This document shows, piece after piece, positions 1 to 64,000 of a stretch of DNA of 64,000 nucleotides (position 1 is its first letter; every line of letters starts with the position of its first letter). The notes under the pieces were generated by a model. The model was given only the letters and a program-made list of their open reading frames with translations, did not search any database and was not told where the DNA came from. Source of the DNA: Euptelea pleiosperma (taxonomy: Eukaryota > Streptophyta > Magnoliopsida > Ranunculales > Eupteleaceae). The stretch covers positions 22,321,190 through 22,385,189 of the forward strand of contig CM068553.1 in NCBI GenBank assembly GCA_035048495.1, in the 5' to 3' direction. The position numbers and the translations under genes are program-made.

Positions 1-180
1 TAAAATAGAAAAGGAAATAAAGAAAAAAAAAAGAAAAAAATTAACAAAAAAATAAAATAGAAACACATGAGAGAGAAACCGTGGGTTTTCTCTCCCACGT
101 TAACTCTCCCCCCTCTTCCACATCCATATCTTCTTCCCCTCCATCTAACGGTCATTAAAATCCACACCCTCTAACCCTAG

Positions 181-188
181 ATATAAGA
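181..188 (+). promoter_or_regulatory. TATA-like box of the A 5' LTR
   Basis: ATATAAGA lies about 1.2 kb into the LTR when aligned to the complete 3' copy, followed by a CT-rich stretch. The same box is at 23719-23726 in the 3' LTR. Likely core promoter of the element RNA; no start-site data. Confidence 0.45.
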
Positions 189-463
189 ACCCCATTCACG
201 TTACTTTCGACGGTTCCCTCCCCCCTTCTCTTCTTCTCTTTCTTCTTCTTCTTCTTCCCTACTTCACCACCGTCTTCTTCTTTTTTGTGGGCTGGCCGTC
301 CTCCACCACAGGCTTGGCCTACAACACATTGCTGCCTTGGCTGCGGCACCATGCGTTCCTCCCAACCAGACCAGCAGCGTCTTCTTCCTCGTAGCCACCA
401 CGCCTCTCCCTAACGAGCTGCCATCTCCGGCGAATCAAACCTGAATCACCAGTGAGTTTGGAT

Positions 464-520
464 CCTCCTCCTCCTCCTTCTTCTTCTTCTTCTTCTTCTT
501 CTTCTTCTTCTTCTTCTTCT
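464..520. repeat. (CTT)n/(CTC)n microsatellite in A 5' LTR
   Basis: A pure trinucleotide run. Translations of it give low-complexity Ser/Glu runs, which are not genes. A variable counterpart is at about 24003-24079. Confidence 0.9.
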
Positions 521-550
521 AGCATTTGTCTTCCTTTTCTTTTTCACCGA

Positions 551-575
551 CCGGAGTTGCAGGCTGCAACTCCGG
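551..575. repeat. Conserved LTR hairpin (A 5' LTR)
   Basis: Inverted repeat with arms CCGGAGTTGCAG and CTGCAACTCCGG around one base. The same hairpin with a slightly changed loop recurs in other Athila LTRs of the window. Confidence 0.8.
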
Positions 576-1832
576 CCGACTCTGCACACGGGCAGAACGT
601 TGCTGCTGCTCCCTACTTCTTCCTCTCCTCATCCTTCCCTTCTTATTCTTCTTATTCTTCTTCCCTTCTTATTCAGCTTTAAGTTTCAAAAGAAAAAAAA
701 AAAGAAAAATAGAATCGCCAGTGAACTCCATTAATGCCGGCGAATTCTGTGAAGATCTCCTTCCCCCTTCCCCTCCTTTTCTTCTTCTTCTTCTTTTTCT
801 TCTTTCTCTTCACTTTCTTCATTTCCAGCGCCTTGGTTGTACCAGCAAGGGAGCATCTCCCTTCACCATCCCAGCAAGTCACTGCCCTCTATTCCGGTGA
901 ACTTTCCCACTTGCTGCATGTTGCACACCTGCAACATCAGCAACAAAAATCCTCTCTCAATCTCGTTCTCACCTGGCTCTTCAACGACCTCTGGAGTTGT
1001 AAAACCTATAACTCCAATCCCTCTTGTGTTGCCGGACGGTTACAACCGGGGTGCGTCTTCACCACCTCCCCTCCTACCTGCTTTCCACCTGTTGAACCAC
1101 ATCCACCACAGTCAGCACCCCTCCTTGCAGATCTACACCATCCACCTCACCTGCTGGTGCAACATCTGGCCTTGCACATCCACTTTCAAGGCCAAGTCTT
1201 CTCCTTTTATCCTTCACAGGTAGCAATGCACCACCATGTAGTGCAATCGTACCCACATGCAATTCACCACTTGCGCATCCACGGGTTGGCTCTCCCTTGA
1301 ATGCACCATCAGCCTGTCATTATTCCTTGGTGAATCCACTGTCATCATCCGTGCAACTTGCACAAATCCATTCCCATCCATTGGCCGGACCCATCTCTCT
1401 AATCTTCTCTCATTATACCTCTTTCTCTCTCTAAAAACTCTTAGATTCTCTCTACTTTCTCTCTCTATATTGCCTTTTCTCTCTAGGATTTCATTTTTCT
1501 CTCTCTACCTTATTCTCTTTCTCTCTCTATCATTTCACTCTCTAAAAGCCACTTCTCTCTCTAGATTTTAAAAATCTCTTGTTTCCCTATTTTTTCTCTC
1601 TATCTCTCTCATTTACGGCTTTCTAGTTAGATGCTATTCTACTTTTGTTAAGGAAACAGTTGATGTGATTCCCCTACTTTGAATTCATGAAGCTTTAATT
1701 TAGTGTGTTAATGTTGATTAGTTTATCTCTCAAATGGATGTTTTAAAGCTACTCCACCACTCTCACCTCCCCATGAATTCTGGTAATTTTTTGATTATTT
1801 TATGTTCTTATTCGCATTAATTTAATTAATCC

Positions 1833-1856
1833 CGAGTGCGGATCAACATCCGACAC
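1833..1856 (+). other. Conserved small hairpin near the LTR 3' end
   Basis: GTGCGGAT and ATCCGACAC can pair around a 4-nt loop about 110 nt before the LTR end. Near-identical copies occupy the same place in every Athila LTR here, for example 7794-7817, 20059-20082, 24304-24327 and 27335-27358. Role unknown; possibly an R/U5 RNA structure. Confidence 0.6.
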
Positions 1857-1967
1857 AAGCCACTGTGCAAAACTGCTCATTTTACAGGTTAAAAGTCTCG
1901 GATAATTATAAATATATTGAAATTAGGATTTTCGTAACTAACGACGCAGAAAAATCCTAGTTTCAAA

Positions 1968-1985
1968 TGGCGCCATTGCCGTTCG
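1968..1985 (+). other. Primer binding site of element A
   Basis: TGGCGCCATTGCCG starts two bases after the LTR end. It resembles the 3' end complement of plant tRNA-Asp, the primer usual for Athila elements (established knowledge). Elements B and C have related sites at the same spacing. Confidence 0.8.
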
Positions 1986-3764
1986 GGTGTACGGGAGTGC
2001 AAAAAAGGACATAAAGACGAAATTGAAAAGTTGTTGAAGCGGAAAGCTGTTCAATTTGGATAGCCTGACCTTTTCGGGAAACTTTCTATTTTTGGTTTTT
2101 AGTGATTTTTAGTAGTCTTTTAAATTACTATTTTTAATGCCTTAGAAGGCCAGGTGCAGAGTTGTAATAATTTAGAAATTTTATTGCTTTCCAAATAACT
2201 GCTAGATCTTGTTCTAGGGTTTTTTAGAAACCCTAGATTAAGTGAAAAATACCAAAAAAAAAAAAATCAAAAATCAAAAATTAAAAAAATTAGGGTTTTC
2301 GTTTCTTGCTATATTTAGATAAGATTCTAGGATTTTCTATTTTTGGATAGTTTCCAGACCCATCGGAATCTCAAAATTAGGGTTCCCTTTTTTAGGACAT
2401 TCCAATTTTGGAGAGAGTCTATTTATAGATATTATCTAATTTTGGAAAATCCTAAAATAGGAGATCTTCTAATTTGAAAAGATTTCCTCAATTTCGGGAA
2501 TTTTCAACATAGACGGGATTTTAAATCTTCACTTTATTTGGAAGGTTTCCTTATCTGAGAACGTTTGAAAAGAGAAAGTTCTGAATCCAAATTCAGAATT
2601 TTCTATTCTCAACTTCGAACCATAATTGGGAACAACTCTAATATCGGCTAAAACCAATGCATGTTTCGTGAAACCCTAATAGTTGGTCAAACCTTTCAAT
2701 AACTATCTTGCAACCCTAGACCCAATCTAACCATTGAGTGTAGGAACACGATCCAGTGTGGGTAGGGAGCGAAAGCTCAAAGAGGTGGAGTCGGGCCCAA
2801 GCCCATTAGGATACCCCCCTATTCCACGGAGCTGACCCCGTGGCGTGGCCCACGGGAGGTAAGTCTCTATCCTCGCCTTGAGTGCGATACAGAGGAATTT
2901 GGGTGAATCATTGTCGCATGTCTATTTGTTTTCTAGCAACAACTTACTCAACTTGTGTGGTGTGGCCGTTAATCAATCAACTCTAAGAGAGCAAACCCAG
3001 CTCCAAATTGAAACTGGTGAGATTTCATCACCCACCTCATCATTCCAACTGATTTGATCCCAAGGCTCCATTTAATTAAAAAGAATCAAGAAGTAGAGCC
3101 AATTAGCCCGGTGTTCGAGGAAAACTCCATACAAAGCGAACCCGTTTAACATCCAGTCGAAATAAGACCACGAGCGTGGGTCCCTGTTGTCTAACACACC
3201 CATAGGTCCCTGCTACTCAAGTACACTGAGCTCGACGTGGCATCCTGGACTATTCGATGGTTAGTTGTGTGTGGACTAGGAACACGCATCAACCCTAGCT
3301 TAACCCGAGGGAACACTCTTCTTAACCACTTGACCAATTCGGTTAGTCTGGGACGTACTTAAGACAGCCATTGTGCCTCACGTCTGTCTAGGCTTTGGAT
3401 TATTTTGTTGTTGACTAGAGTTAGTACTAAAGGATTCGCTTTGAAGAGTGTAGCCTAGTGAGAACCCATGAGTGCAAACAGTTAGTCCAGAGGCTAAAAG
3501 ATAAATCAGTGGTTCGCCCACTGTCATAATCTCCTCTAGCCCCAAAACTAACAAGATAATGCCTAAAATATATCCTGATTGTTTAGCATAGGATTATCTG
3601 TGCTTGGTGTGCATCATTTAGGATCACCACTCCAGTGTCTACTTTTGGCAACTTTTTGCCAAATCTTGGGCTTGCTTTTTCAAGCAGAAGCCCGGTTGGA
3701 CCTGTCCTCACCTTTTACTGACTCGATCTGAGAGTTAGTCCACCTCACCCCTCTATCGCTTCTA
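1986..3764 (+). other. Untranslated leader of element A
   Basis: No long frame. Blocks align with the minus-strand leaders of B (18240-19939) and C (31025-32475), including a strong 5' splice-site-like GGGAGGTAAGT (2854-2866). A perfect 7-bp stem with a 4-nt loop (3645-3662) lies shortly before the gag-like start; its counterparts are 18249-18266 in B and 25200-25216 in C. Confidence 0.7.
2854..2866 (+). promoter_or_regulatory. Splice-donor-like site in the Athila leader
   Basis: AG|GTAAGT is a full plant 5' splice-site consensus. It is kept in all three Athila leaders of the window (B: 19040-19053 minus; C: 31611-31625 minus) inside a well-conserved block. Whether an intron is removed cannot be decided from sequence alone. 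Confidence 0.4.
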
Positions 3765-5489
3765 ATGACAAACTACAATTTCTGTGAGAATCTAGGTAAT
3801 CACTCTCAACAATGGTACGACAATTCTGCGTATCATTATGATACTCCAGTCTCGCAGCCTTCTATGGGGTATGACAATTACAAAGATCCGGAGTACAAAT
3901 CTGTACTCCAAGAGCTTAAAAATTTAGTCTTTGCCCTTCATGCCGTGGTCCAGCAACCTGTGCACAATTCCCAGTCTGTAGGATATTACCCTCCTATCCA
4001 ACAAGATGTCTGTACCTTTCCATCTCCAATGCTGACCTCTTATGATAACAATTATTCTTAGGACAATAGGAGTCACCATAACTTTAATTGGGAACAGTCT
4101 GCCCTCCCGCAACAACTGTTGTAGGATAATTATCCTTCCGGGTTCCATCAACCCAATGGAGAGTATGACTGGCAATACTCACAATCCCAGTACCCGTCAT
4201 ATCCACAGAATGACTATTCTGATCAACAGTGGGCCCCTCAGGATTTCTAGAGTCAGCAACTAGTCCCAGACTCCACTTTGCCTTACAACTTTCATACCCA
4301 GTCGGACTACAATCAAGAGTTGGCACCTCAGCTCCCCTTGGCTGAACCGCCTCCGTTGGCTACTAAACCCTGTCTAGAGGACCTTCTTTCTCAGTACATT
4401 GTCCAGCAACAACAATATTTCCAAGGTCTAGAGCACCAACAACAGCAATCTATGGAGAGCTTGGAGCAACGTCTAGTTCAATTAGAAAATGAGAGAGAAG
4501 AAGTCAACTTCACTAGCCCACCAATAGGCTATCCTGAGGAGAGTGACATGGCCACTGTCTATAATGAGGAGTCGCACAATTGGACCAAGTACCAGAATTG
4601 CCAGGATGAAATAGAAGTTGTTACCACCACTAGATCAAGCCCGATTATTGAGGAGCCAGTGAATCGTTATTCGGTGCCTTTAACAGCACCCAATCTTGAA
4701 CCTAACTCAGAGCAACCTATTTCTCACTCTACCTCTGCTGACCCTGATGTCGATCTTCATGACACTGAGTTTTGTCTCGATTGTAGGATCCCAACTGTCA
4801 TAGATCTACCATGCCTGACCTCTACTGGAGTGTGCACCACGAGTGATGAACCCGTCTCTCAATCTTTGGTGCCCTTAACAGCACCAACTTCTGGACCGAG
4901 CACAGAGGAACTCAGTTCCATCTCCATCTCTGATAATTCTTTCTCTACCTGGATGCAGACATTCCCACTGATGAGCTGTGTCTAGAACATGGGATTCTTG
5001 TTGTCTTGGACCTACTGTTCCCCACCGAGGAGGAACATATTGAGTGCAGGGATTGGAGCATCCCTATCGCATTAGAAAACCTCGAGGAAGAGGTCAACAG
5101 TTTTCACTCACCACCCTACGTCGATATTGTCGATGACCCATTTGCCATTGAGAGTCTAATTCAGGACCCTCCCAATGAAAAACTCTCCTAGTGTCAAGAA
5201 CACTTTGCGCCTGACCTCATTTCAGAGTCAGACAACTATCCTTTTACTGATCTACAGGAGTCTGCTCCATTCAGATACCTTCCCGCTAAACTCCATGAGT
5301 TTGCAGCTCTACTAACCATGGCCAGAGAACACCCTTCTACCCTCCTATTCATTCTCACTGAGCGAATTCGATCCCTCCCCGTTGTACTCAATGCTCTTTC
5401 ACATCTGCTCAGAGCACTTACTACCCTTCTCTCAGTCTACACTGAGAAAGACCTGTTCTACACAGGTATACCTAGACAAGGGATAGGAT
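3765..5489 (+). pseudogene. Gag-derived protein of element A, without capsid and enzyme domains
   Basis: The frame opens at 3765 with residues matching the part of B's Gag just after the capsid (LGNHSQQW against LGENSQHW). It continues through the Gln-rich coiled coil (EDLLSQ..., repeated QQQQ) and VTTTRSS. A Ser/Pro-rich duplicated module (4650-5039) then replaces the protease core. Sequence matching B downstream of protease follows (HIECRDW, about 5039; TMAREHP, about 5320) and ends at 5489. The capsid domain and CCHC knuckle are absent. In-frame TAG stops lie at 4059, about 4122, about 4248 and 5189, each where CAG is expected from context or from B. A one-base frameshift lies near 4945. 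Probably a structural protein remnant of a gag-only family, now dead. Confidence 0.75.
4650..5039 (+). repeat. Tandem duplicated 65-codon module in the A polyprotein
   Basis: Two 195-bp units (4650-4844 and 4845-5039). Each has the order (E/D)EPV, VPLTAP, a Ser-rich run, (F/L)CL and a V(I/L)DL stretch. The second unit needs the frameshift near 4945 corrected for the similarity to continue. B has its protease in this place. Confidence 0.6.
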
Positions 5490-7396
5490 AACTATCTCCG
5501 TTCCACTTTAGGTGTCAGGAAGACTGCAGATTCACTCAGTCTCCATGAGTCTCAACCTAGTTGGGGGTACTTGATATACCCCCGTCATGTCTGGTTGAAG
5601 ACGTAAAACTTAGCGCTTTCAGAAAGAAAATTCCGGTATTCTTAGAGTACATGAGTCTCATGCATTTGTTATTACTGTTATATCTCTGGAAATGCAGGTA
5701 CATTAATTATTCCGATCATCAGGTACCACACACTATCGAGTTTCTGTCGACTTGGTAACATCCTCCCTGAACCTTTGCATCATCATTTTCAATTTTTCAT
5801 CATTTTATGTCCCGATCATGAGCACCGAGGGCGGTGCTGTGTTTTGGTTGGGGATGGGTATTTACCAAAACTCATGTATTCGTTTTGATAAAAAAAAAAA
5901 TTCTTATTTTTGGGGTGGTTTCCGATGTTTTTCGAAGTTTTCTAGAATTTAAAAAATGTGTCAAATACCCTAACTTTGATTAGTTGAAAACCTCCATTAA
6001 GTCAGTATTGAGGATGGCAATTTTTGTTAAAGGTTAACTTTGAGTCAAGTCAAGCGTGACTACAGCAGGTTTGAAAACTCAGAAAAACTCAGATTTGGCA
6101 CAATTGTACACTATCAACATCAGAGTCATTCTAAGTTTAGAAACTCTAGAGATCCTGTGAGAATGATTGTGGAGACCTAACCCAGTGAGCTTTCGAGCCT
6201 TTAATCATTTCAGAGGGTTATACAACAAATTTGGGTCACAAGATGACTCAATATTCTTCATGCCCGCAATATTCGTTGAGAGATCTCATTATCTTTTGCT
6301 TCGATCATAAAACTCAGAACGACATCAACATTGGATTACTACGACAGAACCTTCTCTATATCCAGTCATACATGATAGTGCAAACCCTAGAAAATGATTT
6401 AGGCCATTTTTCTGAACCGTTCAGCCTTTTTACTCACCTGAATTATACTTCACTAGAAACCCCTTGAGCCCTTCTATAAAAGCCTTTTCTTTGTAAACCC
6501 ATCAACCTAAAACCCAGTCCAACTACGAAGTATGACTGGCTACCCTTATTTCGAGATGGACAAGATGAAAAGAAAAGTAAAGAAGAAAAATCAAAAGGAA
6601 AAGAAAGTGGTTCAAGTTGAAAACAAAATATGTAAAGTATGAAAAAGAGCTGAAAAGAAATTGAGCAGTCTCAAAAATATCGAGAAAAAGAGAAAAATAC
6701 GAAAAAAAAGAAGGAAAAAGAACCAGATAATGGTGCTATACCGTAGGAAAAATACAAAAAAATAAAGATATCCTCTCAAGATCTTTGAAATCCTGTATCC
6801 CTTTATTTTTCTACAATGGACCTAAGCCTCATTACAACCCAGAAAAGTCGTACTTGATTCTAGGATAGCACGATCATAAAATGTGGAGATTGGAGAAGGA
6901 GAAGCTATAGAGTTTGATCTGACTTTCCCGAGTGAAGTGGTATTCCAATCATGGGATCTTCTTCTGTTAAAGATGTCCTTCCTTTAAATAATACATATGT
7001 GAGATCTTTGCTTTTATATATCAACACATCTCCTCACATATAAATTGAGAGAAAAGAAGAAAACCCTTCTCGTGTGATTCTATTCTGAGTGCTAAACATG
7101 TAAGATTTGAGGTCGAGGCATAAGAACTTAGAGGTGATCCGGAAGTCTTAACTCTTGGATGATGAAAATGTTGAGCACACACACACACAGAGTCTGACTA
7201 TTCTGGGTCATGATTATCAATCTGTAGTCTTGCCAAAACTTTCTAACTCTTTGCTAGCATGTAACTGTTTTTGCATCTATTCAATGATTTGGCGAATGGT
7301 GTTTTCCCTGACCTAATATGAGAATGTGTGCAGCATGCGTAGAGCCCCTTTAAGCTCATTTATTTCACACTAATTGCCAAAGATTGGCAATATGCT
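5490..7396 (+). other. 3' untranslated region of element A
   Basis: No credible gene. It aligns with the region behind pol in element B (10507-12440, minus): the stretch after TTGGGGGTACTTG, the block near 6120-6480 and the polypurine end. Short frames here, such as 5561-5758 and 6231-6467, have disrupted counterparts in B, so they look like conserved non-coding sequence or a long-dead frame. Confidence 0.65.
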
Positions 7397-7408
7397 GGTT
7401 GGGGGTTG
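7397..7408 (+). other. Polypurine-like tract of element A
   Basis: GGTTGGGGGTTG directly precedes the 3' LTR start TGATATTCGC. The identical string precedes B's 3' LTR (10495-10506, minus). Confidence 0.7.
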
Positions 7409-7674
7409 TGATATTCGCTTAAAAGTGCGTATTTTCCACTGTTATCTTCTGAGCGTTATCACACTCTCCTACGTTAAAATGCTCTATTTATCTACTTTTC
7501 TATGTAAGAGTCTCTTCTGTTGCGTAGAACACACTTTTCTGGACGAAATAGTATATTTGCATGCATTAAACACATTTTTGGAAGTCTAGATATAAAGCCG
7601 TTCTGATTAAGTCTCATTACGCGATTCTTCTGTCGCAAGAAACCCTGAGTGGATGAGTCTCAAGACTTGCGGCC
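7409..7674 (+). repeat. 3' LTR of element A, first part
   Basis: Starts TGATATTCGC and is interrupted by element B. The last five bases (CGGCC, 7670-7674) are the left copy of B's target duplication. It holds the LTR terminal block conserved in all Athila LTRs here, with TACGTA-type motifs. Confidence 0.88.
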
Positions 7675-8600
7675 TGGAAATAGGATTTTTCCGCGTCGTT
7701 GGTTACGGAAATCCTAGATCTCAACAATATTTGTAATTATCCGATTCTTTTTCACTCAAATCCTGCAAAAATCACAGGGTTGTACAGTGGCTCGTGTCGG
7801 ATGTCGATCCGCACTCGGGGGTTAGTTTGCGTAATTCAACGACATGAAATGACGGATTTTTATCAAGAAAACATGGAGGGGTGAGAATGGTGATGGATTT
7901 AAAACATTCTTAGTGATTTTTAGAGAGAGAAATTACCACAAACAATCAGAAACACAAAAGTAAACTAAGAATAAGAATTTAGCACAATATTGCAAAATCA
8001 AACTAAATTTTATTCGAATCAAATGTTGAGATACAAACTTCTAATAAAAAGATAATAAAATGACAATTCTATAAAGCATAAAGAAAAATAGAGATGGAGA
8101 CCTAGAGAAAGAAAGTAGAGAGAAGTGAAACCTAGAGAAAGAAAGGGAGGTTTTAGAGAGAGAAACAACTTGGGAGACTTAGAGAGAGATTGATGAGAGA
8201 ATGAGGAGAGAGAAAGTGAAGATGGAAAATTACCTGGATTCGGAACTCACCAATGGTGAAGATGGACAGAGATGATGTCTGGCCATGATGCGGAAGCCGG
8301 TCACGTGGTGGGGAAGCATGACAGCATGGTGGTGTGAAGGAATGGTGGCTTGGTGTGCACACATACAAACCAGCAAGCCAAGAGAGAGGGACGTGTAAGG
8401 GTGATGGTGGTTGTGGTGCTGAGTTGCAGGTTGGTGGAGGAGTTGCAGACGTTGTGAACTGGGTGGGATTGTGATGTTTGATGAAACCGGTGATGGCAGC
8501 AACGTGGTTGAGGCGGAGTGGCTGTCTGAACGTGCAACCGACAAGGAGGGAGAGAAACAGCAACAGCAGCAGGGGTGGAGGCGTTTGGGACGAGAGATGG

Positions 8601-8626
8601 CCGGAGTTGCAGACCTGCAACTCCGG
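8601..8626. repeat. Conserved LTR hairpin 1 (B 3' LTR)
   Basis: Arms CCGGAGTTGCAG and CTGCAACTCCGG around AC. Identical copy at 20866-20891. Confidence 0.85.
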
Positions 8627-8795
8627 TCAAAAAAAAAAAACGAAGAAGATGATCTCCTTCTTTGGACGGTTGTGAGGCTGGGCTGCTGGCTGTTGAACAC
8701 GGTGGTTGCAGGCGGAGGTGTGCACGGTGGTGTGTGCTAGCGAGAGGAGGAAGAGGTATGTGATCAGCACAGTTGGCCGGAATTAATGGAGGTTG

Positions 8796-8820
8796 CCGGA
8801 GTTGCAACCTGCAACTCCGG
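8796..8820. repeat. Conserved LTR hairpin 2 (B 3' LTR)
   Basis: Arms CCGGAGTTGCA and TGCAACTCCGG around ACC, about 195 bp from hairpin 1. Identical copy at 21061-21085. Confidence 0.85.
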
Positions 8821-8963
8821 TGATCTTGAAAAAATTTTTTTTTTTTTTTTTTGTTTTGTGTGAAGGATGGCTAGGTGAGTGAATGGAGAAAGGGAGAGGA
8901 GATAAAGGAGAGGAAGGCTTACCTTTTAGAGGCGCACCAGGGAGGAGAAACGGTGCTGTCTTG

Positions 8964-8994
<31 letters not shown>

Positions 8995-9222
8995 TTTTAT
9001 TTTTGGGCGGTGTGGAGGAGATAAAGAGAGGGAGGTTGCAGGGGTGTTTGCAACCTTGAAGATGTTGCTGTTGCTGCTGGTGAAGTGTCACGTGAAGGGG
9101 AGGTGGAGGCGCTGGAGTGTTGGGTGAGGAAGAAGGAGAAAACGTGATGGGATTAGGGTGTAACAGCTGGGGTTTTTTTTTTTGAAGCAATCCGGAGAGC
9201 CTGACCGTGAAGGTCTTTTTTT

Positions 9223-9231
9223 CTTTTATAT
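9223..9231 (-). promoter_or_regulatory. TATA-like box of B 3' LTR
   Basis: ATATAAAAG on the minus strand, about 1.27 kb into the LTR. Same in the 5' LTR at 21488-21496, where it would drive the element RNA. Confidence 0.45.
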
Positions 9232-9939
9232 TGGAGATATCTTCCTTTTAGAGAATATTCTCCAACCAATTAGAAGGGTGATGACGGTGGAGAATGTTGG
9301 CTGGATCACCAAACACTGTCCAGCCCTCATTGTAATCTAGCCGTTCATCTCATACTTGCCCACAACCTATCCTCTTTCCAAAATACAATTCCATGCTACC
9401 CACATGTGCTTACCATTTTTGAAATTTTCCGAAAACATACTAGTTTCTAAAAAGAACTATCTTTCCAAATTTTTATTCAAGCTTTGAAAAATCGCCCACT
9501 AATTTTCACTTTTAAAATCTTTCCTTTTGTAAAAATATATTTTCTTTCCAATTATATAAAACAATTATTCCATTTTCGTAAGACCAAAGTTTTGTCGGGC
9601 TAAACGTTTTGGCCTACGATCTTGTGGCCCACAGGATGGATGAGGGATCGGAAGGTAAGGATGTTAGATCGGATGATGAAGATTATGATCGGAGGAATGA
9701 TTGAATGATTTGATCATTTGATGGATGATCCAATGAGGGGTGAATGATCTGGTGATCCGATGGCCGATTTGATGATCTAGGAGAGGATGGAGGATCGTTT
9801 TGCTTAGATGAGGATGTAGGTGGTGAGCAGTTGGATCTTGGAGAGTTAGAGAACGAAGGGTGACGGTTGGATGTGGGACTCAGGGTTTGGAGAGAGGAGA
9901 GAGACAATATTACAAAATAAAGAGAAAATGCTAGCAGAG

Positions 9940-9992
9940 GGTCTTGAACCCTGGTCTTTGACTTGGTCTTCTTCATGCTTCACCAACTAAGC
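9940..9992 (-). other. tRNA-like D-arm/T-arm module in B 3' LTR
   Basis: In element sense, GCTTAGTTGGTGAAGC (D-arm-like: 4-bp stem GCTT/AAGC, loop with GG) is followed, 42 nt from its start, by GGTTCAAGACC, which forms a T-arm-like 4-bp stem AGGG/CCCT with a 7-nt loop TTCAAGA. Order and spacing match Pol III A and B boxes of a tRNA. No acceptor or anticodon stem closes, so this is a relic or mimic. It lies in U3, upstream of the TATA box. Confidence 0.55.
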
Positions 9993-10150
9993 AATTCTTT
10001 GACTTGTGTTAGTTGGTCAAGCTTTAATGCCTTTATTCTCTTCTCTTGGGGCTTGATTCTTTCTCTCTCTTGGTCTTTTCCCAGGCTCTTCCGACTCTCT
10101 AGCTTTTCCCGCTCTTGGTCTACATTTTCTTATCCTCAGCCTACTGGCTC

Positions 10151-10236
10151 ATGAGCTGTGATTGTAGGTTCTGGAGGTTGGTTGTGGGCCCACATGAGCT
10201 GTGATTGTAGGTTCTGGAGGTTGGTTGTGGGCCCAC
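10151..10236. repeat. 43-bp tandem duplication in B LTR
   Basis: Two exact copies (10151-10193, 10194-10236). Present identically in the other LTR (22416-22501), so it arose before or during this insertion. Confidence 0.85.
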
Positions 10237-10494
10237 ATTCCCGAGAATTGTCCCATCGGGGTTTCCTGCGACAGAAGAAGCGCGTAATGAGACTTTATCA
10301 GAACAACTCAATGTCTAGACTTCCAAAAATGTGTTTAATGCATGCAAATATACCATTTCGTCCAGAAAAGTGTGTTCTACGCAACAGAAGAGACTCTTAC
10401 GTAGAAAAATAGGTAAATAGAGTATTTTACGTAAGAGAATGCAATAACGCTAAAAGGATAATTGCTTAAAATAAGCACTTTTGAGCGAATATCA

Positions 10495-10506
10495 CAACCC
10501 CCAACC
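10495..10506 (-). other. Polypurine-like tract of element B
   Basis: GGTTGGGGGTTG in element sense, touching the 3' LTR start; second-strand priming site. Confidence 0.7.
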
Positions 10507-12458
10507 AGCATATTGCCAATCCTTGGCAATTAGTGCGAAATAAATGAGCTTAAAAGGGCTCTGCACATGCTGCACACTTTTTCATATAGCTCCGGGAAAA
10601 CACCGTTCATCAAATTATTGAATGGATGCAAAAACAGTTACATGCTAGCGAAGAGTTTAAAAGTTTTGGCACGACTACAGACTGATAATCATGACCCAGA
10701 ATAGTCAGACCTTGCGTGTGTGTGTGTTCAACATTCTCATCATCCGACAGTAAAGATTTCCAGATCACCTCTAAGTTTTTTTCTGCCTCGACCTCAAATC
10801 TCACATGTTTAGCACTCAGAATAGAATCACACAAGAAGGGTTTTCTTCTTTTCTCTCAATTTATATGTGAGGAGATGTATTTAATATAAAGAGGCAAAGA
10901 TCTCACATATGTTTTATTTGAAGGAAGGACATCTTTAACAGAAGAAGATCTCATGATTGGAATACCACTTCACTCGGGAACGTCAGATCAAACTCTATAG
11001 CTTCTCTTTCTCCAATCTCCACATTTTATGATTGTACTATCCTAGAATCAAGTAGGACTTTCCTGGGTTGTAATGAGGCTTAGGTCAGGTGTAAAAAAAA
11101 AAAAAAAAAAATAAAGGTATACAGGATTTCAAAGATCTTGAGAGGATATTGCCATTTTCTTGCATTTTTCCTGCGACGTAACACCATTATCTGGTTCTTT
11201 TTCCTTTTTTCGTATTTTTCTCTTTTTCTTGATATTTCTGAGACTGCTCAATTTCTTTTCAGCACTTTTTCATACTTTCTTTCCATATTTTGTTTTCAGC
11301 TTGAACCACTTTCTTTTCCTTTTGATTTTTCTTCTTTACTTTTCTTTTCACGGTACACCCACATCAGTGATTTTTTTATCCTTCTCAAAAGTAGGGTAGC
11401 TAGTAACACTTCGTAGCTGAACTGGGTTTTTGGTTAATGGGCTTACAAAGAAAAGGCTTTTATAGAAGGGTTCAAGGGGTTTCTAGTGAAGTATAATTCA
11501 GGTGAGTAAAAAGGCTGAATGGTTCAGAAAAAATGGCCTAAATCATTTTCTAGGGTTTGCACTATCATGTATACTGTCTTGACTGGATACAAAGAAGGTT
11601 CTGTCGTAGTAATCCAATGTTGATGTCGTTCTGAGTTCCATGATCGAAGCAAAAGATAATGAGATCTCTCAACGAATATTGCGGGCATGAAGAATAGTGA
11701 GTCATCCATTGACTCAGGATTATTGTATAACTCTCTGAAATGATTAAAGGCTCGAAAGCTCACTGGGTTAGGTCTCCACAATTATTCTCACAGGATCTCT
11801 AGAGTTTCCAAACTTAGGATAACTCTGATGTTGATAGTGTACAATTGTGCCAAATCTGAGTTTTTCTGAGTTTTCAAACCTGCTGTAGTCACGCTTGACT
11901 TGACTCAACGCTAACAAAAATTGACATCCTCAATACTGACTTAACGGAGGTTTTCAGCTAATCAAAGTCAGGGTATTTGACACATTTTTGAAATTCTAGA
12001 AAACTTTTGGAGAACATCGGAAATCACCCCAAAAAACAATTTTTTTTTTTTTTTTTTTTTATTTTTTTTTTTTATTTTTTTTTTTTTTTATATCTATATT
12101 TATCAGAAGGAATACATGAGTTTTGGTAAATACCCACCCCCAACCAAAATATAGCACCGTCCTCGGTGCTCATGACCAGGACATAAAATGATGAAAAATC
12201 AGTGATGATGATGCAAAGGTTCAGGGAGGATGTTACCAAGTCGGCAGCAACTCGACAGTGTGATACCTGATGATCGGAAGAATGAATGTACCTGCATTTC
12301 CAAAGATATAAAAGTAATAACAAATGCATGAGACTCATGTACTCTAGGAATACCGGAATTGCCTTTCCGAAAGCGCTAAGTTTTACGTCTTCAGCCAGAC
12401 ATGACGGGGGTGACAGGCACCCCCAACCAAGTTGGAGCACAGGAGACTGAGTAGATCA
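10507..12458 (-). other. 3' untranslated region of element B
   Basis: About 1.95 kb between the pol stop and the polypurine tract. A 122-codon frame (12072-12440) and others are shared only in part with A and show no recognisable domain or env-like features. A long A/T tract (about 12039-12092) and a CT-rich stretch (11140-11400) are present. Confidence 0.65.
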
Positions 12459-14909
12459 TCAGTCGACATAAGCAGGATCGATTAGATCGATCTCAAAAGT
12501 CTGAATGAACAATACGTCAAGTTCATGGAACTGTTTTAGACGCTGCCCATTGACCTGAAAAGAGGAGTGATCCTTGGAATCCTCAATAGTGATTGCCCCG
12601 AAGGGTGTGACTGCTGTGACCGTATAAGGACCGGTCCACCTAGATTTCAATTTTCCAGGGAAGAGATGAAGACGAGAATTATAAAGAAGGACCTTCTGTC
12701 CTGGATGGAACTCTTTCCTGAGGATGCTCTTGTCATGTATCCACTTCATTTTGGCTTTGTAATTCTTGGATAAGTTGTAGGCATCATTTCTGAGTTCTTC
12801 TAACTCATTCATTTGGAGTTTTCGCTCTTCCCCTGCAGAGTCGAGGTCGAAGTTGAGCTTCTTAATGGCCCACAGAGCACGATGTTCAATCTCTACCGGT
12901 AGATGACAGGGTTTCCCAAAGACGAGACGATAGGGAGACATATTGAGTGGGGTCTTGTAGGCGGTTCTGTATGCCCATAAAGCATCAGTGAGACGAGTAG
13001 ACCAGTCTTTACGTGTGGTATTGACTGTCTTCTCCAAGATCTGCTTGATCTGACGATTAGAAACCTCCACTTGACCACTAGTCTGTGGATGATAAGCTAG
13101 GGCAACCTTGTGGGTTACCCCATACTTTTTCATTAAGTTCTCGAATATCTTATTGCAGAAATGGGTGCCCCCATCACTAATGATGGCCTTAGGGGCACCG
13201 AATCGAGCGAAGATGAACTCCTTTAGGAATTTGACCACCACTTTGTGGTCATTGGTCTTGGTGGGAATGGCTTCTATCCATTTGGATACATAGTCTACCG
13301 CAAGGAGAATGTACTCAAAACCATAGGAAATGGGAAAGGGGCCCATGAAGTCGATGCCCCAAATGTCAAATATTTCATCGACCTGGATGGGAGTGAGGGG
13401 CATCATGTTCCTCTGGGAGATGCGGCCTAGATGCTGGCAATTAGGACAAGTTTTGCAGTAGATATGGGCATCTTTAAATAGTGTAGGCCAGTAGAATCCG
13501 CATTGCAGCACTTTTTCGGCAGTCTTCTTAGTGCTGAAATGACCACCACAAGGTTGGTCATGACATGAGGACAAGATATTGAGTTGGTCCGACTCAGGGA
13601 CACAGAGACGAATGATCTGGTCAGGACAGTATTTATACAAATAAGGGTCATCCCAAGAGTAGTACTTAACTCTTGCTAGGAATTGGCTTTTGTCCTGTTT
13701 TGACCAGTGTGACGGCATTTCTTCGGTGACAAGGTAGTTGACAATGTCAGCATACCAAGGATTAACAGAGATGGCGAACAGTTGTTCGTCTGGAAAGGTT
13801 TCAGGGATGGGCTGGGTGTCGAAGGATGACTCTAAAGTCAGTCTAGACAAGTGATCAGCCACTACATTCTCAGTTCCTTTCTTATCCTTAATCTCGAGGT
13901 CGAATTCCTGCAGTAAGAGAATCCATCGAATTAATCGAGGTTTGGTTTCCTTTTTCGACATGAGATAACGAAGGGCTGCATGATCAGTGTACACAACCAC
14001 CTTAGTGGCTAAGAGATACTGACGGAATTTATCAAGGGCGAAGACTACTGCCAGGAATTCTTTCTCAGTGGTAGAGTAATTCATTTGGGCAGAGTTAAGA
14101 GTTTTGCTCGCGTAGTAGATCACGTGTGACCTTTTGTCAACTCTCTGCCCTAGAACGGCTCCTAACGCGTAGTCAGAAGCATCGCACATTACCTCGAAAG
14201 GTAGAGTCCAATCCGGGGGACGGATAATGGGCGCAGTAGTGAGCTCAGATTTGAGACGCTCAAATGCCTTGACACAGTCAGCATTAAAGTCGAAAGGACT
14301 ATCTTTAGCTAGAAGGTGGGACAGAGGTCGAGCGATTTGAGAGAAGTCCTTGATGAATCGCCTATAGAATCCTCCGTGTCCCAAAAAGGAACGGATGTCA
14401 CGTACGGACTTAGGAATGGGCAAGGTCGAGATGATATCGATTTTAGCTTTGTCGACCTCAATGCCCTGATGGGAAATGACATGTCCCAGAACTATGCCTT
14501 TCTTCACCATGAAGTGGCATTTCTCCCAATTGAGGACAAGTCGCTTGTCCTGACAGCGTTGAAGTACCAGCCCTAGATGGGTCAGACAGTCATCAAAGGA
14601 TGACCCAAAAACTGAGAAGTCGTCCATAAAGACTTCGAGGAATTTTTCCACCATGTCAGAGAATATGCTCATCATACACCTTTGAAAGGTCGCGGGTGCA
14701 TTGCAGAGGCCAAAGGGCATGCGCTTGTAGGCAAAAGTGCCAAAGGGACAGGTGAAAGTTGTCTTCTCGTGATCCTCAGGGGCGATGGGTATTTGATTAT
14801 ACCCTGAGTAACCATCGAGGAAGCAGTAATAGGAGTGACCTGCTAATCTCTCCAACATTTGGTCTATGAAGGGTAAAGGAAAATGGTCCTTCCTAGTGTT
14901 GGTGTTGAG
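12459..14909 (-). CDS. pol: Athila pol, C-terminal part: reverse transcriptase, RNase H, integrase
   Basis: Open frame directly following the TGA at 14910-14912, in phase with gag-protease. The first internal Met opens a 799-residue stretch (14858). In that numbering: RT with FLDGYSGY (catalytic Asp 15), [14 protein letters not shown] and FMDD (77-80); RNase H with CDAS (Asp 226), TEKE (about 263-266), TDHAAL (Asp 292) and ADHLSR (about 334); integrase zinc site H433, H440, C471, C474; integrase core with GIDFMG (Asp 503), SDGG (Asp 562) and GQVEVSNR (Glu 598); then a C-terminal region with a GPY-like WTGPYTV. All catalytic residues are present. Made as the distal part of one Gag-Pol. Normally it copies element RNA to cDNA and integrates it. 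Confidence 0.93.
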
Positions 14910-17900
14910 TCATCGGTAATCGATGCAGACTCTCCACCCTTTCTTCAGGCGCTGGGTTACCATTTCCTTGTTCTCATTTTCCACAACTGTGAATCCTGCC
15001 TTTTTAGGGACGACATGAATAGGACTCACCCATTTGCTATCGGAGATGGGATAAATGATTCCCGCATCTAACAGTTTAAGGACCTCATCCCGGACTACAT
15101 CCTTCAAGACGGGGTTCAACCTCCTCTGGTGTTCTCGAGAGGTTTTGGATTCATCCTCGAGATAGATGTGATGTTGGCACACCGAGGGGTCTATGCCTCG
15201 AATATCATCTATAGTCCAACCTATCGCAGATTTGTGCTCGTTGAGCAGCTCGAGAAGTTTCTTACGTTCACTCTCAGACAAAGCGGAAGCAATAATGACA
15301 GGGTAGGTTTCCTTAGGACCAAGATAGGCATAGGAAAGATCTGTGGGAAGAGGCTTAAGCTCCAATATTGGAGCAGATGGAGTAGAAATAGGTGTCACAG
15401 AAGACACGGATTGAAGAGGTTTGACTTCAGTAGGTAAAGGAAGGATGGGTTCTCTGGCCATGGTTATCAGAGGCTCGAACTCGATGAGAGGAGCGGGGAT
15501 CTCTATCAGTGGAGCAGTCTCCAAAAGATCATTGAGATCAGAAATAGCTGACTCTGTTGCAAAGTCAGCTCCAAAGTGTTCTAGACACTGCTTAAGAATA
15601 TCTTCGGTGGAGTCCGGGATTAGACTCTCAACGGCACACATTTCATCGGTCACTTCGCGATCGGCATCTTGTTGCATTAAACGAAAGATGTTGACCTCAG
15701 CTTTGAGGTTACCAAAAGCAATGGACATGTTTCCGTCCCGGCACCCGATGTGTGCGTTCGCGGTGGCAAGGAATGGACGGCCTAAGATGACCGGAATGCG
15801 GTTATCCTGACACGGCTCGGTGTCGAGAATGATAAAGTCCACAGGATAGTAAAAGTCTGCGACTTTTACTAGGACATCTTCAATGATTCCTCTTGGAATC
15901 TTGATGGACTGATCAGCCAATTTCAGGGTGACATTGGTAGGCTTCATATCTTTCAGTCCTAACTGCTGATATACCGAGAATGGTATGAGGTTAACGCTAG
16001 CCCCTAAATCTAGCAAGGCAGTGCAGCTAAAGTTGTCTCCAATTTCACATTGGACAGTTGGGCTACCTGGATCCTTGTGTTTGATCACACTATTGCGTTG
16101 AATGAATGCTGTAGCTTTTTCGGCCAAGAAGGCAGCTTTGGGTACATGCGTACGCCGCTTAACTGTGCACAAGTCCTTGAGGAATTTGGCATAGGAAGGG
16201 ATTTGCTTGATAGCAGAAAGGAATGGGATATTGATCTGGACGTCTTTAAAGACGTCTAAGATCTCTGAGAATTGCTGATCCCGCTTATCTTGGACAAGTC
16301 TGTCCGGGAAGGGAGGCTTTACTCGACAAATGGGTTTGTCTTTAGCCTTAGATTTCTGCACAGGGATATCTGATGTTGGTGCAGAGGTAGAAGAAGCAGA
16401 GGTAGGATTAGGACTAGTTTCCTCTGTGCGAGTGATGGGTGCCGGAGATGGCACCGGTGGTGGTTGGACTCCCATGTCCACAGTTTTTCCAGATCGTAGG
16501 GTGGTTACAGCTTGCACCTCCCCTTGACACTTCTCATTCTGGCTTTGAGATTGGGATCCGATCTCATATACTGCCCCTTTGGCATTTCCTTTAGGGTTTG
16601 CAATGGGTTGGCTAGGAAAGATCCCCTTAGCTTTCTCAGCTTCCAAGTTACCTAGACGTTGCTCTAGACGAAGCATGGATTGCTGTTGCTGTTGCTCTAG
16701 GCGTTGCATAGATTGTTGTTGTTGAGTAATGAGTTGAGCTAGAAGGTCTTCGATACCAGATTTGGGGAGCGACTGTTGGGGAGCAGCTAATGGGAGCTGA
16801 GGCACCAATTCGCGACTCGAGCTCATCGGGGCATTATAGTTATAGGCGGAAGAATTAGTTGGGACAATCTGTTGGTTCTGAAAGTTCTGGGGAACTCTTT
16901 GCTGATTCTGAAATGTGCTCTGTTGTCCAGAGTATTGACCCTGTTGGAACTGCTGGTTCTGAGTAGATGGGTACTGATTCTGCTGGTATTGTCCCTGATT
17001 GAATTGCCGATTGGGTTGATTGAACCCAGGAGGATACATGCCCTGAGGTTGACGCGGAGGTTGAGCTTGTGATTGAGTAGACTGAGGCCTCCAAGAGAAG
17101 TTAGGGTGGTTTCTCGTGTCCGGATGATAAGATTGACTATACGAGTTTTGAGTGGGTGGTTTGTATGTGCTGAAAGCACAAACTTCTTCCTGAAGAGGAT
17201 TAGACCATCCTTCATTTAAAGGACAATGCTCAGTAGTATGGGAGGGTTGCAGACAGAGGGTGCAAGATTCCATAGGGCTCTCGTGTCCCACATGCATGAC
17301 TGGGGTAGATTGTTGAGTAGGCTTTTGTACAGACACAGCCAGTGCAGAGACTGACTTGCTCAACTCTTGAATGACAGATCGAAGCTCCGTATCAGCTGTA
17401 GCATCATGTCCCTTGGTTGTCCTTTGGACCGAAGTGGTTCGACTAAACTCTGAGTCAGTCGTCCAATGTTGAGAGTTTTCTCCTAACTCTCCCAAGAATT
17501 TGTATGCATCGGTCGGAGTTTGGTGCAGGAATTTTCCTTGGCACATTGACTCTACCATGGTCCGGGACTCATCAGTAAGTCCCTTATAGAAGACGTGGAC
17601 AAGATTTCCCTTGTCGATGCTATGGTGGGGACACTTAGTCAAGTAGTCTTGGAATCTATCCCATGCTTCAAAAAATTTCTCATCGGACTTCTGTCTAAAG
17701 TCCTGAATGAGTTGCTTCATTTGGTTGGTCCGAGTCATGGGGTAGAATTTAGACATGAATTTGCCCACCAATTCTTTCCAACTGCTGATTGAATCAGCGG
17801 GTAAGGAGTAGAGCCAATCTGAGGCTCGGTCTTTGAGCGAGAATGGGAAAACTCGCAGACGGACATTGTCATCATCAAGGTTCTGATTCTTGAAAAGTAG

Positions 17901-18239
17901 GATGACATGTTGGAATTCCCTAATATGGGAATATGGGTCTTCTCTTGGGAGACCACGAAAGGTAGGCAGCATTTGGATCGTCTGCGGCCTGATCTCGAAC
18001 TGTACCGCCGTAGTAGGTGGGAGAACAATGCAAGTGGGCGGATTGGCAGAGATAGGAGCGAACGTCTCGATAAGAGGTCGTTCGACTGCCATGACTACAA
18101 AGGTAGTAGTACTGGGGGAGGCGGGTGGTGAAAGAGATGGGGAAGAATTCAGTGGAGGATCCACTGTAGGGACGTGATTCTCAGATCGAACCAAGCGTTT
18201 GTTCGGACGATTCCAAACGGGCATACGCGAATGAGGCAA
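14910..18239 (-). CDS. gag-pol: Athila gag-protease and RT N-terminus, ending at a premature TGA
   Basis: 1109 residues. Retrotransposon capsid domain about 85-240 (DWLYSLPADSISSWKELVGK); CCHC knuckle C326-C329-H334-C339; Gln/Asn-rich region 400-475; Gln-rich coiled coil about 495-535; protease with DLGASVN (744-750) and ILGRPF (818-823); linker; RT N-terminus up to KGWRVCIDYR. The next codon is TGA, where Arg (CGA) is usual in this family (IDYRRLN), consistent with a CpG C-to-T change. After it the frame stays open for 816 codons. The start at 18239 is the first Met after the leader hairpin; a second Met six codons in aligns with the start seen in element C. The protein forms virus-like particles and cuts itself into parts. 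Confidence 0.92.
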   Translation of the reverse strand: MPHSRMPVWNRPNKRLVRSENHVPTVDPPLNSSPSLSPPASPSTTTFVVMAVERPLIETFAPISANPPTCIVLPPTTAVQFEIRPQTIQMLPTFRGLPREDPYSHIREFQHVILLFKNQNLDDDNVRLRVFPFSLKDRASDWLYSLPADSISSWKELVGKFMSKFYPMTRTNQMKQLIQDFRQKSDEKFFEAWDRFQDYLTKCPHHSIDKGNLVHVFYKGLTDESRTMVESMCQGKFLHQTPTDAYKFLGELGENSQHWTTDSEFSRTTSVQRTTKGHDATADTELRSVIQELSKSVSALAVSVQKPTQQSTPVMHVGHESPMESCTLCLQPSHTTEHCPLNEGWSNPLQEEVCAFSTYKPPTQNSYSQSYHPDTRNHPNFSWRPQSTQSQAQPPRQPQGMYPPGFNQPNRQFNQGQYQQNQYPSTQNQQFQQGQYSGQQSTFQNQQRVPQNFQNQQIVPTNSSAYNYNAPMSSSRELVPQLPLAAPQQSLPKSGIEDLLAQLITQQQQSMQRLEQQQQQSMLRLEQRLGNLEAEKAKGIFPSQPIANPKGNAKGAVYEIGSQSQSQNEKCQGEVQAVTTLRSGKTVDMGVQPPPVPSPAPITRTEETSPNPTSASSTSAPTSDIPVQKSKAKDKPICRVKPPFPDRLVQDKRDQQFSEILDVFKDVQINIPFLSAIKQIPSYAKFLKDLCTVKRRTHVPKAAFLAEKATAFIQRNSVIKHKDPGSPTVQCEIGDNFSCTALLDLGASVNLIPFSVYQQLGLKDMKPTNVTLKLADQSIKIPRGIIEDVLVKVADFYYPVDFIILDTEPCQDNRIPVILGRPFLATANAHIGCRDGNMSIAFGNLKAEVNIFRLMQQDADREVTDEMCAVESLIPDSTEDILKQCLEHFGADFATESAISDLNDLLETAPLIEIPAPLIEFEPLITMAREPILPLPTEVKPLQSVSSVTPISTPSAPILELKPLPTDLSYAYLGPKETYPVIIASALSESERKKLLELLNEHKSAIGWTIDDIRGIDPSVCQHHIYLEDESKTSREHQRRLNPVLKDVVRDEVLKLLDAGIIYPISDSKWVSPIHVVPKKAGFTVVENENKEMVTQRLKKGWRVCIDYR

Positions 18240-19939
18240 GCTCTATATTTGGCAAAAAGTTGCCAGAGAGGAACACTATCCTAAATGATGCACACCAAGC
18301 ACAGATAATCCTATTCTAAGCAATCAGGATATATTTTAGGAATTATCTTAGTTAGTTTTGGGGCTAGAGTAGATTATGACAGTGGGCGGACCACTGGTTT
18401 ATCTTTTAACCGCCGGACTAACTGTTTTGCACTCAGAGGTTCTCACCAGGCTACACTCTTCAGAGCGAATCCTTTAGTACTAACTCTAGTTAACAACAAG
18501 GCAATCCGAAGCCTAGACAGACGTGCGGCACAATGGCTGACTTAAGTACGTCCCAGACTAACCGGATTGGTCAAGTGTATAAGAAGAGTGTTCCCTCGGG
18601 TTAAGCTAGGGTTGGTGCGTGTTCCTAGTCCACACGCAACTAACCGCCGAATAGTCCAAGATGCCACGTCGAGCTCAGTGTACTTGAGTAGCAGGGACTT
18701 ATGGGTGTGTTAGACAACAGGGACCCGCGCTCGTGGTCTTATTTCGATTGGATGTTAAGCGGGTTCGCTTTGCGTGGATTTTTCCTCGAACACCGGGCTA
18801 ATTGGCGCTACTTCTTGATTCTTTTTATTATAGATGGATCCTGGGGATCAATATCAGCTGGAGTGATGAGGTGGGTGATGAAATCCCACCAGTTTCAATT
18901 TTGGAGCTGGGTTTGCTCTCTTAGAGTTGATTGATTAACGGCCACGCCACGCAAGTCGAATAAGTTGTTGCTAAAAAACAAATAGACAAGCGGCAATGAT
19001 GCACCCAATATGCTCTGTATCGCACTCAAGGCGAGGATAGAGACTTACCTCCCGTGGGCCACGCCACGGGGTCGCCTCCGTGGGTTAGAGAGGGGTATCC
19101 TAATGGGCTTGGGCCCGACTCCACCTCTTTGAGCTTTTGCTCTCTACCCACACTGGATCGTGTTCCTGCAGAAACAGTTAGATCGCACGGTCTAGGTATG
19201 TGGGATTCTATTTGGAAGATCCTTGCCTTTTTAGGGTTCACTGAACAAGCACTGAATTTAGGCAAGTTTTTGAATTAATTCCCAAGTTCGAGATGGGTTA
19301 AAATTTAGGAATTTCCAGATTGGAAAATACCTAGATTGGAAAGTTTCCCGAACTGTGGAGATCTTCCAAGGAAGATTTGATTGCGAGATCCCTTATAATT
19401 TTGGGAAATTTCCCAAAATTGAAATTCTGCTAGATTTGGGGTGTTTCCTTTTGCAGACTTGTCCAAATTCGGAAGATTTCTAAAGATAGAAATTCTTCTA
19501 AAGAGGAAACTTCTAAAAGGGGAAACCCTAATTAAGCAGAGTTTCAAGATTTTGGAATCTTTCCAAAAATCGCAAATCCTTGATTAGTGATTTCTAAAAA
19601 TCTGCAGAATATAAAACCCTAATTTTTTTGAATTTTGATTTTTTAATTTTTTTGGTAATTTCCACTTAATCTAGGGTTTCTAAAAAACCCTAGAACAAGA
19701 TCTAGCAGTTATATGGAAAGCAATAAAATTCCTAAATTATTACAAATTGCACTCGGCCTTCCGAGGCATTAAAAATAGTAATTTAAAAACTGCTAAAAAT
19801 CACTAAAAACCAAAAATAGAAAGTTTCCCGAAAAGGTCAGGCTGTCCAAATTGAGCAGCTTTTCGCTTCAGCAACTTTCCAATTCCGTCTTTATGTCCTT
19901 TTTAGCACTCCCGAACACCCGAGCGGCAGCGGCGCCATT
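18240..19939 (-). other. Untranslated leader and primer site of element B
   Basis: Primer site TGGCGCCGCTGCCG lies two bases inside the 5' LTR (19920-19937, minus; tRNA-Asp-like). The splice-donor-like GGGAGGTAAGT is at 19040-19053. A stem-loop (18249-18266) lies just before the gag start. The small frames on either strand here have no counterpart in A or C. Confidence 0.75.
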
Positions 19940-21228
19940 TGGAAATAGGATTTTTCCGCGTCGTTGGTTACGGAAATCCTAGATCTCAACAATATTTGTA
20001 ATTATCCGATTCTTTTTCACTCAAATCCTGCAAAAATCACAGGGTTGTACAGTGGCTCGTGTCGGATGTCGATCCGCACTCGGGGGTTAGTTTGCGTAAT
20101 TCAACGACATGAAATGACGGATTTTTATCAAGAAAACATGGAGGGGTGAGAATGGTGATGGATTTAAAACATTCTTAGTGATTTTTAGAGAGAGAAATTA
20201 CCACAAACAATCAGAAACACAAAAGTAAACTAAGAATAAGAATTTAGCACAATATTGCAAAATCAAACTAAATTTTATTCGAATCAAATGTTGAGATACA
20301 AACTTCTAATAAAAAGATAATAAAATGACAATTCTATAAAGCATAAAGAAAAATAGAGATGGAGACCTAGAGAAAGAAAGTAGAGAGAAGTGAAACCTAG
20401 AGAAAGAAAGGGAGGTTTTAGAGAGAGAAACAACTTGGGAGACTTAGAGAGAGATTGATGAGAGAATGAGGAGAGAGAAAGTGAAGATGGAAAATTACCT
20501 GGATTCGGAACTCACCAATGGTGAAGATGGACAGAGATGATGTCTGGCCATGATGCGGAAGCCGGTCACGTGGTGGGGAAGCATGACAGCATGGTGGTGT
20601 GAAGGAATGGTGGCTTGGTGTGCACACATACAAACCAGCAAGCCAAGAGAGAGGGACGTGTAAGGGTGATGGTGGTTGTGGTGCTGAGTTGCAGGTTGGT
20701 GGAGGAGTTGCAGACGTTGTGAACTGGGTGGGATTGTGATGTTTGATGAAACCGGTGATGGCAGCAACGTGGTTGAGGCGGAGTGGCTGTCTGAACGTGC
20801 AACCGACAAGGAGGGAGAGAAACAGCAACAGCAGCAGGGGTGGAGGCGTTTGGGACGAGAGATGGCCGGAGTTGCAGACCTGCAACTCCGGTCAAAAAAA
20901 AAAAACGAAGAAGATGATCTCCTTCTTTGGACGGTTGTGAGGCTGGGCTGCTGGCTGTTGAACACGGTGGTTGCAGGCGGAGGTGTGCACGGTGGTGTGT
21001 GCTAGCGAGAGGAGGAAGAGGTATGTGATCAGCACAGTTGGCCGGAATTAATGGAGGTTGCCGGAGTTGCAACCTGCAACTCCGGTGATCTTGAAAAAAT
21101 TTTTTTTTTTTTTTTTTGTTTTGTGTGAAGGATGGCTAGGTGAGTGAATGGAGAAAGGGAGAGGAGATAAAGGAGAGGAAGGCTTACCTTTTAGAGGCGC
21201 ACCAGGGAGGAGAAACGGTGCTGTCTTG

Positions 21229-21259
<31 letters not shown>

Positions 21260-22759
21260 TTTTATTTTTGGGCGGTGTGGAGGAGATAAAGAGAGGGAGG
21301 TTGCAGGGGTGTTTGCAACCTTGAAGATGTTGCTGTTGCTGCTGGTGAAGTGTCACGTGAAGGGGAGGTGGAGGCGCTGGAGTGTTGGGTGAGGAAGAAG
21401 GAGAAAACGTGATGGGATTAGGGTGTAACAGCTGGGGTTTTTTTTTTTGAAGCAATCCGGAGAGCCTGACCGTGAAGGTCTTTTTTTCTTTTATATTGGA
21501 GATATCTTCCTTTTAGAGAATATTCTCCAACCAATTAGAAGGGTGATGACGGTGGAGAATGTTGGCTGGATCACCAAACACTGTCCAGCCCTCATTGTAA
21601 TCTAGCCGTTCATCTCATACTTGCCCACAACCTATCCTCTTTCCAAAATACAATTCCATGCTACCCACATGTGCTTACCATTTTTGAAATTTTCCGAAAA
21701 CATACTAGTTTCTAAAAAGAACTATCTTTCCAAATTTTTATTCAAGCTTTGAAAAATCGCCCACTAATTTTCACTTTTAAAATCTTTCCTTTTGTAAAAA
21801 TATATTTTCTTTCCAATTATATAAAACAATTATTCCATTTTCGTAAGACCAAAGTTTTGTCGGGCTAAACGTTTTGGCCTACGATCTTGTGGCCCACAGG
21901 ATGGATGAGGGATCGGAAGGTAAGGATGTTAGATCGGATGATGAAGATTATGATCGGAGGAATGATTGAATGATTTGATCATTTGATGGATGATCCAATG
22001 AGGGGTGAATGATCTGGTGATCCGATGGCCGATTTGATGATCTAGGAGAGGATGGAGGATCGTTTTGCTTAGATGAGGATGTAGGTGGTGAGCAGTTGGA
22101 TCTTGGAGAGTTAGAGAACGAAGGGTGACGGTTGGATGTGGGACTCAGGGTTTGGAGAGAGGAGAGAGACAATATTACAAAATAAAGAGAAAATGCTAGC
22201 AGAGGGTCTTGAACCCTGGTCTTTGACTTGGTCTTCTTCATGCTTCACCAACTAAGCAATTCTTTGACTTGTGTTAGTTGGTCAAGCTTTAATGCCTTTA
22301 TTCTCTTCTCTTGGGGCTTGATTCTTTCTCTCTCTTGGTCTTTTCCCAGGCTCTTCCGACTCTCTAGCTTTTCCCGCTCTTGGTCTACATTTTCTTATCC
22401 TCAGCCTACTGGCTCATGAGCTGTGATTGTAGGTTCTGGAGGTTGGTTGTGGGCCCACATGAGCTGTGATTGTAGGTTCTGGAGGTTGGTTGTGGGCCCA
22501 CATTCCCGAGAATTGTCCCATCGGGGTTTCCTGCGACAGAAGAAGCGCGTAATGAGACTTTATCAGAACAACTCAATGTCTAGACTTCCAAAAATGTGTT
22601 TAATGCATGCAAATATACCATTTCGTCCAGAAAAGTGTGTTCTACGCAACAGAAGAGACTCTTACGTAGAAAAATAGGTAAATAGAGTATTTTACGTAAG
22701 AGAATGCAATAACGCTAAAAGGATAATTGCTTAAAATAAGCACTTTTGAGCGAATATCA
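19940..22759 (-). repeat. 5' LTR of element B (2820 bp)
   Basis: Same sequence as 7675-10494 by eye. Ends TG...CA; next to the right target duplication CGGCC (22760-22764). Contains hairpins (20866-20891, 21061-21085), a TATA-like box (21488-21496), a tRNA-like module (22205-22257) and the 43-bp duplication (22416-22501). Confidence 0.95.
22205..22257 (-). other. tRNA-like D-arm/T-arm module in B 5' LTR
   Basis: Same as 9940-9992; A box to B box spacing 42 nt. Confidence 0.55.
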
Positions 22760-22764
22760 CGGCC

Positions 22765-24436
22765 CCACATCGATCATGAAAGCCCATTATCAAAGTTTAA
22801 AGAGCTACAGGCTATGACTAGAAGATATAGGCCAAATGCGGGCTGAACAAGAGGACCGAAGAGCCGGCCCAAAGAACGAAGAGAGCGGGAGAGCCAATGA
22901 CCAAGAGACGAACCAAAGTGTTTAAAGCTACATGATCAACAAGAAATGATGGTCTGCTCTATTGGTGAAGCGTGAGAAGGGACACAGTGAAGACCAGGGT
23001 TCTAGACCCTCTACCAGTTCTTTTCCCTGTATTTTCTATTATTTTCTCTCTCCTCTCCCCTAACTCTCCCATCGCACCACCTTAGAACCTCCTAACCATC
23101 GATCTAACCCTTCCCAATCAAATCCTCCAATCATCACTCTAGCTCATCATCTAATCCTCGCCATTAGATCCTCCTAGCTTCCCCATCATACCACGCGATC
23201 ATCCCCAATCACATTCCTCTCTCTTATATTTTCTCTTCCCTTGATCTGATTGCTCACTTCTATACTACACGATCACCAATCGCATACCCTCAATCCTGAC
23301 TTGACCCTAACACCATCCATAGCCGTTAGACCCATCCTACCTTCCTCGATCAAACACTCACATTCACCCTCGATTGATCCAACAGCCTACATATACCATT
23401 GCTCTCTCCTCGACCCAACACATTTCTCTCTCATCCTCTCCTAAAAATAGGACCACAACCCTCCATGTAGAGAACGACCTTTGGCCCGCTACACCAAGGC
23501 CCACATCCCCACGCTAACCTGAGAAATTAAAAACAAAATAAAATAGAAAAGGAAATAAAGAAAAGAAAAAGAAAAAAATTAATAAAAAAATAAAATAGAA
23601 ACACATGAGAGAGAAACCGTGGGTTTTCTCTCCCACGTTAACTCTCCCCCCTCTTCCACATCCATATCTTCTTCCCCTCCATCTAACGGTCATTAAAATC
23701 CACACCCTCTAACCCTAGATATAAGAACCCCATTCACGTTAGTTTCGACGGTTCCCTCCCCCCTTCTCTTCTTCTCTTTCTTCTTCTTCTTCTTCCCTAC
23801 TTCCCCACCGTCTTCTTCTTCTTTGTGGGCTGGCCGTCCTCCACCACAGGCTTGGCCCGCAACACATTGCTGCCTTGGCTGCTGCACCATGCGTTCCTCC
23901 CAACCAGACCAGCATCGTCTTCTTCCTCGTAGCCACCACGCCTCTCCCTGATGAGCTGCCATCTCCGGTGAATCAAACCTGCATCACCGGTGAGTTTAGA
24001 TCCTCCTACTTCTTTTTTTTCTTCTTCTTCTTCTTCTTCTACTTCCTCTTTTTCTTCTTCTTCTTCTTCTTCTTCTTCTAGCATCTGTCTTCCTCTTCTT
24101 TTAGATGCTATTCTACTTTTGTTAAGCAAACAGTTGATGTGATTCCCTTACTTTGAATTCATGAAGCTTTAATTTAGTGTGCTAATGTTGATTAGTTTCT
24201 CTCTCAAATGGATGTTTTAAAGCTACTCCACCACTCTCACCTCCCCATGAATTCTGACAATTTTTTGATTATTTTATGTTCTTATTCGCGCTAATCCTAA
24301 TCCCGAGTGCGGATCGACATCCGACACAAGCCACTATGCAAAACTGCTCATTTTACAAGTTAAAAGTCTCGGATAATTATAAATATGTTGAAATTAGGGT
24401 TTTCATAACCAACAATGCGGAAAAATCCTAGTTTCA
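22765..24436 (+). repeat. 3' LTR of element A, remaining part
   Basis: Continues from 7674 after the target duplication. Ends TTTCA at 24436. It has a tRNA-like module (22956-23008), a TATA-like box (23719-23726) and a CTT microsatellite (about 24003-24079). Compared with the 5' LTR it lacks roughly 1.08 kb, joined near 24100, including the GC-rich hairpin. LTR total here 1938 bp. Confidence 0.88.
22956..23008 (+). other. tRNA-like D-arm/T-arm module in A 3' LTR
   Basis: GCTCTATTGGTGAAGC then GGTTCTAGACC, 42 nt start to start. D-stem weaker than in B. Confidence 0.5.
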
Positions 24437-25175
24437 TCCCTTGGTGGTTCTTTGGACCGAAGTGGTTTGACTGAACTCTGAGTCAGTCATCCAATGTTGA
24501 GAGTTTTCTCTTAACTCTCCCAAGAATTTGTATGCATCGGTCGGAGTTTGGTGCATGAATTTTCCCTAGCACATTGACTTTACCATGGTTTGAGACTCAT
24601 CAGTAAGTCCCTTGTAGAGAAGATGTGGACAAGATTGCCCTTATCGATGCTATGGTGGGGACACTTAGTCAAATAGTCCTAGAATCTATGGGGTAGAATT
24701 TGGACATGAATTTGTCCACCAACTTTTTCCAACTACAGATTGAGTCAGCGGGTAAGGAGTAGAGCCAATCAGAGGCTCAATTTTTTAGCGAGAATAGAAA
24801 GACTCGCAGACGCACATTGTCATCATCAAGGTTCTGGTTCTTGAAAAGTAGGATGACATGTTGGAATTCCCTAATATGGGAATATGGGTCTTCTCTTGGG
24901 AGATCGCGAAAGGTTGGTAGCATTTGGATCGTTTGCGGCCTGATCTCAAACTGCACCGCCGTAGTAGGTGGAAGAACAATGCAGGTGGGCGGATTAGCAG
25001 AGATAGGGGCGAAGGTCTCGATAAGAGGTCGTTCGTCTGCCATTACTACAAAGGTAGTTGTATTGGGAGAGGCGGGTGGCGAAAGAGATGGGGAAGGATT
25101 CAGTGGAGGATCTGCTGTAGGTACGTGATTCTCAGATCGAATCAAGCGTTTATTTGGACGAGTCCAAACTAGCAT
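24437..25175 (-). pseudogene. gag: gag N-terminal fragment of element C
   Basis: Starts MLVWTRPNKR, aligned to the second Met of B's Gag, and stays open for 132 residues through the N-terminal part of the capsid region (LPREDPYSHIREFQHV) to a stop at 24777. Beyond it similarity to B's Gag (about residues 140-280) continues in other frames with a deletion of about 75 bp near 24688. The coding sequence is cut at 24437 by the insertion of A. Confidence 0.8.
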
Positions 25176-25406
25176 ACGCTGAAGAGGCGGCCTCTAGACT
25201 TGGCAAAAAGTTGCCAGAGGGGACCACTATCCTATGTGATGCACACCAAGCACAGACAATCCTATTTTAAGCAATCAGGATATATTTTAGGAATTATCTT
25301 GTTAGTTTTGGGGCTAGAGTAGATTATGATAGTGGGCGGACCACTGGTTTATCTTTTAACTGCCAGACTAATTGTTTGCACTCAGGGGTTCTCACCAGGC
25401 TACACT
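25176..25406 (-). other. Leader of element C, gag-proximal part
   Basis: Matches B's leader (18240-18460), including the stem-loop (25200-25216). Its last five bases ACACT (25402-25406) are the left target duplication of the next solo LTR. Confidence 0.75.
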
Positions 25407-26915
25407 TGAAAGTAGGATTTTTCCGCGTCATTGGTTACGGAAACCCTAGATTCAACACAATTTGTAATTATCCGAGACTTATTCCTGCAAAATACGCAAT
25501 TCTTTGCACAGTGGAAAGTCGGAGTCGAATCCGCACTCAGGATTAGTCGGATTAGCGCGATTCAGAGCATGAAATGACAAAATTTTCCATAGAAATTGCT
25601 AAAAAGACAGAATGGAGGGGTGAGAGTGATGGTTCACTTTAAAACATGATATTTTTAGAGAGAGAATTTATGGACCATCGAAAGCCTACGAAATAATGAA
25701 GACAATAAATAGAACTGAAAATAAACTATTTTATTAATCAAATTAAACTAAAAGAAATACATTGCTTGAATGAACAATTCCTAACTAAAAAGCAATAAAA
25801 GAAAAACAACATGAAAATCTAGAGAGAGAAAGAAACATCAAGAGAGAGAGAAAAAAAAGGGAGAAAGTCCTAGAGAGAGAAAAGAAATATAAGGAAAACT
25901 AAATGAGAAAATCTAGAATCTAGAGAAAGAGAGAAGAACAAACTTTTGTTCTTGAGCTTAGAGAGAGAAGGCTTACCCCATTTAGAGGACAACACCATAG
26001 AGGCGAGAAAGAAGTGGCTGGCGATAGAGATCTTATGGCAGTGGTTGGACGGAGCAGCAAGGAAGGTCGCTGGTGTGTTGCAGACCTGGATGCAGTAGCC
26101 GTTGGGTGGTGGATGAGAGAGCTGCGGTGCTGCTGGTGCTTGGTGAGAGGGTCGATAAAGGTGAGGGAGGTGAGGACGTGCTGGTTTGCAAGCCGGTGAT
26201 GTGAGCACAATAGCTTAGAGTATGGAGCTACACGTTGGAGACCCAATCTAGATTGCAGGGTCGTGGAAATGGCAGCAGCAAATCCTTGGATTAGCAACGT
26301 CCTTAGATCGTGGAGGGGGGTAATGGTGATGGCGGTGATCAGGTAAGGGCTATCCTATCCTATCCTCTTCTTCTTCTTCTCTTTTCTTTTTCTTTTGATG
26401 AGACGATGAAGAAAAAGAGAAGGGTGAGGGCGGTGGAGAGATGACTGTTTTGAGCGGTGGAATAGGCGTAGGGATGGAAGCTAACGGCTGTGGTGCATGA
26501 AACGATGGCTGTGGCGCATGAGACGGTGGCTACAAGTGGCTGGATGTAGAACGCAAGTTGAGGGCAGCTGTGCGTGAAGGAGAGAGTGGAGAGATCAGCA
26601 ACTGATCGAGATCTGTTTGTAGGCCAGCAATAGTGGACGTCTTCCTCCTTTTCCAATGGAGAAGATGATCCAGATCCATCAAAAGAGAAGAGATGGAAAC
26701 GATGGTGGCTGTTGGAAGAACAGTCACCGTCTATCCCAAGGGAAGGTGAGGCATTGTAAGGAGGAAGGAGAAGACGGTGGTGGAGGGGCGTTGCAGGTTG
26801 CAACTCGTGGATGGGGTGATGGCCGCGATCTGATGCACGGTTTCAGGAGTGCCTTAAGTGCAGGCAGAAGAGGGAGAAAGAGGAGAAGGAAATGGAGAGG
26901 AAGAAGGGGAGATGG

Positions 26916-26941
26916 CCGGAGTTGCAGACCTGCAACTCCGG
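26916..26941. repeat. Conserved LTR hairpin (solo LTR 1, copy 1)
   Basis: Arms CCGGAGTTGCAG / CTGCAACTCCGG around AC. Confidence 0.85.
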
Positions 26942-27081
26942 CGATAACTTGATGAAGAAGACGGTGATAGAGGAGGAGGCAGCACGGTTCTGGTATTGCT
27001 GTCCGGGCAGCAAGAAGAAGAAGAAGAAGAAGAAGAAGAAGAAGAAAGAAGTAAAAAGAAGGGAAGAACGTGGGGAGACGG

Positions 27082-27105
27082 CCGGAGTTGCTGCTGCAAC
27101 TCCGG
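27082..27105. repeat. Conserved LTR hairpin (solo LTR 1, copy 2)
   Basis: Arms CCGGAGTTGC / GCAACTCCGG around TGCT: arms kept, loop changed. Confidence 0.8.
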
Positions 27106-28714
27106 TGAGAATGTGAAAGAGAAGATGAAGAAGAAGATGGCGAAGCGGGAGGATAAACGGCCAAGAGAAGGGAAAAAAGGGCAAGATCTTTTTGGGGAGA
27201 GAAAGGAGGGGATTGGAGGGGGATTAGTGAAAATGGGGTTTTTCCGCGTCGTTGGTTACGGAAACCCTAGAATCAACACAATTTGTAATTTATCTGAGAT
27301 TCCTGCAAGATTTAAACAATTTGCACAGTGGGAAGTGTCGGATGTCGATCCGCACTCGGGATTAGGGATTAGCAATTTATCAGAACTTCTGACCTTGGGA
27401 AGTGCTCGAAACATGCTGGAGAGGGTGAGAATGATGGATTGGATTTAAACATACTCTTGGAGACATTATCTATATTAAACTACTCGAAAAATAAATGAAA
27501 ATAAATGCACTTATAGAAGAATTCAAACATAAAAATCTAGTTATTTATTGAATCATACTTAACTTACAATGCTTTATAAATTGTTTGCCAATACAAATAA
27601 CAACTAAATAAATTAACTAGAAAGCATTAAGAAATGATTTAGAGAGAGAGAGAGAAAGAAGAGAGGGAAAGGGATGCTCTAGAGAGAGAAAATGTAGAAA
27701 AAAAAAGAACTAAATAGAGAAAGCTAGAGAGAGAAAGGAAGAGAGAAAAAGAGAACTAGAGAAAAGGTGAGAGGTAGAGAGAGAACATCTTACCATTTAC
27801 CAGATTTGAGTGGTGTGGCCGGAGAGAATGAGCTCGAAGAGTGGTCCAGCCATGACGATGTGCGGAGAAGTGGATCCAGGCTCGGTATGGTGACGTGCTC
27901 GGCAAAGATGATGATAGAGATCACCGGTGGAGTTCCAAGGAGGATGAAAATGAGGGGATGCAAGTGCCTCTAATGGCAGCCACCTAGGAGAACCAAGTAG
28001 GGGGCGGTGGAGGAGGTCTTCCTCTCCTCTTTTCTTTCTTTTTTTTGTTTTTTTTTTTTTTTCTTTGTTTTGTTTTCTTCTTTGGGAAAGATGGTGGGGA
28101 ACGATTAGAGAGTGCACTGCTGCTACTATTGATGACGGTGGTTGTGGTAGCGGTTCGTTGTGGTGGTTCTGCTGGAGAAGGTGGAGCTAGGAGGAGGGCG
28201 GAGCTGCTGCAAAGTTGGGCGGTGGTGGATGTGGTTGCTGCTGGTGGTGTGCAGCTACAAAACCAGCAAGTGGTGATCGATGGTGAGGCAGTAGAGGATA
28301 GCAATGGAGAGGGCGATGTGGAGAACGGCTGAAGGAAGGAGAGTTAATGAAGTTAACGGCCTGCAAGGTTGCAGGCCATAAACTTGCAGGTGGAGGCGCT
28401 GTTCACAGCAAGGCAGCGTGGAAACATGGGGAGTTTTCTTGCTGGTTCGCCCAGCAAGAAGGAAAGTTGGTTACGACTGGCTATTGAGGAGGGTAATCGA
28501 AGAGGGGTTGACGGCTTGGAGTTCTGAAAACTCAAGAGAAGAGAGATGATGGTGAACCAGTCCGGCGAACACGCAGGCGGCGAAGTTGGCGAGTTGGTGG
28601 TGCGCTGGTTCTGCTTTCGACGCACCTGCAAGAAGGAGAGGAAGAAGAAGAAGAAGAAGAAAGGGAGGAGAAGAAGAGGAAGGGGATTGGTTGATGGGGT
28701 GGTGCAGGTGATGG

Positions 28715-28739
28715 CTGGAGTTGCAACCTGCAACTCCGG
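28715..28739. repeat. Conserved LTR hairpin (solo LTR 2)
   Basis: Arms CTGGAGTTGCA / TGCAACTCCGG around ACC; one arm base changed, giving a G:T pair in one RNA sense. Confidence 0.8.
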
Positions 28740-29226
28740 CGATCACGTGAAGAAGATGAAGAAGAGGAATAACGAGAAAGAAGAAAGGAGGAGGAAGATG
28801 GGGCCAAAAACGAGGGGAAGAGTAAAGGGGAAGGAGAGGAGAAGAAAAGAGGGGGACTAGGGTTCGAACGAACCCTTCTCCCTCCTCTTATAAAGCTCCC
28901 TATTTCCATTAATGGAAATAGGGTATTTTTTGAAAATAAAAAATATTTTTTTTTTTTTTTTTTTTTTTTTTTAAGTAAAAACCTACTTTTCTATGGGGAA
29001 TCTCCCCAATTAGTGGACCCCCCATTTTTTAATTAAAATTATTTTGAAATTTACGGGGTCCACTAACTGGTCGGACAGCGGGTCGATGATGATGGGCCCG
29101 GCTATTGGCCCACATGGACTGATGATGTCCATCGTCTCATAAGATGATGTGACAGACATTCTGATGGCGATCGGATGGATGGTGACTTGATTGGGACCCA
29201 GATTGGTAGATCGACGGATCTAGAGA

Positions 29227-29280
29227 GATCCAACGGTCCGATTGAAGATCCAACGGTCCGATGGAAGATCCAACGGTCAG
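29227..29280. repeat. 20-bp tandem motif in LTR U3
   Basis: Two full units and one partial unit starting GATCCAACGGTC. Same in related LTRs at 30308-30361 and 56211-56264. May be a U3 enhancer-type repeat (inference). Confidence 0.8.
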
Positions 29281-29426
29281 AAAGCTAAGGGAGATGAGAT
29301 AGAGCCGAAGGGTAGGAGTTCTGGGGTTAGGTCAGTAGATTCGAGGATCGAAAGATGAAGAGAGAGAGAGAATAAGAAGAGATGAGAGAAAAAGTATCAA
29401 AAAAATGGAAAAAAGCACTGGCGGAG

Positions 29427-29479
29427 GGTCTGCAACCCTGGTCTTCACTGTGACCATCCTCACGCTTCTCCAGTAGAGT
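29427..29479 (-). other. tRNA-like module in solo LTR 2
   Basis: A-box-like ACTCTACTGGAGAAGC and B-box-like GGTTGCAGACC, 42 nt apart in element sense. Confidence 0.45.
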
Positions 29480-30508
29480 CGACTATCATTCCTTGCTGAC
29501 TCATGTGGCTTTAAACGCTTTGGTCTGTCTCTTGGTCATTGGCTCTCCTGCTCTCTTCGTTCTTTGGGCCAGCTTTTTGGTCCTCTTATTCAGCCCATAT
29601 TTGGCCCATATCTTCTAGTCATGGCATGTGGGCTCTTTAAGCTTTGATAATGGGCTTTCCTGATCGATGTGGGCTTGCAAGTCTCGAGAATTGTCCCATC
29701 GGGGTTTCCTGCGACAGAAGAAGCGCGTAATGAGACTTTATCAGAACGACTCAATGTCTAGACTTCCGAAAATGTGTTTAATGCATGCAAATATACCATT
29801 TCGTCCAGAAAAGTGTGTTCTACGCAACTGAAGAGACTCTTACGTAGAAAAGTAGATAAATAGAGCCTTTTACGTAGGAGAGTGCGATAACGCTAAAAGG
29901 ATAATTGCTTAAAATAAGCACTTTTGAGCGAATATCAATTAGGGTTCGAACGAACCCTTCTCCTTCCTCTTATAAAGCTCCCTATTTCCTTTAATGGAAA
30001 TAGGGTATTTTTTAAATAAAAAAAATATTTTTTTTTTTTTTTTTTAAGTAAAATGCTACTTTTCTATGGGGAATCTCCCCAATTAGTGGACCCCCAGTTT
30101 TTTTGAAATTTAATTAAAATTCTTTGGAAATTCACGGGGTCCACTAATTGGTCGGACAGCGGGTCGATGATGATGGGCCCGGGTACTGGCCCACATGGAT
30201 TTGTGATGTCCATTGTCTCACAAGATGATGTGACAGACGGTCTGATGGCGATCGGATGGATGGTGACTTGATTGGGACCCAGATTGGTAGATCGATGGAT
30301 CTAGAGAGATCCAACGGTCCGATTGAAGATCCAACGGTCCGATGGAAGATCCAACGGTCAGAAAGCTAAGGGAGATGAGATAGAGCCGATGGGCAGGAGT
30401 TCTGGGGTTAGGTCAGTAGATTCGAGGACCGAGAGATGAAGAGAGAGAGAGAATAAGGAGAGATGAGAGAGAAAGTATTAGAAAATAGAGAGAAAAGCAC
30501 TGGCGGAG

Positions 30509-30561
30509 GGTCTGGAACCCTGGTCTTCACTGTGACCATCCTCACGCTTCTCCAGTAGAGT
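30509..30561 (-). other. tRNA-like module in solo LTR 1
   Basis: Same arrangement; B box GGTTCCAGACC; spacing 42 nt. Confidence 0.5.
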
Positions 30562-31024
30562 CGACTATCATTCTTTGCTGAATCATGTGGCTTTAAACGC
30601 TTTGGTCCGTCTCTTGGTCATTGGCTCTCCTGCTCTCTTCGTTCTTTGGGCCGGCTTTTTGGTCCTCTTATTCAGCCCATATTTGGCCCATATCTTCTAG
30701 TCATAGCATGTGGGCTCTTTAAGCTTTGATAATGGGCTTTCATGATCGATTTGGGCCCACAAGTCTCGAGAATCGTCCCATCGGGGTTTCCTACGACAGA
30801 AGAAGCGCGTAATGAGACTTTATTCGAATGGCTTAATATCTAGACTTCCGAAAATGTGTTTAATGCATGCAAATATACCATTTCGTCCAGAAAAGTGTGT
30901 TCTACGCAATAGAAGAGACTCTTACGTAGAAAAGTAGATAAATAGAGCCTTTTACGTGGGAGAATGCAATAACGCTAAAAGGATAATTGCTTAAAATAAG
31001 CACTTTTGAGCGAATATCAACACT

Positions 31025-32475
31025 CTTTAGAGCGAATCCTTTAGTACTAACTCTAGTCAACAACAAGGCAATCCGAAGCCTAGATAGACGTGCGGCACAA
31101 CGGCTGACTTAAGTACATCCTAGACTAACAGGATTAGTCAAGCGTTTAAGAAGAGTGTTCCCTCAGGTGAAGTTAGGGTTGGTGCGTGTTCCTAAGCCAA
31201 CAAATAGCAGACCAATCAAAGAACCAGGGATGCCACTGGCGAGCTCAGTATACTTGAGTAGTAGGGACCTATGGGTGCGTTATATAATAGGGACCCGCGC
31301 TCGTGGACTTATTCGACCTAGGATTGATGGAAAGACTACGTGGAGAGTTGTCCTAGAACACCGATCTATTTTGGCTATTTCTCCCGATTCTTTTTATTAA
31401 AGATGGATCCTGGAGATCAAATGCAGCTGGAATGATGAGGTGGGTGATGAAATCCCACCAGTTTTAACAAGAGCTGGGTCTGCTCGATTAATCGATTAAT
31501 GTTCACTTATTAACAGCCACGCCATGCAAGTCAAATAATATGTATGCGAAAGCAAATAGACACGCGGCAATGATTCACCCAATAACACGTATCGCACTCA
31601 AGGCGAGGATAGGGACTTACCTCCCATGGGCCACGCCACAGGGTCGCCTCCATAGAATAGGGAGGGGTATCCTAATGGGCTTGGGCCTGACTCCACCTCT
31701 TTGAGCTTTCGCTCCCTACCCACACTGGATCGTGTTCCTACACTCAATGGGTAGATTGAGTCTAGGGATATGTATTGGAAGGTTTGACCGGCTATTAGGG
31801 TTTCACGAAGCACGCATTGGTTTTAGCTGGTATTAGATTTGTTTCCAATTATGATTTGAAGTTGAGAATAGAAATTTCCGAATTGGGATTTGAAACTTTC
31901 TCTTTTCAAACTTTCTCAGATAAAGAAACCTTTCAAATAAAGTAAAGATTTGAAATTCCATTTACTTTGAAAATTTTCCAAATTGAGGAAATCTTTTCAA
32001 ATTAGAAGATCTCCTATTTTAGAATTTTTCAAAATTAGTGAATATCTATAAATAGACTCTCTCCAAAATTGGAATGTCCTAAAAATGGAAACCCTAATTT
32101 TGAGATTCCTATATTTCTGGAAACTTTCCAAGAATAGAGAATCCTAGGATATATCTAAAAATTGCAGGAAATGAAAACCCTAATTTTTGAATTTTTGATT
32201 TTTAATTTTTTTTTGTATTTTTCACTTAATTTAGGGTTTATAAAAAACCCTAGAACAACATCTAGCAGTTATTTGGAAAGCAGTAAATTTCCTAAATTAT
32301 TACAAATTGCACTCGGTCTTCTGAGGCATTAAAAATAGTAATTAAAATAACTAAAAATAACTAAAAAAATAGAAAGTTTCCAAAACACTAGATCTTCCCA
32401 CTTTAGCAGCTTTTCGATTCCGTCATCTACGTCATTTTTCGCACTTCCGGTCACCCGAGCGGCAACAGTGCCATT
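31025..32475 (-). other. Leader and primer site of element C
   Basis: Continues C's leader after the right target duplication (31020-31024). Splice-donor-like site 31611-31625. Primer site TGGCACTGTTGCCG (32456-32473, minus), diverged from the TGGCGCC form by a change that fits CpG loss. AT-rich part 31840-32390 aligns with A 2200-2640. No gene. Confidence 0.75.
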
Positions 32476-33600
32476 TGAAACTAGGGTTTTTCTACGTCGT
32501 TGGTTATGGAAACCCTAATCTCAACACATTTTTAATTAATCCGATACTTCTTTTTCTTTAATTTTTGCAAAAATGCAGACAATTCTTTGTATAGTGGAAA
32601 GTATGTTGGATGTCGAATCCGCACTCGGGGGTTAGGGTAACACAATAAAGAACAATTATTAGAAATGGTGGGATGAGAATGGTGAATAAATTTGACTTAA
32701 AAACATGATTCGTGGAGAGATCATTTTAACCTATTTAACAGTAAAAGTAAGAGACACAAGAATACTTAAACTAAACAAAACAATCTTTATTAAAAAATCA
32801 TATTACTAAAGTAATGTTTTTAACAAGAACTAACTAACAAATGACATTGAACTAAAAAGAAATTCAAAGAAGAGAGGGTATGAGAAGATTTAAGAGTGAG
32901 AAAGTAGAGAGAGAGATTGACCTAGAGAGAGAAACTTGCCCAGCATGGGATCGGCGTGATGAGAAATTTACCATGAAGATGGCCAATCGTGGCTGCTAGT
33001 GTGATAAGGACTGTGGTGTGAGCATGGTAGGTGGCACAAATTGCAACAGCAGGTGTTGCTGCCCCTCTCTTGGGCAGCAATGAGATGAAGGAGAAGAAGC
33101 ACCCATGGTTGGTGGTTAATGGCTCCTCTTTCTAAGAGAATGAAGAAAGAGAGATGGTGTGAAGGTCGTAGTGAAGATGGAGAGGGGCGTCAACGTGGAG
33201 CTATCTTCACGATCTTCAACGGCAAGCTGCAACCATCTGTTGATGTTCGGCCTTGTGGATCGTGAGGAGGATACAAAGCATATGATGGCGGTAATGGAAG
33301 AGAATTTTGATCGTTGCTGTGGAGGGCGGCTGCTGGCTTTTGAAGAGGGCGGTGAAGAGAAGGGCTATTAGAGGAGAACGGTTTTGGGACAAGAATGGTG
33401 AACAGTAGGAGAGTACTGGTAGACGGCTTGGGTGAAGGAGACTCACCAGTAGATGTGGTGGCGATAGCAAATGGAGGTGAACCTTGTTGGTTCGGCCAGT
33501 AAGGGGTGGAGATGGTGCAGCAACTACCGAGAAAATCGTGTTAGTGGAGATGGAGGATGGTGCAAGGATGCAGCAGCAATAGGTGAGGATCGCCCTCCTC
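32476..33600 (-). repeat. 5' LTR of element C, inner part
   Basis: Starts TGAAACTAGG two bases from the primer site and continues to the junction with element D at 33600/33601. Frames inside (e.g. 33159-33371, 33216-33611) are LTR sequence, not genes. No GC-rich hairpin of the usual type was found in this LTR. Confidence 0.85.
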
Positions 33601-33702
33601 CTTAGTGGCAATAGGAGTTGATTAAAACGAACAAAATATAATGGTCAAACTTAGTCATTGGGTAGACCCGAGTCAAACTCAATTATATTGACTAATGGGA
33701 TA

Positions 33703-34035
33703 GTCCAATTGATTGGACATGTATCCCCAATCGATTGGACATAGCCCAATCGATTGGAGACACTGTGTAATCGATTGGAGACTTTGAGGCAGAAACTTAT
33801 TTGAGCAAAATCGATTGGAGACTCTGTGAAATCAATTGGAGCCTTCGGGATAGAAATCAATCTGAGTACAATCGATTGGAGACGCTGTGTAATCGATTGG
33901 TGCCTTCGAGACAGACAGTTATATGACTCAAATCAATTGGAGAACCCTGTGCAATCGATTGGTGCCTTCGGAACAGAAAACTTATTGAGTCCAATCGATT
34001 GGACCAAGTGTACAATCGATTGGACCTTGAATAGA
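33703..34035. repeat. CCAATCGATTGG-type palindrome array, left LTR of D
   Basis: About 12 units of AATCGATTGG, some with AATTGATTGG or AATCAATTGG, in a loose repeat of roughly 55-60 bp with two motifs per period. The full motif is a perfect 12-bp palindrome with central CG. It ends about 75 bp before the TATA box. Confidence 0.9.
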
Positions 34036-34108
34036 ATTGGTCTTTTTCAGATCCAAAATTCATGGTTCCATTATCCCACATTTCACACGACTCAGGGTCT
34101 TGGAATTC

Positions 34109-34116
34109 TATAAATA
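34109..34116 (+). promoter_or_regulatory. TATA box, left LTR of D
   Basis: TATAAATA followed by a pyrimidine-rich stretch; counterparts at 41194-41201 and, degenerate, at 62047-62055. Confidence 0.7.
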
Positions 34117-34963
34117 TAACCCTTCTATGCCTTCTCTAAACACACACAGAGACACATAGTGAATCAATCTTCAAGAGAGAGAGAAGCAAAGGCTTTATTT
34201 ATTAGAGTGTCCCTTCGAAGAGCAAGAAGCTTGTTTTTCATTCACATCTTGTGAGCTTGTTCTCTTCTTGATCAAAGCCAAGTGCTTGATCCTTTCCTCA
34301 GCTTAGGTTTTCCATTTCTATATTCAACCTAGTAGCCTGAGTGTACCAGTGTGACTCAACACCATTTGAGCAACTTAAGGTTCAAGGTGTACTGAATCCT
34401 TCACCTTCTGCAAAGGCGAGAGTGTTGAGAATTAAGATCAGAGGAGCCGGTCGACGGTAGGTTTGGGGTGTACTAAACTGAACAAGCGGATAAGGCTTCT
34501 TTGCTGGAAGGCCGCGTGTGGATTCGTGGCGTTGATTTAGAGGATGTGGTCGCATCGGCAGTAGGCCTTGGCTAAGGTTGGAAGCTGTATTTGCAACGGT
34601 GCTGCGTACATAACCTTTGTTTCATTTAACTTTTCAGTTAGTGATACTTTCCGTCTGGACGTGGTCCCATGGTTTTTTCCTTGGCTAAGGTCTCCACGTA
34701 AAAATCTCTTGTCTACTGCGATTGTTTGTTTGTATTCCTCAATCTATCTTGATTAGATCAAACGACAAAAAGACAATATACCACGGAGGTATATTTGATT
34801 TGAGTCGGTTGTGATAATCTTTTTATCAAACAACTAAGGCATGCGATTTTATTCCCTTACCATCGTCCAGTAAAACTGTGTAGGTATAATTAATTTTAAA
34901 TACCTAATCAACCCCCACTTCTAGGTATATTGAGTTAAAGAGAACGGACCGGTGAAATTTCAA

Positions 34964-34976
34964 TTAGTATTAGAGC
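34964..34976 (+). other. Primer binding site of D (mutated)
   Basis: TTAGTATTAGAGC, against TTGGTATCAGAGT at the second copy (42047-42060). Both derive from the initiator-Met tRNA complement TGGTATCAGAGC usual for copia elements. Confidence 0.8.
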
Positions 34977-35052
34977 GGGTTTTTCTAATTAAGGTTTAAT
35001 CACATGAATTTAGATTCCTGAGAAACTAGTCCATTTTCATTAATTTGTCAAA

Positions 35053-36996
35053 ATGCAAAGAAAATGTGGAAATATATCCAGACCTCCATTGTTTGATGGG
35101 AAAGACTATGCCTATTGGAAGGCTAAGATGAGGGCTTTTCTAAAGTCCATTGATGAACGAGTCTGGATGTCTGTAGTGGATGGTTGGTCACCACCCACAA
35201 TGGAAGTAGGAGATAAAATCATTCTTAAACTGAAAAATGACTGGACTAAAGATGACATAGATTGTTGTTGTCTTAATAGCAAAGGGATAAATGCTATTTT
35301 TAATGCTATTGATAAGAATGAGTTTAGAAGAATCTCTACTTGTTCCTTAGCTAAAGAAGCATGGGACATACTTAGAGTCACACACGAGGGGACATCAGCC
35401 GTTAAGATTTTCAAACTTCAAATGCTGACGTCTAAGTTTGAATCCATGAGAATGGAGGAGAATGATACCTTCACTGCGTTTTATGCCAAACTTAGTGATA
35501 TCGTGAACTCTGCACACAACTTGGGTGAGGTCATCCCTGAATCAAAAGTTGTTCAAAAAATTTTGAGATCCTTACCTGATAGATTTCAGGCTAAGGTCAC
35601 TGCAATTGAAGAGAGCAAAGATGTTGACTCTCTTAAAGTCGATGAGCTAGTTGGGTCTCTACAAACTTATGAGATGAATTAAAGACAGCCAAAGAAATTA
35701 AAAGGAATTTTCCTTAAGGTTTCTGAAGCTCAAGATTCTGAGTCAGATGTTGACTCTGAAGTAGAAATGGCACTATTCGTGAAAAAATTCAAAAAGTTCT
35801 TTCGTTCTAAAAATGATAGGTTCAAGAACATAAACAGTTTGATAAAACTGTGGAACATGCCAGACCTCATGAGAGAGGTAGCAGAAGTGATAGGAACCCT
35901 AGGGAAAGTCGCTCAAACGATCCCCAATGTTTCCAATGTAAGGGTTTTGGTCACTTTGCTAATGTGGGCCCAAACAAAGAAGAATACAAGGGTAAGGCAA
36001 AAGCATTCAATGCCACATGGGATGAAGAATCAGAAGATCATTCTGATAATTTAGATAGTAATGAAAAGACTGATAAGTATACATCTTTTGTTGCTCATTT
36101 CAATAGTCCCTATGGATCTCATGGAGAGTCCAAGAAAAGTGATGATGAGTGTTCGGAAGACTCTTACAATGGGGACTCGGATAACTCGGCAGTTGGCATG
36201 AAAGAACTGTACGAGGAATTGATTAAATTCATTAAGGCTAACAAAGTTTCATCTGACAAGGTTAAATGTCTTGAATCTAAAAATGCTGCCTTAGTAATTG
36301 ACACTGAAAAATTAAAAGTGTTGATTACTGAATTAGAGCAAGAGAATGAGTCTCTGCTAAAGCGGAACAAGTCACTGGAATGTGAATTCCAAACTTGCAT
36401 GACACGTAAGGAATCCCTAGAAAATAAGGTTCTCAAATCAAAGAGGGATGTGTCAGGATTCTCATCCAACTCTGTAAAGCTTGATGAGATTCTTCGTGTG
36501 AGAAAAGCTATGGGGACAAACAGGGTTTGGGTTACAAAAGCAATCAAGAAAAAGGGTCTTCATCCAAGATAATTTTTGTTAAAGCCCAAGCTATTCCCAC
36601 TCAGATCAATGACCCAATCAAAATGGTCAAAAGTAGTAGTCAGTGCAAGTACTGCAAAAACATGGGTCAAGTGATTAGAGACTGTCACAAGTTGAGAAGA
36701 AGACATAAAAAATGGTGAATACCACTCAGAACGTGAAAAGTCTAAGAATTCCTATGAAGACATGTTATAAGATAAATTATTTGGATGTGCTATCTAGGAA
36801 GATGAAAGACCTACTGGAAAGGTCTAGAGAATTAATCAAGGAGATTGAGTCCCTTGAAAAATTCAAACAACCTCAGAGTTACGTAACTCAAAAGAGGAAA
36901 GATCCTAAGAGAATTGATCTATTTACCAAACTCACATCTGTGTGGGTTCAGAAAGATTCTCTAAAGGATAAATGTTCATCAATGTCCTATTTCTGA
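35053..36996 (+). pseudogene. gag: SIRE-like gag of element D
   Basis: Starts MQRKCGNISRPPLFDGKDY. Residues 1-209 form the copia gag domain (YWKAKMRAFLKSIDERVW; KEAWDILRVTHEGTSAVK) and end at TAA 35680-35682. Similarity goes on through frameshifts near 35830 and 36530: CCHC-like CFQCKGFGHFANVG with the last Cys lost, an acidic region, a coiled coil (about 36200-36460), a second knuckle CKYCKNMGQVIRDC with His replaced by Gln, then VWVQKDSLKDK, which in relatives directly precedes protease. Normally the capsid protein; here not functional. Confidence 0.85.
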
Positions 36997-38100
36997 GCAA
37001 TGTGCTCTCCATCCCCTCTTGTTCTCTATTCTTATTTTTTTGAGGGATATTTTTTTTTTGATTTTGCTTCGTTTTGAAGAATAAAAATTGATAATATTTC
37101 AGAAAATCAAAAGATAAAGTGTTTAGAAGAATGTTAAAATTATTATTTGATTATACGATTTTGATGAGCAGTATTTTCTGAGATATTCTAAGAAACATTG
37201 TGTATTATATCTTTTAATTATTATGATTGGTCAATTTTTACTAGTGTGCATTAGAAGATTATTGAAACAATATATCTCACATTCACATGCACACTGAGGA
37301 TATATGTGGGAATGGATTTGATAGAGGTGTGAAATCTTGAATTATATGGAATTGGGAATAAACCTCTACTGGTTATAACTTCAAATTAGTAGTGTTCTTG
37401 CCTTCAGTTGATTTTGAAATTGCACTATAGTCGACTGTTGGCTTCCTGATGAGAGTTATTATCTTAGGAAACAGCTATCTCTATAAAAGTTAGAGTGAAT
37501 GCCATCTGTATGGCCCTGTTTGAAATTAAAATCTGATTCTCATTGCTGTAGAAAAGGGCTACCTACATGGAGAGTGAAAGCTACCTATATTCAAAGTGAA
37601 TAAAAAGGGTGTAAAAGATAGCCAATTTGCTAAAAAAATTCTTATCCATCAGCAAATACCCATATACATGAGCGTATGTGAGATCTTTTAATAACTCTAA
37701 TGAGGATTTTATGATCGGATACAGGATACCTCCAGAGTCTGATACTTATGAGAAATTATTACTGAAATCTTATCCGGTACCACAGATGGACTCAGATCAC
37801 TTACACGTGATGATATTATTGTTGATATTTGAATCTATGATTACTAGTGATTTGTGACTTGCGCTAATGTCTAAAAGAATTAATATCTTTTAAAGCAAAA
37901 GAGTGATCTAACGTGTTAGTTAATTCTCTTCGATAAGAATCAGTGTGTAGTGCTTATCAAGATTGACTTCATGGAGTGAATTTTTTTTGACGTTTTATCT
38001 TTTCTTGAGCAGTTTAAAAATGATTTTTGACTTGAAAAGAATTACTCAGGGGTCTTAGAAAATGAACCTATTAGTTTAAAATTAAAATTTTTTTTTTCTT
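36997..38100 (+). other. AT-rich filler where pol is expected in element D
   Basis: About 1.1 kb, no frame over 60 codons, no protease, integrase, RT or RNase H motif on either strand. In autonomous relatives this interval holds about 3-4 kb of pol. Confidence 0.7.
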
Positions 38101-38111
38101 TCCCGGACCAG

Positions 38112-38228
38112 TCCAATCGATTGGACTTTACAGACTAATCGATTGGATATCTCCAATCGATTGGAGAGTATAGCTTAATCGATTGGATAGGCTCCAATCG
38201 ATTGGCCACTTAGTCCAATCGATTGGAC
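38112..38228. repeat. Internal CCAATCGATTGG array before the accessory gene of D
   Basis: Six AATCGATTGG units within 117 bp, ending 17 bp before a TATA-like box. Confidence 0.9.
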
Positions 38229-38244
38229 AATGCGACGTTAGGTT

Positions 38245-38252
38245 TTATAAAA
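38245..38252 (+). promoter_or_regulatory. TATA-like box of the accessory gene, element D
   Basis: TTATAAAA, about 215 bp before the ATG at 38466. The same arrangement is at 62358-62365 in element E and 57915-57924 (minus) in G, suggesting a separate transcript. Confidence 0.55.
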
Positions 38253-38465
38253 CCCAAAATGGGTCATTTTCAACCCCAATTGATCCAATCGCCTCTCAGA
38301 TTTCTCCCAATCGATCGCAGGTGCCCGATCTACTGTTCACATAAGGTTTTGTGGAGCGATTCTCTCGATTTTCTTGTTTTCTACTTCACCATCTTCATTG
38401 TGTTTTTAGAGAGTTTTTGAGCAAAAATGGAGATTTTTTGGTATTTTCTTCCTTTCTTGGTGCTC

Positions 38466-39950
38466 ATGGCGACTAATCCTCGTCGTAAAAGAGCTATTGT
38501 GGTCTCTGAAGAGGAAAGTGCTGATGAAGAACCCCTGGTTCAACGGACTTAATCTCAAGTCAAACGGGGTGGTCAACTCAGTGGGTCAGGGCACTCAGAG
38601 TGGGGTGAATCATCTAGAGGACCTAGGAGAGCTTGGGGTCGTGCCTGTCATACCGATATTCCTTCGGTGAGTGTTCCTATCTCTCCGTTCATTTTCGATT
38701 CTGCTAGAGATCGCTTTGAGCATTTCTCTGGTCGTAAATTCACTACTGAGAGAGTAGTTGAGTTTAGCACTATTTTGGGTACTATAGTTCATTCTTTGTT
38801 CGTATCTCGCGAGTGGGTTCCTATCACTCGTTTGACCATTCCATTTTACCCTATTTTGGTTAAACTTTTTTATGCCAACATGCACGCCATTCAGTGTGAT
38901 GACCCGAGTGAGCTATCCTTCCAAACTTTTGTCTCTGGGGCTTACTTGACTATTACACCTGATCCGATCTTTGCCTTGTTAGACATACCTCATCCGTCTA
39001 CCTCATATGAGTACATTCCTAGGACTCGTGAGATGACGACTTCTAGGGTCACCTTGACTGAGACTCTTACATGGTAGATATTTGATTGGAGTACATTTAT
39101 TCCTCTTACATCCCTTCTTCCTGAGTATCATTTGTTGCACCTCATCTGTGGGTACAACATTGATCCACCTGACCATAGGGCACAGGTGAACATTGATCAT
39201 CTTCAGCTTCTTTACCATCTTGGCACTGGGTTTGTCATTGACCTTCCGAGGTTCATTTTTCGAGCTATGGTTAGAGCAGGTAGCCAGTTGGCTAACCATC
39301 CGTGTCTCCCTTTCCATCTACTTGACAGCTCTATCCTACTTCATCTGGATGTGCCTATTCAAGCTACTAAGGAGGTGTGCTCTCCCATGGAGCCTATTGG
39401 GCCTTCGACTATTAGGAAGAGCATGTCTTAGATTCGGAGAGTGACAGATGTACCTCCACACTTTGATGATATTTTTGATGAGGACTTGGGGGATGATACT
39501 GAGCAGGGGGGTCAGCAGCCAGATACTGAGATGCATCCTCTAGAGTCATAGCCATCCTTTTTCCAGCTTCCTGAGATGCCTGCCCCTTACTCATTCGAGT
39601 CTCTCCATGATCAGATGGTGGGATTCGACCAGCGTCTCACAGCGCATGAGGAGCGGATGGCACAGAGCTTTCGCCGTTTAGAGGAGGGATAGGAGAGGAT
39701 GTTGAGCTCCATGTATGATATGCAGCGTTACATGGAGTAGCAGTTCACCATTATGGGATTTGGACAGCATCCACCAGCGCATGGCCCTGATCAATATGAT
39801 GGTGCTGGACCATCTACATAGACTCTTGGAGAGAGACATCTTGAGAGTTATCGAGTGTTTTCACTTTCATTTTTATTATACACCGATAAACTCAGATTAT
39901 GTATGCTTATACTCTGCTTGTGTTATAGTGTGTTACAGGATATAAACTAG
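38466..39950 (+). pseudogene. Accessory (env-position) gene of element D, plant transposon-protein type
   Basis: Begins MATNPRRKRAIVVSEEES, basic then acidic. The core (38667-39430) has RFEHFSGRKFTTERVVEF, VSREWVPITRL, YPILVKLFYANM and SELSFQTFVSG, which resembles the 'putative plant transposon protein' domain often seen beside retroelements (recalled, not searched). An acidic/Pro-rich tail and a coiled-coil-like FDQRLTAHEERMAQ follow. I see no signal peptide or membrane segment, so I do not call it an envelope. In-frame stops: TAA 38550; TAG 39075, 39429, 39549, 39690, 39738 and about 39819. Element E has the same gene. Confidence 0.75.
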
Positions 39951-40404
39951 TTATGTATTTAATTATGGATGTATATATTGCACTTGTTTCTCATGATAAT
40001 ATTCATTGCATGCTTATATTTTTGTACCTTTGTCAAATCTGTGACAAAAAAGGGGAGAGAAAATCATAGCGGTAAAAATAAGTTGATGCGTGAGATAGGG
40101 GGAGAGAAATTTAGGGGGTGAAATTTTTTTTTGTCATTTTTTCCAATTTCTCTACTTGTGATGTGCATAATTAACTCACTGCATTTTATATGATTTATTG
40201 ATTGCCGATGATATTACATGGTATGTATTGTTAGTAGAATGTGCAGGGAACAGATCAAAAGCCATTACTTTATATCTGTTCAATTATCTCCAAGAGAGTG
40301 TGAGATAGTGAGTGAATCATGTAAGAGGGTGGGATTGTATTTTATATTTTTTACCTTCTAGATGATTAAATATTTTTTATCACGGAATTGCCAAAGGGGG
40401 AGAT
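39951..40404 (+). other. 3' region and polypurine tracts of element D
   Basis: Contains an upstream purine tract (40045-40063) and the terminal one, CAAAGGGGGAGAT (40392-40404), touching the LTR. SIRE-type elements commonly have several such tracts. Confidence 0.75.
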
Positions 40405-42045
40405 TGTAAGGAATATTTTCATATTTAATTTGGCAAAGATTCTGTTTGACATAAAAAATATTCTTATAACTATTCCTACGAGCACAAGTGTAGTGTGAAG
40501 ATGTCGTGGTACGCATACTTCGCCAACTATGTGAAGACTAAAAAATAGAATCAGCAAGAATCAGATGGTTGATGACATGTGTCATCTGAGTAACTGCCAA
40601 TTTGTCAGTTAACGATCATGTACGCTCGATTAGGAAGGTATGTGACTTAGTGGCCATAGGAGTTGATTAAAATGAATAAAATATAATGGTCAGATTTAGT
40701 CATTGGGCAGACCCGAGTCAAAGTCAATTATATTGACTAATAGGATAGTCCAATCGATTGGACATGTATCTCCAATCGATTGGACATAGCCCAATCGATT
40801 GGAAACACTGTGTAATCGATTGGAGACTTCGAGGTAGAAACTTATTTGAGCACAATCGATTGGAGACTCTGTGAATCGATTGGAGCCTTCGGGACAGAAA
40901 TCAATCTGAGCACAATCAATTGGAGACTCTGTGTAATCTATTGGTGCCTTCGGGATAGAAAGTTATATTAGTCAAATCGATTGGAGAACCCTGTGAAATC
41001 GATTGGTGCCTTCAGAACAGAAAACTTATTCAGTCCAATCGATTGGGCACTTATCCCCAATCGATTGGACATGGCCCAATCTATTGGACTAAGTGTACAA
41101 TCGATTGGACCTTGAACAGAATTGGTCTTTCTCAGATCCAAAATTCATGGTTCCATTATCCCACGTTCCATACAACTCAGGGTCTTAGAATTCTATAAAT
41201 ACAACCCTTCTATGCCTTCTTTAAACACACACAGAGACACAGAGTGAATCAATCTTCAAGAGAGAGAGAAGCAAAGGCTTTATTTATTAGAGTGTTCATT
41301 TGAAGAGCAAGAAGCTTGTTTTCCATTCACATCTTGTGAGCTTGTTCTCTTCTTGATCAAAGCCAAGTGCTTGATCCTTTTCTCAGTTTAGGTTTTCCAC
41401 TTCTATATTCAACCTAGTAGCCTGAGTGTACCAGTGTGATTCAATACCATTTGAGTAACTTAGGGTTCAGGGTGTACTGAATCCTTCACCTTCTGCAAAG
41501 GCGGGAGTGTTGAGAATTAAGATCGGAGGAGCCGATCGACGGTAGGTTTGGTGTGTACTAAACTGAACAAGCGGATAAGGCTACTTAGCTGGAAGACGCA
41601 CGTGGATTTGTGGCTATGATTCAGAGGATGTGGACGCATTGGTAGTAGGCCTTGGCTAAGGTTGGAAGCTATATTTACAACGGTGCTGCGTAGGTAACCT
41701 TTGTTTCGTTTAACTTTTCAGTTAGTGATACTTTCCGTCTGGACGTGGTCTCGTAGTTTTTTCCTTGGCTAAGGTTTTCACGTAAACATCTCTTGTCTTG
41801 TGCGATTGTTTGTTTGTATTCCGCAATCCATCTTGATTAGATCAAACGACAAAAAGACAATATACCACGGAGGTATATTTGATTTGAGTCGGTTGTGATA
41901 ATCTTTTTATCAAACAACTAAGACATGAGATTTTATTCCCTTACCATCGTTCAGTAAAACTGTGTAGGTATAATTAATTTTAAATACCTAATCAACCCCC
42001 CTTCTAGGTATATTGAGTTAAAGAGAATGGACCGGTGAAATTTCA
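40405..42045 (+). repeat. Full-length middle LTR of element D (1641 bp)
   Basis: TGTAAGGAAT to GAAATTTCA. Palindrome array 40748-41118 with about 14 units, two of them AATCTATTGG; TATA box 41194-41201. It acts as 3' LTR of the left unit and 5' LTR of the right unit. Confidence 0.92.
40748..41118. repeat. CCAATCGATTGG-type palindrome array, middle LTR of D
   Basis: About 14 motif copies, mostly AATCGATTGG; same phase and spacing as the left LTR, plus two extra units near 41037-41090. Confidence 0.9.
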
Positions 42046-42046
42046 A

Positions 42047-42060
42047 TTGGTATCAGAGTG
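42047..42060 (+). other. Second primer binding site of D
   Basis: TTGGTATCAGAGTG, close to the initiator-Met consensus and better kept than the first. Confidence 0.82.
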
Positions 42061-42135
42061 GGTATTTCTAATTAAGGTTTAATCACCTGAATTTAGATTC
42101 CTGAGAAACCAGTCCATTTTCATTAATTTGTCAAA

Positions 42136-42970
42136 ATGCAAAGAGAAGGTGAAAATACATCCAGACCTCCATTGTTTGATGGGAAAGACTATGCCTATTG
42201 GAAGGCTAAGATGAGGGCTTTTCTAAAGTTCATTGATGAATGAGTCTAGATGTCTGTAGTGGATGGTTGGTCACCACCCACAATGGAAGTAGGAGATAAA
42301 ATCATTCTTAAACCAAAAAATGATTGGACTAAAGATGACTTAGATTATTATTGTTTTAATAGCAAAGGGCTAAATGCTATTTTTAATGCTGTTGATAAGA
42401 ATGAGTTTAGAAGAATCTCTACTTGTTCCCTAGCTAAAGAAGCATGGGACATACTTAGAGTCACACATGAGGGAACGTCAGCCGTTAAGATTTACAAACT
42501 TCAAATACTGACGTCTAAGTTCGAATCCATGAGAATGGAGGAGAATGATACCTTCACTGAGTTTTATGCCAAACTTAGTAATATCGTGAACTCTGCACAC
42601 AACTTGGGTGAGGTCATCCCTGAATCAAAAGTTGTTCAAAAAATTTTGAAATCCTTACCTAATAGATTTCAGGCTAAGGTCACTGCGATTGAAGAGAGCA
42701 AAGATGTTGACTCTCTTAAAGTTGATGAGCTAGTTGGGTCTCTACAAACTTATGAGATGAATTTGAGATAGCCAAAGAAATCAAAAGGAATTGCCCTTAA
42801 GGTTTTTGAAGCTCAAGATTCTGAGTCAGATGTTGACTCTGAAGTAGAAATGGCACTATTCGTGAAAAAATTCAAAAGGTTCTTTCGTTCTAAAAATGAC
42901 ATGTTCAAGAACAATAAACAGTTTGATAAAACTGTGGAACATGCCAGACCTCATGAGAGAGGTAGCAGAC
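42136..42970 (+). pseudogene. gag: Second, truncated gag copy of element D
   Basis: Same gag as 35053 onward, with TGA and TAG stops at 42240-42248 and TAG at about 42769. The middle is open (42250-42771). It keeps the reading frame that the first copy loses near 35830, and is cut at the knuckle-proximal basic region, where it joins LTR sequence at 42971. Confidence 0.85.
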
Positions 42971-43272
42971 ATGGTCTCGTGGTTTTTTCCTTGGCTAAGG
43001 TTTCCATGTAAAAATCTCTTGTCTTGTACGATTGTTTGTTTGTATTCTGTAATCTATCTTAATTAGATCAAACGACAAAAAGACAATAGACCACGGAGGT
43101 ATATTTGATTTGAGTCGGTTGTGATAATCTTTTTATCAAACAACTAAGGCATGCGATTTTATTTTCTTACCATCGTCCAGTAAATCTGTGTAGGTATAAT
43201 TAATTTTAAATATCTAATCAACCCCCCCTTCTAGGTATATTGAGTTAAAAAGAATGGACCGATAAAATTTCA
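42971..43272 (+). repeat. Third, 5'-truncated LTR of element D
   Basis: Last 302 bp of the LTR (from about 41746 of the full copy), ending AAAATTTCA. The right edge of the D insertion. Confidence 0.85.
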
Positions 43273-44700
43273 CTTCTTTTTTTTTCCTTTTTTTTTTTTT
43301 GGTTTTTTTTTTGGTAAGGACGGTAAAGGGGTGACGGTTTTGAGAGAGAAGCTTAAGAGCTTCCTCTTTTTTGGAGCTTGGGCTGCTAGGGTTTTTGAAT
43401 GGGAAGAGAGAAGATGAGAGGGGGGCGGTTTAGGGTTATGGAAGAGAAGAAGAGAGGGACAGTGAAGAGAGGTGAAGAATGGAGAAAAAATTAGAAAGTG
43501 AGGGTTGAGGAGAGAGAGAGGATTCCTTTAGGGTCATGTTCTTTTATAAGAACGTGGGGGTCCTCTCCCTTCTTTCCTCTTCTCCCCACAAGTTATGTGC
43601 CACCTCTTGATGGCACCTCATCCTTCCCATACGTGACCACAACTTGCCTTCAAAAAAATCTTTTTCAAATTTTTAGAAACTTTCCCTTTTGTTGAAAAAT
43701 TTAACTTCTTTTCCCCATTTTTTAAAACATGAATGGAAAGTCTCCCTTTTTTTTTTTGAAATAATGCATATTAATGCTGCCAATTATTTTTTATTTATTT
43801 AGTATCTTATTTTCCAAAAATATCCTCACATCCGCAATGTGGCAATGGCCGTGCCTTTTTGAGGAATTTTAAGCGAGGCCGTGGGTCCGTGATATTGGGC
43901 CCATATTTTTAACTTGTCCATGGCCCGCATGATTGAATGTGGAATGATGAGGGCGACTGGATTCTAAGATGGTGTGATGGAGGAAAGATCAAACGATATG
44001 CTGATGATCGGATGGTAGAAGTGAATGGATATGATCGAACGGATCATCGGACGGTGGAGATCAGCCAAGGTAGGCTGTAGGATCGAGTGATTTCGGAAAG
44101 AGAGAGGATCTGGTGGTGGATATTGAGATTAGAGAGAGAGTGAGGATTTAGAGAGAGGAGAGAGAAATTATTACAAAAATAAAGAGAAAATGCTAGTAGA
44201 GGGTCTTGAACCTTGGTTTTTGACTTGGTCTTCTGCATGCTTTACCAACTAAGCAAGTCCTCATCTTGTGTTAGTTGATAAGCTTTAATCTCCTTAGTCT
44301 CTTCTTTGAGAGTTTGTCTCTCATTTTTCTCTTAAGCTTTTTCGACTCTCTGGCTCTTCCTGTCTTTGGCCTACATCTTCTTTTCTAGGTCCACTGGCTC
44401 TCTATGCTTTGATTAAAGGCTCTGGTAGTCAGTTGTGGGCCCACATTCCATTAAAATTGTCCGATTAGTGCTCTTGCGATAGAAAAGTTGCGTAATGAGA
44501 TTTCTACAAATGGCTTTGCTTGTGGGTCAAATAAATGCGTATGAGTGCATGCGAATATACCATTTTGTCTAGAAAAATGCACTCTACGCAATAGAAGAAA
44601 CTCTTACGTAGAAAAATTGATAATTATGACAATTTTACGTAGGAGAGTAATAATGTTAGAAGAATAATTACTTAAAATAAGCATTTTTGAGCAAATATCA
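43273..44700 (-). repeat. 5' LTR of element C, outer part
   Basis: Continues the C LTR and ends GCAAATATCA. TATA-like CTTATAAAAG (43541-43550, minus) and tRNA-like module 44202-44254. Total C LTR about 2.55 kb. Confidence 0.85.
44202..44254 (-). other. tRNA-like module in C LTR
   Basis: GCTTAGTTGGTAAAGC and GGTTCAAGACC, 42 nt start to start; D-stem GCTT/AAGC kept. Confidence 0.55.
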
Positions 44701-45325
44701 GTTCCCCCTCCCATTCTTCTCTAAATCTCTCTATCTCTCTCCTCTCCTTGGTTCGGCTCTCATCCAAAAAATAGCAAAAACACGGCCTTGCAGACCTCTC
44801 TCCATTGGTAAGTCACCAAGGTAAATCTCAATTTTCTATCTTTCTCCTTCACTTTCTCTCTCTAAAAACCTTAATTCTCTCTCTACCTAGATCTCTCCTC
44901 TCACTTTCTCTCCAATTCTCTCTATAATTTGTTTATCTCTCTAGCACTCTCTTTAATATTTTTTTTATTTAGTTTATTTTCATAAATTTTGTAATTTAAA
45001 TTATTTTATTTCAAGATTAATATAAGTATGCTTTTCATTCAATAAATAGTTCAATTTAATAATTGTTATTTCGTTTATCATCATGCTTTTATTATTAGTT
45101 TAATAAGTAGATAAAATCCCAACCAAAATATATTTTAAAAATCGACCTTAATCACCATTCCCACCCTTCCATATTCTACAAGCATTTTTTTGTATTTTTA
45201 TGTTCCGATAAATTGTGTTCTCTAACCTCGAGTGCAGACGATATCCGACACGAAGCACTGTGCAAGAATTGCTACTTTTGCAGGATTTAAAGTGAATCGG
45301 AATTACAAATATTGTTGAACTAGGG
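44701..45325 (+). repeat. Athila LTR 3' half (fragment F1), target of element C
   Basis: CT-rich then AT-rich LTR sequence in plus orientation, lacking the last 40 bp or so. It is an inverted copy of 46640-47251, similar over about 610 bp. Its first bases GTTCC adjoin C. Confidence 0.75.
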
Positions 45326-45443
45326 TAACCTCTCAAAAATAGTTATCGTGTTAAACTCTTTTTGGGATTGGGTTTTTGGTTGATGGGTTAACAAGAAAAT
45401 GTTTTCATCAAAAGGCTCAAAAAGGATTTCTAATGGTGCTATT
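45326..45443 (-). other. Short Athila 3'-region fragment
   Basis: Resembles 11395-11500 of element B (GGGTTTTTGGTTGATGGG...). Orientation is opposite to F1, so the junction at 45325 is a rearrangement. Confidence 0.5.
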
Positions 45444-45830
45444 TGAAAGTCAGGTTTTTCTGTGTTGTCAATTCGAAAACCCTAATTCAACAATATTTGT
45501 AGAATCTGATTCTAAGCCTGCAAAATGTAAACTTATATAGCAGTACATGTCGGATGTCATTCCGCACTCGGTGTGAGTTAGTGCAATAAGGAATTAAAAT
45601 TGACAAATAATATATAGAGAAAAATGAGAATGGTGGAAGAGATGAGAAGAGCGAGTCGATTTAAAAACATCATTCATTTGAGATTCGGAACACCAAAATA
45701 TCAAAACCAAATTGAATTAATCAAAAGAGTGGTTACAATAGTGAAGAAAATAAAGCTGTAAACATTATTCTAGAAAGCAGATTAAATAAAGAATGTAAAG
45801 TAGTTGAGAGAAGAAGGGGTAAGGAAAAGA
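45444..45830 (-). repeat. Truncated Athila LTR fragment
   Basis: Starts TGAAAGTCAGG with the conserved terminal hairpins, then fades near 45830. No other end found. Confidence 0.65.
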
Positions 45831-46628
45831 AACATCTATTGAGATCTCGGAGCTAAGGGCGCTACCGATAAAAAAGACGATCGTCCAAGATTTCGATGAC
45901 CCACCAACTATAAAATCTTGATCGATAGAGTCCATTGGACATGGTCTACACTCGTGGTTTATGGCGTGTCCATGACATATCCTAACCATGTCATTGTCCT
46001 AACCGGGTAACATTGCTTATTAGCATTTAAAGCCAAGGAAGTCCAACAAAAACATCTACAAAAGCACTACAAAGTGAAGAGTGTTTTGAGTTCTGGACCA
46101 CTACATCTACAAGTGGCCAAGGAACTCAACCCAAAACATTGAACCACTAAGGTGACATTGATTTATTAGGTATACCTGAACAGGTTTTGCTTAGTTGGTG
46201 TGAGTGATTTATTAGTCTATTTGGTGGGGTCAATTAAAACTCAAATCAAGCTAAATCACTTTTAGAATGGCATAAAGGTAACAAAGCAAAACGAAACAAA
46301 TCATAGATTAGAATGTCCTAAAGGTAAAAATCAGAGTTAACAGAACACAAGCATATGCAAAAAAACTTGTACTTAAAAATAAAATAAGAAAAGAATAAGA
46401 TCGGAATAATACCTATTTAAATTCAACTTCAAGTTCATCCCTTTCCTTTTCTAGTGCTGAAATTCTAGCAATTACTAATCCAAGGAGTTGTATATTATTT
46501 TCAAGAAAAAGGTTGCATCAAAACAACAAAATATGATGATGTAGCATTCAAAATTGCTACTTTTGCGTAAGATGTTGGGCTCACAACACTTTTTTCAACA
46601 TTCTCTTTTTAAATTATGTGGGCCCAAA
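45831..46628. other. Unclassified interval
   Basis: No gene assigned. On the minus strand, 46427-46505 reads LENNIQLLGLVIARISALEK and onward, a coiled-coil heptad-like peptide ending at TAG, reminiscent of the copia gag coiled coil in D (about 36300). May be a retroelement relic. Confidence 0.35.
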
Positions 46629-47709
46629 TGAAATTAGGTATTTTCGATCGTTGGATTCGGAAACCCTAGAATCAACCAAATTTATAATGATCCGATTTTT
46701 AATCTTGTAAAATGTAAAGATTTGTGTAGGGATTTGTGTTGGATATCGTCTATACTCAGCGTTAGGGAACACAATTTATCAGAACATAAAAATACAGAAA
46801 TTGCTTGTAGAATATGGAAGGGTGAGAGTTGTGATTAAGGTCAATTTTTAAAATATATTTTGGTTAGGATTTATTTACTTATTAAACTAATAATAAAAGC
46901 ATGATGATAAACGAAATAACAATTATTAAATTGAACTATTTATTGAATGAAAATTGTACTTATATTAATCTTGAACTAAAATAATTTAAATTGCAATATT
47001 TTAAAAAATAAACTAAATAAAAAAAACATTAAAGAGAGTGCTAGAGAAAGAATTGGAGAGATCTAGGTAAAGAGAGAATTAAGGTTTCTAGAGAGAGAAA
47101 GTGAAGAAGAGAGATAGAAAATGAAGACTTACCTTGGTGACTTACCAAAGGAGAAGAGGTCTAAGGCTATGTTCTTGCTAATTTTTGGATGAGAACCGAA
47201 CTAGGGAGATGAGAGAGATAGAGAGGTTTAGAGAAGAAGGGGAGAGGGAACTGATATTCGCTCAAAAGTGCTTATTTTAAGCCATTATTCTTATAGCGAT
47301 GTCGCATTCTCCTACGTAAAACTTGTCTTTTTGTCGACTTTTCCATATAAGAGTTTCTTCCATTGCGTAGAACGCATTCTTTAGACGAAAATCAACTATT
47401 TGCATGAAATATACGCATTTCGGATAGTCCAATATCAAGCCGTTTTAGTTGAATCTCATTACGCGCTTTTTCACTTGTAGGAGACCCTATCGGGAGATTC
47501 TCGAGGACTGGCGGGCCCACGATCAACCATAGAAGACTTCTATCAAAGCTTAGAGAGCCAACAGGCTAGGATAAAAAGATAGAAGACATATACGGGCAAA
47601 GCTAAAGGATCGTAGAGCCGGAACAAGGACTAAGAGAGAGAATAGCTGGAGACCAAGAGAAGGACTTAGGTGTTAAAGGCCACACCAATTGACATCAAAG
47701 GATAAGTTT

Positions 47710-47762
47710 GACTTATTAGTAGAGCAGACGAGAGAGAATAAAGAAGACCAGGGTTCAAGACC
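47710..47762 (+). other. tRNA-like module in solo LTR 4
   Basis: GACTTATTAGTAGAGC and GGTTCAAGACC, spacing 42 nt. Confidence 0.5.
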
Positions 47763-47800
47763 CTCCAATGCTTTTATTTTTATATTTTTCTCTCACCTCT

Positions 47801-47904
47801 CTCCTATTTCTCTCTTTATCTATCTATCTTGGCCCATGATATAGGCCTGTGACTCCTATTTCTCTCTTTATCTATCTATCTTGGCCCATGATATAGGCCT
47901 GTGA
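47801..47904. repeat. 52-bp tandem duplication
   Basis: Two copies of a unit beginning CTCCTATTTC and ending GCCTGTGA. Confidence 0.88.
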
Positions 47905-47910
47905 CCTAAG

Positions 47911-48042
47911 CCCATGACCCATGACCCATGTCCATACCCATGACCCATACCCATACCCATGTCCATATCCATACCCATACCCATGCCCCATGCCCCCATG
48001 CCCATGCCCATGACCCATGCCCATTACCCATGCTCATGCCCA
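47911..48042. repeat. (CCCATR)n degenerate hexamer repeat
   Basis: Alternating CCCATG, CCCATA and CCCATGA units over about 130 bp. Frames through it give His/Met or Trp/Gly-rich peptides and are artefacts. Confidence 0.88.
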
Positions 48043-49757
48043 TTTGCAACAACAAGAGAGAAGTGGTCTCACTTGACCGATTCTTCTCTCCTCCATATCT
48101 CTCTATCCTAGTCACTCTCTCTCTCATCTAACTAACCCATTCCCAACCGTTGGATCTCTCTAGATTTAACGGTCATCATTTTTACAACAAGCAAAAAAGA
48201 AAAAAAAAGTCTATAAGAGATCTACGATCTCTCCTTCTTGGGTTGGTTCCCTCCCCCTTCTCTTCCTCTCTTTCTTCTTTCTTTCTCTTCTTCTTCACCC
48301 TTCTTCTCCGACGAGCTCACCATTAACGCCTCCACCTCGAAGTGCAAAGCGTCAAACAGCAACGTCTCCTTGCTGCCCATTCTATTCGCCACAATCAAAG
48401 GCTACAATCCTCAATCCTATTGAGTTATATCCAATAGAAGTTGCACCATGTACCTCTTCAATGGTGAGCTTCTCTCTAATTCATCTCTCTAACCTTCCTA
48501 CCTTCTTTCACTCTCTTCTTTCCCTCTCTACCTTTACATGCTTTCTAGGATAATATTTTAATGGCTTTCTAGATTAATTTGGTTTAATGTTATTTCTGTC
48601 GTAAAGCATTTGAACAAGCATTGTAAGCATTTGTTTTTAGTTTAATGAACAAGTTTTAAATTCAAGTTTAAGTTGTTTTCATTTATTATATTTTTCATTC
48701 TCGTTTTTCTTATATTTTTTTTCATTCTAATAGTTTTAACAACAATCTCAAACATATTTTAAATCAACCTCCACCATTCTCACCCTTCCATTTATTCCGA
48801 GCATTTATGATTATTCTTGTTTCTTATTGTGCTAACTAATCTCGAGTGCGGACGATATTCGACACGAGCCACTGTGCAAGTCTACTTATTTGCAAATTAA
48901 GTGAACCAATTTGGAGAAATTACAAATATTGTTGAAATCAAGGGTTTCTGTAACCAACGACGCGAAAAGCCTTAATTTCAGGAACCTAAGGTTAGGTTGT
49001 GAGAGCGGGGAGAGAACGGAATCTCACATGGGGTTAAAAGGAGGACCTCTCCCAACCATTGGATTGAAGGGAAGGATAAGGGAGAGATCCCTTTCCTTAA
49101 GAGAGAATGGCTTCCTAGGTGGATGATAAGTGAGAATAGGTCATAGGAGACCTATTCTCTCATTTAGGAATGGGTTTGTGAATAGGGTAAGTGAAAGTGG
49201 GTCAATGAAAAATGGGTCAGGATGAGATGGGCTTGTGAGAGCCCATAGGTAGTTAGAATAGAAGGCTTATGGGCCAAACATTGAGAATGCCATGTGTTGG
49301 CCAGAGGATAGGTGGGCTAGTGAACCCATGGGATAGTGGGCCTCTAGAAAATGCTAATGGGCCTGAGAATAGGAGGGCTTTTACTCATTGAGTATCGGGC
49401 CAATTAGTGGGCTGGCATGGTAGCGGGCCTGTGAGAAAGTGGGTTTGGTGTGCCAATAGAGATATTATACGATGTTTGGCACAAAGTAACTGGCGGGAGG
49501 TATGGGCTGAAATTAGATCATGGCGGTGAATCTATTAGATTAGCAGAAGGTTATGATGGATGGTAGGGATTCGACCGACCAATGTATTACTGATGATCAT
49601 GATGATCAGATGGCCGATCAGATGGTTAGAAGATCTAATGGTAGGATTTGATGATCTAATGGTCAGATGCTATAATTTAGAGAGATAGAGAGAAAATTAG
49701 GAGAGAGGTGAGATGTGAGAGAAAATATAAAAATAAAGAGAAAAAGATCTAGCAGAG

Positions 49758-49800
49758 GGTCTTGAACCCTGGTCTTCTTCATGAGTTTCGCCAATTAAGC
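49758..49800 (-). other. tRNA-like module in solo LTR 3, shortened
   Basis: GCTTAATTGGCGAAAC and GGTTCAAGACC at 32-nt spacing; a 10-nt deletion between the boxes. Confidence 0.4.
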
Positions 49801-50341
49801 AAGCTAGCTTGTGATGTCAATTGGTGTAGCTTTTAACACCTTGGTCCTTCTCTTAGTCTTCAACTCTTCTGCTCTCTTGGTTCTTTGGATCGGCTCTACG
49901 ATCTTCTGGCTTTGCCCGTACTTAGCTTTTATCTTCTTATCCTAGCTTGTTGGTTCTTTTGGCTTTGATAGAGGGTTTCTGTGGTCGATCGTGGGCCTGC
50001 CAGCCTTGAGAATCGCCCGATAGGGTCTCCTACAAGTGAAAAAGCGCGTAATGAGATTCAACTAAAATGACTTGATACTAGACTATCCGCAATGTGTATA
50101 TTTCATGCAAATAGTTGATTTTCGTTAAAGAATATGTTCTACGCAATGGAAGAAACTCTTACGTGGAAAAGTCGACAAAAATGCAAGTTTTACGTAGGAG
50201 AATGTGACATCCTAAAAGGATAATGACTTAAAATAAGAACTTTTGAGCGAATATCACCAAGCTCTTCATATATACTATGTAGGTGGTCTTTATTCATGAG
50301 TGCTAGAACCTCAAAATTTGATGTTCTTGGTAGACATACAG

Positions 50342-50750
50342 ACCAAAATTTAGCCTGATTGGTGATTTCTAACTATTGAAAACCAACCCCCACTCACACA
50401 TGGCATGGGCATTCACCAACCCCCACTCATACATGATGCGGTCCCACAGTTGAAAACCAATCCATGAAAATACTCAAATCCAATAGCTAGAAATCACAAA
50501 CCCCCCACTCACAAATGGCATGGGCATTCAAATATATTCAGTTTGTACACCAAATCTCACCAACACTAATTTTCTATTACATGTAAAAATATGTTCACTT
50601 AACAACAAATGTGCAATATTGCAAACAGTTAAATTCACCAATCAAGCTGAAATTTGGTTTGTAAGTCCACCTAGGGATGAGAAAAAAATCAATCTGATTG
50701 GTGATATAAAATCCAATGGTTAAAACTCACCAATCAAGCTGAATTTTGGT
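50342..50750. repeat. Candidate small TIR element or inverted repeat
   Basis: The left arm 50342-50379 (ACCAAAATTTAGCCTGATTG...) is the reverse complement, with mismatches, of 50714-50750; another right-type copy is at 50633-50672. A 27-bp direct repeat (starting CCCCCACTCAC) occurs twice inside. Could be a decayed MITE or MULE-type end. Confidence 0.45.
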
Positions 50751-50779
50751 TTGTAGGTCCACCCTAAAATGGCCCAAAC

Positions 50780-50785
<6 letters not shown>

Positions 50786-50815
<30 letters not shown>
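50786..50815. repeat. (GA)n microsatellite
   Basis: About 15 GA units. Confidence 0.92.
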
Positions 50816-50817
<2 letters not shown>

Positions 50818-51834
50818 TGCTGTTTCCAGGTGCGAAAATGGTGAGCCTCAAGAGCAATTCCCTTCTTCTTCTATTTTATAACGCAAAGGCCATCAACAAC
50901 CCAACAAATGTATCAGAAATTCTAGATCTCCAAACACACCTAAAACCCCACATTACCAAAAGTTTCTCAAAGAACACAAAGAGATTAAAAAAAAGGCTAG
51001 GTTATAATTATCTAGCAGAAGTAATGGATACACATTTCAACTTGGGTATACCACATGCTTTACTATTACCAAATACTAAAGGTTAGGATTTTGTAAAGAA
51101 GTTGGGATTATATAAAAAGTTGGGATTTTTGGAAAAAGAAAACTTGAAGCATAATCTTTAGGTGGACAAAAAGGAGACAAAGAGCTGAATAGAGAAACAT
51201 GAGCAAGGTTTGAAGGATACTACATTTAAGCAGGATCGATCAATGTGCATCAATTTATAAATTTGGAAACGAAATTACAAAAATTCTTAACCACAAATTT
51301 GCAAAATGGACAGAAGTCTAGCCCTAATAAACATGATCACTAAGACCAAACGTTAACTAACGATGCATAGATTAAGAACTATAAGAATTTAACATAAGAA
51401 ATAAAAGACCAAAGAGAAGAGCGCCTGTAAATGACAACACAAAACCAAAGTTAAACACAGAGATATAGTTCACCGGTCAAACCCATTGACAAAACCACAA
51501 AACCCTCACCATTTTGAAAAACCCCTTTAGCATTAGAGAGAGGGGAGAGGAGAGAGAAAGAGACAGAGAGACAGAGAGAGAGGCTTACCAGAGGGAGGTC
51601 ACAGGTTGCAGGCATGCCATGGAGGGAGGTCAGAGCGCACATTGAAGGAAGTGGCACGTAGTGGAGGGAGGCCGAAGGGGCTTAGGGTTTCCAAAATGGT
51701 TTCGTGTGCATGAGAGGGCAACGACAGGGCAACGGAAGAGGAGGAGGAGGAGGAGAGGAGAGGAGAGGAGAGGGTTCGGGCAATGAAATGAGAAAATAAC
51801 AGAAGAAAAAAAAGAATTTTGTTTTACATTCGAC

Positions 51835-52012
51835 CTTTTACCGGCGGTGAGCTATTGGCCGCTGCTATAGAGGTTATTAGCGGTGGACAGATGCTTGACC
51901 GCCGCTAATAGCACACCTATAGTAGCGATTTTTTATGTGGCTGTCGGTAAAAGTTCCATTAGCGGCGATTTTTTGAGCGACAGCCAGTAAAAGTCGCCTC
52001 TGTAAGTGATTT
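51835..52012. mobile_element. CACTA-like subterminal repeat block (remnant)
   Basis: Short GC-rich motifs TTACCGGCGG, TTAGCGGTGG, TTAGCGGCGA in both orientations, mixed with GATTTTTT and GGTAAAAG, as in subterminal repeats of plant CACTA transposons. No clear CACTA terminus was found, so this is tentative. Confidence 0.35.
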
Positions 52013-53028
52013 CTTTTCCCTCCATTTTTCCTACAAGCCTTTTGAAATTCCCTTTAATTACCATGTTATTGTAGACATCCTATTTTGGGATTTTGTAGTA
52101 CATCTTAGATATATCAACAAAAGGTAATGCCCTATTTTTTGTCATAAATTAATAACTCGTGCAAATGAATGTTGTGTTTCACATTTTACCTTGAATTAGT
52201 TCATTATATTATGTTTAGCTAGAATGATGACTTTGACCAAAAGCCATGCCAACCAATACCAACCATTCGATCTGAGATCCAATGGAATAATCCTACTCAA
52301 AATGACATGTGGCATCACCACCACAACCCGCCATTAATTAATTAATAACCCATACCCCTAGCAAAAACATTACACCAATATCCAAGAATCATTCCCACAC
52401 ACATGTCATATAACCATCTTCCCTCATTCTAGGAATGACAAGTATTGCAACCTAATACAAATATTAATTCCCCATAAAAAAAGCATCCCACATTGAATCC
52501 CCATAGAACACAAATTTCTCTCATAATAACCAACTTCCCTCATTCTAAGGAATGACATGTGTCACACACTAAAGATAATCTCAATTCCCATTCAACCACT
52601 ACACCCTCATTCTAACTTATTGCCCCCACATTCTAGGAATTAAAGTTTTGCTACAATACCACTATCCACTACTTTAGGAAAGATAACAACGAAGCCCCCA
52701 TGATCCTCCATTTTAGCCCACTCCCCTCCATTTTAGGATTTAGTTAGTAAAATGTGTCACAAATCAATTAATAACCACCTTTTAGTTAATTCCTACTCTA
52801 ACTAAAATAACTAATTGATCTCCCACTACCCCCATGACCCCCATGATCCTTTTCTCTAGGCCCATCATTCACTCTCATCGCCTTGACTTGCCCCCAAAAG
52901 ATGAACACCTATAAATAACCCTCTAATCACCCCATCAAAGGGAGGAACACACAAGAGATCTAGAAGTAAAAAAGTATCCATTTTCGTACCTAAGAGAAAG
53001 CCCCATTTTTTTTAGCAAACTCTTGCTG

Positions 53029-53430
53029 TCCAGAATTTTCTGCAATTGTGATCAACTACCCATCTTTGACCCATTTGAAAACCCACTTCCAACAGTCCAT
53101 TTTGTTCACTAATACCACCATATTTAAGCCTTCATTACCCTCTCCCACTCCCTAAAGTCTTAAACCCAAATTCGTTTAGCAAGTGTCTCAAACATTAGCC
53201 TAAATACCCCTACTTGACCATTTTTGTAGGTTTATTTTCCCATAATTTCCTGCGATTGTGACCAAGTGGCCATCTTTAGCCCAATAGAAAACCTACTTCC
53301 TTTAGTTCATTTAGCCATCAAATACTACCATTCTATATATATTTCAATACCCTTTATCAATTCCCAAAATCCTAGACCAAAATTCATTTGACAACTATCT
53401 CAAATATTAGCCTAAACAGACCCAGACTTG
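53029..53430. repeat. Diverged ~200-bp tandem duplication
   Basis: Two blocks (53029-53222, 53232-53430) share the order ATTTYCTGCRATTGTGA, CCATCTTT, GAAAACC, ACTTCC, CTCAAAYATTAGCCTAAA. Confidence 0.6.
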
Positions 53431-55474
53431 GCCAAATTTCCAACAATACCCGATTGAAGGGTTTTGAGACATTTTGACGAAACTTGGTTCTCTAAGTGGT
53501 TTAAAGCTCCAAGAAAAATCCAAAAGGACACGAAACATGGTGAAATCGTTCTTTACATTATTTTTTTTATTTTATTTGATTATTTTCATTTATTTTTCAA
53601 CATTAGTTATTCGCTTTCAAAATCATTTATCTCATTTTTTTCATAGCCAAGGGAGCCTACGAGGGTAAGCGATGAGACACTTAAGATCTTTGTGAAAGCA
53701 TATTTGGCCCTTTTTTCCCCTTTCCTTTAAAAGTTTATTTTTTTTATTTTCTTTATTTCATTACGACACTAGCATTACTTTGGTTATTTTTGCAAGATTC
53801 CTCTTTTCAATATTCGAAAGCCGATTTATAGTTTCATTAATATGCAAACATTCACAATCACACGACTCAGATTTATAGTGGTTCGGCGACTCCGCACCTA
53901 CGTCCACTGTCCAATACTCAACACAAGTAATATTATATTATCTCAATCATGCATTACAGCATATCTAATTGAAATAAATAATCCATGAAAGTAGGGTTTT
54001 TCCGTGTCGTTGGTAACGGAAACCCTAACTTCAACACATTTGTAATTTGATCCGAGTTTTAATCCTGCAAAATATTAGATATTGTATAGGGATTCGTGTC
54101 GGATGTCGATCCGCACTCGGGATTAGTCGGATTAGCGCGAATAAGAACATAAAATGACATATAATATACAAGAGAAATGTGGAAAGATGAGAATGGTGAG
54201 TCGAGATTAAAAACACATCCAAGAGATCTAGAGAAGACTAAAATCATCAAACTCAAATTGCATTAATTAAACTGTTGCTTACATGAAATAAATGACAGAA
54301 ATAAATAAAACGGTAAATCTATTCTAGAAAGCATGTAAGAAAGCATGTAAAAAGAGATTTTAGAGAGAGAGGAAGAAGGTAGAGAGAGAATTTTCACACC
54401 TCGGTCGTTTACCGGCCGACAAGGTAGAGGTGAGAGAAAAACTCACCCTCTTGCATTCACCGAACGGAGTCAGTGGTGCAAAAAGGCGATCAGCCTAGGG
54501 ATCTCTAGAGATAATCTAACTCTAGAGAGAGAAAATATAGAGAGAAGAAAGAAAACGCTCACCATGTAACTTACCAGAGTGGTGAGCCGGATATCAGCCA
54601 TCAATGAATGGGTGAGGTTGGACTGCCATAGGTGAACTGACATGGTGTTGATTGGTGGTTTTTCGGCCAAGAATGGTGGTGAAGCATGAAGTGGTGGCTA
54701 TATAGGCAGCAAATGGTGGGGAATTTGCCGGTCTTCACTTCCCAATGGTAAGTACGATGATGAAGGTAATCTCCAACAGCATGGAGAGGACCTGCAAGTG
54801 GATGAGCCACCGACAAATGTTGTGGTTCAGATCTGGAGATGCAAGCTTCTAACGGTGAGTCACGGCCTTGGAGGAGTGCACCCCGATCTGGATCGTGCAT
54901 GGAGTAGCACGGATGGAACTCTATTGGATGGCCAGGAACATAGAACCTGCTAGTTACCGGCGGCGAAGTGGTTGTGCATGGCAGCGTGGTGGAGTTTCTG
55001 GAACTTACCTGAGTGGCGCACGGTGCCGCTTTTTGATAGAGATGAGGGGTACACCAGCAGGTGGGGGGGCAGTAGATCTATGAGTCGCCGAAGAAGCTTC
55101 TCCGGGCGATTTTAATGGTGGTCAGTAGTAGGTGGGAAGCGGACGGTAACAGCAACTCATACCTTTTTATTTTTTATTTTTTTTTTTTTTCGTTCTCTTT
55201 TTCTCTTCTCCTCCTTCCTTTCTTTCTGATTTTCTCCTTGGTGGTTTGGTGAAAGAGGAAGGGAGGATGAAAGACGGTGGTGGCTGTTGGGAAACAGCCA
55301 CCGTGTAGGATTAATGAGGTGGTGGCTGGTTTGCTGGTGGAAGCGTTAGAGAGGTCGCAGGCGGACCTACAACTCGAGGTGGAGTGATGAAGAGCAGCCA
55401 TCATTGGGGCGGTGCTACAGGAGATGGCGAGGTGCTGGAAGAGAGAAAACGGTGGCTGGCTGCAATGGAGATCG

Positions 55475-55499
55475 CCGGAGTTGCAACCTGCAACTCCGG
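55475..55499. repeat. Conserved LTR hairpin (solo LTR 5, copy 1)
   Basis: Arms CCGGAGTTGCA / TGCAACTCCGG around ACC. Confidence 0.85.
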
Positions 55500-55643
55500 T
55501 AATCTTTGAAACGGTTGCAGCAGCAAGGGGTGGTGGAGCATGGGAGCCTTGCTGGTTGGTGATGCGCAGGCAGTGGACCAACATGAAGAAGGAGGAGCAG
55601 CCATGGCTAGAGGAGCACCAGGCGGGTGGACAAGTTGCTGCTG

Positions 55644-55669
55644 GCCGGAGTTGCAGACCTGCAACTCCG
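55644..55669. repeat. Conserved LTR hairpin (solo LTR 5, copy 2)
   Basis: Arms CCGGAGTTGCAG / CTGCAACTCCGG around AC. Confidence 0.85.
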
Positions 55670-55884
55670 GTAAAAAAAATGAAGAAGATGAAGAAGACGA
55701 GAAGGAAGAAGAGGAGAAGAAGGAGGGGGAAGAAGGGGAAAACGTGGGGGGCAAATTTTGGGGAAAGGAGAGGAGGAGAGGGATTAGGAGATTAGGGTTT
55801 CGAACCCTCTCTTCTCCCCTTTTAAAGCTTCCCTATTTCCTTTAATGGAAATAGGGAATTTTTGAAAATAAAAAAATAAGAAAA

Positions 55885-55892
<8 letters not shown>

Positions 55893-55952
<60 letters not shown>
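55893..55952. repeat. (AT)n microsatellite
   Basis: About 30 AT units next to an A-rich run, inside solo LTR 5. Confidence 0.93.
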
Positions 55953-55955
<3 letters not shown>

Positions 55956-56411
55956 TAAGTAAAATGCTACTTTTCTTTGGGGAATGTCCCCATTTAGTGG
56001 ACCCCCCATTTTTTAATTAAAATTATTTTGAAATTCACGGGGTCCACTAACTGGTCGGACAGCGGGTCGATGATGATGGGCCCGGCTATTGGCCCACATG
56101 GACTGATGATGTCCATCGTCTCACAAGATGATGTGACAGACATTCTGATGGCGATCGGATGGATGGTGACTTGATTGGGACCCAGATTGGTAGATCGACG
56201 GATCTAGAGAGATCCAACGGTCCGATTGAAGATCCAACGGTCCGATGGAAGATCCAACGGTCAGAAAGCTAAGGGAGATGAGATAGAGCCGAAGGGTAGG
56301 AGTTCTGGGGTTAGGTCAATAGATTCGAGGATCGAGAGATGAAGAGAGAGAGAGAATAAGAAGAGATGAGAGAGAAAGTATCAAAAAAAATGGAGAAAAG
56401 TATTGGCAGAG

Positions 56412-56464
56412 GGTCTGGAACCCTGGTCTTCACTGTGACCATCCTCACGCTTCTCCAGTAGAGT
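56412..56464 (-). other. tRNA-like module in solo LTR 5
   Basis: A-box-like segment and GGTTCCAGACC, 42 nt apart in element sense. Confidence 0.5.
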
Positions 56465-56927
56465 AGACTATCATTCCTTGCTGACTCATGTGGCTTTAAA
56501 CGCTTTGGTCCGTCTCTTGGTCATTGGCTCTCCTGCTCTCTTCGTTCTTTGGGCCGGCTTTTTGGTCCTCTTATTCAGCCCATATTTGGCCCATATCTTC
56601 TAGTCATAGCATGTGGGCTCTTTAAGCTTTGATAATGGGCTTTCATGATCGATTTGGGCCCACAAGTCTTGAGAATCGTCCCATCGGGGTTTCCTGCGAC
56701 AGAAGAAGCGCGTAATGAGACTCTATCAGAATGACTACATGTCTAGACTTCCGAAAATGCGTTTAATGCATGCAAATATACCATTTCGTCCAGAAAAGTG
56801 TGTTCTACGCAACACAAGAGACTCTTACGTAGAAAAGTAGGTAAATAGAGTATTTTACGTAGGAGAATGCAATAACGCTAAAAGGATAATTGCTTAAAAT
56901 AAGCACTTTTGAGCGAATATCAATCCA

Positions 56928-57329
56928 CTAACTAAGATATCACTTAGTTTTAATCTAATGAGAATCACTTCTTGCTCACCTAGAGAGTCAGCCTAGGCCA
57001 GTAGTCTATTTAGAGAAATTCTTTTCTCATGAATCTATAATCCTTAACTTAGTTAAATGAGTCCTCACTCATCCACCAATCACAAATATTCAGTGTTCAT
57101 AAATTTTGAATTCTATCAAAAAGGTATTTGAATATAGAGACACTTACCTTTAGTTGAATATGATCAAATGGAGAATCCTTTGGAGAAGAATTCGCCTAAG
57201 AGATACTCTGCCAAATTTCAGATCTCTAGACTCAAAAAATGATAATCAAAGAATGGGAGCTTAGAGATCTCTTGATTGGGTTGATTCTTATGAGGGGAGA
57301 AGGCTCTAATTTATAGTTTAGCCCCCCAT
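56928..57329 (-). other. Flank between solo LTR 5 and the accessory gene of G
   Basis: No gene. On the minus strand a TATA-like CTATAAATTA (about 57313-57322) is followed by a GGTAAGT donor-like site (about 57149-57155). May belong to G's 3' region or to another LTR. Confidence 0.35.
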
Positions 57330-57743
57330 TAAACGAACCAAATATAGTCGTTTGAAGGGCCAAAGTGCGCCTAAACTCATAAAAAAGATTGAGTCAAAAC
57401 GAGATTCGAATAGAGTGATTTGGAACCTAACTCTTCTGACCTTAAAATAAAAAAATGGACCTTCTGGATCATGATTGTTCAGGTTGCAATAAAATATTCT
57501 GACTAACTCAGGATATGCAACACCAGAATTGGAAAGAGGTTTAGACTAACCTACCGAATTCAGAAGATTGGGGATTCTAGTCATGGTCACTTCCTTTTTG
57601 ATTACCCCACGCTCCACAACAACGGCTCTTTTAATATAGTTCTTCAAAAAGCTAACCCTAGCCATGGGATTGATGAAAAGATTAAGAGGATAGGGATCTT
57701 TAGAATATGATTCACCTCTTGCTCTTTTCCTTTGTGGAGTCAT
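57330..57743 (-). pseudogene. Accessory gene of element G, plant transposon-protein type
   Basis: ATG at 57741-57743: MTPQRKRARGESYSKDPY, then FLKNYIKRAVVVERGV. A TAG at 57546-57548 interrupts. The same frame continues with AYPELVRIFYCNLNNHDPEG and VRFQITLFESRF to a TAA near 57330. The basic start and the LVR.FY.NL motif match the accessory proteins of D and E (LVKLFYANM). Confidence 0.65.
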
Positions 57744-57914
57744 TAAAACAAAATAAAGAAATTTCACCAAAAATTTAGGCAATGGTGAGACTAGAAATCT
57801 CTAGAAAGAGATTAGATTTGAGGGCTAGAGGTTTTCTCAAATGGGAAGGAGAGAATACAAATGAAATTTCTAGGGTTCCAAAAGGTTTCAGATGATCCAA
57901 AATCGATTTGGGAC

Positions 57915-57924
57915 AATTTATAAC
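57915..57924 (-). promoter_or_regulatory. TATA-like box of the G accessory gene
   Basis: TTATAAATTG, about 170 bp before the ATG and about 65 bp after the palindrome array. Confidence 0.5.
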
Positions 57925-57984
57925 CGAGGGCAACCGACTGGGCAAGGGTCGACTCGCCTGCGAATCTAATATTAGGTTTGGGTG

Positions 57985-58222
57985 TGAGGTGCGGTCGACC
58001 GGTCATAATGGTCAATCGACCGGGCATGTTTGGTCGACCGGACCTTTTGTTCCGTCGGCCCGACCCCGCAAACATAAAAATAGAAACCCAAAAAATATAA
58101 TTCGGTCGACCGGACCTTTTGTTCGGTCGACCTGACTTCGCAAACTCCATTTTCAAAAAACCCAATTGTTTTGACGGTTTATTCGGTCGGCCAGAAAATT
58201 TCATAGGTTGACCGACTTCGTA
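57985..58222. repeat. CCGGTCGACCGG-type palindrome array before the G accessory gene
   Basis: About eight units: three GGTCGACCGG and five variants (AATCGACCGG, GGTCGACCTG, GGTCGGCCAG and others), in the position held by CCAATCGATTGG in D and E. Many units are followed by CCTTTTGTTCGG. The 150-codon minus frame across it repeats SGRPN because of this array and is not a protein. Confidence 0.85.
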
Positions 58223-58264
58223 GATTACAGACCAGAAACCCAAAACAACAAAACAAATTATCAC

Positions 58265-58682
58265 TCACCAAATTTTTACACAAAAAGCTAACTAATCATT
58301 ATTTGAATGATTAGACTATTAGACTAACTGAAATACTGAAGATAGGATATTCAATATGAACTCAAATATTTAAGTCAATACCAACAAAAATTAATCAATG
58401 GGACAAACTCCGATAGATTTCCTCAGATAATTATTTCTGAGTGAATCTAAAGGTTTAGTCAAAATATCAGCAAGTTGAATTTCTATGTTCACATATTCTA
58501 ATGAAATTATTCTATTCTTCAACCAATTCTCGAATAAAGTGATGTCTAATATCTATGTGCTTGGTTCTAGAGTGCTGTACAGGATTTTTAGAAATATAAA
58601 TTGCACTCGTATTATCACAGAATAAATTCATAGATCCTTGATTAATTCCATAATCCGATAACATTTGCTTCATTCAAATTAA
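58265..58682 (-). other. Spacer between RNase H and palindrome array of G
   Basis: AT-rich. The part near 58430-58680 continues RNase H C-terminal coding sequence in broken frames (for instance the region of the TAACAACTGTCAGTGG match). No other gene. Confidence 0.5.
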
Positions 58683-59858
58683 CTAGGCATAACAACTGTC
58701 AGTGGCAATATATTCTGCTTCAGCAATAGACAAAGATATAGCATTCTGTTTTTTGCTGTGCCAAGCTACCAAATAATTTCCAATATAGAAACACCCACCA
58801 CTGGTGCTTTTATGATCATCAGCATTTCCTGCCCAATCGGCATCCAAATAGCCAACAATTTCATTGTTAGTCTCAAGAGGATACCAGAGACCGTATTCAA
58901 TGGTACCACTAACATATTTAATGATTCTTTTAACAGTCGAGAGATGAGATTCTTTTGGGTCAGATTGATACTTAGCACAAGCTCCTACACTAAAGGCAAT
59001 ATGGGGTCTGCTAGTTGTGAGATAGAGAAGACTACCAATCATGCTTATGTACAGAATCTAATCAATTGATTTTCCACTCAAATCCTTGGTGAGTTTAATG
59101 CTAGTGTTCATTGGAGTGTGTGAAGATTTAGATGATTTTAGGCCAAAATTTTAAGCAATTCTTTAGAATATTTAGATTGAGAAAAAATATATTTTCTAAT
59201 TGTTTAACTTGAAGCCCTAGAAAGAAGTTCAGTTCACCTTCCATGCTCATCTCAAATTCAAATTTCATAGCTTGAGCAAATTCTAAAGCATGCATTTCAG
59301 AAATTGAGCCAAAGACAATATCATCAACATATATATGGGATATTAGAACACCATTATCTCTTTTCTTAATAAACATTATTTTATCAGCAGTTCCTCTTGT
59401 GAATCCATTTTCCAATAGAAATTGAGTTAATCTTACCAAGCTCTTGTTGCTTGTTTCAACTCATATAAGGCTTTCTTAAGCCTATAAACATGATTACTTT
59501 TATGAGGGTCTTCAAAACCCTTAGGTTGTTCTACATAGATTTCTTCTTCTAGAATCTCATTTAGAAAAACACTCTTAACATCCATTTGATAGAGTTTAAA
59601 TTTTAAGACATGGGCTAATGCTAAGAGAATCCTAATAGATTCTAGTCTAGCCACTGGGGTAAAAGTCTGATCAAAATCAATCCCTTTAACTTGTGAATAC
59701 CCATGAGCCACTAATCTAGCTTTGTTTCTAGTTATTACTCCGTTCTCATCAAGTTTATTCTTATATATCCACTTAGTTCCTATCACATTTTTATCCAAGG
59801 GTCTAGGGGTTAGAAACCAAACATCATTTCTCTTAAATTGATTTAACTCCTCTTGCAT
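58683..59858 (-). pseudogene. pol: Copia reverse transcriptase and RNase H of element G
   Basis: Three frames joined by frameshifts. 59858-59433: RT start MQEELNQFKRNDVWFLTPRP, GTKWIYKNKLDENG, KARLVAHGYSQVKGIDFDQT, YQMDVKSVFLNEILEEEIYV (catalytic Asp in QMDV). 59439-59128: IYVDDIVFGSIS (YVDD), LNFFLGLQVKQ. 59042-58683: MIGSLLYLTTSRPHIAF, YLDADWAGNADDHKSTSG (RNase H Asp), AEAEYIATDSCYA. Motif content is complete, but the frames are broken and so inactive. Confidence 0.88.
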
Positions 59859-60033
59859 AGCATTTATCCAATGTTTATCTAAAAGAGCTTTTTTAATGTC
59901 TTTTGGTTCAATTTTAGGGTCTAGGGGTTAGAAACTAAACATCATTTCTCTTAAATTGATTTAACTTCTTTTGCATAGCATTTATCTAATGTTCATCTAA
60001 AAGAACTTTTTTAATGTGTCTTGGTTCAATTTT
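59798..60033. repeat. 118-bp tandem duplication in the RT N-terminus of G
   Basis: Units 59798-59915 and 59916-60033 share most bases (starting AGGGTCTAGGGG on the plus strand). The copies have diverged, so the duplication is not recent. Confidence 0.85.
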
Positions 60034-60183
60034 AGAGATAAAGAATAAATGACTGGATATATTTTGCAATTGACTTCTTGTACGCACACCACTATCCTTG
60101 TTTCCAATAAATCTAAATTAGGATGATCTTTAATGTATTTCCATTCTCTGGGTTGTGAACACTTGTTTCACCTTTTTCAATAT

Positions 60184-61060
60184 TTATAGATTCTTCATCT
60201 CATCTAAATTATCACCAATTTCTAGAGATTCATCATACTTGTGATTATCAAATTCTCTACCATTGTCACTTCTAATCCTGAGAATAGACAAACTTTTCTC
60301 ATTTTGAACTTTTTTACAAATTTTCATGAGTTCATCAAAAGCTTCAGATTTTTCTCTAAGAAAAGTTATACAAGTAAATCTGGAGAAATCATTAACAACA
60401 GTTAAGAAATATCTTTTTCCACCATGACTTTCTATTCTATTAAGTCCAACAAAGTCCATATGTAACAATTCAAGAATTCTAGAGGTATCAATATTTTTTA
60501 TCTTTTTGTGTGAGTTTCTAACTTGTTTTCCTTTTAGGCAAGACCCACAAATAGTTTGATCATTTTTATTGAGTTTTAGAATTCCTTTTATTAATTCTTT
60601 CCTACTGATCTTGGCTAAGTCTTTAAAATTTATGTATCCTAGACGTTGGTGCCATAGTTCTGTTTCATTAGTTAGTACCATGTTGCACTTAATCGAACCA
60701 CCAGTCTCAATGACATAACAATTATCAGTATTTCTATTTTCTTGAATTATTACTTTGTTGGAAGTTTTGTCTATGATTTCACATTTCTCTTTCGAGAACT
60801 TACATATATGATATTTATCACAAATCTGACTAATACTTAGGAGGTTATGTTTTAGACCATCTACACACAAAACATTCTCAATCTTAGGTATACTTGGACC
60901 TTGAATAGTCCCTCTACTAATTATTTTAGCACTACTGCCATCACCAAATGTAACCTCACCATCATGACATTCATCAAAGAAACAAAAATGAGATCTTTCT
61001 CTAGTCATGTGTCTGGAGCATCCACTATCCAAATACCACTTAGAAGTTTCATGTGCAATT
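60184..61060 (-). pseudogene. pol: Copia protease start and integrase of element G, C-terminally deleted
   Basis: Frame reads ETSKWYLDSGCSRHMTRERS (protease DSG, codon upstream of 61032), LLSISQICDKYHICKFSKEK, then integrase zinc site WHQRLGYIN (second His replaced by Tyr) with CGSCLKGK, and core HMDFVG (first Asp) and RSDNGREF (second Asp). The sequence then passes directly into linker (ESLEIGDNLDEMKNL). The catalytic Glu and the integrase C-terminus are deleted. Confidence 0.85.
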
Positions 61061-61340
61061 AGAGCAGTATGAATAACGAAACATTTTTCAATATATTTCT
61101 TATTCTATCTTTTTATGGGAGTATTTTCATTCTGGTTGATCTGAGAGTTATTAAGGTTTTCTTTTCTATTTTTAGCTTTAGCATTTAAATCTACTAATTT
61201 TTTAAACAATTCCTTTTATTTGTTTAGTTTCCTGATTTCCTCAAAAATTTTTAGATCATTCTCTTATTTTTATTTGGAAATTCTAATTTCTTTTTAAGAA
61301 CATTACAATTATATTTTTTATGTCTAGAATGTCTACAATA
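61061..61340 (-). pseudogene. gag: gag C-terminus remnant of element G
   Basis: In broken frames: a knuckle relic YCRHSRHKKYNC near 61310-61335 and Lys/Asn-rich sequence up to protease. Cut by E at 61341. Confidence 0.5.
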
Positions 61341-61341
61341 T

Positions 61342-62281
61342 TTTAAGGAATATTTTCATATACAATTTGGCAAAGATTTTGTTTGACATAAAAACATTCT
61401 TGTAACCATTCCTACGAGCACTAGTGTAGTGTGGAGATGTCGTGGTACGCATACTTCGCCTACTACTTGAAGACTAAAAGACAGAGATAGTAAGAATCAG
61501 ATAGTTGACGACATGAGTCATCTGAGTAACTGCCCATTCGTCAGTTAAAGATCGTGTACGCTCAATTAAGAAGGTAAATGACTTAGTGGCCATAGGAATT
61601 ATTTAAAATGAATAAAATATAATGGTCAAACCTAGTCATTGGACAGACCCCAGTCTGAGTCAAAGATATTGACTATTGGGAGAGTACAATCGATTAGACA
61701 CCTATACCCAATCGATTGGACATAGCCCAATCGATTGGAGACTCTGTGTAATCGATTGGAAGCTATGAGGCAAAAACTTATTTCAGCCCGATCGATTGGA
61801 GACTCTATGAAATCGATTAGAGTCTTCGGGATAGAAACTTTTTTGAGTCCAATCGATTAGAGACCTTTGTGTAATCGATTGGAGCTTACGGATCAGGAAA
61901 CTTATTGAAGCCAATATATTAGACACATATACCCAATCGATTGGACCCAGAGTACAATCGATTGGACCTTGCTCGAACTCAGTCTTTCTCAGATTCGAAT
62001 TTTGTAGTTCCATTATCCCACATCTCACACGACTCAAGGTCACGAATTTTATAATACAACCCTTTTATACCTTCTCTAAACACACACAGAGACACAGAGT
62101 TTATTAGAGTACCTATTTGAAGAGCAATAAGCTTATTTTCCATTTACATCTTGTGAGCTTGTTCTTCTTCTTGATCAAAGCCAAGTGCTTGATCTATCCC
62201 TCAACTTAGGTCTTCCACTCATATATTCGACCTAGTAGCCTGCGTGTACCAGTGTGACTCAACACCTTTTGAGCAACCTAG
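61342..62281 (+). repeat. LTR of element E, 3'-truncated
   Basis: Aligns with 40405-41460 of D. Palindrome array 61686-61970 with about 11 units, several decayed to AATCGATTAG; TATA-like TTTATAATA at 62047-62055. A small deletion removes the stretch after the AGAGACACAGAG motif. Confidence 0.85.
61686..61970. repeat. CCAATCGATTGG-type palindrome array, LTR of E
   Basis: About 11 units; exact ones and variants AATCGATTAG, GATCGATTGG, AATATATTAG. Confidence 0.88.
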
Positions 62282-62287
62282 TATGAC

Positions 62288-62342
62288 CCAATTGATTGGC
62301 TTTGCTCCAATCGATTGGCCACTTAGCCCAATCGATTGGACA
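62288..62342. repeat. Internal palindrome array before the accessory gene of E
   Basis: Three units left (AATTGATTGG, AATCGATTGG twice), 15 bp before TTATAAAA (62358-62365). Confidence 0.88.
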
Positions 62343-62357
62343 TTGCGACGTTCAATT

Positions 62358-62365
62358 TTATAAAA
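62358..62365 (+). promoter_or_regulatory. TATA-like box of the E accessory gene
   Basis: TTATAAAA at the same place relative to array and ATG as in D (38245-38252). Confidence 0.55.
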
Positions 62366-62578
62366 CCCAAAAATGGGTCATTTTCAACCCCAATCGATCC
62401 AATCGCCTCCCAGATTTCTCTCAATCGATCGCAGGTGCCCGATCTACTATTTCCATACTGTTTTGTGAAGTGATTCTCTCGATTTCTCCAATTTTCTACT
62501 TCATCTTCTTCGTTGGATTTTGGAGAGTTTTGGGTAAAAATGGAGTTGTTTTAGTATTTTCTTCTATTTTTGGTTCTT

Positions 62579-64000
62579 ATGGTGACAAATCCTCGTTGTA
62601 GAAGAGCGATTGTAGTCTCAAAAGAAGAGAGTGCCGATGATGAACCTCTTGCACAACGGACCCAATCTCGCGTAAAACGAGGTGGTCGACTTAGTGGTTC
62701 GCGGCACTCCGAGCGGGGTGAATCATCTAGAGGCTTTAGGAGAGCTCATTCCTGGGGTCGTTCCGGTCATACTTAGATTCCTTCAGTGAGTGCTCCCATT
62801 TTTTCATTTATTTCTGATTCAGCTAGACATCGTTTTGAGCATTTCTCTGGTCGGAAATTCACTACTGAGAGAGTAGTTGAATTTAGCAATATTTTGGGTA
62901 TTATGGTTCATTCTATGTTCGTATCTCGTGAGTGGATTCCTGCTACTTGGTTGAACATCCCATTTTATCCTGTCTTGGTTAAACTCTTTTATGCCAACAT
63001 GCATTGCATTCAGTGTGATGACCCGAGTGAGCTATCCTTTCAGACTTATGTCTCTGGGGCTCACCTGACTATTACACCTAATTTGATTTCTACTTTGTTG
63101 GACATACCTCATTCCCCTACTTCATTTGAGTACCTTCCCAGGACTCGTAAGATGATGACTGCTAGAGCTACTTTGACCGAGACTCTCACAGGTTAGTTAT
63201 TTAATTGGAGTACTTTTCTTTCACTTACCTCTCCTCCCTGAGTATCGGTTGTTGCACCTCATCTGTGGGTACAACATTGATCCACCTGGGCATGGGGCAC
63301 AGGTGAACATTGATCATCTCCAGCTTCTATATCATCTTGGTACTGGGTTTGTTATTGACCTTCCGAGGTTTATGTTTAGAGCCATGGTTAGAGTGGGTAG
63401 CCAGTTGGCTAACCATCTGTGTCTTCCATTTCCTCTACTGGTGAGCTCATTATACTTCACTTGGATGTTCCGATCCTAGATTCCGAGGAGGTTTGCTCTC
63501 CTGTGGGGCCCATTGGACCCTCCACTATCAGGAAGAGCATGTCTCAGGTTCGGAAAGTGACAGATGTTCCTCCACACTTTGATGATATTTTTAATGAGGA
63601 CTTGGGAGATGATACTGAGCCAGGCGTCCAGCCAACAGATACTGAGATGCATTCTCCAGAGCCACATCCATCCTTTGTCCAGCCTCTAGAGATGCCTGCA
63701 CCTTACTCATTTGAGTCTCTTCATCATCAGATAGTGAGATTCGACCAACGGCTTACGTCTCATGAGGAACGGACGGCTCAGGATTTTTGCCGTCTAGAGG
63801 AGCGTTAGGATGCTGGTTTCAACCGGATGACTGGCACTCTTACGGATATGCAACAATATATGGAGTATTAGTTTACCATGATGGGCTTTGGACAACATCC
63901 ACTAGTTCATGGTCCAAATCAGCAGGATGGTATTGGCCCATCGACCAAGTCTCCGAGAGAGAGATTTCTTAAGAGTTATCTAGTATTTGTTTTTATTTTG
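62579..64000 (+). pseudogene. Accessory gene of element E, partial at window end
   Basis: ATG 62579-62581: MVTNPRCRRAIVVSKEESAD, then RGGRLSGSRHSERGES, TAG at 62774-62776, then the transposon-protein core (62786-63196) ending at a TAG shared in position with D (39075). A 2-bp deletion near 63225 shifts the frame. The tail resumes at 63419-63808 (VTDVPPHFDDIFNEDLGDD; RFDQRLTSHEERTAQ) and ends with a TAG again shared with D (39690). Similarity continues to about 63985. Not functional here. Confidence 0.78.

What the first reader, a model, noticed from the sequence alone, without database searches (positions are those of the whole stretch)
33703..38252. Same palindrome array placed before two promoters of a SIRE-like element
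In element D a 12-bp perfect palindrome, CCAATCGATTGG, occurs about 12-14 times in each LTR shortly before the LTR TATA box. It occurs six more times, in the interior, directly before the TATA-like box of the accessory gene. Element E repeats the layout (11 and 3 units). A motif array shared by both promoters of one element suggests one factor controls both. It could be a host factor (the unit is two CCAAT boxes face to face, so NF-Y is a candidate) or the element's own accessory protein, comparable to VANC proteins of VANDAL transposons, which bind short repeated motifs in their own element and lift silencing. The second reading is speculation, but testable.
Basis: partly seen in the sequence, partly recalled or inferred. 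Interest (0 to 1): 0.85.

Follow-up and report, generated by a model that had tools for sequence, protein, structure and literature searches.

The report
Twin palindrome arrays in plant Sirevirus
A plant jumping element carries the same array of short palindromes in front of its two likely promoters; this layout is already described for its genus, and what is new here is an unusual palindrome, a clear internal TATA box, and a family that has lost its polymerase but kept the extra gene.

Summary
D and E are Sireviruses (Ty1/copia). D's two LTRs (12 and 14 units), E's LTR part (11) and the stretches before the envelope-like gene (6 and 3) carry arrays with core AATCGATTGG, about 20.4 bp apart; 17 of 46 units are the perfect 12-mer. 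The 12-mer occurs 15,482 times in the host genome, 9 for the backwards control. All 30 envelope-gene promoters read (D included; best 30 of 40 scored) carry 2-6 units, 26 of 30 with TATAAA; 14 of 20 reached an LTR, and all 14 carry arrays.

The layout is known: Bousios et al. 2010 described palindromic motifs in Sirevirus LTRs and before ENV; Tnd-1's motif is nearly this one. New: the non-CGG motif at both places, a conserved TATA box after the internal array, a pol-less gag+ENV family whose ENV frame shows purifying selection (median dN/dS 0.35), and a second element in the window with the same layout but motif CGGTCGACCG, which differs from D's core only by transitions.

NF-Y is disfavoured (3 of 92 half-sites). 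A VANC-like role for the accessory protein is possible but weaker than an unidentified host factor.

The parts
33603..34962 (+). Element D first LTR, 5' end truncated, ends in CA
   Evidence: alignment with LTR2; 16-bp junction 14/16 to the Sirevirus PBS junction
33705..34023 (+). LTR1 motif array, 12 units, 20.4-bp period
34108..34116 (+). LTR1 TATA box CTATAAATA, 84 bp after the array
35053..36996 (+). gag remnant (PF14223 in its first piece), interrupted; no pol found between it and the linker
38113..38226 (+). interior array, 6 units, 20.3-20.4-bp period
38243..38252 (+). interior TATA-like box TTTTATAAAA, 16 bp after the array
   Evidence: TATAAA in 26 of 30 promoters read, D included
38427..39821 (+). 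envelope-like accessory gene (PF20167 domain; a C-terminal coiled-coil-like stretch by inspection only), broken in D by stops
40395..40406 (+). terminal polypurine tract plus attachment site AGGGGGAG/AT/TG; a further PPT octamer at 40097
40405..42045 (+). Element D second LTR
40750..41108 (+). LTR2 motif array, 14 units; TATA at 41193-41201
42044..42059 (+). PBS junction CAATTGGTATCAGAGT (15/16)
61345..62280 (+). Element E LTR part, joined directly to the ENV promoter
61686..61965 (+). E LTR array, 11 units by the loose scan (9 at up to 2 mismatches)
62288..62339 (+). E interior array, last 3 units; TATA 62356-62365
62540..64000 (+). E envelope-like gene, broken, runs off the window; one piece matches PF20167 at 26 bits (cut-off 45), another piece matches no family
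57992..58214 (-). Element F: array of 7 CGGTCGACCG-type units (up to 2 mismatches)
57916..57925 (-). Element F interior TATA-like box GGTTATAAAT
57741..57743 (-). Element F start codon of a presumed envelope-like gene; the 84-aa piece here matches no Pfam family, the assignment rests on 83% identity over 124 bp to L075, which precedes a PF20167 match
58683..61104 (-). Element F copia-type pol pieces (Pol_BBD, gag_pre-integrs, rve, RVT_2; the piece 58683-59057 matched no family)

Best explanation
The arrays are the Sirevirus repeated-motif (RM) boxes, acting as enhancer-like operator arrays. A DNA-binding factor, most likely host-encoded, palindrome-recognising and therefore probably dimeric, binds many units set about two helical turns apart, and so turns on two promoters together: the LTR promoter (genomic RNA, gag) and an internal TATA promoter that makes a separate mRNA for the envelope-like PF20167 protein. 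Shown here: both arrays, their occurrence across the family members read, unit conservation, spacing, the TATA boxes, and selection on the protein. Inferred: binding, activation, the internal transcript, and the host origin of the factor.
For: 30 of 30 ENV promoters read (D included) carry 2-6 units at closely similar positions; of 20 read further, 14 reach an LTR and 14 of 14 carry an array (2-15 units) ending within a few bases of the LTR TATA block. Loci were chosen by the leader, not by the array, yet the unit core varies least: mean pairwise difference 0.038 against 0.149 in spacers, 0.094 in the leader, 0.067 in the TATA box. Nearly equal period in both arrays. One ENV-less element has LTR arrays and no interior cluster, as Bousios et al. 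reported for four elements. A second element in the window repeats the layout with another motif and its own TATA box. The ENV frame shows purifying selection, so it was presumably expressed although pol is missing.
Against: No transcript, binding or methylation data. Bousios et al. could name no factor and no conclusive internal promoter. Period and copy-number changes could come from tandem duplication alone. A multiple alignment of arrays with different unit numbers tends to stack units on units, which favours low unit variability. TATA-like boxes are common in AT-rich DNA.
Confidence: 0.5

Rival explanations
1. The envelope-like PF20167 protein itself binds the units at both promoters and activates them or lifts silencing, like VANC proteins of VANDAL transposons.
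For: A pol-less family keeps the gene under purifying selection; D-type and F-type families in one genome have different motifs, as VANC families do (passages of PMC5735166); arrays gain and lose units.
Against: One ENV-less, pol-less gag element keeps LTR arrays (it could still be served in trans); 4 of 13 published RM Sireviruses have no ENV; an ENV relative at 33% and 42% identity keeps the D motif. Structure prediction gave no usable fold (mean pLDDT 36).
Confidence: 0.15
2. The arrays work through chromatin rather than as an activator site: CpG-bearing palindromes that set methylation, small-RNA or nucleosome patterns over both promoters.
For: CpG observed/expected is 1.04-1.32 in 200-bp windows over the interior array; RM clusters border predicted CpG islands in the literature (passages); the period of 20.4 bp equals twice 10.2.
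Against: G+C is only 0.37-0.44 there; the D-type unit has fewer CG and CHG sites than the F type, which a methylation-recruiting role would not favour.
Confidence: 0.2
3. NF-Y binds the CCAAT half-sites.
For: Half-sites CCAAT and ATTGG are present in 22 and 42 of 46 units.
Against: RRCCAATSR fits 3 of 92 half-sites; the left CCAAT is often lost while AATCGATT is kept; the F-type motif has no CCAAT.
Confidence: 0.03
4. A by-product: a tandem-repeat expansion without function, copied from the LTR to the interior by template switching.
For: The three larger gaps inside the LTR arrays are 41, 61 and 19 bp, near multiples of the unit spacing.
Against: The unit core varies about four times less than spacers (with the alignment caveat above); a similar spacing pattern is seen in F, whose linker no longer aligns convincingly with D's.
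Confidence: 0.1

Closest known systems
Sirevirus repeated motif (RM) boxes, Bousios et al. 2010, PMC2829016 (abstract, section 9 and passages seen)
   Same: Palindromic repeats clustered in the upper half of the LTR before the TATA box and again just upstream of the ENV gene.
   Different: 12 of their 13 motifs have a CGG-CCG core; this one has AATCGATT. They found no conclusive internal promoter; here TATAAA follows the interior array in 26 of 30 copies read.
Tnd-1 (RM ACAATCGATTGT, same table)
   Same: Same CAATCGATTG core.
   Different: Tnd-1 has no ENV and no interior copies.
Vitis Sirevirus (RM CGGTCGACCG, same table)
   Same: Consensus identical to the motif of element F of this window and of L075.
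   Different: From D's core it differs at four positions, all transitions.
Pol-less gag+env Athila families (PMC2410132, passages seen)
   Same: Lack pol, keep gag and env frames under purifying selection.
   Different: Athila is Ty3/gypsy; no operator arrays appear in the passages seen.
PF20167 extra frame of a sunflower Athila element (PMC11728184, passages seen)
   Same: Extra frame with partial similarity to PF20167.
   Different: Ty3/gypsy; its sequence was not compared here.
VANC/VANDAL anti-silencing (PMC5735166, PMC10398659, passages seen)
   Same: Family-specific short motifs in tandem repeats in non-coding parts of an element that also codes for the protein.
   Different: Protein binding was shown there; here there are no binding data, no VANC sequence was compared, and arrays exist without the gene.

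Membership tests
Sirevirus (Ty1/copia) | PPT octamer AGGGGGAG followed by AT/TG at the LTR | tested here: met
   12/12 at 40395
Sirevirus (Ty1/copia) | Several PPT copies after ENV | tested here: met
   2 octamers, 40097 and 40395; fewer than the published average of four
Sirevirus (Ty1/copia) | PBS junction CA/ATTGG/TATCAGAGC | tested here: met
   15/16 at 42044, 14/16 at 34961
Sirevirus (Ty1/copia) | Inverted repeat around the terminal PPT | tested here: not met
   none of 10 bp or more at 80% identity in a simple ungapped scan; three published members lack it too
Sirevirus (Ty1/copia) | copia-type gag | tested here: met
   PF14223, E 7.4e-27
Sirevirus (Ty1/copia) | RT/INT placed in the Sirevirus clade | not testable with these tools
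   no pol found in D and the relatives read through; F's pol pieces were not placed in a tree
RM boxes of Bousios 2010 | Palindromic, at least 8 copies, LTR cluster starting 200-400 bp into the LTR and extending 300-500 bp | tested here: met
   starts 345 bp in, spans 359 bp, 14 units
RM boxes of Bousios 2010 | Extra copies before ENV in ENV-containing members | tested here: met
   30 of 30 promoters read
RM boxes of Bousios 2010 | CGG-CCG core | tested here: not met
   AATCGATT core; Tnd-1 is the published exception
Sirevirus envelope-like gene | Position between the coding region and the 3' LTR, behind RM boxes | tested here: met
Sirevirus envelope-like gene | Sequence similarity to a named Sirevirus ENV-like protein | not tested
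   no named ENV-like sequence was at hand; the name here rests on position
PF20167 (Transposase_32) | Score over the curated cut-off | tested here: met
   D's gene 74.2 bits against 45 when the tool reads past a stop; pieces alone 29 and 37 bits
VANC-type anti-silencing | Element-encoded protein binds the repeated motif | not testable with these tools
   needs binding data
VANC-type anti-silencing | Homology to VANC | not tested
   no VANC sequence was compared
NF-Y site | RRCCAATSR | tested here: not met
   3 of 92 half-sites

The most novel reading that the evidence does not exclude
The envelope-like PF20167 protein is not an envelope but the arrays' own binding factor: a VANC-like regulator in a copia retrotransposon, kept by a pol-less family because it keeps that family expressed. 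Motif and protein then shifted together between the CGGTCGACCG and CAATCGATTG classes, a change of four symmetric transitions that removes two of three CG sites from each unit.
Probability: 0.12. Interest if true: 0.88.

Novelty: new variant of a known kind. Interest (0 to 1): 0.5.

Why it matters
How the Sirevirus envelope-like gene is expressed, and what it does, is described as unsettled in the papers seen. A TATA box after an operator array, kept in 26 of 30 copies read of a family with 549 first-look candidates, gives a concrete internal promoter to test. A pol-less family that kept gag and this gene under selection argues that the protein helps the element even without its own replication enzymes. 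Two motif classes with one layout in one genome allow a direct test of whether a host factor or the element's own protein reads the motif.

Tried and rejected
NF-Y: rejected on consensus fit. Structure of the envelope-like protein: one AlphaFold2 job on 17 rows gave mean pLDDT 36 and pTM 0.27; not used, no fold search was run. Solved-structure search: 0 matches at E up to 1. Protein search with the 174-aa D piece: 31 candidates, 0 hits; with the 417-aa L053 frame: 1 hit among 2,202 candidates, a pineapple PF20167 protein at 25% identity. A gag piece had 2,509 hits, 120 listed, the named ones from eudicots; it was not used to place D in a tree. Symmetric intermediate CAGTCGACTG: 191 in the genome against 200 for the control, so no amplified intermediate class; this speaks against slow stepwise drift that left living intermediates. 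The other intermediate, CGATCGATCG, did not complete. F against D linkers: no convincing alignment, best E 0.005. F-family LTR arrays: not reached; L076 held no CGGTCGACCG cluster and instead an inverted D-type LTR piece. The 84-aa piece of F's presumed envelope-like gene matched no Pfam family. Searches used a start one base off or crashed; one search replaces them. Rows dropped: 4 of 25 ENV rows (L051, L054, L010, L011; under 900 aligned bases) before the 21-copy count, and 1 of 210 pairs before the median. Selection biases: the 30 ENV loci, D among them, are the best 30 of 40 scored out of 549 candidates; the 12 PF20167 upstream pieces are my picks of 150 scored out of 1,144; some of the 30 look like duplicates of each other (L023/L026, L038/L039, L022/L040 by their patterns).
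Full report
What is there. The 12-mer CCAATCGATTGG has 17 exact matches in the window, mean 0.00 in shuffles, and 44 at up to two mismatches against 2.98 expected. A looser scan gives 46 units in five arrays: 12 in the first LTR of D, 14 in the second, 6 before the accessory gene, 11 in E's LTR part and 3 before E's accessory gene. The palindrome is less perfect than the finding says: 17 of 46 units are perfect, the right half ATTGG is kept in 42 of 46 and the left half CCAAT in 22 of 46. Neighbouring units lie 18-22 bp or about 40 bp apart; the best period is 20.4 bp in D's LTRs, 20.5 in E and 20.3 in the interior array.

What the elements are. D's terminal PPT and attachment site match the Sirevirus twelvemer 12 of 12, the PBS junctions 15 of 16 and 14 of 16, and gag is copia-type (reference strings from passages of PMC2829016). 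The inverted repeat around the PPT was not found. D's second LTR is followed by a PBS and gag again, so D is LTR-interior-LTR-interior with a truncated left end. E is an LTR part joined near 62280 to the last three interior units and the accessory gene, so everything between is deleted. The accessory gene is a PF20167 member: D's copy scores 74.2 bits against a cut-off of 45 when the tool reads past a stop. I call it envelope-like from its position; no named ENV-like protein was compared. The literature says that the Sirevirus ENV-like gene may not be a true envelope gene (PMC3414828, passages), and PF20167 has been reported in an extra frame of a sunflower Athila element (PMC11728184, passages).

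Family-wide test. The host genome (613 Mb, unnamed) holds the 12-mer at 15,482 places and its backwards control at 9. The accessory-gene leader has 549 first-look candidates, 40 scored. I read the best 30, one of them D itself: 30 of 30 have 2-6 units upstream at closely similar positions; 26 of 30 have TATAAA and 28 of 30 have GACGTT between array and TATA. Among 20 copies read on over about 4.3 kb, 14 reach a recognisable LTR, and 14 of 14 of these LTRs have an array (2-15 units) ending within a few bases of the TATA block; 6 of 20 reach no LTR in the stretch read, one of which (L058) has its LTR, with 11 units, just beyond. These loci were picked by the leader, not by the array; the unit core varies least (0.038 mean pairwise difference, against 0.149 in spacers, 0.094 in the leader and 0.245 upstream), though alignment of repeat arrays tends to stack units. 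Between the LTRs of D (second) and E the ordering agrees: 8 of 110 core sites differ, 37 of 137 spacer sites and 91 of 656 sites outside the array, though there units were defined by similarity.

A pol-less family. Member L062 (with L042) is LTR, gag, linker, array, ENV, LTR with no pol, colinear with D; L010 has the same order at 76-87% identity by block. A protein-level search with F's pol pieces finds gag but no pol in L062, L010 and D. Among the 40 ENV and 40 LTR places listed, 4 same-strand pairs lie within 20 kb, D and L062 included, and all 4 are 4.17-4.24 kb apart, too short for pol. In 21 ENV copies pN/pS is 0.37 and median dN/dS 0.35 in the coding frame, against 0.53-0.82 in the five other frames. 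In gag (5 sequences) pN/pS is 0.26 against 1.03 and 1.17 in the other forward frames. So both proteins were probably under purifying selection in the lineage that spread. Pol-less gag+env families under selection are known in Athila (PMC2410132, passages). One full-text search matched 29 papers and listed 12; none of the 12 titles or abstract starts describes such a Sirevirus.

A second motif class in the same window. Element F on the minus strand has copia-type pol pieces, then 7 units of CGGTCGACCG at up to two mismatches, then GGTTATAAAT, then a start codon. F was not placed in a tree; I take it for a Sirevirus from its layout and motif. Its 84-aa piece after the array matches no Pfam family; it is 83% identical over 124 bp to L075, which elsewhere in the genome has what looks by inspection like a pol end, the same array, a TATA box and then a PF20167 gene. 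CGGTCGACCG occurs 1,067 times against 156 for its control and is the motif listed for a Vitis Sirevirus. F spacings are 21, 60, 21, 51, 21, 18, 21, 46, 19, counting units at up to three mismatches; D's interior spacings are 22, 18, 22, 19, 21. F-type and D-type cores differ at four positions, all transitions, with the TCGA centre kept; of 11 flanking positions compared, 6 have the same most frequent base and 5 differ or tie. The surrounding linkers do not align convincingly. I infer common descent of the arrays, with the D and Tnd-1 motifs derived by C-to-T change on both strands; direction is inferred from how widespread CGG-CCG is in the published table. The symmetric intermediate CAGTCGACTG is not enriched (191 against 200), which is against gradual drift with surviving intermediates. 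A D-type 16-mer has one CG per strand and no CHG; an F-type 16-mer has three CG and one or two CHG.

Of 12 PF20167 genes chosen by me from 150 scored, 8 have three or more D-type units upstream, 1 has two weak units, 1 has its array cut off by another sequence, 1 has no motif and unrelated upstream DNA, and 1 (L075) has the F type.

Mechanism. The simplest reading is an operator shared by two promoters. Who reads it is open. A host factor is favoured because arrays exist without ENV, in one element on C1 and in four published elements, and because an ENV relative at 33% and 42% identity in its two longer aligned stretches still follows two D-type units and a TATA box. The element's own protein remains possible, since motif class and gene family differ together between D and F, and the protein is under selection. 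NF-Y fits 3 of 92 half-sites.

What is known. Bousios et al. 2010 (PMC2829016; abstract, section 9 and passages seen) described palindromic motifs in LTRs and before ENV, suggested regulation, and could not conclusively identify the internal promoter or the factor. So the finding is a new variant of a known kind. A full-text search for three forms of this motif matched 36 papers and listed 20, of which by title only PMC2829016 concerns Sireviruses.

Noticed in passing
57741-61104 (-): Second copia-type element (F) with pol pieces, a CGGTCGACCG array, a TATA-like box and a presumed envelope-like gene start; E begins at about 61345, next to its coding pieces.
   Followed up: partly
40405-43122: D's second LTR is followed by PBS and gag again, an LTR-interior-LTR-interior arrangement suggesting recombination between copies.
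   Followed up: no
L023, L026, L069, L070: Four ENV promoters are cut at different points by the same foreign end sequence (ending in GAGCGAATATCAC), as if another repeat family inserted or joined there repeatedly.
   Followed up: no
38227-38242: GACGTT between array and TATA box is kept in 28 of 30 ENV promoters read; a possible further factor site.
   Followed up: partly
29028-30944 and 55810-56847: A long repeat of another family occurs twice in tandem near 29-31 kb and again near 56 kb.
   Followed up: no
38427-38466: Short hydrophobic stretch between two in-frame start codons of the envelope-like gene; a similar stretch precedes MAT in the pineapple relative P0121.
   Followed up: no
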